Assembly (NCBI RefSeq): GCF_003144245.1
Contig: NW_020289986.1
Span: 124,001 to 188,000, forward strand
DNA from: Jaminaea rosea
Taxonomy: Eukaryota; Basidiomycota; Exobasidiomycetes; Microstromatales
Direction: 5' to 3'
Length of the DNA: 64,000 nucleotides
The notes below the pieces were generated by a model. The model was not told the origin of the DNA. It saw only the letters and a list, made by a program, of their open reading frames with translations, and did no database searches. A program made the position numbers and the translations under genes. Positions within the stretch are counted from its first letter, which is position 1. Each line of letters starts with the position of its first letter. Below, piece after piece: positions 1 through 64,000 of the stretch.

Positions 1-42
1 GCAATGAATCTCAATAGAAAGAGATCATGGGCGCACACTCAC

Positions 43-172
43 CAGTCTGCAACTCGGCCAATTCAGTCTCCGTCATCTCCTGCTGTTGACCGCCTAGCGC
101 CTGAGCCTCGCCTTGGGCCTGCGTCTGGCTCGATGTCTGAGCAGCTGCGATATTTTCTGACGTGGATGACAT
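43..172 (-). CDS. Unknown protein, first exon only (cut off by window edge)
   Basis: The first coding exon runs from an ATG at 172 down to a GTGAGT donor at 42, so the rest of the gene lies outside the window. The visible 43 codons are Gln-, Ala- and Ser-rich, starting MSSTSENIAAAQTSSQ and ending TETELAELQT plus one base. No domain can be read from this piece and I do not recognise the protein. The gene diverges from OTU1, with 233 bp between start codons, so the two may share a promoter. An in-frame upstream reading extends the ORF to 466, but that would overlap the OTU1 start, so the ATG at 172 is preferred. Confidence 0.5.
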
Positions 173-405
173 GGATGTAAGAGCGTGATGGTGATGAGAA
201 GCAGTTAACCTTGAGGAGCACAGCAAGCCCCGGCGTCTAGCGTAGAAGGAGCCCAACTTGGCGTCGATGCAGCTCCGCCGTCGATGGAGTCGATGCCTCC
301 ACAAATCCGCCGGTCCGCTTGATCTTGATCCGATGGGACAGGACGCGAGTCGTTCGTTCAACCAACACTTTGATTTCCACTGCACCACCATCCACTCATA
401 TCTCG

Positions 406-1856
406 ATGATCCGCATACGACATCCTCAGGGCGCTTCGAGCTTTCAAATTGACGACACCACAGCATGGCATCAGCTCGAAAGCTTCCTCTCCGGCCTGGT
501 CAAGGTGGAAGATTATGAGCGTGCGTGGCCAACGCTCGCAGCATACATTCGCCCCGCACCTCACTGACGCAACTCTCGCCCTCTCCCGCCAAAAGTTCGC
601 ACAGGCTATCCACCCAAACCCATCGACACTTCCTCCCTCACTCCGTCTTCCCTCCTTTCACAACCGCCTCTGTCCATCAAGCGGGGCGACCAGTTGATCC
701 TCGCCCCAAAAGCATTGCCAAACGGCGGCGTGGCACCCTCATCGCGACCAAACCAATTCTCCCCTCTTGCCTTCGCATCGTCCTCTTCCAGCAAGTCGCA
801 ACCATCCAATGTACCGAGCTTCAATACGAGTAGCGCGACGGCAGTGCGAGGGGCGCCGCCACAGCATCGGGCGGGGAGTGGTACAGATGGAGTTGGAGGA
901 ATGTCACGCAGCCAGCAGGTGGCGATGAGGGCTTGTGCTGAGTCGAGCGCCGCGGCGGCATCAGCGTCTTCGCCAGGCAGCAACAGTCAGCCCAAGACTT
1001 CAGCTGGTTCCGCCGCTGGATCGAAGGGATCAGTACAGGATGGCGAGGTGTACGTCCGCCTGCCGTCCACGGGGGAGCATCTGACGCTCAAAGTTGTGCC
1101 GGATGATAATAGCTGGTTAGTGAACGCGGCGTCCGTTATCAACAGACCTCGACTAGGGCTGACCATCTTGCCCCGCTTTGCAGTCTCTTTCACGCAATCG
1201 CCGTTCTCTTCCATCAAAAGACCGGCCTCGACGTCTGTAAGGGGCTGCGACAAGGTGAGTTCGCCTCGCCTTGCCTCTTGTCCATACCCTCCTCCTGAAC
1301 TTACCCGTCTTCTCATCACTAATGCCCAGTCGTGTCACAAGGGATTCTAGCCAACCCAGAAGACTACCCAGAAGTCGTCCTGGGCATGCCGCCTCACGAA
1401 TACGCGCGCAAGATCTCAGAGGAGAAGACTTGGGGAGGAGCAATTGAGCTTTCACTCCTCTCCAACCACTTCAACACAGAGCTCGTCTCTCTCGACGTAT
1501 CAACAGGCGTGACCTATCGATTCGGCGAAAGTGCCTCCCCTCCCCACTCTCAGATCGGGTATCTGATCCACAGCGGGATTCACTACGACTCCCTTGTCCT
1601 CCTCCCGGCCGAGGTGGAGCCTTCGCCCGGCCAAGTGCCCCTGGACTTTGCCCGCACGCTCTTCTCTCGGGATGAGCAGCAGCCACTGGACGCTGCGGCA
1701 AAGGAGATGGTGGCGAAATTGAAGGCGCGGCATTACCATACGGACACAGCGACGTTCGATCTCAGGTGCGGGACGTGTGGGAGTGCCTTGGTGGGGGAGA
1801 AGGGGGCGAGTCGGCACGCCATGGAGACTGGGCATACGGACTTTCGGGAGGCGTGA
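406..1856 (+). CDS. OTU1: OTU1/YOD1-type deubiquitinase
   Basis: Model join(406..520, 596..1115, 1184..1254, 1330..1856), 410 aa. The N-terminus (MIRIRHPQGA, then GYPPKPID) matches the UBX-like domain of OTU1/YOD1, which binds Cdc48/p97 in the family. The OTU domain follows. The catalytic cysteine, about residue 212 in PDDNSCLF, is made by joining TG and T across intron 2, and the catalytic histidine is about residue 320 in SGIHYDSLVLL. The C-terminus carries the family's single C2H2 finger (CGTCGSAL...RHAMETGH). The family cleaves ubiquitin chains from Cdc48 clients in ERAD; that role here is inferred. A Ser/Ala-rich linker between the UBX-like and OTU domains is longer than in yeast. Intron 1 is the least certain: donor GTGCGT at 521, acceptor AAAAG at 595. 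The gene converges with VPS54, 107 bp apart. Confidence 0.85.
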
Positions 1857-1963
1857 TAGAGAAGGGGTGCTTGGAAGAATGCTTCCATTGCTTCAGCAGG
1901 AGGAAAGCCAAGCAATGCAATAGTTCTATTTGCAACAGCCTTCCCTGCTCACAGATCCACGCT

Positions 1964-3102
1964 TCACTTCTTGCCCTTCTTCTTGTTCTTCTTCTTCTTG
2001 TTCTTCTTGCTGTTCGACGACCCTCCGCCAGCGCCACTCGATGGGGCCGCGCCCGCCTCTGCATCGCCCGTCTTGTCGCCGGACCCTTCGCCCTCGTCGT
2101 CATCCCCATCCGCATCTTCATCGCCGCGCTGAGAGGCAACATCATCGCCCCTAGAGGGGGTGGTCGCGCCGGAGGGAGTAGCCTCAGCAGATGGTGTGTC
2201 AGCAGTCGCGGGAGCTGGATCAGCAGCGACGCCGGCGTCGACAGCTTCTGCCGGAGCCGGGTCACTCGGTACGGCCGACGGAGCTGGAGCAGCTTCTTGT
2301 ACAACTGCACTGTCGGACACGACAGCCTCCTTCGCCTCGCTACTCTCCTGCATTGCTTCAGTGGGGACCGAAGCGCCGCTCTCCTTTTGAGCAGCGATGG
2401 CGTCGACTGACGCCACAGTCTCAGGCGCCTCAGGCGCCTCGTCGTTGTTTGCTGCCTTTGATGATGCCGGCTTCAGTACCGTCTCCTCCTCTGTAGATGG
2501 TACAGCCTCAGTCTCCTGTGCATCTGTCTGCGGCTCTTCCTTCGCTGCTCCTTGCGCGGACGCATCAGTAGGCGTAGCAGGCCCTGCGATAGCCTCAGGC
2601 TTCTCCATCTGCTTGTCATCTGCCGCCACAATCTCCAAGCTACCCCGGACACTCATGTCCTTTTCCGGCGTAGGCGGCGGCGGGACCTCTTTCTCATCTT
2701 GAGTCGGCGTCGACGGGCGCGCTGTGTCTACCATAGTGGTTGCCGCACCGGCAGCAGCAGCAGCCGCGGCCGATCTCTTCCTAGCCGCCTCTGCCAAACG
2801 TTGTTGCAGGGTTTGACGTGGCGGGCGTGTAGGAGTGGCGCTGCCCGAAGCTGATGTCGAAGCTGGTGGGGTAGGAGCTGGTGAAGAGATTGCAGGCTCC
2901 ACGGCTGCGGATGCCTCAGCTGAGGGACGAGCTGGAGTCGTTGGGGTCGGCGGTCCTGTGTGGTTGGCCTCCGCAGGAGACGAACGACCGTTGGGAGATT
3001 GGTCGCGAGATGAGGAGGGCTGATGGGGCGCCGGTGAAGGTGCTGCGGCTGGAGGCACTGATGCGTCCGCGACTTCAGCTGTAGGCTTGACATCTAGCTC
3101 TG

Positions 3103-3133
<31 letters not shown>

Positions 3134-6100
3134 ATCTTCCTGAGCGATGCTCTCGATGGCTTCGGAAGGCTGGGCTTCCTGCTGGCCTTGAGCTTCCACA
3201 GAGCCCTTCGCAGCTCCATCGGCCACTAGCCCAGGTCCGCCCTCCTCATCGACGACCGTTTTGGTATGCTCAGCGACCTCTTGCGGCTCAGTCGGAGGAG
3301 CTGCATTTTGGCTTCCTGACGACTTGGATGGCTCATCGCCCTCGACGACTGACGGTGGCAGGGCAACCGCTTCCATTGAAGGGCGACCAGAGCTACTTGC
3401 ACTGCTCGTCCTCGCAGGAGGGGCCAGCTCGTCCACGCCCCCGCTTGCTGCGCTCATCGGCGGGCGAGCACCTTGCGCTTGCGCCTGTGACATCGGCGAC
3501 CCTTGGCCCGCAGGACTGGCCGCAGACCTGGGCGGGGTACCCTGCTGTTGCTGTTGTTGTTGTTGTTGTTGTTGCTGCTGCTGAGCATTCGCAGAAGCGC
3601 CTCGACGGCCGAAGGGGAACATTTTGCTTCGGTAGGCTGCAGGACCCGAGCGGGGAGAGGAAGCAGCTCCGCCGCCGACGGGGGATGAAGGCGCCGGTGA
3701 ACCAGGGCTGTTGGTATTCACTGCGGGTGGTGGGGCAGCTTTCCCGGCAGCAGGAGCGGTGGAAGACTTGCTTGCCGGCTGCTGCGCTGGCGGTGCGGGA
3801 GGGGTTTTGGAGCTAACGACCGCCCTCAAGCCCTTCGTATCCCATCCGCCCTCGGACATTCCTTTTAGACTTCCCAGCCTTGCGTCGAGATAGTCGACGT
3901 CCGCCTGCATACGCTTCATCGCACTCTCCCCGCCTTCACGCGTGACCTCGACCTTGGCAAACTCCGTTCCCACACGCTGCGTGATCGACGAAAGGACCTG
4001 CGCGGTGATTCCCTCGACGACGCTTGGCGCCAGGTACTTGCTCAGCACTTTGTGAAGAGTGCTTGTCTCTTTCACCAGGTCCACGATGGCCTTATTTGGC
4101 TGAACAGCTGGCGAAGTACTGTCACTTTCCTTCTCATCGTCGCCCTTTGCGGGGAGGGGCGCATTCCAATTCGTCACCGCAAGAGAGCGACAATGCACCC
4201 CCAATCTATCTCCCATAATCGCGACCAGCTTGGCATGAATCTCGAACATGTGTTCCTGGAAATCGCGCTTGAGCTTGTCGAACTCCACGAGCATCACGGC
4301 TTGGCGCTCGTCGGGAAGATGGCGGCGGACACACTCCCTGAGGTACGGGATCAAGTGAATGAAGAGCGAGAGGGACTGTGAGGCCAGGGCGAGGTGCTTA
4401 GCAGTGATGTTTTTGAGACCGGCTGAGCGCATGGCACCTGCGCCGAGTACTACTTGGCAGGTGCGGGAGTTGAATTGCTGCGGGCAAGGGAGGATGAGAG
4501 ATCAGACTGTGTTCACCTGCGACGGCGATCTTGAATCGCGCAACTCACCTTGAGGAACTCAACCTCGCGACTCATGATCTCCATCGTCCCCGTGACGCGG
4601 CTCATTCCGATGACGGCTTGCGTGTACTCCCTTGTGAGGTCCAGTACGCGCAGTGTAGCCGGAACAACGTAGAAGGACTTCTTGTCCCCAGCATCGACCG
4701 CAGTGCCACCGGCAGAAGAGGGCGCTTCTGACGGGATGGGTAGAGTGCTTGACATCTCTCTCGCCTGCCCTTCTGCTTTCTCCTCTTCTCCTGATGGAGC
4801 CGCATCCGGCCCCCAGCCCTCCGGATCCTCGCTGGCGCATTGCACAAGCTTGCGCACCAGCTCAACTGAGTTGAGCGGCACTTCCGCCTGGCTCCATGTC
4901 TCCTCTTCCACCCATCGTGCCGCTTTCTCCAGCCTCACGCGATGAAAGGCGCGCAGCCAATCTTTGCTTTGGTTGAGGAGTGTGGAGCGTAGTGGGATCA
5001 AGCGACGCATGCCCACTGTACTGTTACTGCTGCCTGTGGCTGTGGCTGTGCCCTCGGTCGAGCGAGGACGGATTTCCATCCTCTCCGTCCTTTCTACGAA
5101 CGCCATGAGCGGATCGAAGAAGGCCAGAAACTCTTGCATGGACAGCTGAGCGTGCGCTATTGCGCGAAGGGAGACGAGGCGCGCAATGAGGATGTGTGCC
5201 ACTTCGATGCTTGCGTGGAGTTGGGAGGCGAGGATATTTGGCAGGCCGTATGAGACTGTCGGGGGCATCAGGTATTGCGAGGCCGAGGCCTCCTCACGGG
5301 TGTCATCCAGGCCAATCTTCTCCTGTCGGGCAAGCCGGTCGAGAAGACCTAGTACTCCTCGCTCCTGCTTTTCAATCCTGCCAACCGCGGCCTCCATCCC
5401 TTCGCAAGCCGCCGACAGAAGAGGTGAGAACTCCTCCGTGCTCATCTCCCTCAGCCTCTTGGCCGCATAAGCGCCTGCCTCGCCCGTCCTACTCTCCCCC
5501 TTACCCGAGGCGGCAAGATCGTCGTCAAGCAGATCGAAGAGGGATGACAGTACGGGGTCCTCTCCACCTGGAGCAGACTGCAGGGCGCGCTTGAGGGACT
5601 GCCGGATGGAGAGGAGCGCAAGAGGGCGGTATGAAGAGGTTATCGCTTGCTCGAGGCCGGAGGTACGCACAAGACCGTGGACGAGGGGGCGGACACGATC
5701 CTGCAGAGGCCATTCCGCGTCGCTTGATGTTGGGGATGTTTCTGGCGGTTGCTCGAGACCCTGTCCCAGCACGCCTACGAGCTCTGCTTCCAGCTGGCCT
5801 GAGATAGCGGCTTCCAAATCGTCGAGGTCGGGTACGAGCGCGGCAATCGCCGGGATCTGCGAGAGGTCAACCTCTTCGCCGCTATCCTCTTGTTCCTCAT
5901 CCGTGACTCCGTTCGCATCATGTTCGCCGCCATTGGGCGCTTGGAAGGACCTTTCTCCTGTCGAAGGTGATCGCAACGGTGACAGTGTCCTGTCTTGATC
6001 GCCTCTTGCTCTTGGCTGCAGATCGTCCCTCAAGCCCTCAATGACAAGCAGCGCCTCCTCATACTCCCCCTGGCCGACCATCAACTCGACCATCCTCTTC

Positions 6101-7101
6101 GCCTCACACCACCTCTGTATCCTCTCCACACCCCTTATCCGTCTCAGCAATACCCTCCTCTCATCCTGCTTGCGCACTGCCCTCAGCCCTGTCTTCACGT
6201 GCGACTCTTCCACGGCTATGAGTTCGCTGCGCAGCGAGTGGATGACGGAGAGGCATGAGCTCGAGGACTGGGAGAGGTCTTGCAATGTGCCCAGGGCGGA
6301 GAAGAAGGAGGAGGAACGGAGTGAAATCTCATGCAGAAGATGCTGCTCAACTATGTCAGAGTAATGGCTGAGCTTGTCGAGGTGAGCATTTGAGTTTGGC
6401 GTTGGGCCAGAATTGGCTTGAGGTGCGACTGTGTCTGATATCGCAGGCTCGGCGCTGTTGGAGCCGGACGCATTGACGGCCCCGTACCGCTCCGTGACTA
6501 TGTCGAAGGTGTATGGGTTGCCGAGGTTGAAGTCTTCTTCGAAGAAAACCTGCGGCACGGCACTGAGCGGTGGGAGCTTGCCCTTGGCAACGGCGGTCGT
6601 AGCCGTCGAGGACGAAGCTGCATCGTCGCTGCCTTCCTGCTGCTGCGACAGCCTGGTCTTTGCGCTCCCTTTGGCACCGAGACTTTTGCTCTTGGTGTAT
6701 CTGTCCCACTCAGTCGACACCTCATCGATGTAAGCCTTGACGCTTTCCTTCTTTGGCCGCCTTATTTCAGCGTCCTTATGCGTTGGGAGGGGAGGATAGC
6801 GACTCGAGCTGGGGTCGATGGGATGCTGCCGCTTGTGAGGACTGTTCAGTACGGTCGAGAGGGCATTGAAGCCGCCAAGAAGACCAGCTGTGGATGACGA
6901 GGATGAAGTCGATGCATTGGCGTTGGTGTTGGCGTTGGCTGGGCTACCAGCAAAGACGGACAGGTTGAGCGTTGAAGCATTTGCGAAGTTGAGGCCGCCA
7001 GCTGCCAGGGATCGAGTGGTCGCAGAAGGGGCCTGTGACGATGAGAGTACAGACTCTGTGTCCGAGCCGGGGTCGTCAGCATCGACCGATGGCCGAGACA
7101 T
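1964..7101 (-). CDS. VPS54: VPS54, GARP tethering complex subunit, with long low-complexity tail
   Basis: Model complement(join(1964..4477, 4549..7101)), 1688 aa. The N-terminal part has the Vps54 signature VFFEEDFNLGNPYTFD (about residues 186-200), followed by the helical Vps51/Vps54-type region. Exon 2 opens with the most conserved Vps54 segment (NSRTCQVVLGAGAMRSAGLK, about residue 853 on). VPS54 is a subunit of GARP, which tethers endosome-derived vesicles at the trans-Golgi. The intron has donor GTGAGT at 4548 and acceptor CCGCAG ending at 4478. The start at 7101 (MSRPSVDADD) is chosen because upstream codons lack family resemblance. Family members are usually about 900-1000 aa. Here roughly 550 extra residues rich in Ala, Pro, Ser and Gln follow the conserved domain, with two poly-Gln runs and a basic Lys-rich end (KKNKKKKNKKKGKK). 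Confidence 0.88.
3541..3588. repeat. CAG/CAA trinucleotide tract encoding poly-Gln in VPS54
   Basis: On the plus strand this is a run of ctg/ttg triplets; on the VPS54 strand it is mixed CAG and CAA codons giving about 15 consecutive Gln. Interruptions by CAA should make it more stable than a pure CAG tract (general knowledge). A shorter, purer tract in the same gene lies at about 3103-3133. Confidence 0.9.
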
Positions 7102-7358
7102 GACGTCGGCTGCGGTGTGACCAGAATGTAGGAACAGGATTGGAATGAAAGTGTTGCTTGGCCAAGTCCAAGTCCCAGTCGATGCCTCGTGTGTCGGGCT
7201 GGCCTGAGCGCTCGAGGGTCGAGCGGCTCCTTGACTTGGCCGACGAATCCCGTTCCGTCGACAAAGCGGCATGCAACTCTTGACCGTTGTCCTTGTCCGC
7301 CCTCGGATACCACATCTTCAACCTCCACGCCCACCAGCCTGGTCCCTCCTCTTCAGCA

Positions 7359-8005
7359 ATGGCCCGCCTCCTCACCTCGCGCCTCATCCTTGCCCCCCTC
7401 GCGGGCAGCATTGTCTCCCTCTCCCTCGTCGCCCTCTACCAGCAGTCCTCAACATCGAGCACGCGGCACCTCTCGCACGCAGCCGCCAGGGCCGACGAGG
7501 CCTTGGATGAGGTCAAGGGAAAGCTCAAGGATCGCTTGCGCGAGACCAAGGGCAAGTTGGCCGAAGATGAGGGCTGGAGGGAAAGTCGATGGAATCAGAG
7601 TAGGCCGAGGTATGAGAGTATCGGCGAGCAATTGAAGTCGAGGTGGAATGTGAGTGCCAGAATGGGCGAGACGCGGAGACTTTGAAGAATGGTAGCATAT
7701 ACTCACTCATCTTCGCTTTCATCGTCCCGCAGCACCATCTCGTCTCACTGAGCGAGTCGATCAACGCCGTGCGATGGGATGAGGTTGTCGACCGTCTCAT
7801 CTCCCGGACCTCACAGTTAACACAGAATGCGACCAGCGCAGTAGGCAATGCTGCCTCCTCTGCTTCGAATAGTGGCAGCAGCAGCGGCAGCGATCTTGCA
7901 AACAAGGCGGAGCACCTTAGCCTGAGGACAGCGGAGGACGTCAAGGCAAAGATAGAGCAGGCGGCGCATGCTGTCCAGGGCGGGCCGAGTGCGTCGTTGA
8001 GGTAG
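7359..8005 (+). CDS. MIC12: MIC12-like MICOS subunit
   Basis: Model join(7359..7649, 7733..8005), 187 aa. The N-terminus has one membrane segment (about residues 9-27, LILAPLAGSIVSLSLVALY) preceded by a short basic stretch, as in small inner-membrane MICOS subunits. A region around LKSRWNHHLVSLSESINAVRWDEV resembles the conserved core of fungal Mic12/Aim5, which helps form crista junctions. The C-terminal third is Ser/Ala/Gln-rich. The intron has donor GTGAGT at 7650 and acceptor CCGCAG ending at 7732, phase 0. The upstream in-frame methionine at 7287 was not used because the 7359 ATG sits directly before the hydrophobic helix. The gene diverges from VPS54, 257 bp apart. Assignment rests on recalled family resemblance only. 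Confidence 0.6.
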
Positions 8006-8158
8006 TGAGAGGGAGGGGTTGGCCGTCGGGGAGAGGGGAGGCAGAGCATACAGTCGCGGCGAAGATATCATAGCAATGCACACGTCACAACGAACGTCAT
8101 GAAGCGTATGCTGTAGTTCGAAGAGAGAAGGTAAAGCGTCCGCCTTGTCGCCTCCGTC

Positions 8159-10885
8159 CTATCTCATCTTCCTAGGCGTCACGCCTGGCAAATCCTGGCT
8201 ACTACTCTTGGTCATTCCCCCTCCACCCATCGATTCACGCGGAGGGCTCTGCCCATGTAAGAATTCGCCAAATGCTTGTGCTCCTCCTACTGAAGGACCG
8301 ATGCCCGCCGCGTTAGGCGCTGCGGCTAAAGCGTCCTCGAGTTGTATGCTGAGTGACTCCAGACCGGGGATCTTGGCACGCAGCAGGTCTTCTACTTGTG
8401 CTGCGAGGGCTTCGGGTGTAACGCTGGAGGATGATTTGTCACTGTCCCCTGTCGCTGTCGCGTCGTTCAGTGTCCGCCACGAGCCATTCGAGGCCATCGT
8501 ACCCCACGTATCCGATGTGGTAGTGCCTACGGTCGAGGCTGAAGAGACCGTCCTGTTCCTCATCCCACCACCCGCAGCAGCCTTGCTCCCTCGCAAGCTA
8601 ACCTGAAGTCTGATCGACCCGACCACACTTTCCGAGTCTTTTGGCCAAAACCTCGGGAAGCTGTACCCCTCCACCCCTTCCACCTTGTCCACTACCTCAT
8701 CCAACGCCTCCAGGATCGTGTCGATCCTTTCCTGCCCCAAGTCGAGGCAGAGCACCCGGCCCGACTCGACTAGGAGAGGGATGACCGACGCGACGATCAA
8801 GGCCGCAATGAAGAGGGAGGCAATCGGGTCGAAGCCTGTCCATCCGTAGTATTGGATGAGGAGAGTCGAGACGATCACACCCACTGAGCCTAGAGTGTCG
8901 GCCATGACGTGGAGGTAGACGCCCATCATGTTGTGCGAGTGGCCGTGCCCGTGGTCATGTCCGTGATCGTGGCCATGGCTATGTCCATGCCCGTGGTGAT
9001 GATGGTGGTCGTGGCCATGCCCATGGCTATGACCGTGGTGATGATGACCCATCGCAAACATGCCAAACAGATTGACTCCCAATCCCATGCTACTAACCAC
9101 CAACAACTGCCGCGTGTTGTGCATCACAGGCGGTTCGACAATACGCTGCACCGCCTCGAAAACAATGAACACGCTGATGAGCACGAGGAACACCCCGTTC
9201 GCGAACCCACTCAGCGTCTCTACTCTCCCATACCCGTAGGTGAACACCTCATCCCTACCCCAATTGCTCATGACGCTGGCGAACAGGCCCATGCCGATCG
9301 CGGCACAATCGAAAAACATGTGGATAGCGTCGCTCACCAGGCCGAGGGAGTTGGTCCAGACACCCCAAAGGAGTTGGACGACCATAAATGCTAGGTTGAG
9401 GCAGAGGAATTGGAAGATCTTGCGCGAATCGGAGTGGGCCAATATGGCAGATAGGACACGGCGAGTGGAGTAGGCGATGTCCTTGGTAGTCTTGACGAGC
9501 TCAGAGAGGGCAGTCCCGTCTGAGGGTTGGCGCTTATGCCCGTGGGCATGGCCATTTGCAGGAGGGGCAGTGGTGGCCTCTGGCTGGAGGTGTGGCGAGT
9601 TGCGGAGGATAGAGCGCAGTCCGTATCCCACAGTACCGGCGACGACGCAGAGCCCCCATCCCACATGCACGCCGAAGCCTACGAAGCCTACGATCGCGCA
9701 GGCCACCACAGCCATTGGCCATCCCTGGGCCACGCGCACCTGCAGGGTCGCATGCCCCTCCAGCGTGGCGGAGAGCAAGGGTTCGAGGACAAGGAAGGCG
9801 CCTGCCAGCAGCAAATAGGCAGGGAGGTGCGTCGTAGTACTTGAGGGAGCGAGCGACTTGAGCGGGGGCAGCTTTGCCATTCCCATCACGTTCGCAAACA
9901 GGCAAAGCGGAACCGCCATCCCTGCGGCCAGAATACCGGCGAGGACTGTCGCTCGCCTGCGGCCGCTACAATGCCTTGCCGCCTCGATTGTGGCTCGTTG
10001 CTTGAGCAAGGTGAGCAGCGCATAACCCAGCAGCCAGAGATGGCCCGCGAGGATGCCTGTAGCGGAGAAGTTGGCCGCGTCCAACTGCTGAGCCTGTGCT
10101 GCCAGTCGCTGCGAGGAGGGAGAAGCAAGTCCACCTGGGCGCATGTGCTTTAGAGACGCTGGTAGGTCGACGTCGTCTGCTCCTGCCAGCCCATGAGCGA
10201 TTGAGCCGCCCGAGGAGGAGCCAGCAGGAGTAGCCAGGCCAGCAATGAGACTGTACAGGAACGAGCCGGCGAGGGCCAGCAGGATAGTGTAGCCTCCGTA
10301 GCTGCGCGCTTTGATAGATCGTGCAAGGTCCGATGCCCAAACTTCGCAGAACTGCGTAAATACGATCACCGTGAGAGCCCCGAGGTGTCGGAGCGCCATT
10401 AGCCAGACGAGGAGGTGCGCGAAGAACACTAGCCCGAGCATGGCCAGCTTCTTTGGCACGACCTTGAGTTCCGGGTCTGATCGCCTCAGCGCAGGCAGCC
10501 ATTGCCATGGTCTGAACCAAGCCAACTGAGCGGCCGCAGCGAGAAAGAGTGTGAGGGCCGCTACTGCCAGAGAGGAGACGGAATGCTCATCTTGGCCTGA
10601 TGATGAAGGCGTTGCTCGGGAATATGGCGAGTGTATGCGCTCCGAGTGAGGTACGAGCAGCCAGTGTCGTGCGAGGAGGGCTGATGATGCTAATGCCGTC
10701 TTGGTAAGGAGAAGAGCGAGGACCAAGTCGGTCGGGATGGAGGAGGACGTCGGGGACGTCGAAAAGGAGGCGGCTGGGATTGGAGTTGTGAAGGCTACTC
10801 TGCCTCTCTGCCGCGGATCGGGCACCGTTGGTGACGCATGACTGTGCGAGTGGTGCCGCTGCTGACCACTTGCCTGCGCCGACAT
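8159..10885 (-). CDS. MSC2: MSC2-like zinc transporter (cation diffusion facilitator)
   Basis: A single exon of 908 aa. The N-terminal half holds many hydrophobic segments, as in the long Msc2/ZnT5-type transporters. The C-terminal half (about residues 488-800) is a complete CDF domain: TM2 carries H-x3-D in SDAIHMFFD, and TM5 carries H-x3-D in HVMADTLGS, the family's zinc-coordinating residues. Between TM4 and TM5 is a very His-rich loop (about residues 612-650; repeated HGHSHGH/HDHGH), typical of zinc transporters. Yeast Msc2 works with Zrg17 to load zinc into the ER; this role is inferred. The start at 10885 (MSAQASGQQ) is preferred over the upstream in-frame 10999, which would run further into the urease promoter. 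The gene diverges from urease, 263 bp apart. Confidence 0.87.
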   Translation of the reverse strand: MSAQASGQQRHHSHSHASPTVPDPRQRGRVAFTTPIPAASFSTSPTSSSIPTDLVLALLLTKTALASSALLARHWLLVPHSERIHSPYSRATPSSSGQDEHSVSSLAVAALTLFLAAAAQLAWFRPWQWLPALRRSDPELKVVPKKLAMLGLVFFAHLLVWLMALRHLGALTVIVFTQFCEVWASDLARSIKARSYGGYTILLALAGSFLYSLIAGLATPAGSSSGGSIAHGLAGADDVDLPASLKHMRPGGLASPSSQRLAAQAQQLDAANFSATGILAGHLWLLGYALLTLLKQRATIEAARHCSGRRRATVLAGILAAGMAVPLCLFANVMGMAKLPPLKSLAPSSTTTHLPAYLLLAGAFLVLEPLLSATLEGHATLQVRVAQGWPMAVVACAIVGFVGFGVHVGWGLCVVAGTVGYGLRSILRNSPHLQPEATTAPPANGHAHGHKRQPSDGTALSELVKTTKDIAYSTRRVLSAILAHSDSRKIFQFLCLNLAFMVVQLLWGVWTNSLGLVSDAIHMFFDCAAIGMGLFASVMSNWGRDEVFTYGYGRVETLSGFANGVFLVLISVFIVFEAVQRIVEPPVMHNTRQLLVVSSMGLGVNLFGMFAMGHHHHGHSHGHGHDHHHHHGHGHSHGHDHGHDHGHGHSHNMMGVYLHVMADTLGSVGVIVSTLLIQYYGWTGFDPIASLFIAALIVASVIPLLVESGRVLCLDLGQERIDTILEALDEVVDKVEGVEGYSFPRFWPKDSESVVGSIRLQVSLRGSKAAAGGGMRNRTVSSASTVGTTTSDTWGTMASNGSWRTLNDATATGDSDKSSSSVTPEALAAQVEDLLRAKIPGLESLSIQLEDALAAAPNAAGIGPSVGGAQAFGEFLHGQSPPRESMGGGGMTKSSSQDLPGVTPRKMR

Positions 10886-11148
10886 CACTGAAGGCGGTTG
10901 GGCGTGCGATTGGTAACGAAGACGAGGAGAGAAAGTGAGTCCCAACGCAGCGAGAACAGTGTTGGTTGGCTCTGCCAAGTCGCAGCGGCTCACAACCACG
11001 TGGTTTTCTGGGCGCTCGAGCCATGCAAATTGGAATTAGACTAGCTCGCCTCGCCTTCTCCGCTCGACCTTCTTATCTCTCTGCATCTGCATATACCCCA
11101 CACATTACGTCTCCTCTTCCAGGCCGCAGTGCACAATTCAGCTTCACG
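10886..11148. promoter_or_regulatory. Shared divergent promoter region of MSC2 and urease
   Basis: The 263 bp between the two start codons must carry regulatory sequence and 5' leaders for both genes. I see no clear TATA box and no motif I would name with confidence. Confidence 0.5.
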
Positions 11149-13118
11149 ATGCACCTCCTGCCCCGCGAAAGGGACAAGCTTCTCCTCTCTCAGGCCGGCT
11201 CACTAGCACAGCGACGCCTCGCTCGCGGCGTCAGGCTCAATGTGGCCGAAGCGACGGCTCTCGTTGCCTCTGTCCTCCAGGAGCGCATACGGGATGGCAC
11301 CCATTCCGTTGCCGACCTGATGCAATTGGGCAAGACGATGCTGGGTACACGGCATGTTCAGTCAGGCGTAGCGACGCTCTTCCACGAAGTCATGGTAGAA
11401 GGTACCTTTCCTGACGGAACATTCTTAGTGACTGTGCACGACCCCGTCTGTACAGAGAAGGGCGATCTAAGGGAGGCACTGTACGGGTCCTTCCTCCCCA
11501 TTCCAAGCGACGACCTCTTTGGACCTGAGCCAGAGCCGCTGGAACATCTCCCGGGAGCAGTCGTCACTGTACGCAAAGCTGCGGATATCACCCTCTGCCC
11601 GGACAGGAAGCGCGTCACGCTACGAGTAACAAACACGGGGGATCGGCCGATCCAAGTTGGGTCGCACTATCCCTTCGTCGAAACCAACCCGGCCCTTTCC
11701 TTCCCTCGTCTTTCTGCCATTGGTATGCGCCTGGACATCGCTGCCGGTACAGCCGTGCGGTTTGAGCCGGGAGACGTCAAGTCGGTCAGCCTCGTCAGTA
11801 TTGGCGGGCAGAAGCGACTCGCACAGGCGGGCAACTGCATTGCGAAAGGCCTCGTCGCCGATCTCACCTCTCAGGGCTCCCATGACGAGATACTGCAACG
11901 TTTGCAGGCCGGCAAGTTCTGCAACGAGCCCTCGCCGTCTGCTCCCCTCCCCGCGCCGCCAGCATACACGCTCAGCCGCCCAGCCTATGCGGCCCTCTAC
12001 GGCCCCACGACCGGTGATCGTGTCCGACTGGCGGATACGGACTTGTGGGTCGAGGTGGAGCGCGACTTCACGTCGTACGGAGACGAGTGCATGTTCGGGG
12101 GAGGCAAGGTGCTCAGAGATGGAATGGGCCAGGCAACGGGGAGGAGCGACGAAGAGACTTTGGATGTAGTGATCATCAATGCGCTGATCTTGGACTGGTG
12201 GGGAGTGGTCAAGGCGGATGTGGGAATCAAGGAAGGGCGCATTGTGGGAGTGGGTAAAGCGGGGAATCCAGACATCATGGACAGGGTGACGCCAGGCATG
12301 TGAGTGGGCGACGGTGTGCGACGACCTTGCCAGCGCAGCTGCCCTGACCACCCATCGCTTCTTTTCCCCCGCAGGATCATCGGCTCCTGTACTGAGGTCA
12401 TCGCAGCTCAAAATCAGATCCTGACCGCAGGCGCCATCGACGCCCACGTGCACTACATCTGCCCGGACTTATGCGAGGAAGCCCTCTCCACGGGCATCAC
12501 CACACTCATCGGCGGTGGGACGGGCCCCACATCGGGTACATCCGCCACGACCTGTACCCCTGGGCTCGACAATGTCCGCTTCATGATGAGAGCGACGGAT
12601 GATGTGCCGCTCAACTTTGCGTTCACGGGCAAGGGTAACGATTCGGCGCGACAGGGGTTGGTGGACCAAGTCAAGGCGGGTTGCGCGGGATTGAAGTTGC
12701 ATGAGTGAGTGCCGCAGACCCTGTCCGAATGCCGTTGTTTTGACGCTGACGACTGATTGATTTGTTCCGTCGCAGGGACTGGGGAACGACTCCGGCGACG
12801 ATTGACAGCTGCCTCACCGTCTGTGACGAGTTTGACGTGCAGTGCAATATTCACACGGACACCCTCAATGAGTCGTGCGTAGGAACAACGGGAGGCTTGG
12901 GGTCGTGATGAATGGCACTGACTCGTCTTCGCCCTTTGCGCACGCAGCTCCTTCGTCGAAGGCACCATCTCCGCCTTCCGAGGCCGCACAATCCACACAT
13001 ACCACTCCGAAGGGGCAGGGGGAGGTCATGCCCCCGATATCATCACGGTTTGCTCAGTCCCCAATGTCCTCCCCTCGTCGACCAACCCTACCCGGCCCTA
13101 CACGGCCAACACCCTCGA

Positions 13119-13155
<37 letters not shown>

Positions 13156-13920
13156 TCGCGCGACATCGCAGAGGACGTCTCCTTTGCCGACTCTCGCATC
13201 CGAGCAGAGACCGTAGCGGCAGAGGATGTGCTGCAGGACCAGGGGGCTATTAGCATGATCTCGAGTGATTCGCAGGCTATGGGCAGGATTGGGGAGGTGG
13301 TCAGCAGGACATGGAGAACGGCGGCCAAGATGAGGAGCATGACGGGGCCCCTTGAGACGGAGGGGGATGAAGCCGGGGAGACGGCGAGTGCGCCGAGCAA
13401 AGACAATGAGAGAGCGAAGCGGTACGTGGCCAAGTACACGATCAACCCGGCAATCGTGCACGGCCTTTCCCACGTTGTTGGATCGGTCGAGGTGGGCAAG
13501 CTGGCCGACCTGGTGCTCTACAAGCCGGCCCACTTTGGCACTAAGCCAGAGATGGTGCTGAAGGGCGGGCAAGTAGCTTGGGCGCAGATGGGTGACGCGA
13601 ATGCCTCGATCCCGACTGTGCAGCCCATGTATGGCCGCAAAATGTACGGCGCCCTACCCAAGGCGGCACACCACAACTCGTTCTGCTTCGTATCGAAGGT
13701 GTCCATCGACGAAGGGATCGTGGGGGCCTACGGACTCAACAAACGGGTGGAAGCGGTAAGAGGGTGTAGAGGAATCACGAAGAGGGATATGAAGCTCAAT
13801 ACAGCTCTGCCGAAGATCGAGGTCGATCCGGAGACGTATGAGGTGAAGGCGGACGGGAGGATATGCACCGTCGAGGCAGCGACGAAGCTGCCTATGACGC
13901 AGGCCAGTCACTTCTTTTAA
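11149..13920 (+). CDS. URE1: Urease (nickel enzyme, single-chain fungal type)
   Basis: Model join(11149..12299, 12375..12704, 12776..12874, 12948..13920), 850 aa, close to the usual fungal length of about 835. The chain contains the fused gamma (start [13 protein letters not shown]), beta and alpha parts in order. Nickel-site elements are intact: HVHYICP with His408 and His410, the Lys that is carbamylated (Lys491 in GLKLHEDWGTTP, rebuilt across intron 2), CNIHTDT, the [15 protein letters not shown] loop, the flap Cys-His ([13 protein letters not shown]) and the Asp of [14 protein letters not shown]. It hydrolyses urea to ammonia and carbamate in the cytosol and needs nickel and accessory proteins, none of which are seen in this window. 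All three introns have GTGAGT or GTGCGT donors and each junction restores the expected urease residues. Confidence 0.95.
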
Positions 13921-14062
13921 TCGAGCGGGGGACGAGATGAAGCAGTGGATCGAATTGTCGGTATGTCCTGCCAATAACATCGCATCAGCATCAAGCCTAC
14001 CATGCCTGCCTGCCTTCCGCCTGCCTTCACACCCTCCGCGGTCCATCGAGCGCACGTCACGC

Positions 14063-14591
14063 TCACTGCCCCTCCCTCTCGCCCTTGGGCTTCAGCACAA
14101 CGTGGCAGCTCCTGTGCTGCACCAGGTACGATGAGCTCGCCGGGCTACCGTCCTCTCCAGGGTTGCGCTGGATCCTGAAATCAGCCTCAACCTGCATCAA
14201 GGTGCCCTTGGGAATGGCCGTGAGACGCTGAACGGCTTGCTCGCCAAACCCAAAGATGGAGTGAAAGCTAGACGTGTCGGGCCCACGCTCCCCGTCTTCG
14301 CCGGGAGGGCCGGCGGGGTCGTTTGTAGCGAGGGTGTAGCGGACATACTCCTTGCCCGAGCGGGTAGTGCGGACCTCGGGGTCTGCGACGAGGCGACCCA
14401 GGAGTTGCATGCGGGCGAAGTCGCTAGCAGAGGGGGTGGTGCTGAAGGACTAAGAGCGTGAGATGGGCGGGGGGAGGTGTGAGCGGCGGCCGGCAGATGA
14501 GACACTGTCCATGAGGGGGTGTCAAACTCACTCGAGCAGCCATGTTGACGGCCTGGCGAGGCGCCAAGGAGGATCGGATGGCGGAAAGCAT
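14063..14591 (-). CDS. RIM1: Mitochondrial single-stranded DNA-binding protein
   Basis: Model complement(join(14063..14449, 14532..14591)), 148 aa. Exon 1 encodes MLSAIRSSLAPRQAVNMAAR, a basic, Ser/Ala-rich mitochondrial presequence that continues into SFSTT. Exon 2 carries the OB fold of bacterial-type SSB: LLGRLVADPEVR, YTLATND, SIFGFGEQAVQRL, and KGTLMQVEADFRIQRN. Rim1-type proteins coat single-stranded mtDNA during replication. The intron has donor GTGAGT at 14531 and acceptor CTCTTAG ending at 14450. The gene converges with urease, with 142 bp between stops. Confidence 0.88.
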
Positions 14592-15429
14592 ATTGCTGGG
14601 CGAGAGGGAGGATGAAGAGGTTAGCGTGACGATGGCCTTCCTGTAGGCGAAAGAGAATCCATCGCGGCTGGCGAGTCAAACGTGCTCCTGCCCCGTCGAG
14701 CGATATTGGACGAGCTGCCATTGAGTTGGGCTCAGCGCTGCTCGTAAATGGCCAGAGTGAGACCGTCCCCCTGGCCACCATCTGGATGTACGCGCAGCAG
14801 CGGATGGCGATATCGCAACGGCCGTTCACCCGACTGTTCTGCCAGCCTGGCTCAAGGGTACCGCCCGTTGGCCACGCCAATGTGTGCTCAATCGCTTTGT
14901 TCCTCGTCTCATACTCACGATATGATGCGCAGAGTCAGTCGGTATGAGTGGATGCAAAGCAGAGGAGCGAGAACAGACGAGGCAACGACACGCGCACAGA
15001 CTCGACTCTGTGACTGGCCCAGCGCTTCTCATGCGGAGGGACACGAGGCAGAACCAGGGAGCGGGCGGCGCGCCGCTTCTCGCTCGCGGACCAGCCAAAT
15101 GGACGCACCCGCGTCTCGAGTTGGTTCGCGCTCCCAAGACGCGACGATGGGATGATGGGCTGGTTGAAGATGCGATCGAAGGGCATGCATGCACTCAAAT
15201 CATAAACGGGCAAAGACAATCGCACATGGCACTGGTGAATGGCAGCAATATGACAGGAGAGCGACTCGGCTCTCAGGCTGTGTCGATGAAGTGTGAGGCA
15301 GCAAGAGGACTGAGCAGGATGGTGATGCAGGAAGCCCACCGCAGGCCACGGCAGGGGGAACGCTTTGCTCGCCGTGGAACAGGTCTCTGCTGACCATGAA
15401 GATCCTCCCTCGCTTGCCGCTCGCAAGGC
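14592..15429. other. Intergenic, upstream of RIM1 and downstream of secreted protein A
   Basis: In about 840 bp I see no open frame with protein-like composition and no RNA gene. It should contain the RIM1 promoter and the 3' end of gene A. Confidence 0.5.
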
Positions 15430-16034
15430 TCAGATCATGGCAAGTACGAATGCCGTGGCGCCGAGGAGAGTGATCCCGGCGGCAAGAGGGGCTTGCATCG
15501 CAGAAGGTGCAGCATTCGAGCCGCCGCTGCTCGAGGACCCCGCACGCGACGTAGACTGTGCGGCGTAGGTCTTCTCGAGGCCTGAGAGCAAGGACCAGAC
15601 AGCGTCTGCAGTGGACGTGCCATACCTCTGGTAGACGGCCGACGAATATGTGGGGTTTGCGTAGGCGGAGCTGACCCGCGAGATGAAAGGGCCGGGGTCG
15701 CCACCTGTTTGGGCCTGTAGGTAGTCGGAGCGGAACTGCGGATCCCTCAAAGCCGACGCCTGGGCCGATTGAATGACCTGCAGGCCGGTGTTGAAGACGG
15801 GATTGTTGGCGAACAGCGATGAGAAGTAGCTGTTGTCCTGGCGCCTCTCCTGTAGGATGAGGGTGACGTGACGCAGGCCAAAGCAGTCAGTGATCACGCT
15901 ACGGTCAGATCTGATCCACGATGCCATGGCACTCGACTCACAAGAGGGGCAGCTGTGGCCTGAGGCTGAACGGCAGCCGCAGAGACGCACGCGACGATGG
16001 TGAGGAGCAGAGATGCGGCAATGGTGATCTTCAT
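15430..16034 (-). CDS. Small secreted GPI-type protein A (tandem family member 1)
   Basis: Model complement(join(15430..15849, 15942..16034)), 170 aa. Exon 1 encodes a clean signal peptide (MKITIAASLLLTIVACVSAA) and a short pro-segment ending TAAPL. Exon 2 begins ERRQ, a dibasic KEX2-like site. The body (YFSSLFANNPVFNTGLQVIQ on) contains no cysteine. A Ser/Gly linker leads to GGSNAAPSAMQAPLAAG and a hydrophobic tail ending FVLAMI, the layout of a GPI-anchor signal. Function is unknown. It is clearly a paralogue of genes B and C downstream in this window: same exon structure, pro-region, ALGTS/YGTSTADA-like segment and tail. The donor is GTGAGT at 15941. A TATA-like element lies about 115 bp upstream of the ATG. 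A cell-wall or surface role is inference. Confidence 0.85.
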
Positions 16035-16085
16035 GTTCGTGTTGTTGAGAGCAGAGGAGGGCGAGAGAATTGGGAGTTGGGAGAT

Positions 16086-16101
16086 GGGCGGTAGGTGTAG
16101 G
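16086..16101 (-). promoter_or_regulatory. Shared leader motif upstream of gene A
   Basis: The minus strand reads CCTACACCTACCGCCC, 52 bp before the gene A ATG. The same 16 bases with one change occur before gene C (19058-19073) but not before gene B. The motif lies between the TATA-like element and the start codon, so it may be in the 5' leader. Confidence 0.4.
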
Positions 16102-16147
16102 TGTACTATACAGAGAATGAGATGGAGGATACGGAGCCTTATCTGGT

Positions 16148-16153
16148 CTTATA
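16148..16153 (-). promoter_or_regulatory. TATA-like element of gene A
   Basis: The minus strand reads CCTATAAGACC here, about 115 bp upstream of the gene A start codon. The position fits a core promoter with a leader of under 100 nt. The element is inferred from sequence and spacing only. Confidence 0.45.
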
Positions 16154-16968
16154 GGGTGTGGCAGGTAGACGAGAGAGCGTGAGAGGGCATCTCGTCTTGT
16201 TTGTGTGTGGGTCATGCGTCGAGCGTGGGGAAAAGCAGGCATCTGGACAGCCTGCGACTCTATTAGCAGCTTCAGCATGCTGCTCGAGACGGGATGGTGT
16301 TCCATCAAGCATGATGCAGCCTCTCAAGGCTGCTTTCTGATGCGCTAGTGGATCCGGTCTTGAGTGGAAGGCTGCCCCGATCAGGCTTGCCGTCCCCGCG
16401 ATGCAGCCGGACGCTCGTACGGAGGTTGATGCGCCCTCGCTTGAAAGTGCGCGACGAGGGAGCGACGCCCAGAGACGCTGAGAACTCTGATGAGAACAAG
16501 CGCGTTAGCGTCCTTCGTCCTTCGCCTCGCCTCAATAGCTGCTCAGCGATTCCTACCCTTGGTCGAGGCCCTCCCTCGGTCCTTGTTCGTTCGTTTCCGT
16601 CCGCTGCTCATATCTATTCAGCTCGGCACTGGACGACTTCCACGCACAAGCCAGCCCGACGATGGCCGAACGATACCAACGGCGTCTCGTCCCTTTTCGC
16701 AGTTGGCAGCCTGGACGTGAAGGCGGGATGACTTGCAGCAGACGCCGACGACGAGAGAGAAGAGGTCATTCACAAAGCAGGTGCTATTGAGCAAGGAGCC
16801 CGCTGAAGACAGAAGAGCGAGCAAGGCAGCCTCCGACCCCCTTCGCTGACTCTGACATAGGGAAAGAAAAGTGAAGATGACGGAGCGTGCCGTGCTACCG
16901 TACACAAGGTCAAGGTGCTGATGGACAGAAGCGATTCCGATCTGGGCATCCCTGTCAGTCGCACCCAC

Positions 16969-17550
16969 TTAGATGAGGGCCAGCACGAAAGCTGTAGCAC
17001 CGATCAGACTAAGAACAGCGGCGAGAGGAGCCTGCATAGCCGCAGTGGCGGCGTTACTTCCGGAAGACCCGGTGGGAGACGACTTGAGGGACGATTCAGC
17101 GGATGTTACAGCCTGCTTGTAGGCAGAGTAGAGGGCGTCGGCCGAGCTGGTCCCAAGCGCAGAGTAGACGGCCTGCGAGAGCGTTGGATCCGACGCAGGG
17201 CCTGCGAAGTACGAGAGGGAAGCAGCGCCACCTTTCTCCACAGCGGAGGTAAGCTCAGGGTTGTTGAGGAAGTGATCGCGGAAGGATTGGTAGACAGGAT
17301 TCTGGGCCAGAGCAGTGTTGGAATCGAAGATCGATTCAACACCTCCGAGGTCCGTCTGGCGTTTCTCCTAGGGAAAGTGGCAAGGGGAAATGTACGAGTA
17401 AGCGACGGCGATGTCATTCATAATGTTCCAACCTTCATGAGGCAACAGACTCACAAGGGGCGCGGTAGTGGCTCTGGGCTCGACGGCAGCGGCAGAAGCG
17501 CCGACGACGATGGTGGCCAGCAGAAAGGAGAGCTGAGCAAAGACCTGCAT
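16969..17550 (-). CDS. Small secreted GPI-type protein B (tandem family member 2)
   Basis: Model complement(join(16969..17367, 17455..17550)), 164 aa. Exon 1 gives a signal peptide (MQVFAQLSFLLATIVVGASA) and pro-segment VEPRATTAPL. Exon 2 starts EKRQ, a KEX2-type site, then a cysteine-free body with NPVYQSF, DPTLSQAVYSALGTSSADA, and the tail GSSGSNAATAAMQAPLAAV ending FVLALI. Layout and intron position match A and C exactly; the DPTLSQAVYSALGTSSA segment is closest to gene C. The acceptor is CCCTAG ending at 17368. A consensus TATAAA lies about 150 bp upstream. Function is unknown; surface or wall localisation is inferred from the signal peptide and GPI-type tail. Confidence 0.85.
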
Positions 17551-18344
17551 CCTAGTCGTGATAAGTTTTGGGGTAGCGATAGAGGGCTTGAGAGGGGCTG
17601 GATGCAGATGAAGACGTTGCAAGTGGACAATCGATAGAGGGCGAGGGCAAGGGATGGACACAAAGACACAGCTGCGTCTCATTGTGAAGTCCCCTTTATA
17701 CCAGGTAGACGAGACTAGGCCAGCTCCCTTCGGCAGTATTTCATCGTCAGCGCGTAGACCACGCTCGGAAGGTAGGTACGGGCAGGCCTCTCATCACTAC
17801 GCAGCCTTCAGGTTCTTGACGGTGCGCAGAACGACGAGATAATCGACTGCAGACTCCGGCGCTAGTGTGCTTGTCGGATCCAGAGCAAGAAAGCTCGAGG
17901 CGTTGATGCGATCCACTTTCACCCTTTCCGCTTGCTCGGACATTGTTTTGCGCTCGCTTCACCCGCCGTAGGCACAACGGTGAGACAGGGCCATCAACGC
18001 TAGCTCAAAAGGCAACCAGCGAAGTCGACGAGGCTCTGAAAGCGTTCCCATGATAGAACCTTATGCGACCGTATAAGAAGGGTGATCGAAAGTGACGTGG
18101 CTGTTCCTCAGTCTGTTGGAGATACTCCAGCGAGTTACTAAGCAAGCAGAGTCAAGGAGAAAGACGCCTCTCTCATGGTCGACGTGTCAAGGAGCGAAAG
18201 ACAAAGTGACCTTCCTTCAAAACGACGGGGCAATGAGAGGCATAAAGGGGCATGGAGCTCGATGGCCTGCACCCGATGGTCATTGAAAAGGTCACCCTCT
18301 TGAGACAAGTGACAAATGATCCTGCAGGTCCGATCTCGACACGA
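17551..18344. other. Intergenic between secreted proteins B and C
   Basis: About 790 bp with the gene B promoter and the 3' flank of gene C. I see no coding frame I would support. Confidence 0.5.
17695..17700 (-). promoter_or_regulatory. TATA box of gene B
   Basis: The minus strand reads GGTATAAAGGGG, a consensus TATAAA about 145-150 bp upstream of the gene B ATG. A strong TATA box suits a highly or conditionally expressed secreted protein gene, which is inference. Confidence 0.55.
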
Positions 18345-19023
18345 TTAGATGAGGGCAAGAACGAAAGCCGTAGCACCAATGAGGCCGAGCCCAGCAGCCA
18401 AAGGAGCCTGCATGGAAGGAGCAGCGTTGGAGCCGCTGCTAGTCGTCGACCCTGAAGGTGACGATGCGGCAGACGACGACGCGCCCGAACCCCCCGATGA
18501 AGCTCCCGAAGCCCCCGAAGCGCTTGCAGACGTTTGGATCTGCGAGAGGGAAGACTGCCCAGCCTGGATGGAGGAGTAGATGGCGGCTGCCGAGCTAGTG
18601 CCCAGAGCGGAAACGATGGCCTGCGAGAGGGTCGGGTTGGCCTGCAGGGAGTTGACGTACGACTGGAAGGGAGCGACATCGCCCGTCTGGGCAGCGGCAG
18701 CGGCGGAGAGGGCGGCCGAGTCCATGGCAATGGAGGCCGCGATGGACTGGAAGGCCGGGATGGTGAGGAGTGCAGAGTATTGCTGCAGTGCCGATTGGAA
18801 GGCTCCGGCGTCCTGACGCTTCTCCTGACGAGCCGCGGATCAAATAATCAACGAGTCAACGTGTTAGCAAGCAGCAACAGCCATGGCTTTCGCCCGAGGC
18901 GCCGACCCTTGGTCCTTCGTTGAGACTTACGAGAGGGGCGGCAGTAGCCTGAGGCTCAAGAGCAGCGGCAGAGGCGCAGGCAGCGGTGGCTACGAGGAGG
19001 GCGATAGATGCGGTGGTCTTCAT
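18345..19023 (-). CDS. Small secreted GPI-type protein C (tandem family member 3)
   Basis: Model complement(join(18345..18824, 18931..19023)), 190 aa. Exon 1 encodes a signal peptide (MKTTASIALLVATAACASAA) and ALEPQATAAPL. Exon 2 starts EKRQD (KEX2-type). The Ala/Gln/Ser-rich, cysteine-free body contains NPTLSQAIVSALGTSSAAA, then a longer Ser/Gly/Ala linker than in A or B, and the tail GSNAAPSMQAPLAAGLGLIG ending FVLALI. The donor is GTAAGT at 18930 and the acceptor CGTCAG ends at 18825. The main difference from A and B is the expanded Ser-rich linker (about residues 120-160), which would hold the body further from the anchor. Function is unknown. Confidence 0.85.
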
Positions 19024-20245
19024 CTTGGAGGATGGGCGGACGATTGAGCTGCGAGTTGGGCGGTAGATGTAGGGATGTGTAGAGAGACAAGAGGGGATGG
19101 CAAAGGCTGCCGAAGCTGAATGTCAGGCTCTTTAAGCACGGAGCTGAGTCTGGGCAACTTTGATGAGAGTCTGAGAGTCACAGACAGTGTATCCGCGGGG
19201 GCAGCCCGTCCCATCATCGTGCGTCGTGGGTCTTGGTCCCTGCGTGCATGAGTTGATGGGTCAGTAGGGAAAGAAAGGCATCTCATCAGCATGCACGGCC
19301 GCGATGTCCTTGCTCGATGGAGCCGTGCAGCGTCTCCGACTGCCCGTCGCCTCGTGCCTTAATGCTGCTCTTCTTCCTCAGAGAATGCCCGATGAAGCGT
19401 GGGGCGATGCGATGCAGTCTGGACTCGGTCTCATGCGGGCAGGCCGGCTTCGCAGCTCGCACGGACGTCGTCCTCGTCCGCGCTCTCTCGTCCTTGGCGC
19501 ACAGCGACTCGACGCTGGTTCACACGGCAGGCGAAGAGAAGAAGCTCCCTCGCACACACGGGACGATCAGGACAAGCCACCTTATTCGCCATTCGCCATG
19601 TCTTTGCCATCATACGCCCCTGCGTGGGGCTCACTCCTAGCAAGCGATGCCTTCGGTAGTCAACAGGTCGTCTTTTACCCCCATGAGATCTGACGATGAG
19701 CTGATCAGCGAGCTTCCCATGTCGAGAAGAACACATGCGCATGCACGACACAGACAAAGTAAGGTTGAGTAGACAGCGAAGCGATGATGCTGCATAGCGA
19801 TCTCGTCACATCTCTCGAGTGAGGAGCAAAGATCGACAGCTTGATTTGCACTCCTTCGCAGCCCGACCAGACCTGGCTTCGGCTTCAGCGCTTCATGAGA
19901 AGCTGGTAGACGGGACCGTCGTCACGGCCGTGGTAGGGCGAACATGAAGGAGCGGACCTTCGAAAGTCGACGTCGTGACGTGAGAGCACGAACAAGCCAC
20001 CCCGGTGTGAGTGAACATTTGACAGCTGCGCGATCGAACAATAGCGCTGTCACAAATTCAGGCCCATCCGTCATGCGCTTGATCGTCGTATTCGACGTCT
20101 TCGCCTTGCAGGTGTCAGCCGTAGTGCAAGATCTGCTAATGACGCCACGCTATCTATTTGAGCTTCAAGTGGTACGGCCTGCGAGTCTGCGTCTTTCTTC
20201 TGTCTCCTTCAAGGTATCGTCGCCTTACTCACGGCTTCCGGAGCG
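19024..20245. other. Intergenic, gene C promoter and CLPTM1-family 3' flank
   Basis: About 1.2 kb. Apart from the leader motif and TATA-like element near gene C, I see no gene. The longest open frames (up to 129 codons near 19300-19690) have no recognisable composition or splice context. Confidence 0.5.
19058..19073 (-). promoter_or_regulatory. Shared leader motif upstream of gene C
   Basis: The minus strand reads CCTACATCTACCGCCC, 35 bp before the gene C ATG, identical to the gene A motif at 15 of 16 positions. A TATA-like CTTAAA lies about 110 bp upstream of the same ATG (19131-19136). Confidence 0.4.
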
Positions 20246-22428
20246 CTACTGATCCTTCTTCGTCTCCGACTTGCTCTCGATGGCCTTTCGGTCTCCTGCC
20301 TTCTCACCCTCATCCGTCTCGCCATCATCGAGCTTCTGTCCGAACTCGTTGACTCTCTTCTTGTCGACGCCATACGCCCACCACTGGTAGAGGTAGATGA
20401 AGAAGACTACATCATCTCTCAAAGTAGCCAAGCGATGCAGAATCGGCATCTTGACGATCCCCCATGCGAACAGATCGTCCACAAAGGTGTTGAGAATCTT
20501 GTACACAAGCGTCTTTGGCGGCATCCCTGCGACGCTCTTGAGGCGGTAGTTGATAATGAGCTGCGGCACCAGCGCGATGAAACCAAAGGCGTAGACAAAT
20601 GAGGTGAGTGTCCCGATGACGAAGCTCCACCATCCTCTGTGCGTCTCATAGTAGGCAGAGTAGATCGTGTACCCCACAAGGAGCGGGCCAGTGAAGTATG
20701 AGACGAGTTTGAAAGCTTGTCTGTCGTACTCCTTTGTCTTGAGATCGTCCGGCGTTGGGACGTACTTGTCCCTCACCTCGAGACGATACGGCAGCCGACT
20801 GCCCGGTGGCGAGCGAACGAGTGTGACGGTGACTGCTTTGGTGAGCTTCCAGGCCTCTATGACTACTCCCACCGCTTGGGAGCCGAGGATCATGTAAGAT
20901 GTCTCTTCGGATGAGTCAAAGAGGTAGAGCAGGATAATCGTTTGTGTCACGATGTTGGTCATGATTGAGCCCAGAGATACGCCGACGAAGTTCTCCTGCG
21001 GATCGCAAGGGGAAGAGTGGTAAGCGAATAGCACGTCGTGGCGATGGCTGGGGTCTCGGGGCTCACCTTTTTTCTGTAGAACTGGACCTCGCCTGCAAAC
21101 GCCAAATATTCGAACAAGGCGTGGGTCAAAGTGACAATTAGCGTCAGGGCGAGGTACCACGGACTCGTGTTCTGCAGCGTATGCTTGATGATGTCGATCT
21201 CCCCACTCGCCATGCCCGGCTGCTTTTCGAAAGAATCGCTCATGGCGGCCAGTAGCTGGAACTTGAACCATGACGTCGAGTACAGCGAGATGTGCAATGG
21301 CAGCACAGGCGTTGTAGCATTGATCGGGTTCATGTCCTCGCGCAAGTCCCAGAATGTGTTGGCGAAGATGACTGGATAGTTCCACATCCGAGTCTCGTCT
21401 ACTCGACCGTCGACGGTTTGCGAGTGCATGACGCTGCCGTCTGGATTGGTGGCGAGGTGAACGTGCTGGAGGAGAGGCGGGGGGATAGCGCCTACTTGTA
21501 TGCCGGGTGTGACGTCTTGGTGCGGTAGAGCCAGGGTCAGGTTGCGATGCCAGTAGGTGATGATCTGCTTGGACGAAGTCTCGTTGCGAAGCACGCCGTC
21601 CTCGCCCATCATCAGATCCTCGTCGTGCTCCTCGCTGCTGTCCTTGCCTGCCTCGCTGCCCAGCAGTCTTCTTCCCTCGCGATGCTTACGCGCGGGGTAG
21701 AGACGGGTGAGTAGCTTCCTCATCCGGGTTTTATGCTCCGTCGTGCGTACATCCATGCCGCTGCCCACGGCAACGACGTCCGCCCACAGCGAGCCATTGT
21801 TGTACATGACCTCGGGCGGCGTTGCGATGTTGATGTCGGCGACCAGCCCGGCATTCAGGCGAGTATCATTGAGCGCGAGCGACCCGAACTTGATGATGGG
21901 CAGGGCTCCCTCTCGAATCGACGTCACGACTGTATGCTGTCCAGGCGCCGCGTAGCTGTCATGCAACGTGGGGTACAGGTCGAACGAAACGACTTGGTCA
22001 AGAGCAGGAGCGCGATGGCTTCCTGGCGCCAAAGGGGAGAGTTGAGTGCCAATGTCCTCCACACTGGGCGCCGCCGAATGCGAGAGGAAGACGTAGAAGT
22101 CGAGCTCGCTGGTCGAAGGCCACAAGGGCTGCGATGAAGCATTCTTTGGCACTCTCAGCAATGGAGGCGTGAGGACAGGAGGTGGTCCTGCTGGTGCTCC
22201 GAGCTTCTGAAGCCAAGCGGGCGGCTCCTGCGCTGGCCGAGGTGCGGTCGCGTCACCCGTCTTTGCTGACTGTGGTGGCTTAGGCGCTAGGAGCTGCGTT
22301 GCCGTATTGATGAAAAAGTAGATGGCCAGACCCTTCAAGATCGTCCGCTTCCAGTCTGTTGCCTGCTGTTGATCCCCTCCCGCGTTACCACCACCGGCTG
22401 AGGGAGCCACAGCTCCAGCAGAAGACAT
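20246..22428 (-). CDS. CLPTM1-family multi-pass membrane protein
   Basis: Model complement(join(20246..20995, 21067..22428)), 703 aa. Exon 1 has an N-terminal membrane segment (ILKGLAIYFFINTATQLL) and the large luminal domain typical of cleft lip and palate transmembrane protein 1 relatives (FDLYPTLHDSYAAPGQHTVV, then YWHRNLTLALPHQ). Exon 2 carries the conserved membrane part (GSIMTNIVTQTIILLYLFD, PQLIINYRLKSVAGMP, NTFVDDLFAW). The intron has donor GTGAGC at 21066 and acceptor CCGCAG ending at 20996, and the joined VQFYRKKENFVGVSLGS matches the family. The highly charged C-terminus is Lys/Glu-rich. Animal CLPTM1 proteins act in ER/Golgi trafficking and lipid scrambling; a role here is inferred. 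The ATG at 22428 (MSSAGAVAP) is chosen because upstream sequence is not family-like. Confidence 0.85.
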
Positions 22429-23576
22429 TCTTGCGGATGGAGGATGGGATATTCTCGCGAAGAAGCGGCGTCCTCGGCGGATAAGTGTTGGTTGGTCTAC
22501 ACACCGCGGACTGGCAGCAGCCTGATAATCACGAGGTTGCAGCTCGTGGCCTCGGCCCGAAAAGACGGTGATTAGTCTCTGAGCCTTGGACTTTGAGAGC
22601 GTCCGTCGGACGTGGCTGTGGGTGATTAGGGCCGCGCTAAGCACGAGCAAGCAGGCAGGCTGCAGCTTTCGTGTCGTCGACGACTCGGCGATTGGCTGGG
22701 CTGTGAGCAGCGGCGAGAGAGAGAGAGAGAGCGAGCGAGCAGCTGGGCGGGCGGATGAGCGACTTGAGGGCCCAGCCAGGCAGCAGGCAGCAAGCAAGCA
22801 AGCAAGCAGTCAGGGAGGGAGAGAGCGCAGCGCGGGGAGCGCTGCAGCCACTGCCGTCCGCCCTCGCACCTCACTCAACCTCACTCTCCAAAAAGATTTG
22901 GCGGTCAGGCGCGAGGCTCCCCTTTCCCACCAGACCAAGCACTCCTAGCCTTCTTTACCACCACTACCCACCAAACACCACCACCACCACCACCACCACT
23001 CCTCCCCACTCCTCGACGAGACCCAAATTTCTTTCACACCCGAACCTCCCACGACTAAATCTTCATCAACCCCCCCCCCGTCAACCTCCCCCCTTTTGGG
23101 TCTCCGTCGCTACGCACACTCCCCCACCTTCGAGTCCTCTCCCTTGTCCTTTCCACCTTTGCGCGCCTTGCGACATTGCACTCGGGTTAGTCTATCAACC
23201 ACGATAGCTCAGCGCAATACTCAAGCACCGCGGACTCACCCTCTTCGGCCCCCCTCGTTGCTCCCCCTCCCCCTCCCCCTCTCCCACTACCTAGCCTTGA
23301 GGACGGACGGCTCATTCACTTGACGCTCGTCTAGCTTCTCGCGACTTGGACATTTCACACTTCGTGTCACCCGCTTCGCACGTCACCGACAGCGCCTTCA
23401 TCGTCGCCCTCGCCAGTCTCTCTACCACGAGTGACTGCTGCTGCCACAGGCCTCGACAACACACCCACTTCTCACTTCTCGCCCCCTAGCCTCCGAGTCC
23501 CTTCGCCGGGCTTGAGCTCTCCGTCCGTTCAAAGAGACGAGAGCAACGAGAGCAAGGCGATCACGCAAGGGACATC
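22429..23576. promoter_or_regulatory. Long divergent intergenic region between CLPTM1-family gene and C2H2 gene
   Basis: This 1.15 kb has no coding frame I would support. It holds simple repeats (GA run near 22718-22733, an AAGC tetranucleotide at 22790-22809, CCA triplets near 22977-23000) and then about 600 bp of strongly pyrimidine-rich sequence up to the C2H2 start. CT-rich tracts are common in fungal promoters and long 5' leaders (general knowledge), so a long, perhaps regulated leader for the zinc-finger gene is likely. Confidence 0.5.
22790..22809. repeat. AAGC tetranucleotide repeat
   Basis: The sequence GCAAGCAAGCAAGCAAGCAG is about four and a half AAGC units, between two divergent genes. 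The same unit recurs at 24101-24133, 54362-54379 (complementary phase) and 56076-56090. Confidence 0.85.
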
Positions 23577-26194
23577 ATGACCACCTTTGAAGCAGCTCAT
23601 CACAGAGGAGCTGCCGCAGGGTCCGCGGCCTCGATGCCTAGCGGCCGTATCTCAACCAACGGCACAGCTACTACTACGTCGGTGAGTTCCACGTTTCTCT
23701 CTCTCTCTCTGGCAAGCTTCGAGAACAAGGTTAGAGAGGAAAGCCAAGACCGAGATGAGACCCTGCGGCTGCTGCAGCATGCTTGCATTGTACATCGTCG
23801 TGGTAGATATGGTTGCATCGGGGTCGACGGCCTAGCAGCATACCTTAGGTCGTCATCTCGTCGTCCGTTCACCATCATGTGCGTCTCGTCGAGAGACATT
23901 TTGGTGGTGACCGGACCTCGACGGAAATGGGGCGCCGGCCGGCCTTGACGCCGCCCTTCTCATGCTCTGTGCTCTCTGCCTTGTCGTCCGCGCCCGCTTT
24001 CCTGGTTCGCTGCTGCCAGCTAGCGATGATCGATCTTGCCGCGGTCTCCGGGGCAGCGCAGCAAGGGCTGGTCAGGCCCTGACTCGCGGGCGATCCGAGG
24101 CAAGCAAGCAAGCAGGCAGGCAAGCAAGCAAGACCGTTCGAATTGAATGGCGCGCAAGCAGGCAAGGCAAGCCTCGGCCTGGTTATGCAGTCCAGAGCTG
24201 CACTCAATGCTGCGCACCGTTCCCACAAGCGCTTCTCGTGGCCGTTCCCTTTCTCTAGCTTTGCTTCGCATTCGTCGACAACGTCCTGGTAGTAGTGTCG
24301 AAGGCCTCGACCCCCCATCTCAGGCCCTTTTGTTGGTGAGCACGCGCTCGCACGCAAAGCTGCCGCCAGAAAGCAGGGCCCTCGCTGGGGCCGATTTGCC
24401 GCTGCGTGCTGCGCGAGGGTTGCGCGAGTTGAGGCCTAGAGTTGGGCACTTTGCCAGAGGAATCGGCCATCTGCAGAGATATCTTTCTCATGCGCGGCAG
24501 ACGCGGGGGATCACCGCGGCCCCTTAGCGTGGGGATTCGCTCGCAGCGTCGCAGCGTCGAAGCCAAGCTTGGCTCTAGACCTTTTTTTCGAAGAGCGGGG
24601 CAAAAGACACGAGTGGGGCTGAGGGCATCGAATGGTCCGCAGCATCGCAGCATGCTTATCTGCCAATGACGGAAGCGGGGCACAGAGCATCGCAGCATGC
24701 ACTTGCTACCACGACCCTTCCTAGACTGAAAGCTCACGCCTTGCCTGTTGCTCGCTACCATCGCGCTCGCAGAACCCGCCTCCCAAGGGCTTCTTCAACC
24801 CCGCGCCAACAAAGGCAACGACGGCCGTCGATGCTGGCGCTGATGGAGCACGCGGCAATGCGAGCAGCGTGGGACGACCCCGTCGAGAGTCCATTGGTCA
24901 GATGAGGAGAAAAGCCTCAGATTCAGCAACTGCAGCAGCCTCCGCCGGAGGTATCGGCCTCGCCTTTGCCAACAACAACAACGGTAGTCGAGGCCAGCCG
25001 ATCCCCGTTGGCAGATCCGCCATTCGAGGATTCTCAACTAGTCCAAGGTCGGGTCCCACGTCCGATGCTCCCTTCTCGACGTCTTTGGGATCCGCCGCCG
25101 AGGCCATCTCCTTACCAGCCTCGGTCCTTAATAGCGGCGCAAAGTCGGGTCGCTCAACAGGTCACACGCATTTTGGCCAAGAGTGCTTCGGCCCTGAGCC
25201 AGATGAGCCCGCCATCCCCAACCCTCCTGCCCATCTGACCAAGAATGGATCATTGCCATCGTCAGCTCCTGACGGCAGCTCAGGGTCTCTGCCCAACTCG
25301 TCTGCGCTCCTTGCTGCAGCCGCAGCCGCTCGTAGAGGCTCGATCGCAGAGTCATCCAACGCCGGCGACGACGACGCCTCGTCCGTATCTGGCGGCAATG
25401 GTGGCGGCAGTGGGCGCAACGGCAAAGAACTTCCCATTCACCGCTGTGAGAGCTGCAACAAGGTCTACCGCCACCCGAGCTGCCTCGTCAAGCACCGCTG
25501 GGAGCACACCGTCTACTGGAAAGAGGCGTCCAAGTTCCTCATGTCCAAGCACCAGCAGGTTCAGCTCCTTGAAGCCGCCGCTATCCTTGTCAACATGGAT
25601 GGCGACTCTACCAGCCTGCCCGATGAAAAGGCTCTCTGGCCCGCAGCTGTGTCCCCTGCCACTTCGGGGCTGCTCGGCTCAGACAAGGTCAACTTTGACA
25701 AGATGATGCAACGCAAGGTCGCACGACGAGGTCGATCGTCTAGCTCCGCCACAAGTGACTACGACGCCGCCTCCACCGTAGGCGGCGCCCGCCCCTCGTC
25801 GCTCTCCCGCTCATCGAGTGCCGGCATGAGCCCGCTCAACAGCTTCAGCAAGCTTGGCCTCTCTGGCGGAACGCCGGGCTCACACTCGGCTCGTCCCGCA
25901 CTTGGCACCTCCTACAGCAACTCCTTTACGCCCTACTCGTACGGCTCCCTCGGTGGGACTCACCGACTCAACTCGGACATCCAGCACCTCGTTCTCGATG
26001 AGTCTGATGAGCGTACTACGACTACGTCGACCGACAACTCGGACGATCGTACGGACAGTCGTGACCGCTCTGGCTCGGCCGAGACGACAGAGGACGATGA
26101 CGAGGACGACTCGCCGGGCGGGGAGGGCGCCAAGGAGAAGAAGATGTGGGGCTTGCACGAGGACGCGGTCGCGGAGATGGACATGGAGGAATGA
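23577..26194 (+). CDS. C2H2 zinc-finger protein, probable transcription factor
   Basis: Model join(23577..23681, 24773..26194), 508 aa. Exon 1 ends TTS at a GTGAGT donor in phase 0. Exon 2 opens NPPPKGFFNP after CTCGCAG and runs open to the stop. One C2H2 finger is present: Cys260, Cys263, His276 and His280 (C-x2-C-x12-H-x3-H). It is followed by a conserved-looking stretch (VYWKEASKFLMSKHQQ then LLEAAAILVNMD) that I recall from other fungal single-finger proteins. The rest is Ser-rich and disordered, with an acidic region near the C-terminus. DNA binding and regulation are inferred; the target is unknown. The 1091 bp intron is exceptional for this window, where others are 60-110 bp. Confidence 0.75.
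24101..24133. repeat. AAGC/AGGC tetranucleotide repeat inside long intron
   Basis: Imperfect repeat of AAGC with AGGC variants inside the first intron of the C2H2 gene. More copies of AAGCAGGCAAGG type follow near 24150. Confidence 0.8.
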
Positions 26195-26826
26195 CAGTAG
26201 GTGTAGGCCGGCCAGCGATACCGTACGGTCGGCACGCACACGCTGCTTCGCTTCCCTCAATGCTCGCTTGCTCCGGTTCAGATGCTCGTCGGTCACACTC
26301 AAGGGCTTCTCCTGCACCAGCCAACCCCATTGCCCTCCCCCTTGCACGCCCGCTCTCCGCTAGCTTGCCCTCCATCCCTTTTCCCCCAATCTCATCCTCG
26401 TCACTGTTGTACAAAGCTTCGCGCGAGGGAACAAGAAGGAAAACAAAGGAGACGAAGAAGGGAACAAACAACTGATGTATGTGATTATGGGACTCTCTCT
26501 TTCACCCTTGGTTCGAAAATACCAAGAATCTTTGCGGTACATTTATGACGTCTCTCAAGCTTTGACAGAGCATCGTAGCGCGAGGCATCTCGGAGCTGTT
26601 TGTGTGAAGTTGCGAGCGCTCGATCGTCGACGAGCCCGTCCCCCACGTGACCGACGGACAGGCACGCCAGGCTCGCGACTCGCGGGCAACCAACACAACT
26701 CATGCAGCCCGCACCACAGGATTCAATCTCGACATCACAACCAAACTTCACCCTGATCATCCTCATCTTTTCCCCCCTTCTCCCCCTCCCTCCTCATCAA
26801 GCGCTCGTGCGCCCTTCGGAGCCGCA
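26195..26826. other. Intergenic between C2H2 gene and BUB1
   Basis: About 630 bp. It holds the 3' flank of the zinc-finger gene and the BUB1 promoter, which is pyrimidine-rich just before the ATG. No gene seen. Confidence 0.5.
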
Positions 26827-29800
26827 ATGTCGTCGTCTATGGCACCGCCGTTTCAGACGCCCCGCCGCCCAGGACCCTCAGCGACAACACCCTTCAAGAC
26901 GCCTCTGCGTACGCCAGGCGAGCAAACATCCCAAACACCAGTTGTCGACTTCGACCTCATCGAGTACCAAAAAGAAAATGTACAGCCGATGTCAAAGGGC
27001 CGCTCGGCGCACTCGCTCAGCCAGACGCTCGCTCTCAAGCACAAGGAAAGAGCAGAGGAGCTCGCAGTAAAGCGCCAAGAGTACGAGAGCAAAGTCCAGC
27101 CTGACAAGCTGGCAGAGAGCGACGACCCGCTCGCAGACTGGTGCGACTATGTACAATGGACCATCGTCAGCTATCCAAGTGGCGCGTCCGCCGACTCTGG
27201 CTTAATTACTGTACTCGAGAGGGCGACGAGATCCCTCCGCAGCGACGCCAGATACTGCAACCCACACGAGCCACGCTACCTCAAGCTCTGGACACTCTAC
27301 TCGGAGAACGTCGAGAGCCCAGAGCTCATCCTCAACTGGCTCTTGGCCAACGACGTCGGGACAGCATGCGCAGAGCTGTACGAGAAAGCAGCTGCTGTGG
27401 CAGAGACGCGGGGATTGTACGAGTCGGCCGACTCCCTCTTCAAGCTCGGCATCCGCCGCAACGCCCAGCCCAATTCACGCCTCCGCAAGCGCTTCGAAGA
27501 ATTCAAGGAGCGCCTTGTACGCAATCAGTCCGCTGCTGAGAGGGGCCTTGACTATGCTTCGGCCCTCGCTCGGGCTATGCGTGAGAGCAGGAGAACAATG
27601 CTGGGAAACAAGGATGAGAAGACGGGTAAGAGTGTCCATGCCAACGTCATGCGTGGCGCTGGCAAAAGCGCCGGGCTGGGATCCGCAAACACGGTCAACA
27701 ATGGACGCAAGCTCAACGTCTTCCGTGACTCCGAGGGTAGCCTGTCTGGCGCAGATGGCAAGGGACCGGAGGCATCCGAGTTGGGCAGCCGCGATGTGAG
27801 GAGGCAGGAGAATGCAAAGGAGGCTAAGGGGTGGAACGGGGAACGACTCCCTCAGAAGGCGCGTCTTGGAGGTTCTTCTGCACTCACCCCCGGCAAGAAG
27901 ACGCTCAAGGTCTTTGCAGATTCGGACGATGAGGAAGCGGAGGAGCAGCGATCACCCAGCAAGGGGCGTCAACTCTCAAATACGAAGCCAATGCTGGGCT
28001 CGTCACACCCTGAGGTGGACTTACTCAAGCGCGACCCGTTCAGTCGATGGTCGCAGGACGAGCGAGCTCAAGTGACTGCCTTGAAAGGTTTGCAGCTCGG
28101 TGACGTGGAAAGTGTTGCTCAGCACGCAGCGCCTGCAGCGACCAATTCTAGGAGAGCTCCTGAGCCATCTCGCTCCTCGTCTGGCAAGTCAAAGAATACC
28201 TCATCAGCAAGCTCCAGCTCACGATCCTCGTCCTCCAAGCCTTCTGCTCCGCCAAGCGGCGCGAAGCGTCCCGAGCGTCTTGCCCTCCCCGAGTCACTCT
28301 TCTACCCTGGCCTCGACATCGAGCAGGCGAACGGCCCTCGACCCACAACGGGAAGTATAGAGCGCTGCGTTGAGCAGATCATTGCGGCAAGGCTTGGGTT
28401 CAAGCTCAATTTTGATGGCGACGAGGACGAGGACCCGTGGGCATACCTTGATGAGCCGATGGAGGTGGAGCAGCCTGAGCCTGCCATGGAAGAGGACGAC
28501 CAGGGGCCAGAGCCTATGGCTAGCTCAAGCTCAACGCCCACACGAGCGACAGTTGGTGCCGAGCGCGAAGCGTCATCAACGCCAACCCAGTCCGGCCGTA
28601 TAGCCGCCCCGGCAGCAAAGACTCCGCCTCGTGAGCCAACAAGGACGGGCATGAAGCCATCGAGCCCGACAGTTATGACTAAAGCAGCGGAGGCCGAGGT
28701 TCGCGCCCTCTTCAACGGCGGCGACGAGGACAGCGATGAAGAGGAGGATGAAGACTCTGACGAGGAGTCCTCAGACGAGGAGGAAGAAGAAGAGCAGCAG
28801 AAGCCCGCAAGACCCTCTCCGCCCGCAGCAAGTCGCGACGATGAGAACGCCGGCGTGGAAGCAACACCGCTCCGGCCTAGCAGCCATGGTCAGCCGCTCG
28901 GACTCAAAACTCGAGGTCCCACGGCAGCCGCAACGCCGATGCGCAAGCCACTGGGCGCCGTTGCCGCCACTCCCCTTGGCGGGATCGGTAAAAAGCCCAT
29001 TTATGTTGAGGAAGATGAGGATGAAGAGCCGGAAGAGGAGCGCCCCCGTCCTACGGCTCAGCGCATCCTTCCTGTCGCTCACGAGGAAGATGATGAGGAG
29101 TCGGACCCCGATGAGGAGGAGCAGCGCCAGTACAACTATGGCGATGGGCAAGACCTCCTCGAGGGTGGAGCTCGCTTTGATCAGCTCACAACCATCTCTG
29201 AGCGAACCGAATTTGAGACGCGGTGGGGTATGAATACGCCGGGGAGGAGTCGCAGCGTATACATGCCTACCAATACGGAGGAGGACGAGGAGGAAGAAGA
29301 GGAGAACGAGGACGTATCCAAGCAGCAGCAGGAAAAGCAGCAAGTCGCCGGTACCCCCTCGCAGGAGCGCTCTTTCGCCTCCGAGAGTAGCGAGCAACGC
29401 GAGACTTCTGCGGGCCACACGGGCCGCTTCGGTGGCGGAAGAGCGAAGTTCGAGATGAGCCCTGGCTATACCATTGAGAAGCGCGAAGACTGGACGAGCG
29501 AGGCGACTTCTCCCTCCTTGTCGCGCAAGGCTCTGGCTGCTTCAAGCGCAGTGACCTCAACAAGCATCCCCAATCCTTGCTCACCGACCGATGCGGACGT
29601 CCTCTCCGTCCTTTTGTCCTCGCTCCCGCTCTCCGTCGAGACTTCGCCCGACTTCTTCGACTTCTCCAACATCTCTTCGGGCAAGCTCGCCACTCTGCAA
29701 CGACAAGCGAAGGCCCAGACGCGCAAGTCCGTTGGGAACACTTCTGCCACCGGACTTGTTGGCGGTGCAAAGGACTGGTGGCTGGAGATCGATGGCAACC

Positions 29801-30885
29801 CCTTTTCCATCCGGGAGAAGCTCGGCGAGGGAGCTTACGGCTCCGTCTTCCTGGCCGAGGATGTTAACAATGTCGCCCCACCTCGTCACAAGAAGGCGCT
29901 AGGAGGCATTCTGGGCGATTCCTCGTTCGACCTTTCTGCGCAAGAGGAGGAAGAGGACGAGGACGAGGAAGACGAAGACGAAGCGGAGCGCAAGCGTATG
30001 GTAGCTATCAAGGTCGAGTCGCCCGCGAATCGCTGGGAGTTCTACCTTCTAGGCCAACTTCGTGCTCGTCTCTCTGCTGAGCGCGACCTTCAGAGCATCA
30101 TCGGAGCACGTCGCTTCTATGCTTATCAGGACGAGAGCTTCCTCCTCCTCGAATGGGGAGAGAAGGGCAATCTTCTTGAGATTGTCAACCAGGCCTCAAG
30201 CGCTGGCGTAGCTCCGGCCGGTGCGACGAGCGGCGTCGAGGAGGTGCTGGCGATGTTCTTCACGATCGAGCTGCTCCGACTTGTCGAGGGACTGCACGAC
30301 GCTCAGCTCATCCATGGAGACCTCAAGATCGACAACTGCCTGCTGCGCCTCGATGACGCGCCATCCGGTACGACTTGGTCCAACTCGTACAAGCGCGATG
30401 GGTCGCAAGGCTGGACGAGCAAGGGCCTCTACTTGGTCGACTTTGGGCGCGCGATCGACCTCTCCGTCTTTCCTGAGGGGCAACGCTTTGTTGCTGACTG
30501 GCAGACGGACGAGCGTGATTGCCTAGAGATGCGCGAGGGCAAGTCATGGACGTACGAGGTGGACTACCATGGCGTTGCGAGCATTGCCTTCTGTCTGCTG
30601 TTCGGACGCTACATCGAGACGGAGGTGGGACAGGACGGAAGACAGAAGATCAGAGCAACCCTCAAGCGCTACTGGCAGGGCGAGTTGTGGAGTCGCCTGT
30701 TCGATGTGCTTCTCAACAGTGGCGCCGGTACGGCTTCTGATGCGAGGGGAAACGCCAAGGCAGAGGCGATGGCAGTCAGGGCGGACATGGAGGGCTGGCT
30801 CGAGGAAAATTGCATGAAAGGGGGAAAGAATCTCAAGGGCTTGCTCAAGAAGCTAGAAATCTGGACGATGAGTCGACGCGGGTGA
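26827..30885 (+). CDS. BUB1: BUB1/MadBub spindle checkpoint kinase
   Basis: A single exon of 1352 aa. The N-terminus has a KEN box (residues 49-51 in YQKENVQP) and then the Mad3/BUB1 homology TPR region (DPLADWCDYVQWTI, LKLWTLYSE, ELYEKAAAVAETRGLY). A middle segment, SIERCVEQIIAARLGF, resembles the Bub3-binding GLEBS motif. Long acidic low-complexity stretches follow. The kinase domain (about residues 990-1350) has the Gly loop GEGAYGSVF, VAIKVES, the Bub1-type catalytic loop LIHGDLKIDNCLL and DFGRAID. BUB1 recruits checkpoint proteins to unattached kinetochores and phosphorylates histone H2A (family knowledge). A KEN box together with an apparently complete kinase suggests an undivided MadBub protein. 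The ATG at 26827 is the first in frame; upstream frame has only GTG. Confidence 0.9.
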   Translation: MSSSMAPPFQTPRRPGPSATTPFKTPLRTPGEQTSQTPVVDFDLIEYQKENVQPMSKGRSAHSLSQTLALKHKERAEELAVKRQEYESKVQPDKLAESDDPLADWCDYVQWTIVSYPSGASADSGLITVLERATRSLRSDARYCNPHEPRYLKLWTLYSENVESPELILNWLLANDVGTACAELYEKAAAVAETRGLYESADSLFKLGIRRNAQPNSRLRKRFEEFKERLVRNQSAAERGLDYASALARAMRESRRTMLGNKDEKTGKSVHANVMRGAGKSAGLGSANTVNNGRKLNVFRDSEGSLSGADGKGPEASELGSRDVRRQENAKEAKGWNGERLPQKARLGGSSALTPGKKTLKVFADSDDEEAEEQRSPSKGRQLSNTKPMLGSSHPEVDLLKRDPFSRWSQDERAQVTALKGLQLGDVESVAQHAAPAATNSRRAPEPSRSSSGKSKNTSSASSSSRSSSSKPSAPPSGAKRPERLALPESLFYPGLDIEQANGPRPTTGSIERCVEQIIAARLGFKLNFDGDEDEDPWAYLDEPMEVEQPEPAMEEDDQGPEPMASSSSTPTRATVGAEREASSTPTQSGRIAAPAAKTPPREPTRTGMKPSSPTVMTKAAEAEVRALFNGGDEDSDEEEDEDSDEESSDEEEEEEQQKPARPSPPAASRDDENAGVEATPLRPSSHGQPLGLKTRGPTAAATPMRKPLGAVAATPLGGIGKKPIYVEEDEDEEPEEERPRPTAQRILPVAHEEDDEESDPDEEEQRQYNYGDGQDLLEGGARFDQLTTISERTEFETRWGMNTPGRSRSVYMPTNTEEDEEEEEENEDVSKQQQEKQQVAGTPSQERSFASESSEQRETSAGHTGRFGGGRAKFEMSPGYTIEKREDWTSEATSPSLSRKALAASSAVTSTSIPNPCSPTDADVLSVLLSSLPLSVETSPDFFDFSNISSGKLATLQRQAKAQTRKSVGNTSATGLVGGAKDWWLEIDGNPFSIREKLGEGAYGSVFLAEDVNNVAPPRHKKALGGILGDSSFDLSAQEEEEDEDEEDEDEAERKRMVAIKVESPANRWEFYLLGQLRARLSAERDLQSIIGARRFYAYQDESFLLLEWGEKGNLLEIVNQASSAGVAPAGATSGVEEVLAMFFTIELLRLVEGLHDAQLIHGDLKIDNCLLRLDDAPSGTTWSNSYKRDGSQGWTSKGLYLVDFGRAIDLSVFPEGQRFVADWQTDERDCLEMREGKSWTYEVDYHGVASIAFCLLFGRYIETEVGQDGRQKIRATLKRYWQGELWSRLFDVLLNSGAGTASDARGNAKAEAMAVRADMEGWLEENCMKGGKNLKGLLKKLEIWTMSRRG

Positions 30886-31229
30886 ATCGAGCCGCGTCGA
30901 GGGGATCGAGACGAGACAGTACGCAACATCATGACAAGAGACGGACCTCGCATTGCGAAGGTGCAGCATTCAATCACGCCCACTCAAACAAAGCAATCTA
31001 TATCCAAGTTCGCAGTGAAGAGCAAAGAAGATCGCATTGCGAGATGAGTGGCGATCTGAGCGTTGGTGCGTCGATCATGATGCTGATCTCGCGACGAAGT
31101 GCTTGAGGAGGCCCGAGCGTGGTCGCGAAGAGCATCGGCTCTCTGTAGGGTCCCTGACGCGCTTCTCGCACGATCCTCTGGCGGTCGGACCCTCGCTCAC
31201 ATCATTGACCTCATCGATGCATCGACGAC
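30886..31229. other. Intergenic between BUB1 and the 1611-aa protein gene
   Basis: About 340 bp between two same-strand genes, with no feature I can support. Confidence 0.45.
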
Positions 31230-34200
31230 ATGATGAACTCAATAACGCTCAAAGAGCTGCTCATTCTTGCCTTCCTACCACTTTACCAATCCTTTGTGGC
31301 CATCACAATGCGACACAAGGACTACGAATGCTGGCTCGAGGCGATCCAGAGCGGCACGCAGGTGCAAGAGAAGCCGGTGCCGCTCGTGCGACGTCTATCT
31401 GATGGGTCTAGGCATGGACGTGCTGCGTTGTCGCTCACGGCGGGCATCAAAGTGAGTCGCGATCGAGCCGTGGTCAGCATGTATCTTTTGGCAGCTCACG
31501 ACAGCACCTGTCTTGTTCTCGTAGTACGTGCTCAAATGGCGTCGCCTCCCAGCCTGGTCGCACCTGACACCCGACACGCAAGACCAGCTCGCGACCTGCT
31601 CCTGGACGACTTTGACAATCAACGGCGAAGTACTGGGTGAAGGCCTAGTGTCTGATGTCTCGCATCAACGAGACCAGCCTACGCTGGATCGCATCGCCGC
31701 ATCCCCCGAAGTCATGGGCCGTCCGCTCGTCTTCGAGCTAGAGGCCACGGGTACCGTTCCTCTACCCTTGGTCATGCGCAACGGACGTCTGACATTGACG
31801 CTTCATCGCTCTCGAGAGGTGCTGCGGCGTGCGCTCAAAGGTCGAGCTCATTCGGATGTTGCTCATCTAATGCCGGCCTCGCGTGCAAGCCCTGTACATG
31901 GCTCGCCTCCGCCTTCTGTGAGTCCACGATGTCATTGTGGCGCCGTAGCTAGTATACTTACTTCTCGACTCGGCCTTAGGTCCCGCCGACGATCTTCAAC
32001 TGGTATTTTGAGGTTGTACACCCGCAAGGCTACCAGCGACAGAGGTCAGGCAGCAACAAGCTCCGCCACAGCATATCGCTGACTCTCGCAAAGCTCAGTA
32101 CTCTCAGCCTCCACAGTGCCAGCAATCATGGCAGCGCCAGAGGCTCGACGGTTTCTCAAGCAACCGACTACGGCGACCCGGATGACCCTAGCCATCGTCG
32201 TCCCGGCTCGCCAGAGACGCCAAAAGCCTCGAAGGCCGGTGAAGGAGAGGGTGAGACGCGCGAACGTGGAGCCTCGGAGAGCACCGTAGTGCCCACCCGA
32301 CGTAGACGACCCAGTGCCAACTTGTCCATTGAGAACGGCCGCTTGCTTGTGCTCTCGCTCGACCGAGACCCACTTATCCGCCGCGACCTTCAAGGATATG
32401 AGACGCCTGTCTCCAGTCCGGTCGCAGGCAAGCGGACTTCGGCGCAACGTGAGATACTTCGCCGCTCGATATCCAGCCCTATGGAGGTGCCCACCTCTAT
32501 GCCGAGGCCGAGCCCGACCACACTGCAAAGCACGCGGCCTATGGTCCCATCGCAACCGCTTCGACCATTCGTGGCTGCAGACTTACGCGACCATAGTGAC
32601 CCGCTCAGCTTCTCGACGCCCAGCAATCCTGGCACCGGCACGACGATCGCAACTACCAGCGGCAGCAGCGGGCAGCGTTTGTCCGGCACAAGCGGCGGTG
32701 TGCGCAGTCCTGTCGTGCGTAGCCCCGGAGGCCAAGCCGCCATGACCTCGCCCACTTCGCTTCAGCGAGCGCACAGCGTCTCCTCTGCCAGTCCAAGCAG
32801 TCCTCTGGCTAGCTCCGCACTGAGTCCGCGAGCTAGCACCGCGGCGAAGCATATCCACTACGCCTCCAATGTCAACCACTCGTCGCCTGTCGACCCACGT
32901 CGCTCCCAGCCTAGGGCAGAGCGAGCTCGAGCCGCGCTTGGCTACGTGCCGGGAAGGAATCCACTTCTGGTTGCAGCAGAGGTGGCCACCACCGCCCGCA
33001 AGAATTCATTGCAGTCCAATGAGAGAAGGAGCGCCGATGTTGCTGTGCGCTCCGCTGCTTCTATGGATGGTCATGGCTCTTATCGGTCGCAACGAACGGC
33101 AGATTCCATGGGCCTACCTCAGAGAAAGGTCTCGATGCCGGACATGATTAGCAGGTTGCGTAAAGCCAGCATGGACTTAGTCCCCACGAATGCAGCCTCC
33201 AACGTGCACACGACCCCCTCTTCGACTACAGGCCTTCATCGTGTCAGGGCGGTGAGCCAGCCAGCACCTCCTCCGATGTCTCTCTCCATGCTGTTACGAC
33301 CTGTCAATCAGAGGAGAGGCAGCGACAATGACAGTGCCGCGACTACGAGGACACGAGGCGGCACTGTTGTGCAAAAACCTTCGTGGGGTCAAAGCACGAT
33401 CTCGATTGTACGAGCTTCGTCGCAATCGGGCTCTGGACCTGTCTCACCTGGTGCAAGCACCTTCAACGATCTTCCTCCTCCGCCACCCCCTCCCAAGCCC
33501 AATTCTTACGCCTCACCTCGCGGCTCACGCCACTCCAGCAACCTCAGTGACGGCACGATCGACCGTGCGCTTCGTCAAGTCTACGATGAACTGGCTGATC
33601 GAGGCCGATTCAACGACACCGACTCTGTCGTCTCCAGCCCGTCGACTTACGGCGGTCTTCTACCTCCTATCAATGGCGGCTCGAGGCGACCAAAGGCCGC
33701 CGGTGACTCGCGTCCCGTCACGAGCGGCATCGGCGGAGCCACATCGCCCTCGAGCAGCGCACGTCCTCTTTCGTGGGTCGTCGACGGGCAAGGTGATGAT
33801 CGAAGGCGCAGCACATCATCAACGACAGTCGATGCACCTCTTGTCAGCAATGGTTTCTTGTCTCAACCTACCGCTACCTCGATCGACGGTGATGCGGACG
33901 ACGAAGGAACAGACGATCACAGAGCCATTGATGAGCAATCTGCTCACTCAACTTCCGCGAGTAGCGGTGCCCTCACTCCAAGCTTCTCGCGGGTCGTTGC
34001 TCCTCTTCTCACGCCAGTGACCGAGACGCTCGAGGAGTCAAACGCGATGGACCGCAACTCCCTTCGCGGAAGCATGATTGCACTTGGCAGCCCAGCAACC
34101 GCTCCTGGGGCCTGGCAGCAGGCTCATGGACTCGGTATCACGTCACCATTGACCTCGATCGACGCGTCGCACCAGCAGCAGCAGCCTTCTCTGCCGGAGA

Positions 34201-36200
34201 GGGAGTCGAGTCTCGCCCGCATGAGGAAGAGAGCGACCAGTCTCAAGGATCGCTCTGTTGTCTCTGTTGAGGAGCTCGAGGAGCGATTGAAGGACGAGGG
34301 CGTAGCTCCAGATGCAGCTGATGACATGTCTGTCGCGGACGGTGAAGCGGCTCATGCCCAGGCCTCGCGACCGGCGCATGACAATCGCATGCTGTCCTCC
34401 AGCACCTTCGGCGCCACCTCATCACCCGTACGGCCCATCTCACCTGCACCAAATCGGGTCGACCCCGCTCTCTCTGCCTCTCATTCGCAGCAAGGATCCT
34501 CGTCCTCCTCCTCATCTACCGCGCTCCTTTCGCTCCTTGCTGAGCTCCACAAGCTCAAAGAGCGGGAGACCGAGCTCCTCGCCCAACTCAACGGCCGAGA
34601 GGATGAGGCGCACGAAGAGCTGCAGACGGAGCTGCGCAAGCAGGCGGAGAGGGTCAAGAGATTGTCTGGTGATGTGAAGACGACCGTCGAGAAGAGGCAG
34701 AGGGAGAGAGCTTCCCTGATCCAGCAGCAGCACGAGCACTCCCAGCCATCGCCGGTTGTGGAGAAGGAGATGGAGCCGATGCTGCCAGATGAGCCCAGCG
34801 GCGGCCATGAATCGATAGACAATGCTTCGCACATGGCCACGCCCTCCGCCAGCCTGACGGAGCGCGATACCTCAACTGAGACGGCCCCTTCAGAAGGCAG
34901 TGCCGATACTGTCCCGACCTTCGACACCAATCCTGTCCTCACGCCGACCTTTGGTACTCAACCGCCTCAGCAAGCACAGACACCTCCTCGTTCCCGCCCG
35001 CAGCTTCAGTCTCAACGAGAGGAGCTGTCTCTCGAACTCGTCAAGCAGATGCGCCCAAGTAGGCATCGGCGCATCAGTTCGGACAAGATCGGCAGCGGTG
35101 GCGGCAATGGCGGTGATCTAGGATCTTGCTCCTCTATGGCCTCCTCAGCAGCGCTGAAGAGTAGCGGCCCGACCACACCTACGACGGCCGTAGCTCCCAA
35201 ACCAGAAGTCGACGGAACTCCAGCAGGAGCGATGAGAGACGGTGGTGGTCAAGCAGACTCGCAAGCCTCGGCGGTCCGCGACAAGTTTGAGGCCAAGGCC
35301 CGTGATGCTTCAGTCGACCGACCGTACGTAGGCAAGACCAAGTCCAGCGAGACCTCGAAGACACCGACGGGAGCTCGTGTATCTCCTTCGCAGTCGCGAG
35401 CTCCCTCGACCACACCACTGTCCTCACCCGCTGCGCCATACAAGCGCGGTGAAGCAGCTTCTTCCACAACAGTGGACGAAGCACTTGCGTCTGCCTCTCC
35501 TCTCGCATCGCCTCGCACGCCACCTGCTCCACCCACCACTCAGCCCCGTCCAGCTATCTCTGCCCTGGTGGGCCACCTGCGTCACGCACCCTCATCATCG
35601 AGCGCGACTTCCAAGTGGTCGCAGCCCTCTTGGTCTGCGCCTACTGCTGCGACTAGTGAGCCAGAGGTGGGCACGCCCAGTGCGATTGCTAGTAGTGGAG
35701 CCTTGAGTTCTGGCGCGGGACGCATTGAGAGACACGATGATGAAAAGGCCGGAGAAGAGGAGGAGACGGCAGAAAAGGAGGAGAGCGTAAAGTCCACGGA
35801 TGGGCAGGGGAAGGAGAAGAGCGCTGAGCCAACGGACGTGAAGCGGGAGTCAAAGACCGTCTCGCAGACGGTGGAGTCAGCCACGCCAACCAAGAGAGGA
35901 TCTTCTTCGTCTTCTACGGCCAAGCCTCGAGCATCGATCGATTCCTTTTTCCAGGACGACGAGCTGGAGGATGTTGACGACCTCATTGACGAAGCGTCCC
36001 ATGACGCCGACGGTGACGATGTAGAAGACAAGGAGAAGGCAAAAGAGAGCTTCAGGAATCTGGTGCAGGAGCAGAAGCATCAGTACGCGGAGCACAAGGG
36101 GATGACGGGAAACGGCAGTAAGCGGACCAGCCAATCCCGACCAGAGAGGAATGGCGCTTCTGCTGAGGGATCGACGAGCTTGCAGACGAATTGGACCTGA
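31230..36200 (+). CDS. Large unrecognised Ser-rich protein with N-terminal hydrophobic segment
   Basis: Model join(31230..31451, 31525..31917, 31980..36200), 1611 aa. I do not recognise a family. The first 26 residues include a hydrophobic segment (LKELLILAFLPLYQSFVAI), possibly a membrane anchor. Residues about 75-250 look folded and should be the conserved part (YVLKWRRLPAW, then FNWYFEVVHPQGYQR and GSNKLRHSISLTL across the third exon). The rest is Ser/Thr/Pro-rich and probably disordered, apart from a likely coiled coil at about residues 1050-1125 (LLAELHKLKERETELLAQL on) and an acidic patch near the C-terminus (DDELEDVDDLIDEA). Both introns have GTGAGT donors and keep phase 0. The start rests on the first ATG of the hydrophobic exon; an earlier exon cannot be excluded. 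Confidence 0.65.
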
Positions 36201-36376
36201 AAGGGAGAAGGAGAAATTCGCAGTGCCATGTTATACCCGTAGCGAAGGATTGTCTACTGTTTCCCTTCTTCATATCCGTTGTTCAGTGAATATCTTGCAT
36301 TGCCGTGCCTCACCATGCTCGCGCGCCTGCTTGACTTGGATATCGTGTGATGCATTATCTCCCCCTTCTCAGCGCG

Positions 36377-37345
36377 CTATCTCCCCTGTGCGTTCCTGAT
36401 CAATAGCCTCACATCGTTGACAAACCTCGCCACCATATCCTCATACTCTGTCCAGTCATGCCCGCCCTTCTCCCCGTTCAGTGTCGTCTCCTCCCCACCC
36501 CAATTACCTCCCGGTATCTCAATTCCCAATGCCTGCGAGAAGGTGCCCGCCTTGATAGCTGCCAAGGTGGAGCTCCCCTCTGTCACCAGGTCAAAGACGG
36601 TGCGACAGTTGGGAGGCGTGGAGAGCTCTACTTCCAGCTCGTGTTGGAGAGTAGCCTCGCCGGAGCCAGAGGGGGGAACAGTCACTTGCGTGAGGTCGAT
36701 GCGCATGCCACCTTCGTGCGTATAGGACAGTCGATTCTTCTCGCGATAGAAGTCGGTGGATTGGTCTGGGCCGGGCTCGGTAGCTTGCACTTCGAGATTG
36801 ACCGATATCCTGAAATCGAAATGTCTACCCGGGCAGTGCACCTCGAGATTGCCCAGTCGATGCTTGACGATACAACCCCTCGGCTTCGTGCGAAGACTCT
36901 CCGCCTCCTTGGTAACGCGCAATCTCTCCCCCCGCCCAGTGCCGTGGAAATAGTCAATCTCATTGTGACGCTTGTACTGCACCCTCGGCCTCCCTTGAGC
37001 AGGCTGGCAGAGGCCGTTGAGGAGTCCATTGAAATGGCGATGCGCCTCCTGACTCATTCCGCTCACGAAGCGGGTGTTGCTCGGATTTGACAGAACGACA
37101 TCGTGAGCTACAGGGTGGACGATGCGCTGATTTGTGCGCGTGTCAATGAGGGTGCCCAGCTTGGCCTCGATCTCGATCTCGCCATCGACGTCTGGGCCAA
37201 GGAGATGGCCGCCTTGTGAAGTGTGGTAGATCCACGAGGAGATGCTGAGGAGGAAGTCGTCTAGAGGATCAGTGCCAAAGATGGAGCGTGGTACGTCGCC
37301 CTGTGGTGGGGCGGAGGAGGCAGAGGGCTGGGATGACGACGCCAT
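36377..37345 (-). CDS. CET1: mRNA 5'-triphosphatase (capping enzyme beta subunit, TTM family)
   Basis: A single exon of 322 aa; an upstream in-frame ATG at 37393 would add 16 residues. The triphosphate tunnel pattern is clear: the first Glu strand GEIEIEAKLG (about residues 57-66) and the distal HELEVELST strand supply the metal-binding glutamates, with basic tunnel strands such as VQYKRHNEIDYF, RLRVTKEA and DFRISVNLEVQ between. This enzyme removes the gamma phosphate from nascent RNA as the first step of cap formation in the nucleus. It is shorter than yeast Cet1 because it lacks most of the N-terminal extension. The C-terminal residues (FVNDVRLLIRNAQGR) look complete. Confidence 0.88.
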   Translation of the reverse strand: MASSSQPSASSAPPQGDVPRSIFGTDPLDDFLLSISSWIYHTSQGGHLLGPDVDGEIEIEAKLGTLIDTRTNQRIVHPVAHDVVLSNPSNTRFVSGMSQEAHRHFNGLLNGLCQPAQGRPRVQYKRHNEIDYFHGTGRGERLRVTKEAESLRTKPRGCIVKHRLGNLEVHCPGRHFDFRISVNLEVQATEPGPDQSTDFYREKNRLSYTHEGGMRIDLTQVTVPPSGSGEATLQHELEVELSTPPNCRTVFDLVTEGSSTLAAIKAGTFSQALGIEIPGGNWGGEETTLNGEKGGHDWTEYEDMVARFVNDVRLLIRNAQGR

Positions 37346-37585
37346 CGTAGTGAAGAGGCGTCGTAGGGTGACTATACGAAGGGACGGCAACAAGCTCTAG
37401 AAGCCAAGACGCGCCCATTTCGCAGCCAAGACGGATGGACGGAAGCCCATCGGATGGATGACGTAAGCACAACTCTCCTCCCGTCCGCCGCACAGACCTT
37501 CGCCGGCGGCAGGGGAGCAAAGGCGAGGGCGGCGACTTGCCTCCTTCACTTCTTTCGTCAGCAAGCATTCATTTACGTCCTAACC

Positions 37586-39604
37586 ATGCAAAGGGCAATA
37601 GCGTGGACGACGACGACGACAACACCATGCAGGCGGCCAGTCAATAGATCGTTTCTTCGCTCGCAGCCATGGAGATGCTTTGCAACGGCGGCGGATCCAC
37701 CACCGCGCCCATCATCGTCCAAGTCGCCTTCATCCTCGTCATCAAATCAATACGCAAACTCTCCCTGGCGACGGCCCCTTGGCTCAGCTCAGACGCTCAC
37801 GCTACTCAGCAGCTCCTCGCGTGCCCTTCTCTTCGCACTCGAGCAATCCCTGCAAGGAGCAATCAAGGCGATAGAGAAGACGACCCCCGCAGGTGAACAG
37901 GGCAAGCAAGACCAAGACAGCTTCACCTTGGTATTCGCAATTGACAAGACATTGCCCAAGGAGGTGTTAGGAGGAGCAACTCAGATGCTGAGAGATGTAG
38001 CCATGCCGCACGTTGGCGTCTTGTGCGATCCATTGCCAGAGGCATGGTTGCCACCCGCTGCGTTGGGGGAGGCGGCTTCCTCCTCGTCTTCTTCAGCTTC
38101 ATCCTCGCAATCCCCACTGCTGCATCTCGTTTCCCTCTCCCTTCTTCCCTCAACCCTCGTAACGCCCTTTGCCTCCACCATCCCCGGCTCAGCCCCTATC
38201 AAAGCTGGCCGCTGGGCGACGGGAAAGGCAGCCTTCGATGACAGCCATTCACGAGTCGACGCTCTGGCCGAGACGGAGGGCAAAGATTGGCGGGACCTCT
38301 GGGGTCGGGAGAATGCCGCAAATGCCCTGCCTACTGTCTTGGAGGGAATGAAAGCAGAGGATGTCCTGGCAACTCTGGTAGTCGGGAGCGATGATGCTCC
38401 TCAAGGGCTGTTGGAGGGGCTGGACGCGAGACATGCAAGTGGAGGAGCACCCCTCGTTGGGTCATTGGCGAGTAATATCTTCTTTGAGACTGGCGGACGT
38501 GATCGGTGTATGTTCTACAGGGCGAGCAGTAAGACCGAGGCAGAGCTGAGGGACAAGGGAGCAGTAGGCCTCGTCTTTGCTTCACAGTCTCAGGCGGCGG
38601 CGGAGGCGAGCAGCGGCAGCCGCAGTGGGAGCAGCAAACCCAGCCTGGAGACAAAGACGCCATGGCAACGTCTCGAGGCCCTACCGCAAGGCCGTGACTC
38701 AACGGCAAAGCCAACGCTGCGCCGCATCACCCGTGCCAAAGGCAACATTGTCTCACTCCTCGCTGAGCAGGACGACTTCTCCCCGCCCGAAGGTCGCAAC
38801 GCCTGTCAAGCTTTCCTCCGCGACGTAGCCGAGGGGCGCAAATCCAGTATCACCGCTAGCTCAGAAGCGGCCGCCACAGCGAGCAAGAACAACATGACTC
38901 CAGAAGAGCAGCGTAATCTTTCCTCTCGCGTGGGGAAAGAGGAGCAATTCTGGGCGGCAGTATACCGTTCACCCCGAGATGCGGAGGAAAAGACCCCAAG
39001 GCCTGTGCTGGTGAGCAGAATCTTGTCGGGTCATCCTGGCAGGGGCACTCTGTCCTTGGAGACGGACCTCGATCTTTCAGAGGGTGGCGCGATGGAGGAT
39101 CCTATAGCCGGGCTGGGTACAAAGAGGGGAGAGCTCTGGATCCAGTTCTTCAAACAGGTGGGAGATGAGCGTGGTCAGCACCACGTCATCGACGTTCCCG
39201 GCTCAGATCTGGGGGCGTGGGCCCTCCCGCGCTTCTTATTCGTTGCAGCGCTTGCTACTGAGGCTGCGGCCCCCACATCAGCAGCAGCGTCAGCTCCCGA
39301 GGCAGGCGCGAAGCAACAGAAGGCACGCGTCCACGCCCTCCCCAACGTCTTCCTGCTGCCTAGCTCCGGCGCCCCCTCTTCCACTGCAGGAGGTAGTGAC
39401 GCCGAGGATGGAGGCGGTGGGTCCATATTGAAGCGTGAGGGAGGCGGCAACAGCGCCGGCACAATGGTGAAAGGGGAAGAGGGTAAGCTCAGCAGCGATG
39501 TTGAGCGGAGGACGAGCATGTGGCGTTTGCCGGGGACGAGCGTTCTGCTTGATCTCAGAGGAGAGGCCGGAAGTGGTGCTGGCGATGGGAAGAAGTCATC
39601 GTAA
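37586..39604 (+). CDS. Probable mitochondrial FIST-domain-like protein
   Basis: A single exon of 672 aa. The N-terminus (MQRAIAWTTTTTTPCRRPVN on, to WRCFATAADPP) is Arg/Ser/Thr-rich without acids, a plausible mitochondrial presequence. The body has FIST-like features: alternating strands ending in FTLVFAIDK, a VLATLVVGSDD strand, GAPLVGSLASNIFF, and RCMFYRASS followed by GAVGLVFA. FIST domains are proposed ligand-sensing domains, mostly described in bacteria; the fungal role is unknown to me. The C-terminal part is Ala/Ser-rich with a Gly-rich segment. Identification is tentative. The frame is open for its whole length and antisense frames look like shadows. Confidence 0.5.
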   Translation: MQRAIAWTTTTTTPCRRPVNRSFLRSQPWRCFATAADPPPRPSSSKSPSSSSSNQYANSPWRRPLGSAQTLTLLSSSSRALLFALEQSLQGAIKAIEKTTPAGEQGKQDQDSFTLVFAIDKTLPKEVLGGATQMLRDVAMPHVGVLCDPLPEAWLPPAALGEAASSSSSSASSSQSPLLHLVSLSLLPSTLVTPFASTIPGSAPIKAGRWATGKAAFDDSHSRVDALAETEGKDWRDLWGRENAANALPTVLEGMKAEDVLATLVVGSDDAPQGLLEGLDARHASGGAPLVGSLASNIFFETGGRDRCMFYRASSKTEAELRDKGAVGLVFASQSQAAAEASSGSRSGSSKPSLETKTPWQRLEALPQGRDSTAKPTLRRITRAKGNIVSLLAEQDDFSPPEGRNACQAFLRDVAEGRKSSITASSEAAATASKNNMTPEEQRNLSSRVGKEEQFWAAVYRSPRDAEEKTPRPVLVSRILSGHPGRGTLSLETDLDLSEGGAMEDPIAGLGTKRGELWIQFFKQVGDERGQHHVIDVPGSDLGAWALPRFLFVAALATEAAAPTSAAASAPEAGAKQQKARVHALPNVFLLPSSGAPSSTAGGSDAEDGGGGSILKREGGGNSAGTMVKGEEGKLSSDVERRTSMWRLPGTSVLLDLRGEAGSGAGDGKKSS

Positions 39605-39681
39605 GGTACAAGTCAATTAACATCTAGATGCAATTGCAGACAAAAAGCGCTTCTATCACCCATCCACTTCCCCTCATCGAA

Positions 39682-41679
39682 TCATACCGGCCTGAGCACC
39701 CTCAGCAACTCCTTCTCCCACACCTTCAACTCAGTCCCATCCTCCCCTCTGAGCTTGACGCTATTCACGTCCTTGACATCTGCCAAAACGCGCTGCTGCT
39801 CAGCATGAGCGTCGGCGAAGAGGGACCAGGGGAGGCAGAGAGCCGTTCCTTCACGAGGTGTCTCTTCTGAAGCTGCGACAGGTGCACTGTTTGATGTACT
39901 GGCGGCGGCCGCCTCCGGGGCTGCGGTTGTGGTGGGCTCCTCTGCGCCCATGAGGAAGTCGTCGCGGAGCTCGAGGTCGAGCCCGCCAGTCGCTGCTGGC
40001 GCTTCAGCTGATGCTTCGCCCTGCGTCTTCGCCTCTGATGTTGAAGCGTCTCCCTGACCAGCCTCAACCGCTGCTCCTCCCTCCATGGTCTGGTCGCCCT
40101 CGATCGGTGCCGCAGCCGACTCGTCATCATTCTTGTCATCCGTCGTCACCCACTCTCCTTGCCTCGTGCGCCTGAGCTCCACGACATGCGCCGCACTCGA
40201 GCAAGCAAGCCCAACGTCATGCACAATGGACCGCACGTACGTGCCAGAGGAGACTGTCATGCGAAGCCTGAAGGCGGCAGGATCCACTGACTTGGAGGCG
40301 GCTGCATCCTCCGCTGCCGTGGTCGCAGCAGCGGCCTGGTCCTCGGAGACAGCAGGGTCCGCAGCGACCTCACTCTGGCCCTCTGTGGCGTGGGCAGCGG
40401 CTTCGGCCTCCTTTGTCGCCTTCTCCGCCTCTTCGCCCTTGTTGTACACAGTCTCTGTCTCTCCCTCCTTCTGGCCCGCCAACTCCTTGACCCTGCCAAT
40501 CAACTTCTTGTCCTCTTCGGGGATCTCCTTCTCGGGCCACTTCCACGAATGCTGCCCTGCATCGTGCCAATTCTGCAACTCCAGCCTGACCACTTCAATC
40601 TCCCTGGGATCGATAGGTCGGGGCAAGGGGAGGTTCTGCCTCGCATAGTCCATGAGGCGTTTTCCGTCCATCTTTACTGCGGAGAAGAGGGGCGGGTATT
40701 GGAGGAGCGGACCGGTGAAGTAGGGGAGGAACGAGGTGATCATGTCCGAGGTAACGTGAGAGTGGGGCTTGCGCAGCATGATTGGGTCCTGTGAGTCGTA
40801 CGAGGTGGTGCTCGCGCCAAGAAGGCCAACCGTTTCGTACGTCTTTGCGCAATCCAAGAAGCCCTGTAGCGCCTTTGTTCCCGTACCCACACCGATGACC
40901 AGCACACCGCTAGCCAAGGGGTCGAGGGTACCTCCCTGACCCACTTTGGGAGGTGCAGCTTTATTGCGCCAACGCTTGTCTTGCGGTCGCCAAGCTTTGC
41001 CGCCATGCCCCTCCGGAATGGAGCCGTTCGGGTTGCGAAAGAGCGGAGAGTGTGCGAAGAGGTCTTTGAGGACCTCGAGGAGGTCCTTTGTGCGAGGCAG
41101 GAGGGAGCAGAATTGTTAGCGCGGTGTCTCAGGTACCTCGTCGGGGAAAGAGCGGCTCACCATGCAAGGCGGTCCACTAGGCTTGTCAATGGCGAAGACG
41201 CCGTTCAAGGGACGTGATGCGATCGATCCGGGGATATGACCTGGATGCTGCACATTTTTCTCTGATGCTGACGAGGGGCCGGCATCCCTGCCACCACCAC
41301 TGCCGCCGCCGCCTCCGCGTCCTCCTCGTTGAGGTCGATAGCCACCGCCTCTACCGCCACCGCCTCCCCTGCCTCGTCCGCCACCACCACCGTCACCACC
41401 GCCTCGCCCTCCTCTGCCAGTAGGATCAAATCGTCCTCGTCCTCCTCGCTGAGATTGGAAGTTGCCCCCTCCTTTGGAAGAGCCAAGGGTGGGAGGTGCG
41501 CCTGAGAGGTCGGGCATGCTGCTGAATGGGCGCGGGTGAAGAGGGGAGGCTGATGCTGCGGAATGAAGACCAAGATTCCTCAAGATTGCGAGCAGCGACT
41601 GCGTGGTGACAGGCGGGGATTGTAATGCTGTCACGAGGCTCGCTCTCAGCATACAAGCAAGCGCAGGGATGTGGTTCAA
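39682..41679 (-). CDS. PUS4: tRNA pseudouridine-55 synthase, TruB/PUS4 type, with RGG-rich N-terminus
   Basis: Model complement(join(39682..41085, 41161..41679)), 640 aa from the first ATG. The intron (donor GTGAGC at 41160, acceptor CACAAAG) joins IDKPSGPPCM to DLLEVLKDLF. The catalytic Asp lies in GQGGTLDPLASGVLVIG, followed by TKALQGFLDCAKTYE, LQYPPLFSAVKMDGKRLMDYA and SSGTYVRSIVHDVGLACSS, all TruB signatures. It makes pseudouridine 55 in the tRNA T loop. Two features are unusual: a Gly/Arg-rich RGG segment before the catalytic domain, and a long Ala/Glu/Thr-rich insert within it. The first residues (with MLRASLVTALQS at 41652) look like a mitochondrial presequence; an internal ATG at 41517 (MPDLSG) would give a form without it. 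The start is therefore uncertain. Confidence 0.85.
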
Positions 41680-41955
41680 GGAAAAGTCGGCGACAACCTG
41701 ACTCCACCCGCGTCAGTCCAAGAAGGCGGACTGGACTTTTGGGCGCGGATGCTCGACTTCTTCGCGCATCAAGGAGATAGAAGCAACAGAAGACTAATAA
41801 CGGCAGCAGCGTTCACCTTTCAGGTCGATGAGTAGCGAAAGATGATTCATCGTATGACAGACTGCATAGATCCTCCTGTTCTTTGGATCGAGCGACATTA
41901 TGAATGTGACCCCTCTTCTTTCTCCTCAGCTCCCTCCCTTCTCTATGCCTTTCGC

Positions 41956-43574
<1,619 letters not shown>

Positions 43575-43825
43575 GGTGTTGGTCAGTGATGGGAGTGATG
43601 GTGAAGCTGCGAGCGAGAGAGCAACGACGAGGAGCGCAGGACTCAAATTGCTCGGCCGCCTGCACTCCACCCGCGCTCACAGTCGACTCGACTCGAGGCA
43701 GGCAGCGACCATCGGATCGGGTCCGCGTGGCTGGTCAAACCGCTCCGTCGACGCCTACCTTGTTCCCGTCCGCCTTCTCGTCATCGTTACCATCACCACC
43801 ACACCAACCCATCACTACACTAGTC

Positions 43826-44076
43826 ATGCCCCTCTTCTTCCCTCTCTCAGAAGACTCGCGTGAGCGCATCAACCGCATCATTGCCATCGGCCACAATGTG
43901 GTTCACTACGGATGGGTACCCTTTGTCCTCTACGTTGGGTACACGAGGAGTAGCCCGCAGCCTAGCCTGATCAAGTGAGCGAGCAGAGATAGCAGAAGCT
44001 GGAGCTGAGAGTATGTCTGACCCTTGCTCTCTGTCTCCCTTGCGATCCGTGCAGGCTCATCTCGCCGCTGGCTTGA
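43826..44076 (+). CDS. TOM7: TOM7, small subunit of the mitochondrial outer-membrane translocase
   Basis: Model join(43826..43974, 44055..44076), 56 aa, normal for the family. The protein has PLSEDSRERINRI, a single membrane segment around VHYGWVPFVLYVGYT, and the family C-terminus RSSPQPSLIKLISPLA, whose last eight codons depend on splicing (donor GTGAGC at 43975, acceptor CCGTGCAG ending 44054). TOM7 modulates assembly and stability of the TOM complex. The upstream in-frame extension has no family match, so MPLFFPLSED is the start. Confidence 0.93.
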
Positions 44077-44273
44077 AGAGAAGAAGGAAGATATAAGGAA
44101 GCAAGATGGACGGGGTCGATGCGATTAGGGTCGATACTCGAGACGGTCTCTCACTCCACATCACAGGCTCACAGCAGCTCACTGTACATCACCACTATGC
44201 AAGACATGCGATTGCGAACCAACTCGCTCTCTCACTGCGCTCCGCTTTGTACTCCCTCGTTTCTCTCGTCCCA

Positions 44274-46314
44274 CTAACCCCCTCCCATCTCCAAACCCCC
44301 TACAATCTTTCCACCCAACCCTCTCTTCAAGAACTGCTCTCTCGCCAAGTTGCGCACCCACTTGAGATAGCGCTCCAGGTCACCCAGTACAGCCCCAGGT
44401 ACACTAGCATGAACCTCCTGAGCTCGCGCCAAATGGTACAGCACGTCAGTGAGGGCCATATCCTGCGAGATCAAGGACATGAGCTGCGACCCCACGATGG
44501 AGTCAGCCAGGATAAGATCACGTTCTGAGCCGTCGTCCTGCTCCCTCTCCCTTGTCCGACGGGCCAGCTCTGCAGTTTGGGAACGGGCCTCCCCTAGAGC
44601 CCCTTCCCACTTCTCAGCAGCTACGCGGCAGAGGTCTCGCACTACTTCGAGGCGAGCAACCTCGTCCTTGATCCTATCGGGTGCAGAATCGAGGTCGCTG
44701 GAGAGGAGGCGGAGAGAGTCGTTTTTTTGCTGGAAGTGGGAGTGGATCCCGTGGACGCGTGAGGTGAGATGATGGTGTAGCTGCGCATGGAGGGACTGTA
44801 GGTGAGGGTTGGGAGGCAGAGGAGGTGCGGGGCCTGAAGTCGCTGCTGAGCTGACAGAGGATCCAGGCGGGCCTCCTCCATTGCTGCGGGGGCCACTGTT
44901 GCTGGCTCCTTCATCGTCGTCCTCGGCCAGGAGGTCGCGCGGTTTCGCTGGCGGGGGTGGCGCTGTCAGAACTGGCGCAGGGGCTTGCCCTGCTCCTGGT
45001 CCTGCAGCGTACTCTGCAGCAGGCGGAGGTGGGCGAGGTGCGGGTGATGCATAGCCGTTGCTGTGCGGTGGTGGGCCGTATGAGTGATGTCCGCTGCTAC
45101 TACTTCCGACCGCGTCCTGCTGCTGATAGTAGTGAGCTGGACCGCTGTCCCCGTGGTGGGCTGAGAATCTTCTCTGCGGGCCTTGATGCTGTTGTTGATA
45201 TTGCTGCTGCTCTGTATGAGCATGGTCGCCTTGACCGTATCCATGCCCTTGCGTCGGTGGCTGCCAGCCGCCTTGCTGCTGCTGATGAAGCGCAGGGCTC
45301 TGTGGGAGCGGCTGTTGGGCAGCGTAACGCTGCGGCGAGTAGCCTCCCGCACCGCTGTTGACATCCACAGTGAACGCTCTTTGCGGGTGGTACGCACCCC
45401 CAGCACCGCCGTGATTTCCGTACTGATGCTGCTCACGAGGGGCCAAGGGCTGTGTGGGATGAAAGGGGCCTGGCGTTGAGACGACCCTGGGTGATTGGAG
45501 TGGAGAGGAAAAGGAGTGTTCGGCTTGGCCTGGCTTTGGGGGACGAAGCGGCGGTACGGCGCTTCCTTCGCGAGGAGACTGTCCTGGGGGAGTCGTAGCC
45601 GCCCTACTAGCCTGACCTGGCAGCGGCGGTGGAGGCTTCCCTCCTCCTCCGGGAGTTGATGCTGCGGGTGCTGGGGAGCTACTTGATGCTGGTGCCGGCG
45701 CTGGCGCCGCTTTTGCAGAGGAAGATTTCGGCTCTGTCGCTGATCTTGCAGGTGGCGGTGTCGAGGCCGGCGCTGCTGCTGCTGCTGATGTTGCGGGCTT
45801 GGCGTAGACGGGCGGCTGCTGTGAGAAGGCTTCCTGTGCAGCTTGGACGTATGCTACGAGGTTCTTCGTCTGCGCGGCGAGCCAGAGGTGATGCCGAGTC
45901 AGCGTCATTGTAGGCCACCGCAATGTTCGCGCATATACTGACCTCCCACTTTCGGCCCCACTGCTTGGCATACTCCGTCTCAATCCCACCATCGAGTTCA
46001 ACATCCCCTGTCTTCCTGACCAGCATGGTGCTCGTAGGCGTGACGAACCCTATTGGCGGCTCTCTCGGGTAGGCCCTAGTCACCCATAGCTGCACAGGGA
46101 TATTGTAGGTGGCATTTCGGTACTGAATAGGCAGCGTACCATGCAGCTGAAGTAGGAGGGAGGACTGGCCGACGTTGGAGATGTACAGGTCCGTACGCGG
46201 AGACAAGGAGGGATAGCCGTCGAGGAGTGAGGTCACGTCGGCGAATGTTCGCTGAGAGTCGGCATAGGGCGTAAGGATGGAGCGCAGCCAGTCGTGGATG
46301 ACTCTGCGGTCCAT
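44274..46314 (-). CDS. VPS23: VPS23/TSG101, ESCRT-I subunit
   Basis: Model complement(join(44274..45869, 45943..46314)), 655 aa. Exon 1 encodes the UEV ubiquitin-binding domain (MDRRVIHDWLRSIL, DVTSLLDGYPSLSP, then PIQYRNATYNIPVQLWV and PREPPIGFVTPT). The intron uses a GTCAGT donor at 45942 and joins GRKWE to TKNLVAYVQAAQEAF. A long Pro/Gln/Gly-rich linker follows, then a coiled-coil region and the C-terminal Vps23 core (GSQLMSLISQDMALTDVLYH, DLERYLKWVRNLAREQF). The protein sorts ubiquitinated cargo into multivesicular bodies. The linker is longer than in yeast. The UEV strand that normally reads like YLPYL is replaced by IETEYAKQW. It diverges from the acid phosphatase gene, 282 bp apart. 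Confidence 0.9.
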
Positions 46315-46596
46315 CACCGGGTGAGCGGGTGGTGGTGGTAGTGGTGGTGAGAGAGAAGGATGTAATGAGGCTGGCCTTAGCGGGCCAAGCCACGAAGCTG
46401 CGCCTCTTGGCTGCGAGGTCGAGCAAGAAGCGGCGTCTGGACCTGGACCTGCACTCGTCTGGTCTGTGCCTCTCCGCACGGACGACGGATCGACGGGCGG
46501 CGAGGGCATCAAGGAATCAAGGGCACGAGGAGCAACCTTGTCGGCTTGCCTTCGCTCCGTCACCACGATCATCACTCGAGCATTACAACCAGCATC

Positions 46597-48593
46597 ATGG
46601 CTCCGCCCCGCTACGACGAAGCGGCCGACGAGGAAGCCGAGTCAGAGGCTCTCATCCTCCATAGATTAGACACAGACCCCAAGAGCGGTCGACCTAGAGT
46701 CCACACAATCCCCTCGGCGCAGCACGACGACGACGACAATGACGACGCCGGCAGCGACATCGAAGGACAGTCCGACGAGATGCTCGAGAAACGCCGTATC
46801 AAGGCCTTGGCCAAGCGAGCAGTTGCAGACGCTACCGCATCTTCCAATGCGGACCCCACGACTGGGCGACCACCCTGGCTCGTCGAGGGAACAAAGACCT
46901 TTCGCCGTTCACCGCCCCTCATCCGTGGACTGGTCATCGCCATCGCCCTCTTCCTCCTGGGTGGGGTCTTCTACTTCGCACTGGGCGACTCAGAGGCATT
47001 GCAGGGTGGAGCAAAAAAGATCTGGTCGTACGGTGGCGAGGTGTGGAAGGGCGGGTCTGTCCCTTACACCTTTCCCGGTGATGTGGGCCACCCTGGTCCG
47101 ACGGCTACGGGCGCCCCTGGCCAGCTCGAGGAGGAGGATAAGCTGACTGGCACTCGGCCATCGCCAGAGATCCCCGTAGAGACCCACCTCCCGACCAGCC
47201 AGTACGGCTCCTTCAAGCCCTTCGACCACATGGGCCCTCTCACCCCTTACAAGCCCTCAGACGGCTTTGGAGTGGATGATGCCAAGTACCACGCCCTCCC
47301 CGCCTCGTGCAAGATCGAGCAAGTCCATATGCTCCACAGGCATGGCAGTCGATACCCCACCTCCTACTCACCGGCCATCGAGATCCAGAAGATGCTCGCA
47401 GCCAAACCTCGCCCCACGTTCAGTGGACCCCTCGACTTCCTCAACACGTACGAGTACCGACTGGGCAAGGAATTGCTGGTCCCGCTGGGTCGTCAGCAGC
47501 TCTACGACTCGGGCGTGGCCGCAGTAATCCGCTACGGCAAGCTAATCTACGAAGATGTGCAAAAGCATGGCAAGCTATTCGCTCGGGCTGGGTCCCAGCA
47601 TCGCATCGTAGAGAGTGGACGCAACTGGCTTGCTGGAGCGCTGGGTGCCGCGGATTGGGAAAGAGAGGCAGAGCTGGAGATCCAGATCGAGGACGTCGGC
47701 TTCAACACGACGATGGCGCCGAACTTTGCCTGCCCAAACGCAGACAAGGGTGGGAAATGGGAGCCTGGTTGGCAGTGGAACAAGGACTGGATCGAGCACT
47801 ACGCCATTGATGCGGCGAAGAGGTTAGGACAGTATGCGAAGGGAGTAGAGATTGTGAGTCGCGTCGACTATGCGAAGGATGGTACCGCTGCTGCAGAGCT
47901 CTCTGACATGCTCCACTTCTCCTCGCCCAGACTCCCCGCTTGATCAACGGGCTCCAACAGCTCTGCAGCTACGACACGGTCGCCGGCTACGATGCTCGCT
48001 CCATCTGCTCACTCTTCAGCACTTCTGACTGGCAGGCCTACGAGTACGCCTGGGACCTCTCCTTCTACGGCTCGTACGGCTCTGGCTCCCCGCTCGGCCC
48101 AGCCCAAGGAGTAGGCTGGGTGAACGAGTTCCTCTCCCGCCTTGAGGGACAGAAGTGGGACCCGAAGCTACAGACAAGCGAAAATGCCACGCTGGATAGC
48201 TATGCGAGGACCTTCCCCGTAGACAGGAAGTTCTACGTCGACTTCACACACGATAGCGTTATCGCTAACGTCCTTGCCGCCTTGAATCTGCCCGAGTTCG
48301 CGGCCGCGCTGGACCCGATGCCTAGCAGGCTGGACGAGGGGAGGAGATACAAGAGTAGCGAGATTGTCCCCTTTGCTGCTCGGCTCGTCTTTGAGAAGAT
48401 TCAGTGCGGTGGCGGACAGGAGCCGCTGATTAGGATGCTCTTGAACGACGCTATCGTGCCGCTCAAGCAGCTCAAGGGCAGCGGATGTGATAGCGAGGCG
48501 AGGGAAGATGGGATGTGCACTTTGAAGAACTTCTTGCGCAGTCAGGAGGGGAGGATGGAGAGGGTCAGGTGGGAGCAGTGCTTTGAGAAGTAG
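46597..48593 (+). CDS. Membrane-anchored histidine acid phosphatase (phytase-like)
   Basis: Model join(46597..47853, 47931..48593), 639 aa. The cytosolic N-terminus is acidic, followed by a signal-anchor helix at about residues 107-129 (LIRGLVIAIALFLLGGVFYF), so this is a type II membrane protein and not a freely secreted enzyme. The catalytic motif RHGSRYP is at about residue 247 and the acid/base HD pair is in DFTHDSVIANVLAALN. An N-glycosylation sequon occurs in the second exon (ENATL) and cysteines are spaced as in fungal phytases. It would hydrolyse phosphomonoesters in the secretory lumen or at the cell surface; whether phytate is the substrate cannot be read. The intron is GTGAGT to CGCCCAG, phase 0, restoring EITPRLINGLQ. 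Confidence 0.88.
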
Positions 48594-49327
48594 TGGGGGA
48601 TGCGCACGAGAATTGATACATCATTGTCACCTTCGTCGTCCTTGCCAGCCCCGCGTCTCCGTAGAGAGGGGGACGAGAATGACCACAGCTATGTGAGCTC
48701 GCCACTGTGCTGCAACAGTGAGAAGATGAGATGAAGAAAGGCCGTTACCATTGCAACGCGAGAATGACTACCCGCGGCAGGGGATTAGAGGGGATTCGCA
48801 GCCCTACATGGTGATGCTGAAGAAGTGGGGTGAGGCTGATTGGGAATGGGAGGAGGTGCGAGAGTTGAGGAGGCGGTGGGTATATAGAAGAGATCTTGTC
48901 GTCCCGTCAGCTTGTCGTCGTGGTGATTTTATTGAGAGAAGAGGTCGAGGAGGAGGGTGCAGTGATTCGATGGGGAGCCGGCAAGACGCATTGCACCGCA
49001 AACGAGCTTGAGGAGGGCGACGGGAGGAGGTAGGCGGATCGGCAGCGGGCGAGGCTGATCTCGAATCGCGCTGTTGCGATACGCGGATAGACGTCGGGAT
49101 CTGACACCTTTGTGCGGCTGATGGATAGTGTCGAGGCCTGCCGGGTTGTCACCTATATCGCTGATGGCCGTCCTTCCTGATCCTGTCTCTGCTACGCTCC
49201 CGGCCCTCCTATGTCCAGCACTCTTGCCTTCTGCCTTCGTCGTCTCACGATCATGCCATGCGTCCCACTGATAGCCTGATGTGCTTGTCTGCTCGGGTCT
49301 AGTCTCGATGCTGCTTGCTCTCCACCC
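48594..49327. other. Intergenic between acid phosphatase and G-gamma genes
   Basis: About 730 bp between convergent genes, holding two 3' flanks. I see no further coding frame or RNA gene. Confidence 0.5.
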
Positions 49328-49672
49328 TCACATAACGATGCACTCGCACCCACCCCCACCAGGCGCGTACGGGTCCTCCCCCTTGGTGACCGGTCCCCAG
49401 ACCGAAGGCACCAGTACATCCCTCGTCGACTTGGTGTAGTTGATAAGGCTGGGCATGATGCGAGAAGAACATCAGAGACAATTGCGATCAGTTTCAGTTC
49501 GCAGTGAATCGCCTCCTCGTCTCTCGCGGGTTTCGCGCGCTCACCTCGCAGCAGCCTCGGAGACCTTGATCCTGGGACGGTTAAGATCCTCCCTCAGGCG
49601 CTCGTTATGCTCCGTCAATCTGCGGAGCTTAAGCTCGGACATGGATTGCTTGTGGTGACGATTCGAGTTCAT
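49328..49672 (-). CDS. G-protein gamma subunit
   Basis: Model complement(join(49328..49448, 49545..49672)), 82 aa; starting at the internal ATG 49642 would give 72 aa. The joined protein has the fungal G-gamma pattern [19 protein letters not shown], then [20 protein letters not shown] and [19 protein letters not shown], and ends CECIVM. The last four residues CIVM form a CaaX prenylation box, with a second Cys two residues before it that could be palmitoylated. The donor GTGAGC (49544) and acceptor GCCCAG rebuild the helix-to-tail junction. The protein pairs with G-beta in pheromone or nutrient signalling. Each exon is too short for a simple ORF search to reveal the gene. Confidence 0.85.
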
Positions 49673-49936
49673 CGCGATGACGAATTGAGGTGGTGGGACT
49701 TAGGTTGAGGAGAGGAGAAGGGAGCGAGCGTTGATGGGCGCGGGTCAGTCCAAGACAAGCCAACGAGATGCGGGGGGGGCTTGGGTGGTCGATCCAGAAG
49801 AGCCACGTGGGTCGACGCGGACAAGCCGCTTTGTTCTCTATCCGCCCGTCCGCGAGTCCGGTTGCTCGTTGCTCGTTGACCGCTTCTTCGTCCAACACTA
49901 CCAAGTTGTCGCCCGCGCCTCCCCCGACCACCCAGC

Positions 49937-51251
49937 ATGGCCTTCAAAGCTCCAGCCCCTTCTGCCTCATCTGCGGCTAGTAGCAGCAAGCTCACCCTCG
50001 CCACCCCTCTAATCAGCTCATTTCGCCCCTCGAAAGTCTTCTCGACGCCCGACTACATCTCCGCCCCTGCATCTCCTTCAGCACCACCTCACCACTTCAC
50101 CTCCCTCTCCTTTGACGATGCGGGCTCGCACTGCGTAACCTCATCTACCGACGAGAGCATTCACCTATACGACACTCGTACAGGAAGGCATCAAAAGGTG
50201 CTCCACTCTAAGAAGTACGGCGTCGATCTCGTCACTTTCACCCATCGATCGAGTACGGTGCTGTATGCGAGTACAAAGGGGGACGACACGATTCGGTACC
50301 ACTCGTTACATGACAATCGATACATCCAGTACTTTCGCGGCCATGAAAAAAGGGTGACTATATTGCAGATGAATCCGGTGGATGATACATTCTTGAGTGG
50401 AGCGGTGGATGAAAGTGTAAAGGTTTGGGACTTGAGGAGCCCGACTCCGCAGGTGAGCATCCTCCCTAGATGCCAGCATACAGCCTCCTAACACACCCTC
50501 CTAACACCCCTCGCACCCACTGTAGGGCTCCACACCAATCCACGGCCACCCCTGCCTCTCCTACGACCCCTCGGGACAAGTGTTCGCCCTCTCCATCTCC
50601 GAACGCCGAAGCATCCTCCTCTACGACGCTCGCAAATTCTCCGACAGCCCATTCCTCACCATCTCGATGGATGATGACGCCTACCTCTCTCGCTTCTCGA
50701 TGCCTCCCCGCCAGCCAGTCATCACGTCTCTCTCCTTCAGCCCTAGCTCCTCCTCGGGGCACCTGCTGGTGGGCACGGCCGGGGACCAGCACTACGTTGT
50801 CGACTCGTACAGCGGGGCGTATGCATGGAGATTGGTGGGACACAAGGGGCTCGAAACGATACAGCGACGTCCTGCGGACGAGGAGGAAGAGAAATCCTCG
50901 CCGTCATCAAAGCCGAGCGCCGCGAGTCTTGCAGAGAGCGGCTCATCAGGCCAGGAGCTCACCTGGACCCCAGATGGCAAGTACGTCCTGGCGGGAAGTG
51001 CAGATGGCTCCATCCTCGTATGGCAGATCCCAGACAAGGACACGCAGCCACAGTCTGCCCCTGGTGAGATGGGGCGATCATCTCCGGAAAAGATGGCCAC
51101 GCTTCATCCTGCGGCTAGGCTAGAAGGGCATGCCGGACCAGTCAGGGCATTGGGCTTCAGTCCGAGGACGGCTTTACTGGCAAGCGCAGGCGATGCACTG
51201 GCTTTCTGGCTGCCGACGAACACGGAGGGAACGCGAACGGGTAGTGTGTGA
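49937..51251 (+). CDS. SWD2: SWD2/WDR82, WD40 subunit of COMPASS and cleavage factor
   Basis: Model join(49937..50452, 50526..51251), 413 aa. The WD40 propeller matches SWD2/WDR82 closely: SFRPSKVF, SKKYGVDLVTFTHRS, DDTIRYHSLHDNRYI, PVDDTFLSGAVDESVKVWDL, then SYDPSGQVFALS and a C-terminal AFWLP. The family subunit serves Set1/COMPASS H3K4 methylation and mRNA 3'-end processing. An acidic, Ser-rich insertion of about 30 residues (RRPADEEEEKSS on) sits between blades and is absent from the human protein as I recall it. The intron has donor GTGAGC and acceptor CACTGTAG. It diverges from the G-gamma gene, 264 bp apart. Confidence 0.92.
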
Positions 51252-52564
51252 GGTGTAGCGGCTGTAGGATGAGATGATATCAGGTAGAGGAGAGCTCGAA
51301 CCTCGTGCAGAAGGCCAAGGACGAAGATGGCCGGCACCTCGGCGAGGATCGTCGGTGATCCCCAACATTGTCAAGCGAAGAAGCTTCCGTCAGAGGTAAG
51401 AACGCCACAATCACTTCATCATCACGTTCGTCCCTTACACCATGCAAGCACGCTCGAGCCCACCCACGATGCATCGTGCGTACCTGCGTCTGCCACGCAA
51501 TGATCGCCCAGCAGGCTCGGACCTGCCGATCGGGAGGCCTGAGCGTCAGTGTGGCCAGAATCGACTTTGCGACTACGGGATCGATTTCATCTTCCGCAAG
51601 GCTGCATTCACCTCTCACGGCGTTCTTTCACGCTGGTTCGCCGGCCCTCTGGGGGGGATGGATCAAGGGACACCGTTCGTGATAGGATCGAGGGGCAGAG
51701 AGGATGATGGAAGGATGAGGCGCCGGAGGAGGGCGAGGCGGGAGGAGGGCTGGGAGTAACAAGGGAGCATCACCAACGAGCGCATGGAGATAAGGCTCAG
51801 GCCTAGGCCTCGGAGGACGTTTCTAGGCAGAAGACGCAACGAGGACGTCAATGGTATCAAGTAGTCAGACCAGCTCGCCGTAGCCAATCACTCGTGCTCA
51901 CGATCAGAATGGGGATAAGGTTTCACATCACATTTGCGCTCTTTCGCTCAAAGCAAGCTGTGCTGCTGAGCTATTGATGCGACTAACTGCTACTACTATG
52001 ATAGGTAAGACAAAGAGACTGAAATCTGGGAGAGAGGAGAGACAAAGGCGAGGGTAAAGATAGGTGATTAGGGTGATAGGCGAAGAAGAAATTGGACGTA
52101 GTGGCCGTCGCCGTTTTGATGGATGCGTAGGCTGGAAGAGAGCGTGTGGCAGTCGACGTCGCAGCAGCGGCCTCGTCGCTCGCGCGCGTACAATCGACCG
52201 AGAGAGAGAGGAGGTCAAAGGGGAGACCTGAGCAATTGAAGAAGATGAGGAAATGGTCGCCGAGTCTGAGGCTGAGTCTGAGTCTGGGCCGGGTCGGATG
52301 CATGTTGAAGTCTAGGATTGAGTCACGTCGTGCCGAATCGGGGAGTAGCGCAGAAGTAGAGGGTGGTCGCGCGGTAATGGTAGTCGTGGTGACGAGTGCG
52401 GGAGGACACGCGCGTAGAGGCAGCGTGCTTGGTATTAAGGTTGAGGACAGCTTGTCGAGTACGAGGGGACGGATGTGTGCGCTTGCGTGCGAGAGACTTT
52501 GTCGAGCGTGAAGGTGAATGGACTGCGAGGTGCTGCTACTTGGTATTGCGCTCACTTGCTCCCT
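51252..52564. other. Intergenic 3' region between SWD2 and alpha/beta hydrolase
   Basis: About 1.3 kb between convergent genes. A minus-strand open frame of about 190 codons (51983-52555) is Ser/Thr/Leu-rich without domain or splice context and I do not call it. The region is long for a convergent pair, where two terminators usually need only 100-300 bp in this window. Confidence 0.5.
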
Positions 52565-54199
52565 TTACTTCTTCTTGTGCTCGCACGAGATGTCGTACGG
52601 CCTGAGCTGCTCGTGCAAGCTCCAGTTTGCCCTGTACGCTCGCTCCGCAGCGATCTTAGCCAGTAAGGGCAGGGTAGTTGGATGAGCCTTGGCGAGGAGC
52701 GGGTGAGCGTTGTCCTCCTCGTTGCTGTCGTCGCTGTCTCCGCTTTCTGACTCTGCGTAGGTGGGGATGGGCTTCGACGGATCGAAGAAGGCCTCGCTGG
52801 TCTGCGGGAAGCTGGGCGTTGAGGGCTGGATAGGCGTCAGGAGGGCCGATGAGAGAGGGTTGCGCTTGTTGAAGCCGTCCTCTCCCATGGCAAGCGGGTG
52901 GATCGGGACGCCCTCGTCGTACATGGTGACGTCTGATTGCATCGAGATGGCGGAGAGCTGGCGGTGCATCGTAGGCACGCGGGATCGCTCGCACATCCAC
53001 TCGACGTTGTCCTCGATGCAGGCTACACGCCCAGCTTGGTCCTCCTCCTCTGTCTTTGCCTTGCGGTAGATGACGTGTTGGCAGACCGGGTAGACGACGC
53101 AACGCTTGTCCGTTGAGTTGATGTCGCGCACAAAGTCGACGCAGTAGTTGAAGTCGACGACTCGGTCCTGGCCACCTTGCTGGACGAAGATGGGGTGGAC
53201 GATCTCGTGCGCGCGTTTGCGCAGCTCAATCATGCCGTAGTGGAGAGCGGCGAGGTGACCGATGCGGAAGGCGCCCTGGTGAGAGCGCTTGTCCTCGGTG
53301 ACGAGCGTCTTGTAGACCTTCGGGTCCTTGTCGAGGCACTTCTTGTGGGGGACAACGAGCTCTAGGCGCGAGAGGTGCAGGTAATGGTTGGCCATCGAGA
53401 TGAGCTTCTCAGCCGTCGGTGAGATGGAGCAGTTCTGGACCGAGTAGCCGATCATGGGGCCTACAGCGACGATGCCGTCTACGGGCATCTCCCAGTCATC
53501 TGCCTCAGCGGAGCGCAGCGACGTTGGGTAGTGAAGGGCGTAGGAGAGAGCGACGAGGCCACCAAAGGACAGACCCAAGAGGAAGCAGTCACGGCGCTGG
53601 CCCTTGAGGAGAAGCTCGCCATTGTTGTAGAGGTTGTCATCGCGAGCACCAATGTCGTGAAGCACGGCATGGAGGCCAGAGGTGTAGCCACGGATCTCGT
53701 GCTGGAAGACGTGAACGCCCGTCGAGTAGCCGTGAGAGGGAAGATCGGGGACAATGACACGGAATCCAGCGTCGAGGTAGCGGCGAGAGTGCGATGCGAG
53801 GGTTCCGCCTATGAAGGTGCACCCACCAAGGAGCGTGGAGGAGGTCAGTTTACGAGCCCATCACCATATTGACTTTGGCACGTGCTCACCATGGACACCG
53901 GTTCCGTGAACGAAAAGGATATCTGCCTTACGACCAGTGCGCTTCTGAGCAGCGTGGTCTTCCCAAACTTGGTACCATGTGAAGTCCTTGCCATTGGGCA
54001 TCATGGCCTTGCCAAACCACACGGTGACGTCGGCGTTGGCGTGTAGTCGCTGCTCCATGGGTGAGAAAGGGATAGCATATCGTCCGTAAGTGCGATCTTG
54101 AGGCTCGTACAGACCAGTGGCAGTGAGAGCGGGCTCGCCCCAAACTTCCCAGAAGGTCTGCTTGACAGCGCCGAGGGTGGATCCGATTGCGGTAGCCAT
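52565..54199 (-). CDS. Alpha/beta hydrolase, serine aminopeptidase/monoacylglycerol-lipase type
   Basis: Model complement(join(52565..53808, 53890..54199)), 517 aa. Joining exons (donor GTGAGC at 53889, acceptor TTCATAG) rebuilds the oxyanion motif VHGTGVHGGTLASHSRRYLD. The nucleophile elbow is GLSFGGLVALSYALHYP, the acid is in QQGGQDRVVDFNYC and the base is in YPVCQHVIYRKA, so the triad looks complete. The first 100 residues place the strand before the hydrolase fold (ADILFVHGTG). About 140 residues after the fold are a Ser/Pro/acidic tail ending in HKKK. The substrate is unknown; a lipid ester is likely from the family. Confidence 0.85.
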
Positions 54200-54361
54200 T
54201 GCGCGTTTGTGTATGACGATGGAGGAGAAGTGAGAGGAAGGAGGAAGATGATGGTAATCGACGCCGCTGTGCAATCAAAGAAGTGGGGCGGCCGATGATG
54301 AAGAGGAGACCGTTATGAGCCAAATGATGAGCGAATGCCGACGACTAAGGAGCCGCTTGGT

Positions 54362-54379
54362 CTTGCTTGCTTGCTTGCT
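54362..54379. repeat. CTTG tetranucleotide repeat
   Basis: About four and a half CTTG units, the complementary phase of the AAGC repeats at 22790 and 24101. Confidence 0.85.
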
Positions 54380-54753
54380 GGCAAGAGGAGGCCCGATGCT
54401 TGCTCGCTCGAGAGAGGGGCGGTCCGTTGGTATTTACGCCCGCCTTGCTGAGGAGCCAGGGGGTAAGCGCTACGCAGCTCAGGGGCGGTATGAAATGCGG
54501 GCCGGCAGGTAGCGGCGGAGCGGCTCGGCGGGGCGGTGTGAGCGGGATGGTATCTCAAGAGAGGTGTGGGCGGCACGGAAGAGGACGACAAAGATACCAA
54601 TCACCGGCGGGTAGCGGCTGGCTTGGTAGCGGCGGCGTACGGGTTGATAGGGTGTGGCGACGTTGGAGGCGGCCCTGAGGTAGCAGCTAGCTGAGCGTGT
54701 CGTCGAGTGTTGGAGTTTGGTCCAGAGAGGGCGGGAGGGTGAGAGGAGATCGA

Positions 54754-54775
54754 GGGGAGGGGAGGGGAGGGGAGG
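54754..54775 (+). other. Four-run G tract, likely G-quadruplex former
   Basis: GGGG runs separated by single A residues, four times, followed by GG. This fits the G4 consensus with the shortest loops. It lies about 560 bp upstream of the hydrolase start codon, on the opposite strand to that gene. Confidence 0.7.
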
Positions 54776-57704
54776 AGTGGTGGTGGTTTTGAGTGGTGAG
54801 GGATGGTAGTGAGGGTAAGGAGGGAAGGGAAGTCGAGCTCGGGTCTGGAGTCGAGGGTCATTTCATCTTGTATTGAGCGAGGCCAGCCAATAGCTGTAGC
54901 TGAGCGAGCGGCAGGCTTGGCTGTCGCTTGCTCTCTCTCTGACGTGGGGTGGGAGTCAGCTTGCCCGCCTGTCAATTGCCCGCCTCGCAACGACGACACG
55001 ACTACGTTGCACCACGGCTTCATCTTCGTTGCCGTCCCTCGTCCCTGTCCCTGTCGCTGCCGCCGCCGTCGCCGCCGCTACCTCCGCCGTCTCGCACGCT
55101 TGGTTCGACTGCTTTGCTCGTGCGAATGCATGGACAGAGACTGCATCGCATTACACCTAGTTGGCCAGTTTGCCCTGAGCCAAGCTAATCTACGACGTGA
55201 TGAATGAGCGAAGGAGGGCGTCGGAGGGTGAGGGATCGGCCCTCTTTCGTCGCCTCGATTGCGATTCTAACGAAGGGGTCTGCTTGCCTCTCGTACGCTC
55301 GAAATACTCGGCCACAGTGGCCTGACGCTCAGCCTGGATGTGTTGATGTGGCCCGCCGAAGCGAGGCGGCAGCGGCAGCAACGTCGAGAGATCCGCCGTT
55401 GGCAACGAGCAGTCGAGGAGTCAGGAGGTCGAGCTCGCAGTGCGGAGGTGAAATGCCACCTGCTTCTCTGCAGCGGTGATTCAGGTTACGCCCTCCCGCT
55501 CCAGCGCCCCGCTCCAATCACCTGGCCCCTCTCCCAGCCCGCTCACAGCCCGCTCTTTTCTCGACGAAGACGCCTCCCTTCTTTTCTCTGCTTGAATCTC
55601 CTATCAAGGGTGAAAAAGACGAGCGGGCTGCGAAGAGACCTTTGCTCACCCTCGTAATCACCAAGCCTCGTCGCTGCGTGCAAATCTTCCTTCCTCGACA
55701 CAATCACATCGCTCGCAGCACAGCATCAAACGCACGAATCATAGTTGAAGACTTCAGAGACAACAAGAAGCTGGGTGATCGAAGCGGTCAGGCGTGTGAG
55801 CTCGCCTACTCTACCTTCATTACCACTCTGTCGTACGGCTCTGGGGTACAGTCCATGATGCGCTAATGAAATCGTTTGTCGATCGACAGGTAGCAGAGAG
55901 TGTGGGTTTCGCGAGCTTAGGTCGTGCGTTGATTGGTCTCGTCGTTGCTGTCGCATACGATACCATGTGAGTGGGCGTCACCTTTCGTGCGGTGCGGGGT
56001 GCGGCGGCGCCAGTCGCTGAGGCAATCGCAGGCAATGAGAAGGAATGGTGGCCGCGCGCACGCTCTTGTCATCCAAGCAAGCAAGTGTCTTTGACGAGAG
56101 ATCGGAGGGCGAGCGAGTGGGGTACAAGAGCTCAAAGCGAAGACTTCGCCCTACTCGTTTGCTCGTCTGATGTTGTCGTCCTCGTCATCATTCGAGCGAA
56201 CATCGCTCTCTGCTCGCGCCGTCGACGATTGCCTCAACGTTCCGTTCCCTCGCTCCCTTGAAACATTCACGCGCTTCTGTCCTTCGGCTGCGGCCTTGCA
56301 GGCACTCTACGCGCCAGGTCATCCGATGTTTGCTCGATGGGCGTCGATCGTTGATCTTGCCTGCTCGGCGGGCTCTGCGTGCTTGGCCTACCTAGGCCAG
56401 CTAGCCGGCAAACTCATGCGACGACCAGTGCTCTCAAGCGGAGGATGATCGGACGGACGCGATGGGATGCGATGCTTGAGCTTGGTTAATTGGCCGTCGG
56501 TGGACCCCCCAAGACCTGGGTGTGAAATGAGTGGCCGGAAAATTAATGTCGTCGAGATGTTGGGTACGGCCGCAGAGGCAAAGAGCGGCCAAAGCTTGCC
56601 CGACCGAGCGACAGCGACAACTTCATTGACTACCCTGCTCATCCAATGAACTTCACTCGACTGTCGACGTCCCGATGCGTATTCGTGGCCTGCCTCCAAA
56701 TTGACGTCCAGCCTGGTGTGACGTTGGGCTCACTCAACCCTCGAGTTTTGGCGTCCTGCGTGGACTGCAGTAGCTCCTCGATGAGACGATGGCGCAAGAA
56801 TGCTAGACATAGCGAGTTTGAGCGTTGCCTGCAGGCGTCGAGAGCTACCATGGTCCTGCATTCAAAACTTCTCTCGCCCGGCAAGGGCTACGCCTGCCTA
56901 TTCTTCGGTGACTCGCATGTCACCCTCTTGCTGATGACATTGAGATCATTGCAAGCTCTGGAGCTTAACTCTCGAGCCTCTGATACTGATCTTCGTGAAA
57001 GCTGGTGAAGGTTTGGACACGAATGCCGTCCCCGCCCTTCGCTTCAGCCTCCCGCCTACGGGGCGATGAACGACATTCATTGCCTGCTGGTCGCAGGGAC
57101 AAAGTAGCAAGGGTCACCGCTCAATCTCGATCATGTACCCGCTCACATTGCTCGCCAATACGGCGACAGTGTGTCCGCGTTGCCGGTGGGAGAGCTTGGC
57201 TATGGCTTGTCACCCTCCCATTGTCAAGGCCGCGACATCCTTGTTGGGAACGAACGTGGCGTCTCGGCGGTGCTCCGATGATGCAACGATGAGCGTATCA
57301 TACCTGCGCTCACGTGCGACTCTAAGACCTCTGAAAGTCCTCAGGTGCACCAAGTTTCGGACACAGCGAAAGTCGCACGAGTTCGATAATCTCAAGCTCG
57401 TACGGCTGCTTCATGCACAGCGACGATACCATCGTTTGTGGTAATCGGAGGTTGCGAAGCCATCATACGCAATACTACCGGCGGCGGCGACGCAGGTTTC
57501 GCGAAGATCTGCCAGAACTTCCCAGTGATGAGTGAACTGCACCCTCAAAACTTTCCAAGATTTCCCGTTATCACTTTCTGAGGGCCTTGATACACCCACG
57601 CGTGCCCGACAAGGTCATTCTGATTAAAGTGCATCGAGGGTTTCGAGTTGAGAAAGTGGGCATTCGCTACCCGAAGATACCAGCTTGTCAAGTGAGTGTC
57701 AACT

Positions 57705-58362
57705 TTATGCGCCGTACTTGCTGATGGCGGCCTGTGCAGCGAACAGGGTCGAGACGATGGAGGGAAGTGGGCCATGAGCAGGTCAGCTAAACTGTGCTCG
57801 ACGAGTGCGATGCTACCGTACGCATGCTGCTTGCTCCGTGACTTCGCTCCCTCTCCGCTCAGCTGCGCTGACCTGCCTGGCCTCGCCGCGCATCACGGCT
57901 ACTGTGGACCGAGCGTCCTATCTTGCCTCCCCAACGCTTTCCCATCCCGGGCCAATTATCATCGCCGCAAACTCACCTGAAGCTTAGCGGGATCAGCGCC
58001 GACGACGGTGTCAATCTTGTCTCCGTCCTTGAAGACGACGAACGTGGGCATGGCACGAATACCCAGCTCCTGGGTGATTTGCTCCTGGTCGTCTACGTCG
58101 ACCTTGTAGAAACCGAGCTTCTCGCCGACGGGCGTGTCTGAAATCTTCTCAAAGATGGGAGAGATCATCTTGCAGGGACCACACCTGTGTGAGCCAAGGG
58201 AAAGCAAAGGATTGCGAGGGGTTAGTGAGCAGCTGCCTATCTCAGCCAGCGCGGGTGGCGAATGTGAACGCACCAGGTTGCCCAGAAGTCGATGATCGTG
58301 GGCTTGGAGCCGCCGATGACCTCCTTGAATTGTTCGAATGACTTGATCTCAGTGACGCCCAT
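57705..58362 (-). CDS. TRX1: Thioredoxin
   Basis: Model complement(join(57705..57731, 57977..58184, 58274..58362)), 107 aa, standard thioredoxin length. Exon 1 encodes MGVTEIKSFEQFKEVIGGSK and ends within the Trp before the active site. The intron-1 junction rebuilds WCGPC (Cys31 and Cys34). Exon 2 has DVDDQEQITQELGIRAMPTF with the cis-Pro, then VVFKDGDKIDTVVGADPAKLQ. A tiny third exon of 27 nt gives AAISKYGA and the stop after acceptor CTGCACAG. The first intron donor is GTGCGT. The protein is a cytosolic disulfide reductant. The small last exon is typical of fungal thioredoxin genes as I recall. Confidence 0.92.
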
Positions 58363-60491
58363 GATGGAAGCTGTGAAGGGTTGCAGAGCGATGATAAGCT
58401 GGTGTAGAAGTCAATCAGGCCTCTTTCGTCCGCGCACCTCTTGTAGTAAAGCTGAGTTGAGGATGCTAATGAGGAGGGTGCGGTGATGAGTGAGACGACG
58501 ACGTCCGTCGCACCATTCGCCGCGTCAACTCTTCTCGCGCGCGGTGGAGGCCGGCGCTGTCCGTCTGCCAGCAGAGGCAGGCCGCACCCACGGAGTTAAG
58601 GCTTGGAAGCGGCGATGAAGGTGGTCACCTTTGATGCTCTCGAATCATCATCGATGACCTGAAACGACGTCGAACGAATGAGCACGACTGAGCGATGTCG
58701 TGACTGATGTCGTGACTGATACGAGCTATCTGGCGCTCGTCAGAGGAATTGCTGCGCTGCAGTCAGAAGGCTGTTGGCGCCCGTACCACCCGCAGCTCTA
58801 GTCATCGTCGAGTCAAATTGCCCTCGCCGTCGTCTATCACTGCTCAATGGATTCGTTGAAGGACACTTGATCGCCGTCATGAGGATGGATACCTCATCCA
58901 TTGTTATCGTTTGACACGAACCCTCGCGCCTCTGGTCGCCTGCCCAGTTATGATCTCCTTCGCGCCACGCCCTCGCTCGCACGGCCACCACTCATGCCTG
59001 CCATATTAAAGATACGATTATCCATACGAGCTTCTCACGCTCAACAAACCGAGAAACTTTCGAGACCTGTAGCACGATTGCAAGACTTGCTGTGGATCAG
59101 GCCATCTTCTGTGCCTACCTGCGCAAGAGCATGCTACGGCCCCTGCTCGTGGCCGAGCTCGGACCCCCCTGTGCCTGGTCGACGCTCGTGCCTCCCGAAC
59201 AAAGCTCGAGCCCCTTCGATCGCCCCCTCAATGCTGCCAAGCCATTGCGAGACACGTATCGCTCATGCTCTTTGGCGTCAACATCGCGCCCCTAAAGTCG
59301 TTGCTGTCGTTGCTACGAGGCTTCTATCCCCCCTTTGTCGCTCATGGTACGGCGTCTTTCGAAGGCGCTGCTAATTCGGACGACGACTGCTAGCCTCTTC
59401 TACCCAGAAATGCTCGTTGTGGCAGCCGCCCGGACTCCAGCTTGGCGCGTGCCCGCTCATCCCTTGCGCCTCGCTCCATCTCGAGCGGCGTGCGTGCGTT
59501 GGTTGGCGGGGCGGCGTGCGGGTCAAAGGCGCATTCACGCCGGCCAGCCTCGCCTTGCCTTGCCGTACGTGAGTGTTGGGCGCAGCGGCGGGCGGCCAAG
59601 GGCGCAGGCGGCGGAGTTGGTCCCCGCCCGAGAGAGAAGGCAGATGCAACGCAACAGAAACCAATTCATGTCAAGCGAGCCAGCCAAAACAGCAATCAAT
59701 GATCGACGACGCACACACAAGCCGGAGCGTGTCGAGTGTCGAGCGGGACGACGACGGAAGCTTGGCTCAGATTCAGGAGGCAGAGCCAAGGAAGGGATTG
59801 GGGGTACGCACCTCGATCCTTCACCTCCTCTCCTCTCCTCACGCTCCTCTCCTATCGTGCCCTCGTCTCCCCCTCTTCGCATCACCACGCCCCCTCCCAC
59901 TCGTCTGCTCGCGACGCACCTCGTACTCTAATTGACGTTGAGATCCGAGTAGCAGCTCATCAACGCACCGCACACACACACGCGAAGTCAAACGTACGGC
60001 ACGGCAGACAGCGACGACAGCAGCACAGGAGGAGAAACCGAACCTTGAGCTCCCTCTCTCTCCTCTTGCTGCTACTCCTCCTTCTCCTCCCTCTCCCTTC
60101 CTCTTCGAGATTACCGCGCTTCACACTCTTTCACAAGTCGCTCTCAGCAACGACACCCGAGCTCAACTCGCATCGACGAACAGGCGTACCACTAGCAGCC
60201 CACCCGCCGCCGCCCTCGCTGAGCTGGCCGTCATCGTGCCGTGGTATTGAGCCGAAAGGACGCCTACTCTGTTCTCACCACGCTGGTAGGCCCATAGTAA
60301 CCTCGCGCTCTCGCTCCCTCGCCAGAGTTTGAGCTTGGCCGCATCGTTGCAGGTACCAAGTTCGCCCGACTTGCCGTGTGATCACCAAGACTGCATCGCA
60401 TTGAGTGCGAGGCAGTGCCAAGGCCCACCCACGATTCGTTCCCAGCTGACAGGCTAGTCACTTTCCCCACATTGGCTGCTTGTGGCTCAGA
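58363..60491. promoter_or_regulatory. Long intergenic region between thioredoxin and MFS transporter
   Basis: About 2.1 kb with no protein-like frame I can support. Two divergent promoters must lie here. The last 700 bp before the transporter ATG is rich in CT runs such as those at about 59820-59890 and 60050-60110, suggesting a long 5' leader. A leader intron cannot be excluded. Confidence 0.45.
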
Positions 60492-63181
60492 ATGGACTCG
60501 ACTGGCTCGCTCTACGAGCACGATGCCGCGGACATGAGGCGCTTCTTGCCTTCCTCAACTCCCCGTCAACCTCACCCTTACGCTCAGTCACAATCTCAAC
60601 CTCAGTCTTCAGTCTCCTACAACACCCATCCGTACCTCGAAGAATCCGTAGCTGGACCTGACGGCTTCGACTACTTTCTACACCAGTACCCTCCCCCACC
60701 AACACCAGTCAGTCCAGGTGCTGGCGCAACGATCGGCTACCATCGTCCTATCAGGGCCATGCCTCCGAGCTCACCCATCGCGGCCGAAGACGAGGCCAAG
60801 GGGCCCTTTGATGCTCCTTACTCGCCGGCTCACACCCTCGTCGGTAGCCCCCAGATGAAGGATCACCACAACACCAGCCCCTCATATCGCTTCTCCGACT
60901 CCAAGCGCTTCTCCAGTACAGGAAACGTTGACGGGCGCGTCCTGACATACGGCGAGGCGCGACACCACCACAACCACTCTTCCTCATTCGATCACTCAAG
61001 CAGCAACGCAGATGAGACTGGAGTTCAGCGGCATCAGCAGGATGCACAGCCTACCATGCAGGCGGGCAACAAGAAGGGCATGCGCTTTTGGCTCATCATG
61101 ACCACACTCATGGTCGTCATGTTCCTCTCCGCTATTGATCTCACCATCATCAGCACGGCCTTGCCTACCATCATCGAAGAATTGCCACGTAGCTCCATTT
61201 CGGGTACGTGGGTCACCTCTTCCTTCCTCCTTACCGTCACGGCCTTTCAGCCTCTCATGGGCGGTCTTGCCGACGTTCTTGGTCGTCGTAACTCGCTCCT
61301 CCTCTCCATCTTCTTCTTCCTCGGCGGATCCGTCATCTGCGCTCTCGCAAAGGACATGCTCATTCTCGTCGTTGGCCGTGGCGTGCAGGGAGTCGGAGGC
61401 GGTGGAATTCAGGCCATCGTCGAGATCATCATCTCCGACATCACGACGCTGCGAGAAAGAGGTCTGTACATGGGCGCAATGGGTCTCGTATTCGCTATCT
61501 CGTCCCTCGTTGCTCCTATCCTCGGCGGCGTCTTCAGCAAGCACGACTGGCGCTGGATCTTTTGGCTCAAGTGAGTCTGGCTCGACACGACGAGAGCATA
61601 TATGCAACACGGTGCTGACACTTTCCTCCCCTTCCTCCTCCCGCGTGAAGCCTACCCATCGGCGGCTTTGCCAGCATCCTTTGCGTGCCCTTCCTCAAGC
61701 TCAGGCGTCCTCCCATGGATCTCAAGGCCCAGTTCCACCGCATGGACATCTTCGGAAACTTCGTCCTCTTCGGCAGTGTCGTTTCGATCCTCATCGCCGT
61801 CACCGAGGGAGGCATCGAGCACCCGTGGAGCAGCACTCGCATTTACGTGCCGCTTGTCGTCGGCATCATCGGCCTCATTGCCTTCTTTCTCATCGAATTC
61901 CTGCCCAATCCTCTGGCAAAGGACCCGATTCTGCCACTGCGCCTCTTTGTTCACCCGACGGCCGCCATCTCCTTCTTCCTCACTTTTCTGCACGGCATCG
62001 TCTTTTACGGCGCTGTGTACGTGATGCCCATCTACTTTCAGTCGATCAAGGATGCGAGCCCTCTTCAGTCGGCTTTCGACATCCTGCCCTCGACCTCGCC
62101 CGCAGCTCCAGCTGCTGTTGTCGCTGGTCTCATCATGGCCATCACCGGCAAGTACAAGATCCAGATGATCCTCTGGTGGATGCTCATGACCGTCGGGTTC
62201 GGCTTGATCTACCTTTTCGACATCGACACGCCCAAGTGGGAGTGGGTCATATTCCAGCTCATTGCCGGAATTGCCATTGGAGCAATCTTTGCCCTCACAC
62301 TCCCTCCGATCCAAGCCTGCCTCCCCGTATCAGAGATCGCCCATGCGACGGCCACTTTCGCCTTCTCGCGCTCCTTCGGCAGCGTCTGGGGCATTGCGAT
62401 CGCCACGGCCATCTTCACCTCCAAGGTCTCGCCCAAGCTCGCTGCCATCCCTGGAGCGAAGGAAGTTGGTCTCACAGGCCAGACGGCGCTCGGGTTCGCT
62501 ACCGAACTCAAGAAGCTGCCGCCTGAGCTGCAAGCCGCCGTAAAGCCAGCCTTTGCTTCGGCGTTGCGCTCCTCCTTCCTCTTCTTCATCCCTCTGTGCG
62601 CTGTGGGCGTCATAGCATGCTTCTTCATGAAGGACGTTCCCCTGCCCGACTTCAATGACAGCGAGCACGGCATTCGCAACTCGATGCCACCACCCGCTCG
62701 CATGCCATCACTCAGCAGGAGAAGGACGGGAGAAAAGTCGCAGGAAAAGAGCAGCAGCGCGACGCAGCAAGTCGTCCCCTCCTCCTCTGCCTCCACCATG
62801 TCGCCTTCCCGTCAAGATGGGGCTGAGCAGCAGAATGACCGCCGACGCTCTCGTCCACCGCTACCAAAGCAGTTCTCGCACTTGGAACGCGAGTCAGACG
62901 CCCCCTCGCAGTTCCTCTCTTCGGACTCGATGAGCCACCTGATGCGTCATGACCAACAGCAGCCCACGAGCACAACCTTGGCGTCGCCTACTCTGCAGCA
63001 AACGGGTCGACTCACTCCTCGCATCCACATGACACTGGATGGCGAATCAGGAGATGGAGGCCTGGAGCGCATGGGTAGCCACCTCAATACGTCGTCCGAC
63101 TGGTTTGCCATTGGGAGCGATCTGGGCTCGCGGGATGCGACGCTGACTGGGCGAGGGGGCATCGATCAGGCAAGGCATTGA
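60492..63181 (+). CDS. MFS multidrug efflux transporter (14-TM DHA2 type)
   Basis: Model join(60492..61570, 61651..63181), 869 aa. A long disordered Ser/Gln/His-rich cytosolic N-terminus (about 195 residues) precedes the membrane domain. Membrane motifs: LMTTLMVVMFLSAIDLTIIS-like TM1 with Asp, PTIIEEL, the loop motif GGLADVLGRRNSLLLSIFFF and the antiporter-type GRGVQGVGGGGIQAIVEIII. The joined FWLNLPIGGFASIL crosses the intron (GTGAGT to GTGAAG). Later helices follow (FFLTFLHGIVFYGAVYVMP, GIAIGAIFALTLPPIQACLP). DHA2 proteins export drugs, siderophores or toxins by proton antiport; the substrate is unknown. The C-terminal tail is Ser/Pro/Gln-rich. Nothing biosynthetic stands beside it. Confidence 0.88.
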
Positions 63182-63920
63182 GGCGCATAGGCGCAGATAC
63201 CATGAGCGAGACTCTCGCGATGAAACCAAGCACAGAAGAATAGAGCGAGCGGCACCTACAACATGATATCCTCAACATCCTCACGCCTCCAATCAATAAA
63301 AGGCCCCGTCACCGCACGAGCCATCAGCATCACCGAGAAGCAAGATGGGGTCACCACATCCGACGAGCGTCCGGTTAGCTGAGCGGCGGCATACACGATC
63401 TACTGCTGCACTCTGCCTCGCGCCCCTCATCTCGTCATCTCACAACAGCGCACACACACACGTCTATGCACCCCCTCACGCTCGCTACCTCACGGCTGGA
63501 GTCGCGTTGCGCCGCCACATTCCTCCCGCAACATTTGTTCTCTTCATTTGGTCGCCGCTTTCCCTCTTTTCTCGCTTCCCCACCACCCGAATTGTAGCTT
63601 ATATCCACTGAGACCTCTATCTTCAATAGCCAGGCTTTGCTCCAGGTATCTGCGCGATTGGAAATGGCAAACGACAAACTGAACGTCAAGTGAGCCATGC
63701 TACGGGCAGGCGGCGTGGAAGTAAGTGTGGGCAAGAGCGCCCGATGCAATGTGATGCGTTTCGTCGAGCAGGCTGAAGCACAAGAGAACGGCAGGCAAGG
63801 TGACGAAAGAGGCATAAGGTAGAGTCGAGCCGAAATGATGACGCGCCCAAGAAACGCCGAATCCGGAGCATGGCTCCATACCGAGCCGATCGCCCAACGC
63901 CTCCCTTGTCCTCCATCGCA
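63182..63920. other. Intergenic 3' region at right end
   Basis: About 740 bp between the MFS gene and the stop codon of a minus-strand gene. Apart from the poly(A) candidate I see nothing to call. Confidence 0.45.
63295..63300 (+). terminator. Polyadenylation signal candidate of MFS gene
   Basis: AATAAA occurs 114 bp after the transporter stop codon, on the same strand. Fungal poly(A) signals are degenerate, so this is only a candidate. Confidence 0.4.
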
Positions 63921-64000
63921 TCACTCAACAACAGCCTTCTCATCCCTCAGTGCCCTCCATACCCTGAGCACCTGACTCTCATCCACGCTGACCACGATAC
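63921..64000 (-). CDS. C-terminal end of a further gene (cut off by window edge)
   Basis: On the minus strand the frame reads VVSVDESQVLRVWRALRD and then EKAVVE before a TGA ending at 63921. The DESQVLRVW pattern looks like the last strand of a WD40 blade, so this may be the end of a WD-repeat protein. Only 25 codons are visible, so this is a weak inference. Confidence 0.4.
   Translation of the reverse strand, partial: IVVSVDESQVLRVWRALRDEKAVVE

What the first reader, a model, noticed from the sequence alone, without database searches (positions are those of the whole stretch)
15430..19023. Tandem family of three small secreted GPI-type proteins
Genes A, B and C lie head to tail on the minus strand, 934 and 794 bp apart. 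Each has a signal peptide, a pro-segment ending (T/A)APL, a KEX2-like E(K/R)RQ site, a cysteine-free body and an almost identical GPI-type tail (GSNAA...MQAPLAA, then GATAFVLA(L/M)I). B and C share the segment TLSQA(V/I)(Y/V)SALGTSSA. The bodies diverge strongly while the ends stay conserved, which suggests fast evolution of the exposed part. I recognise no family with this layout. Cysteine-poor GPI proteins processed by KEX2 could be wall components, host-facing surface proteins or peptide precursors.
Basis: partly seen in the sequence, partly recalled or inferred. Interest (0 to 1): 0.75.

Follow-up and report, generated by a model that had tools for sequence, protein, structure and literature searches.

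The report
Three related fungal cell-surface protein genes
A fungal chromosome carries three old tandem copies of a gene for a small surface protein, probably trimmed at the front and lipid-anchored at the back, that matched no protein family we could search; it looks like a new but not strange family of wall proteins.

Summary
Three two-exon genes (A 15430-16034, B 16969-17550, C 18345-19023, minus strand) encode 170, 164 and 190 aa with one plan: signal peptide, short pro-segment, one L-E-(K/R)-R|Q Kex2-type site, cysteine-free body predicted helical, Ser/Ala linker, GPI-type tail. The intron lies at the same codon boundary, phase 0, in 3 of 3; exon 2 encodes the mature protein. Body homology is real (0 of 1000 shuffles for each of 3 pairs). 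No fourth copy was found in the window. Pfam, NCBIfam, PDB sequences, Foldseek and viral and prokaryote contigs gave no relative; no fungal protein collection was on hand, so 'orphan' is untested where it matters. 'Fast evolution' is not supported: dN/dS is below 1 in every region and dS is 0.89 or more; the body is the less constrained part of old duplicates, the tail the most constrained. Best reading: a family of Kex2-matured, GPI-anchored wall proteins, working like Candida Ywp1 or the Ops4/Pga17 group, but not shown to belong to any known family.

The parts
15430..16034 (-). Gene A, 2 exons, 170 aa precursor
   Evidence: Gene model and splice sites; family profile hits
15942..16034 (-). 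A exon 1: signal peptide + pro-segment ending ATAAPL
15850..15941 (-). A intron, 92 nt, GTGAGT..CTACAG, phase 0
15430..15849 (-). A exon 2: ERRQ site, body predicted helical, linker, GPI-type tail
16969..17550 (-). Gene B, 2 exons, 164 aa precursor
17455..17550 (-). B exon 1: signal peptide + pro-segment ending ATTAPL
17368..17454 (-). B intron, 87 nt, GTGAGT..CCCTAG, phase 0
16969..17367 (-). B exon 2: EKRQ site, body, linker, GPI-type tail
18345..19023 (-). Gene C, 2 exons, 190 aa precursor
18931..19023 (-). C exon 1: signal peptide + pro-segment ending ATAAPL
18825..18930 (-). C intron, 106 nt, GTAAGT..CGTCAG, phase 0
18345..18824 (-). C exon 2: EKRQ site, body, long Ser/Ala/Gly linker, GPI-type tail
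16148..16174 (-). A core promoter words: TCTCGTCTACCTG (starts -140 from ATG, shared with B) and TATAAG (-119)
17695..17714 (-). B core promoter words: TCTCGTCTACCTG (-164) and TATAAA (-150)

Best explanation
A, B and C are old tandem duplicates of one gene for a small GPI-anchored wall or cell-surface protein. Shown: shared gene structure, homology, single Kex2-type site, hydrophobic ends, constraint pattern. Inferred: the signal peptide takes the protein into the ER and is cut at about (V/A)SA|A; the tail is exchanged for a GPI anchor, most likely at the N of GSNAA (omega N, then A, A; recalled rule); in the late Golgi a Kex2 protease cuts L-E-(K/R)-R|Q and removes about 15 residues, leaving an N-terminal Gln that could cyclise; Ser-rich linkers are O-mannosylated; the mature protein (about 100-130 residues) stands on the wall or membrane as a small helical body on a short stalk (A, B) or a long one (C). 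Its job is most likely structural or surface-modulating (coat, adhesion or anti-adhesion, masking), not enzymatic: the invariant body residues are one Asp plus Ser, Thr, Gln, Pro, Gly and Ala, with no His, Glu, Lys, Arg or Cys, and the best-kept part is one hairpin, P-T-x-S-x-A..GTSxAxAxxS.
For: Same intron position and phase in 3 of 3 genes and same order of parts. Body similarity, 0 of 1000 shuffles for each of 3 pairs. C-terminal 18 residues uncharged with mean hydropathy 2.2-2.6, and no 15-mer above 1.6 between residue 41 and about 30 residues from the end in 3 of 3. Cut-site context: Leu at P4 and Lys/Arg at P2 as described for Kex2 in PMC8528282 (part 1 of 3 of the text read); Asp at P2' in A and C and at P3' in B, which for A and C agrees with acidic residues being enriched at P1'/P2' of cleaved sites in PMC2515848 (passages). 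No dibasic pair after the site in 3 of 3. Invariant body residues. AlphaFold2 gives six helices for A, block pLDDT 63-75 for residues 11-90 of exon 2; C, at low confidence, gives the same six in the same order plus a short helix 17-20 and a helix in the tail. Tail dN/dS 0-0.10 against 0.46-0.70 in the body. Precedents for Kex2-cut wall proteins: Ywp1 (PMC6258133, passages) and the Ops4-like group with Pga17 (PMC2515848, passages).
Against: No signal-peptide or GPI predictor, transcript or proteome was available. The structure model of A is mediocre (mean pLDDT 59; the other four models 44-51) and that of C poor (45), and both come from the same three sequences; B was not modelled on its own. 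Tail letters are conserved more strictly than a GPI signal usually needs (13, 14 and 16 of 18 identical by pair, composition shuffles mean about 3 and at most 10), which this reading does not explain by itself. Acidic P2' fits only 2 of 3. Nothing points to one particular surface role.
Confidence: 0.62

Rival explanations
1. Host-facing surface effectors: the Kex2 step activates a GPI-held or shed helical protein that acts on a plant or animal host, in the manner of Kex2-processed pro-domain (K2PP) effectors.
For: Small, one Kex2-type site in the first half, as used to pick K2PP candidates (PMC8528282, part 1 of 3 read; motif). Tandem copies with divergent bodies.
Against: GPI-type tails on 3 of 3 copies. 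The genes lie among housekeeping genes (SSB, urease, CLPTM1). No sign of positive selection: dN/dS 0.46-0.70 in the body. No host or expression data.
Confidence: 0.18
2. The released pro-peptide (about 15 residues, AA-V/L-x-P-x-AT-x-APLE-K/R-R) is itself a secreted peptide signal, and the GPI part is a carrier or a second product.
For: 10 of 15 pro-peptide columns are identical in the three copies (counted on the alignment), against 31-39% pairwise identity in the body.
Against: A single short peptide per precursor. Repeat-type precursors (KEPs) need at least 3 tandem repeats between Kex2 sites (PMC7329392, passages), which is not met. The same conservation could reflect processing context only; pro-segments ending in APLE-x-RQ are common in fungal secreted proteins (recalled, not tested).
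Confidence: 0.08
3. HsbA-like galactomannoproteins (PF12296): cysteine-poor helical wall proteins that bind hydrophobic surfaces, diverged beyond recognition.
For: Similar general make-up (small, secreted, helical, wall-linked; recalled). HsbA is found in all taxonomic groups analysed in PMC5872309 (passages).
Against: No listed match to PF12296 for any of the 3 proteins at E up to 10, though HMMER's filters drop most matches above about 0.1. Foldseek of the mediocre model of A against PDB has no match better than E 1.2.
Confidence: 0.07
4. Tail-anchored or single-pass membrane proteins: the C-terminal helix stays as a transmembrane segment and is not exchanged for GPI.
For: The tail letters are unusually conserved, as a helix with specific contacts would be.
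Against: The hydrophobic segment runs to the last residue with no basic residues after it, and is preceded by small residues and a spacer, as in GPI signals (recalled rule; sequence).
Confidence: 0.05

Closest known systems
Ywp1, yeast wall protein 1 of Candida albicans (PMC6258133, passages)
   Same: Anchored to the wall by its processed C-terminus, N-terminal segment cut off by Kex2 at multibasic sites, O-glycosylated core.
   Different: Much larger (378-aa core), with an 11 kDa N-glycosylated propeptide with a disulphide that stays bound; here the pro-segment is about 15 residues, without cysteine, and the precursors have no N-glycosylation motif. No sequence comparison with Ywp1 was run.
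Ops4-like family with Pga17 of C. albicans (PMC2515848, passages)
   Same: Paralogous family of five without assigned function, cut by Kex2 in vitro; the paper's scheme of these and other substrates marks potential GPI sites.
   Different: Ascomycete yeast family; homology was not tested, and which members carry the GPI site was not seen (legend only; that Pga17 is a GPI protein is recalled).
Kex2-processed pro-domain (K2PP) effectors (PMC8528282, part 1 of 3 read)
   Same: Signal peptide, pro-segment, LxxR/KR-type site, mature domain in one piece.
   Different: The cases named there are secreted effectors; here a GPI-type tail is present and no host role is shown.
Kex2-processed repeat proteins (KEPs), e.g. 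Rep1 of Ustilago maydis (PMC7329392 passages, PMC8528282 part 1)
   Same: Kex2-cut secreted precursors in fungi.
   Different: One site and no tandem repeats between sites here.
HsbA / galactomannoprotein family PF12296
   Same: Wall-associated, helical, low in cysteine (recalled).
   Different: No listed Pfam match at E up to 10 for 3 of 3 proteins.

Membership tests
GPI-anchored fungal surface proteins (as a class) | Cleavable N-terminal signal peptide | tested here: inconclusive
   Hydrophobic 10-mers of mean KD 2.5-2.7 within residues 7-18 and an A-x-A or S-A type end in 3 of 3; no predictor was run
GPI-anchored fungal surface proteins (as a class) | Small-residue omega region, spacer and uncharged hydrophobic C-terminal end | tested here: met
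   SNAA, a short spacer, then about 15-18 hydrophobic residues to the C-terminus in 3 of 3; judged by a recalled rule and hydropathy, not by a predictor
GPI-anchored fungal surface proteins (as a class) | GPI actually attached; wall or membrane location | not testable with these tools
   Needs biochemistry
Kex2-processed pro-domain (K2PP) proteins | KR/RR or LxxR motif in the first half of the protein | tested here: met
   LERR, LEKR, LEKR before Gln, 3 of 3; criteria from PMC8528282
Kex2-processed pro-domain (K2PP) proteins | Disorder-promoting residues before the motif | not tested
   No disorder calculation was run; AlphaFold was given exon 2 only
Kex2-processed pro-domain (K2PP) proteins | Effector function on a host | not testable with these tools
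   No host or expression data
Kex2-processed repeat proteins (KEPs) | At least 3 tandem repeats of 8 or more residues between Kex2 sites | tested here: not met
   No further dibasic pair after the site in 3 of 3; definition from PMC7329392 (passages)
HsbA (PF12296) | Match to the Pfam model | tested here: not met
   Not listed at E up to 10 for 3 of 3; filters drop most matches above about 0.1
Ywp1 / Ops4-Pga17 groups | Sequence homology | not tested
   No fungal protein collection on hand; neither sequence was fetched

The most novel reading that the evidence does not exclude
The three precursors each give two conserved products, a short Kex2-released peptide and a GPI-bound helical protein, and their GPI tail is a sequence-specific sorting signal, not a generic hydrophobic end. 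This would explain why pro-segment and tail are kept far better than the body across old duplicates.
Probability: 0.07. Interest if true: 0.55.

Novelty: new member of a known kind. Interest (0 to 1): 0.33.

Why it matters
If orthologues are confirmed, this is a family without a Pfam model of small, cysteine-free, probably helical surface proteins in a fungus, a kind that cysteine-based effector and wall-protein screens would miss. The clean split, exon 1 for the removed part and exon 2 for the mature part, and tails far better kept than bodies give a compact case for asking what a fungal GPI signal must specify. Without expression or comparative data it remains an ordinary wall-protein family.

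Tried and rejected
Internal duplication: the six predicted helices suggested a doubled three-helix unit. In nine half-against-half comparisons with 2000 shuffles each, between 30 and 1898 shuffles reached the score (best: first half of B against second half of C, 30); the profile comparison had probability 1% with a P-value of 0.025. Weak, not accepted.

Gene conversion of the ends: rejected as the reason for conserved tails, as synonymous sites there differ as much as elsewhere (pS 0.60-0.78; 12 of 18, 9 of 18 and 8 of 20 identical residues use different codons).

Positive selection: not supported. With three such diverged sequences, episodic selection cannot be excluded.

Relatives: viral contigs with the exon-2 alignment (25 pattern matches, 0 confirmed) and with the body alignment (81, 0 confirmed); genome contigs with the body alignment (91, 0 confirmed). 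These hold viruses and prokaryotes, so a miss says little about fungi. PDB by profile: best E 0.78 and 1.3, taken as chance. NCBIfam: best E 0.21, taken as chance, a prokaryote library. Foldseek with the model of A: best E 1.2 in PDB (27 matches to E 10) and 1.8 in the viral library (75 matches to E 10); two spider-silk domains in the PDB list reflect helical Ala/Ser composition at most. The model of C was not searched.

Order of duplication: not resolved; A and C share the body centre (QTG-D..PF) and more of exon 1, B and C more of the hairpin.

Literature: ten searches; judged from the titles and abstract starts listed, no paper describes this family. One search returned none; one search listed 12 of 17 and one search listed 8 of 43; two searches gave nothing relevant. 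Passages of PMC4759460 and PMC8159752 were seen and not used.
Full report
What is there. On the minus strand between an SSB-domain gene (14063-14410) and a CLPTM1 gene (two overlapping ORFs, 20246-22428) lie three head-to-tail genes. Rebuilt models give precursors of 170 (A), 164 (B) and 190 (C) residues. Each has one GT-AG intron, of 92, 87 and 106 nt, at the same codon boundary, phase 0. Exon 1 ends ..APL, exon 2 begins E(K/R)RQ. So exon 1 encodes signal peptide and pro-segment, and exon 2 the cut site and all of the mature protein.

Is it more than chance. Bodies alone (between the cut site and GSNAA) align with local scores of 82 (A/B), 122 (A/C) and 118 (B/C); shuffled means are 32, 41 and 46 and 0 of 1000 shuffles reach the observed value in each case. 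DNA repeats in register cover the 5' and 3' ends of all three genes (D1, D2) and the hairpin of B and C (D4). A profile of the three finds each gene's two exons; the next six-frame fragment has E 0.18, and one fragment with whole-sequence E 9.9 has a best-domain E of 0.032. Of 585 six-frame fragments of 60 aa or more, 4 end in an uncharged hydrophobic 18-mer of this strength: A, B, C and one poly-Cys artefact.

Anatomy. N-terminal hydrophobic cores lie within residues 7-18. The pro-segment is about 12 residues plus E(K/R)R. Cut-site contexts are LERR|QDNS, LEKR|QTDL and LEKR|QDAG; no dibasic pair follows in 3 of 3. Leu at P4, Lys or Arg at P2 and Arg at P1 match the Kex2 preference summarised in PMC8528282 (first of three parts of the text read). 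Acidic residues at P1'/P2' were over-represented at cleaved sites in PMC2515848 (passages), as here in A and C but not B. The body has 105, 98 and 126 residues from after the Gln to GSNAA, is Ser and Ala rich with 12, 13 and 3 charged residues in A, B and C, and the precursors have no N-glycosylation motif and no cysteine outside the signal peptide. The best-kept body segment is a hairpin, P-T-x-S-x-A-x5-G-T-S-x-A-x-A-x2-S, at A 95-117, B 91-113, C 93-115. The invariant body residues include no His, Glu, Lys, Arg or Cys. AlphaFold2 of A (3 sequences) gives six helices, mean pLDDT 59, block means 63-75 over residues 11-90 of exon 2 and below 50 in most of linker and tail. C gives the same six helices in the same order, plus a short one and one in the tail, at mean pLDDT 45. 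The second model rests on the same three sequences and is not independent evidence.

Evolution. dN/dS in the body is 0.46 (A/B), 0.70 (A/C) and 0.46 (B/C); in exon 1 0.31, 0.28 and 0.33; in the tail 0 (dS saturated), 0.08 and 0.10. dS is 0.89-1.92 or saturated. The first 90 alignment columns of the body, which leave out most of the Ser linker, give 0.54, 0.82 and 0.52, still below 1. The copies are old, each region is on average under purifying selection, and the tail is the most constrained part. Codons in the tail differ between copies even where residues agree (12 of 18, 9 of 18 and 8 of 20), so gene conversion does not explain the tails.

Promoters. A and B share TCTCGTCTACCTG just upstream of TATAAG (-119) and TATAAA (-150); C has TTAAAG at -112; A and C share CTACCGCCCA in the leader. 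Shared regulation is plausible but not shown.

Relatives. No meaningful match in Pfam (only DUF3446 at E 6.3 for A, none for B and C), NCBIfam, PDB sequences, PDB folds, viral folds, viral contigs or prokaryote genomes. None of these is a fungal protein collection, except that Pfam covers fungi through its curated families. No genome is held for the window, so neither the number of copies elsewhere in the genome nor orthologues could be examined.

Mechanism. Most likely: ER entry, GPI transfer at SNAA, Kex2 maturation in the Golgi, display of a small helical body on a Ser-rich stalk at the wall. Precedents seen: Ywp1, where Kex2 cuts an N-terminal part from a wall-anchored protein, where uncut protein is still anchored and the propeptide's function is unknown (PMC6258133, passages including part of the abstract); the Ops4-like group with Pga17, cut in vitro (PMC2515848, passages). 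In bakers' yeast 45 of 58 known or predicted GPI proteins were found O-mannosylated (PMC4824858, passages), so O-mannosylation of these linkers is expected. These papers show that the layout itself is a known kind; the family is new only in sequence, within the libraries searched.

Verdict. The one mildly surprising feature is how closely pro-segment (10 of 15 columns identical, counted on the alignment) and tail (13, 14 and 16 of the last 18 residues by pair) are kept in old duplicates.

Noticed in passing
15430-19023, exon 1 and start of exon 2 of A, B and C: The pro-segment AA(V/L)(E/Q)P(Q/R)AT(A/T)APLE(K/R)R has 10 of 15 columns identical in the three copies (alignment), well above the body; pro-segments usually drift (recalled).
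   Followed up: partly
window 16148-16174 and 17695-17714: A and B share a 13-base word TCTCGTCTACCTG directly upstream of a TATA-like box; A and C share CTACCGCCCA in the leader.
   Followed up: partly
window 1964-7272, minus: Vps54-type gene: two long ORFs carry the C-terminal (PF07928) and N-terminal (PF10475, just below its cut-off) parts, with poly-Gln runs.
   Followed up: no
window 11023-13920, plus: Single-chain urease gene (gamma, beta and alpha parts in one ORF, amidohydrolase part in the next, so introns are inferred) close to the family.
   Followed up: no
window 26827-30885, plus: BUB1/Mad3-type kinase in one uninterrupted 1352-aa ORF.
   Followed up: no
window 24902-26194, 32481-36200, 37454-39604, plus: Three long ORFs (430, 1239, 716 aa) without a Pfam match at E 0.001; the first contains a C2H2-like CESCNKVYRHPSCLVKHRWEH stretch.
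   Followed up: no
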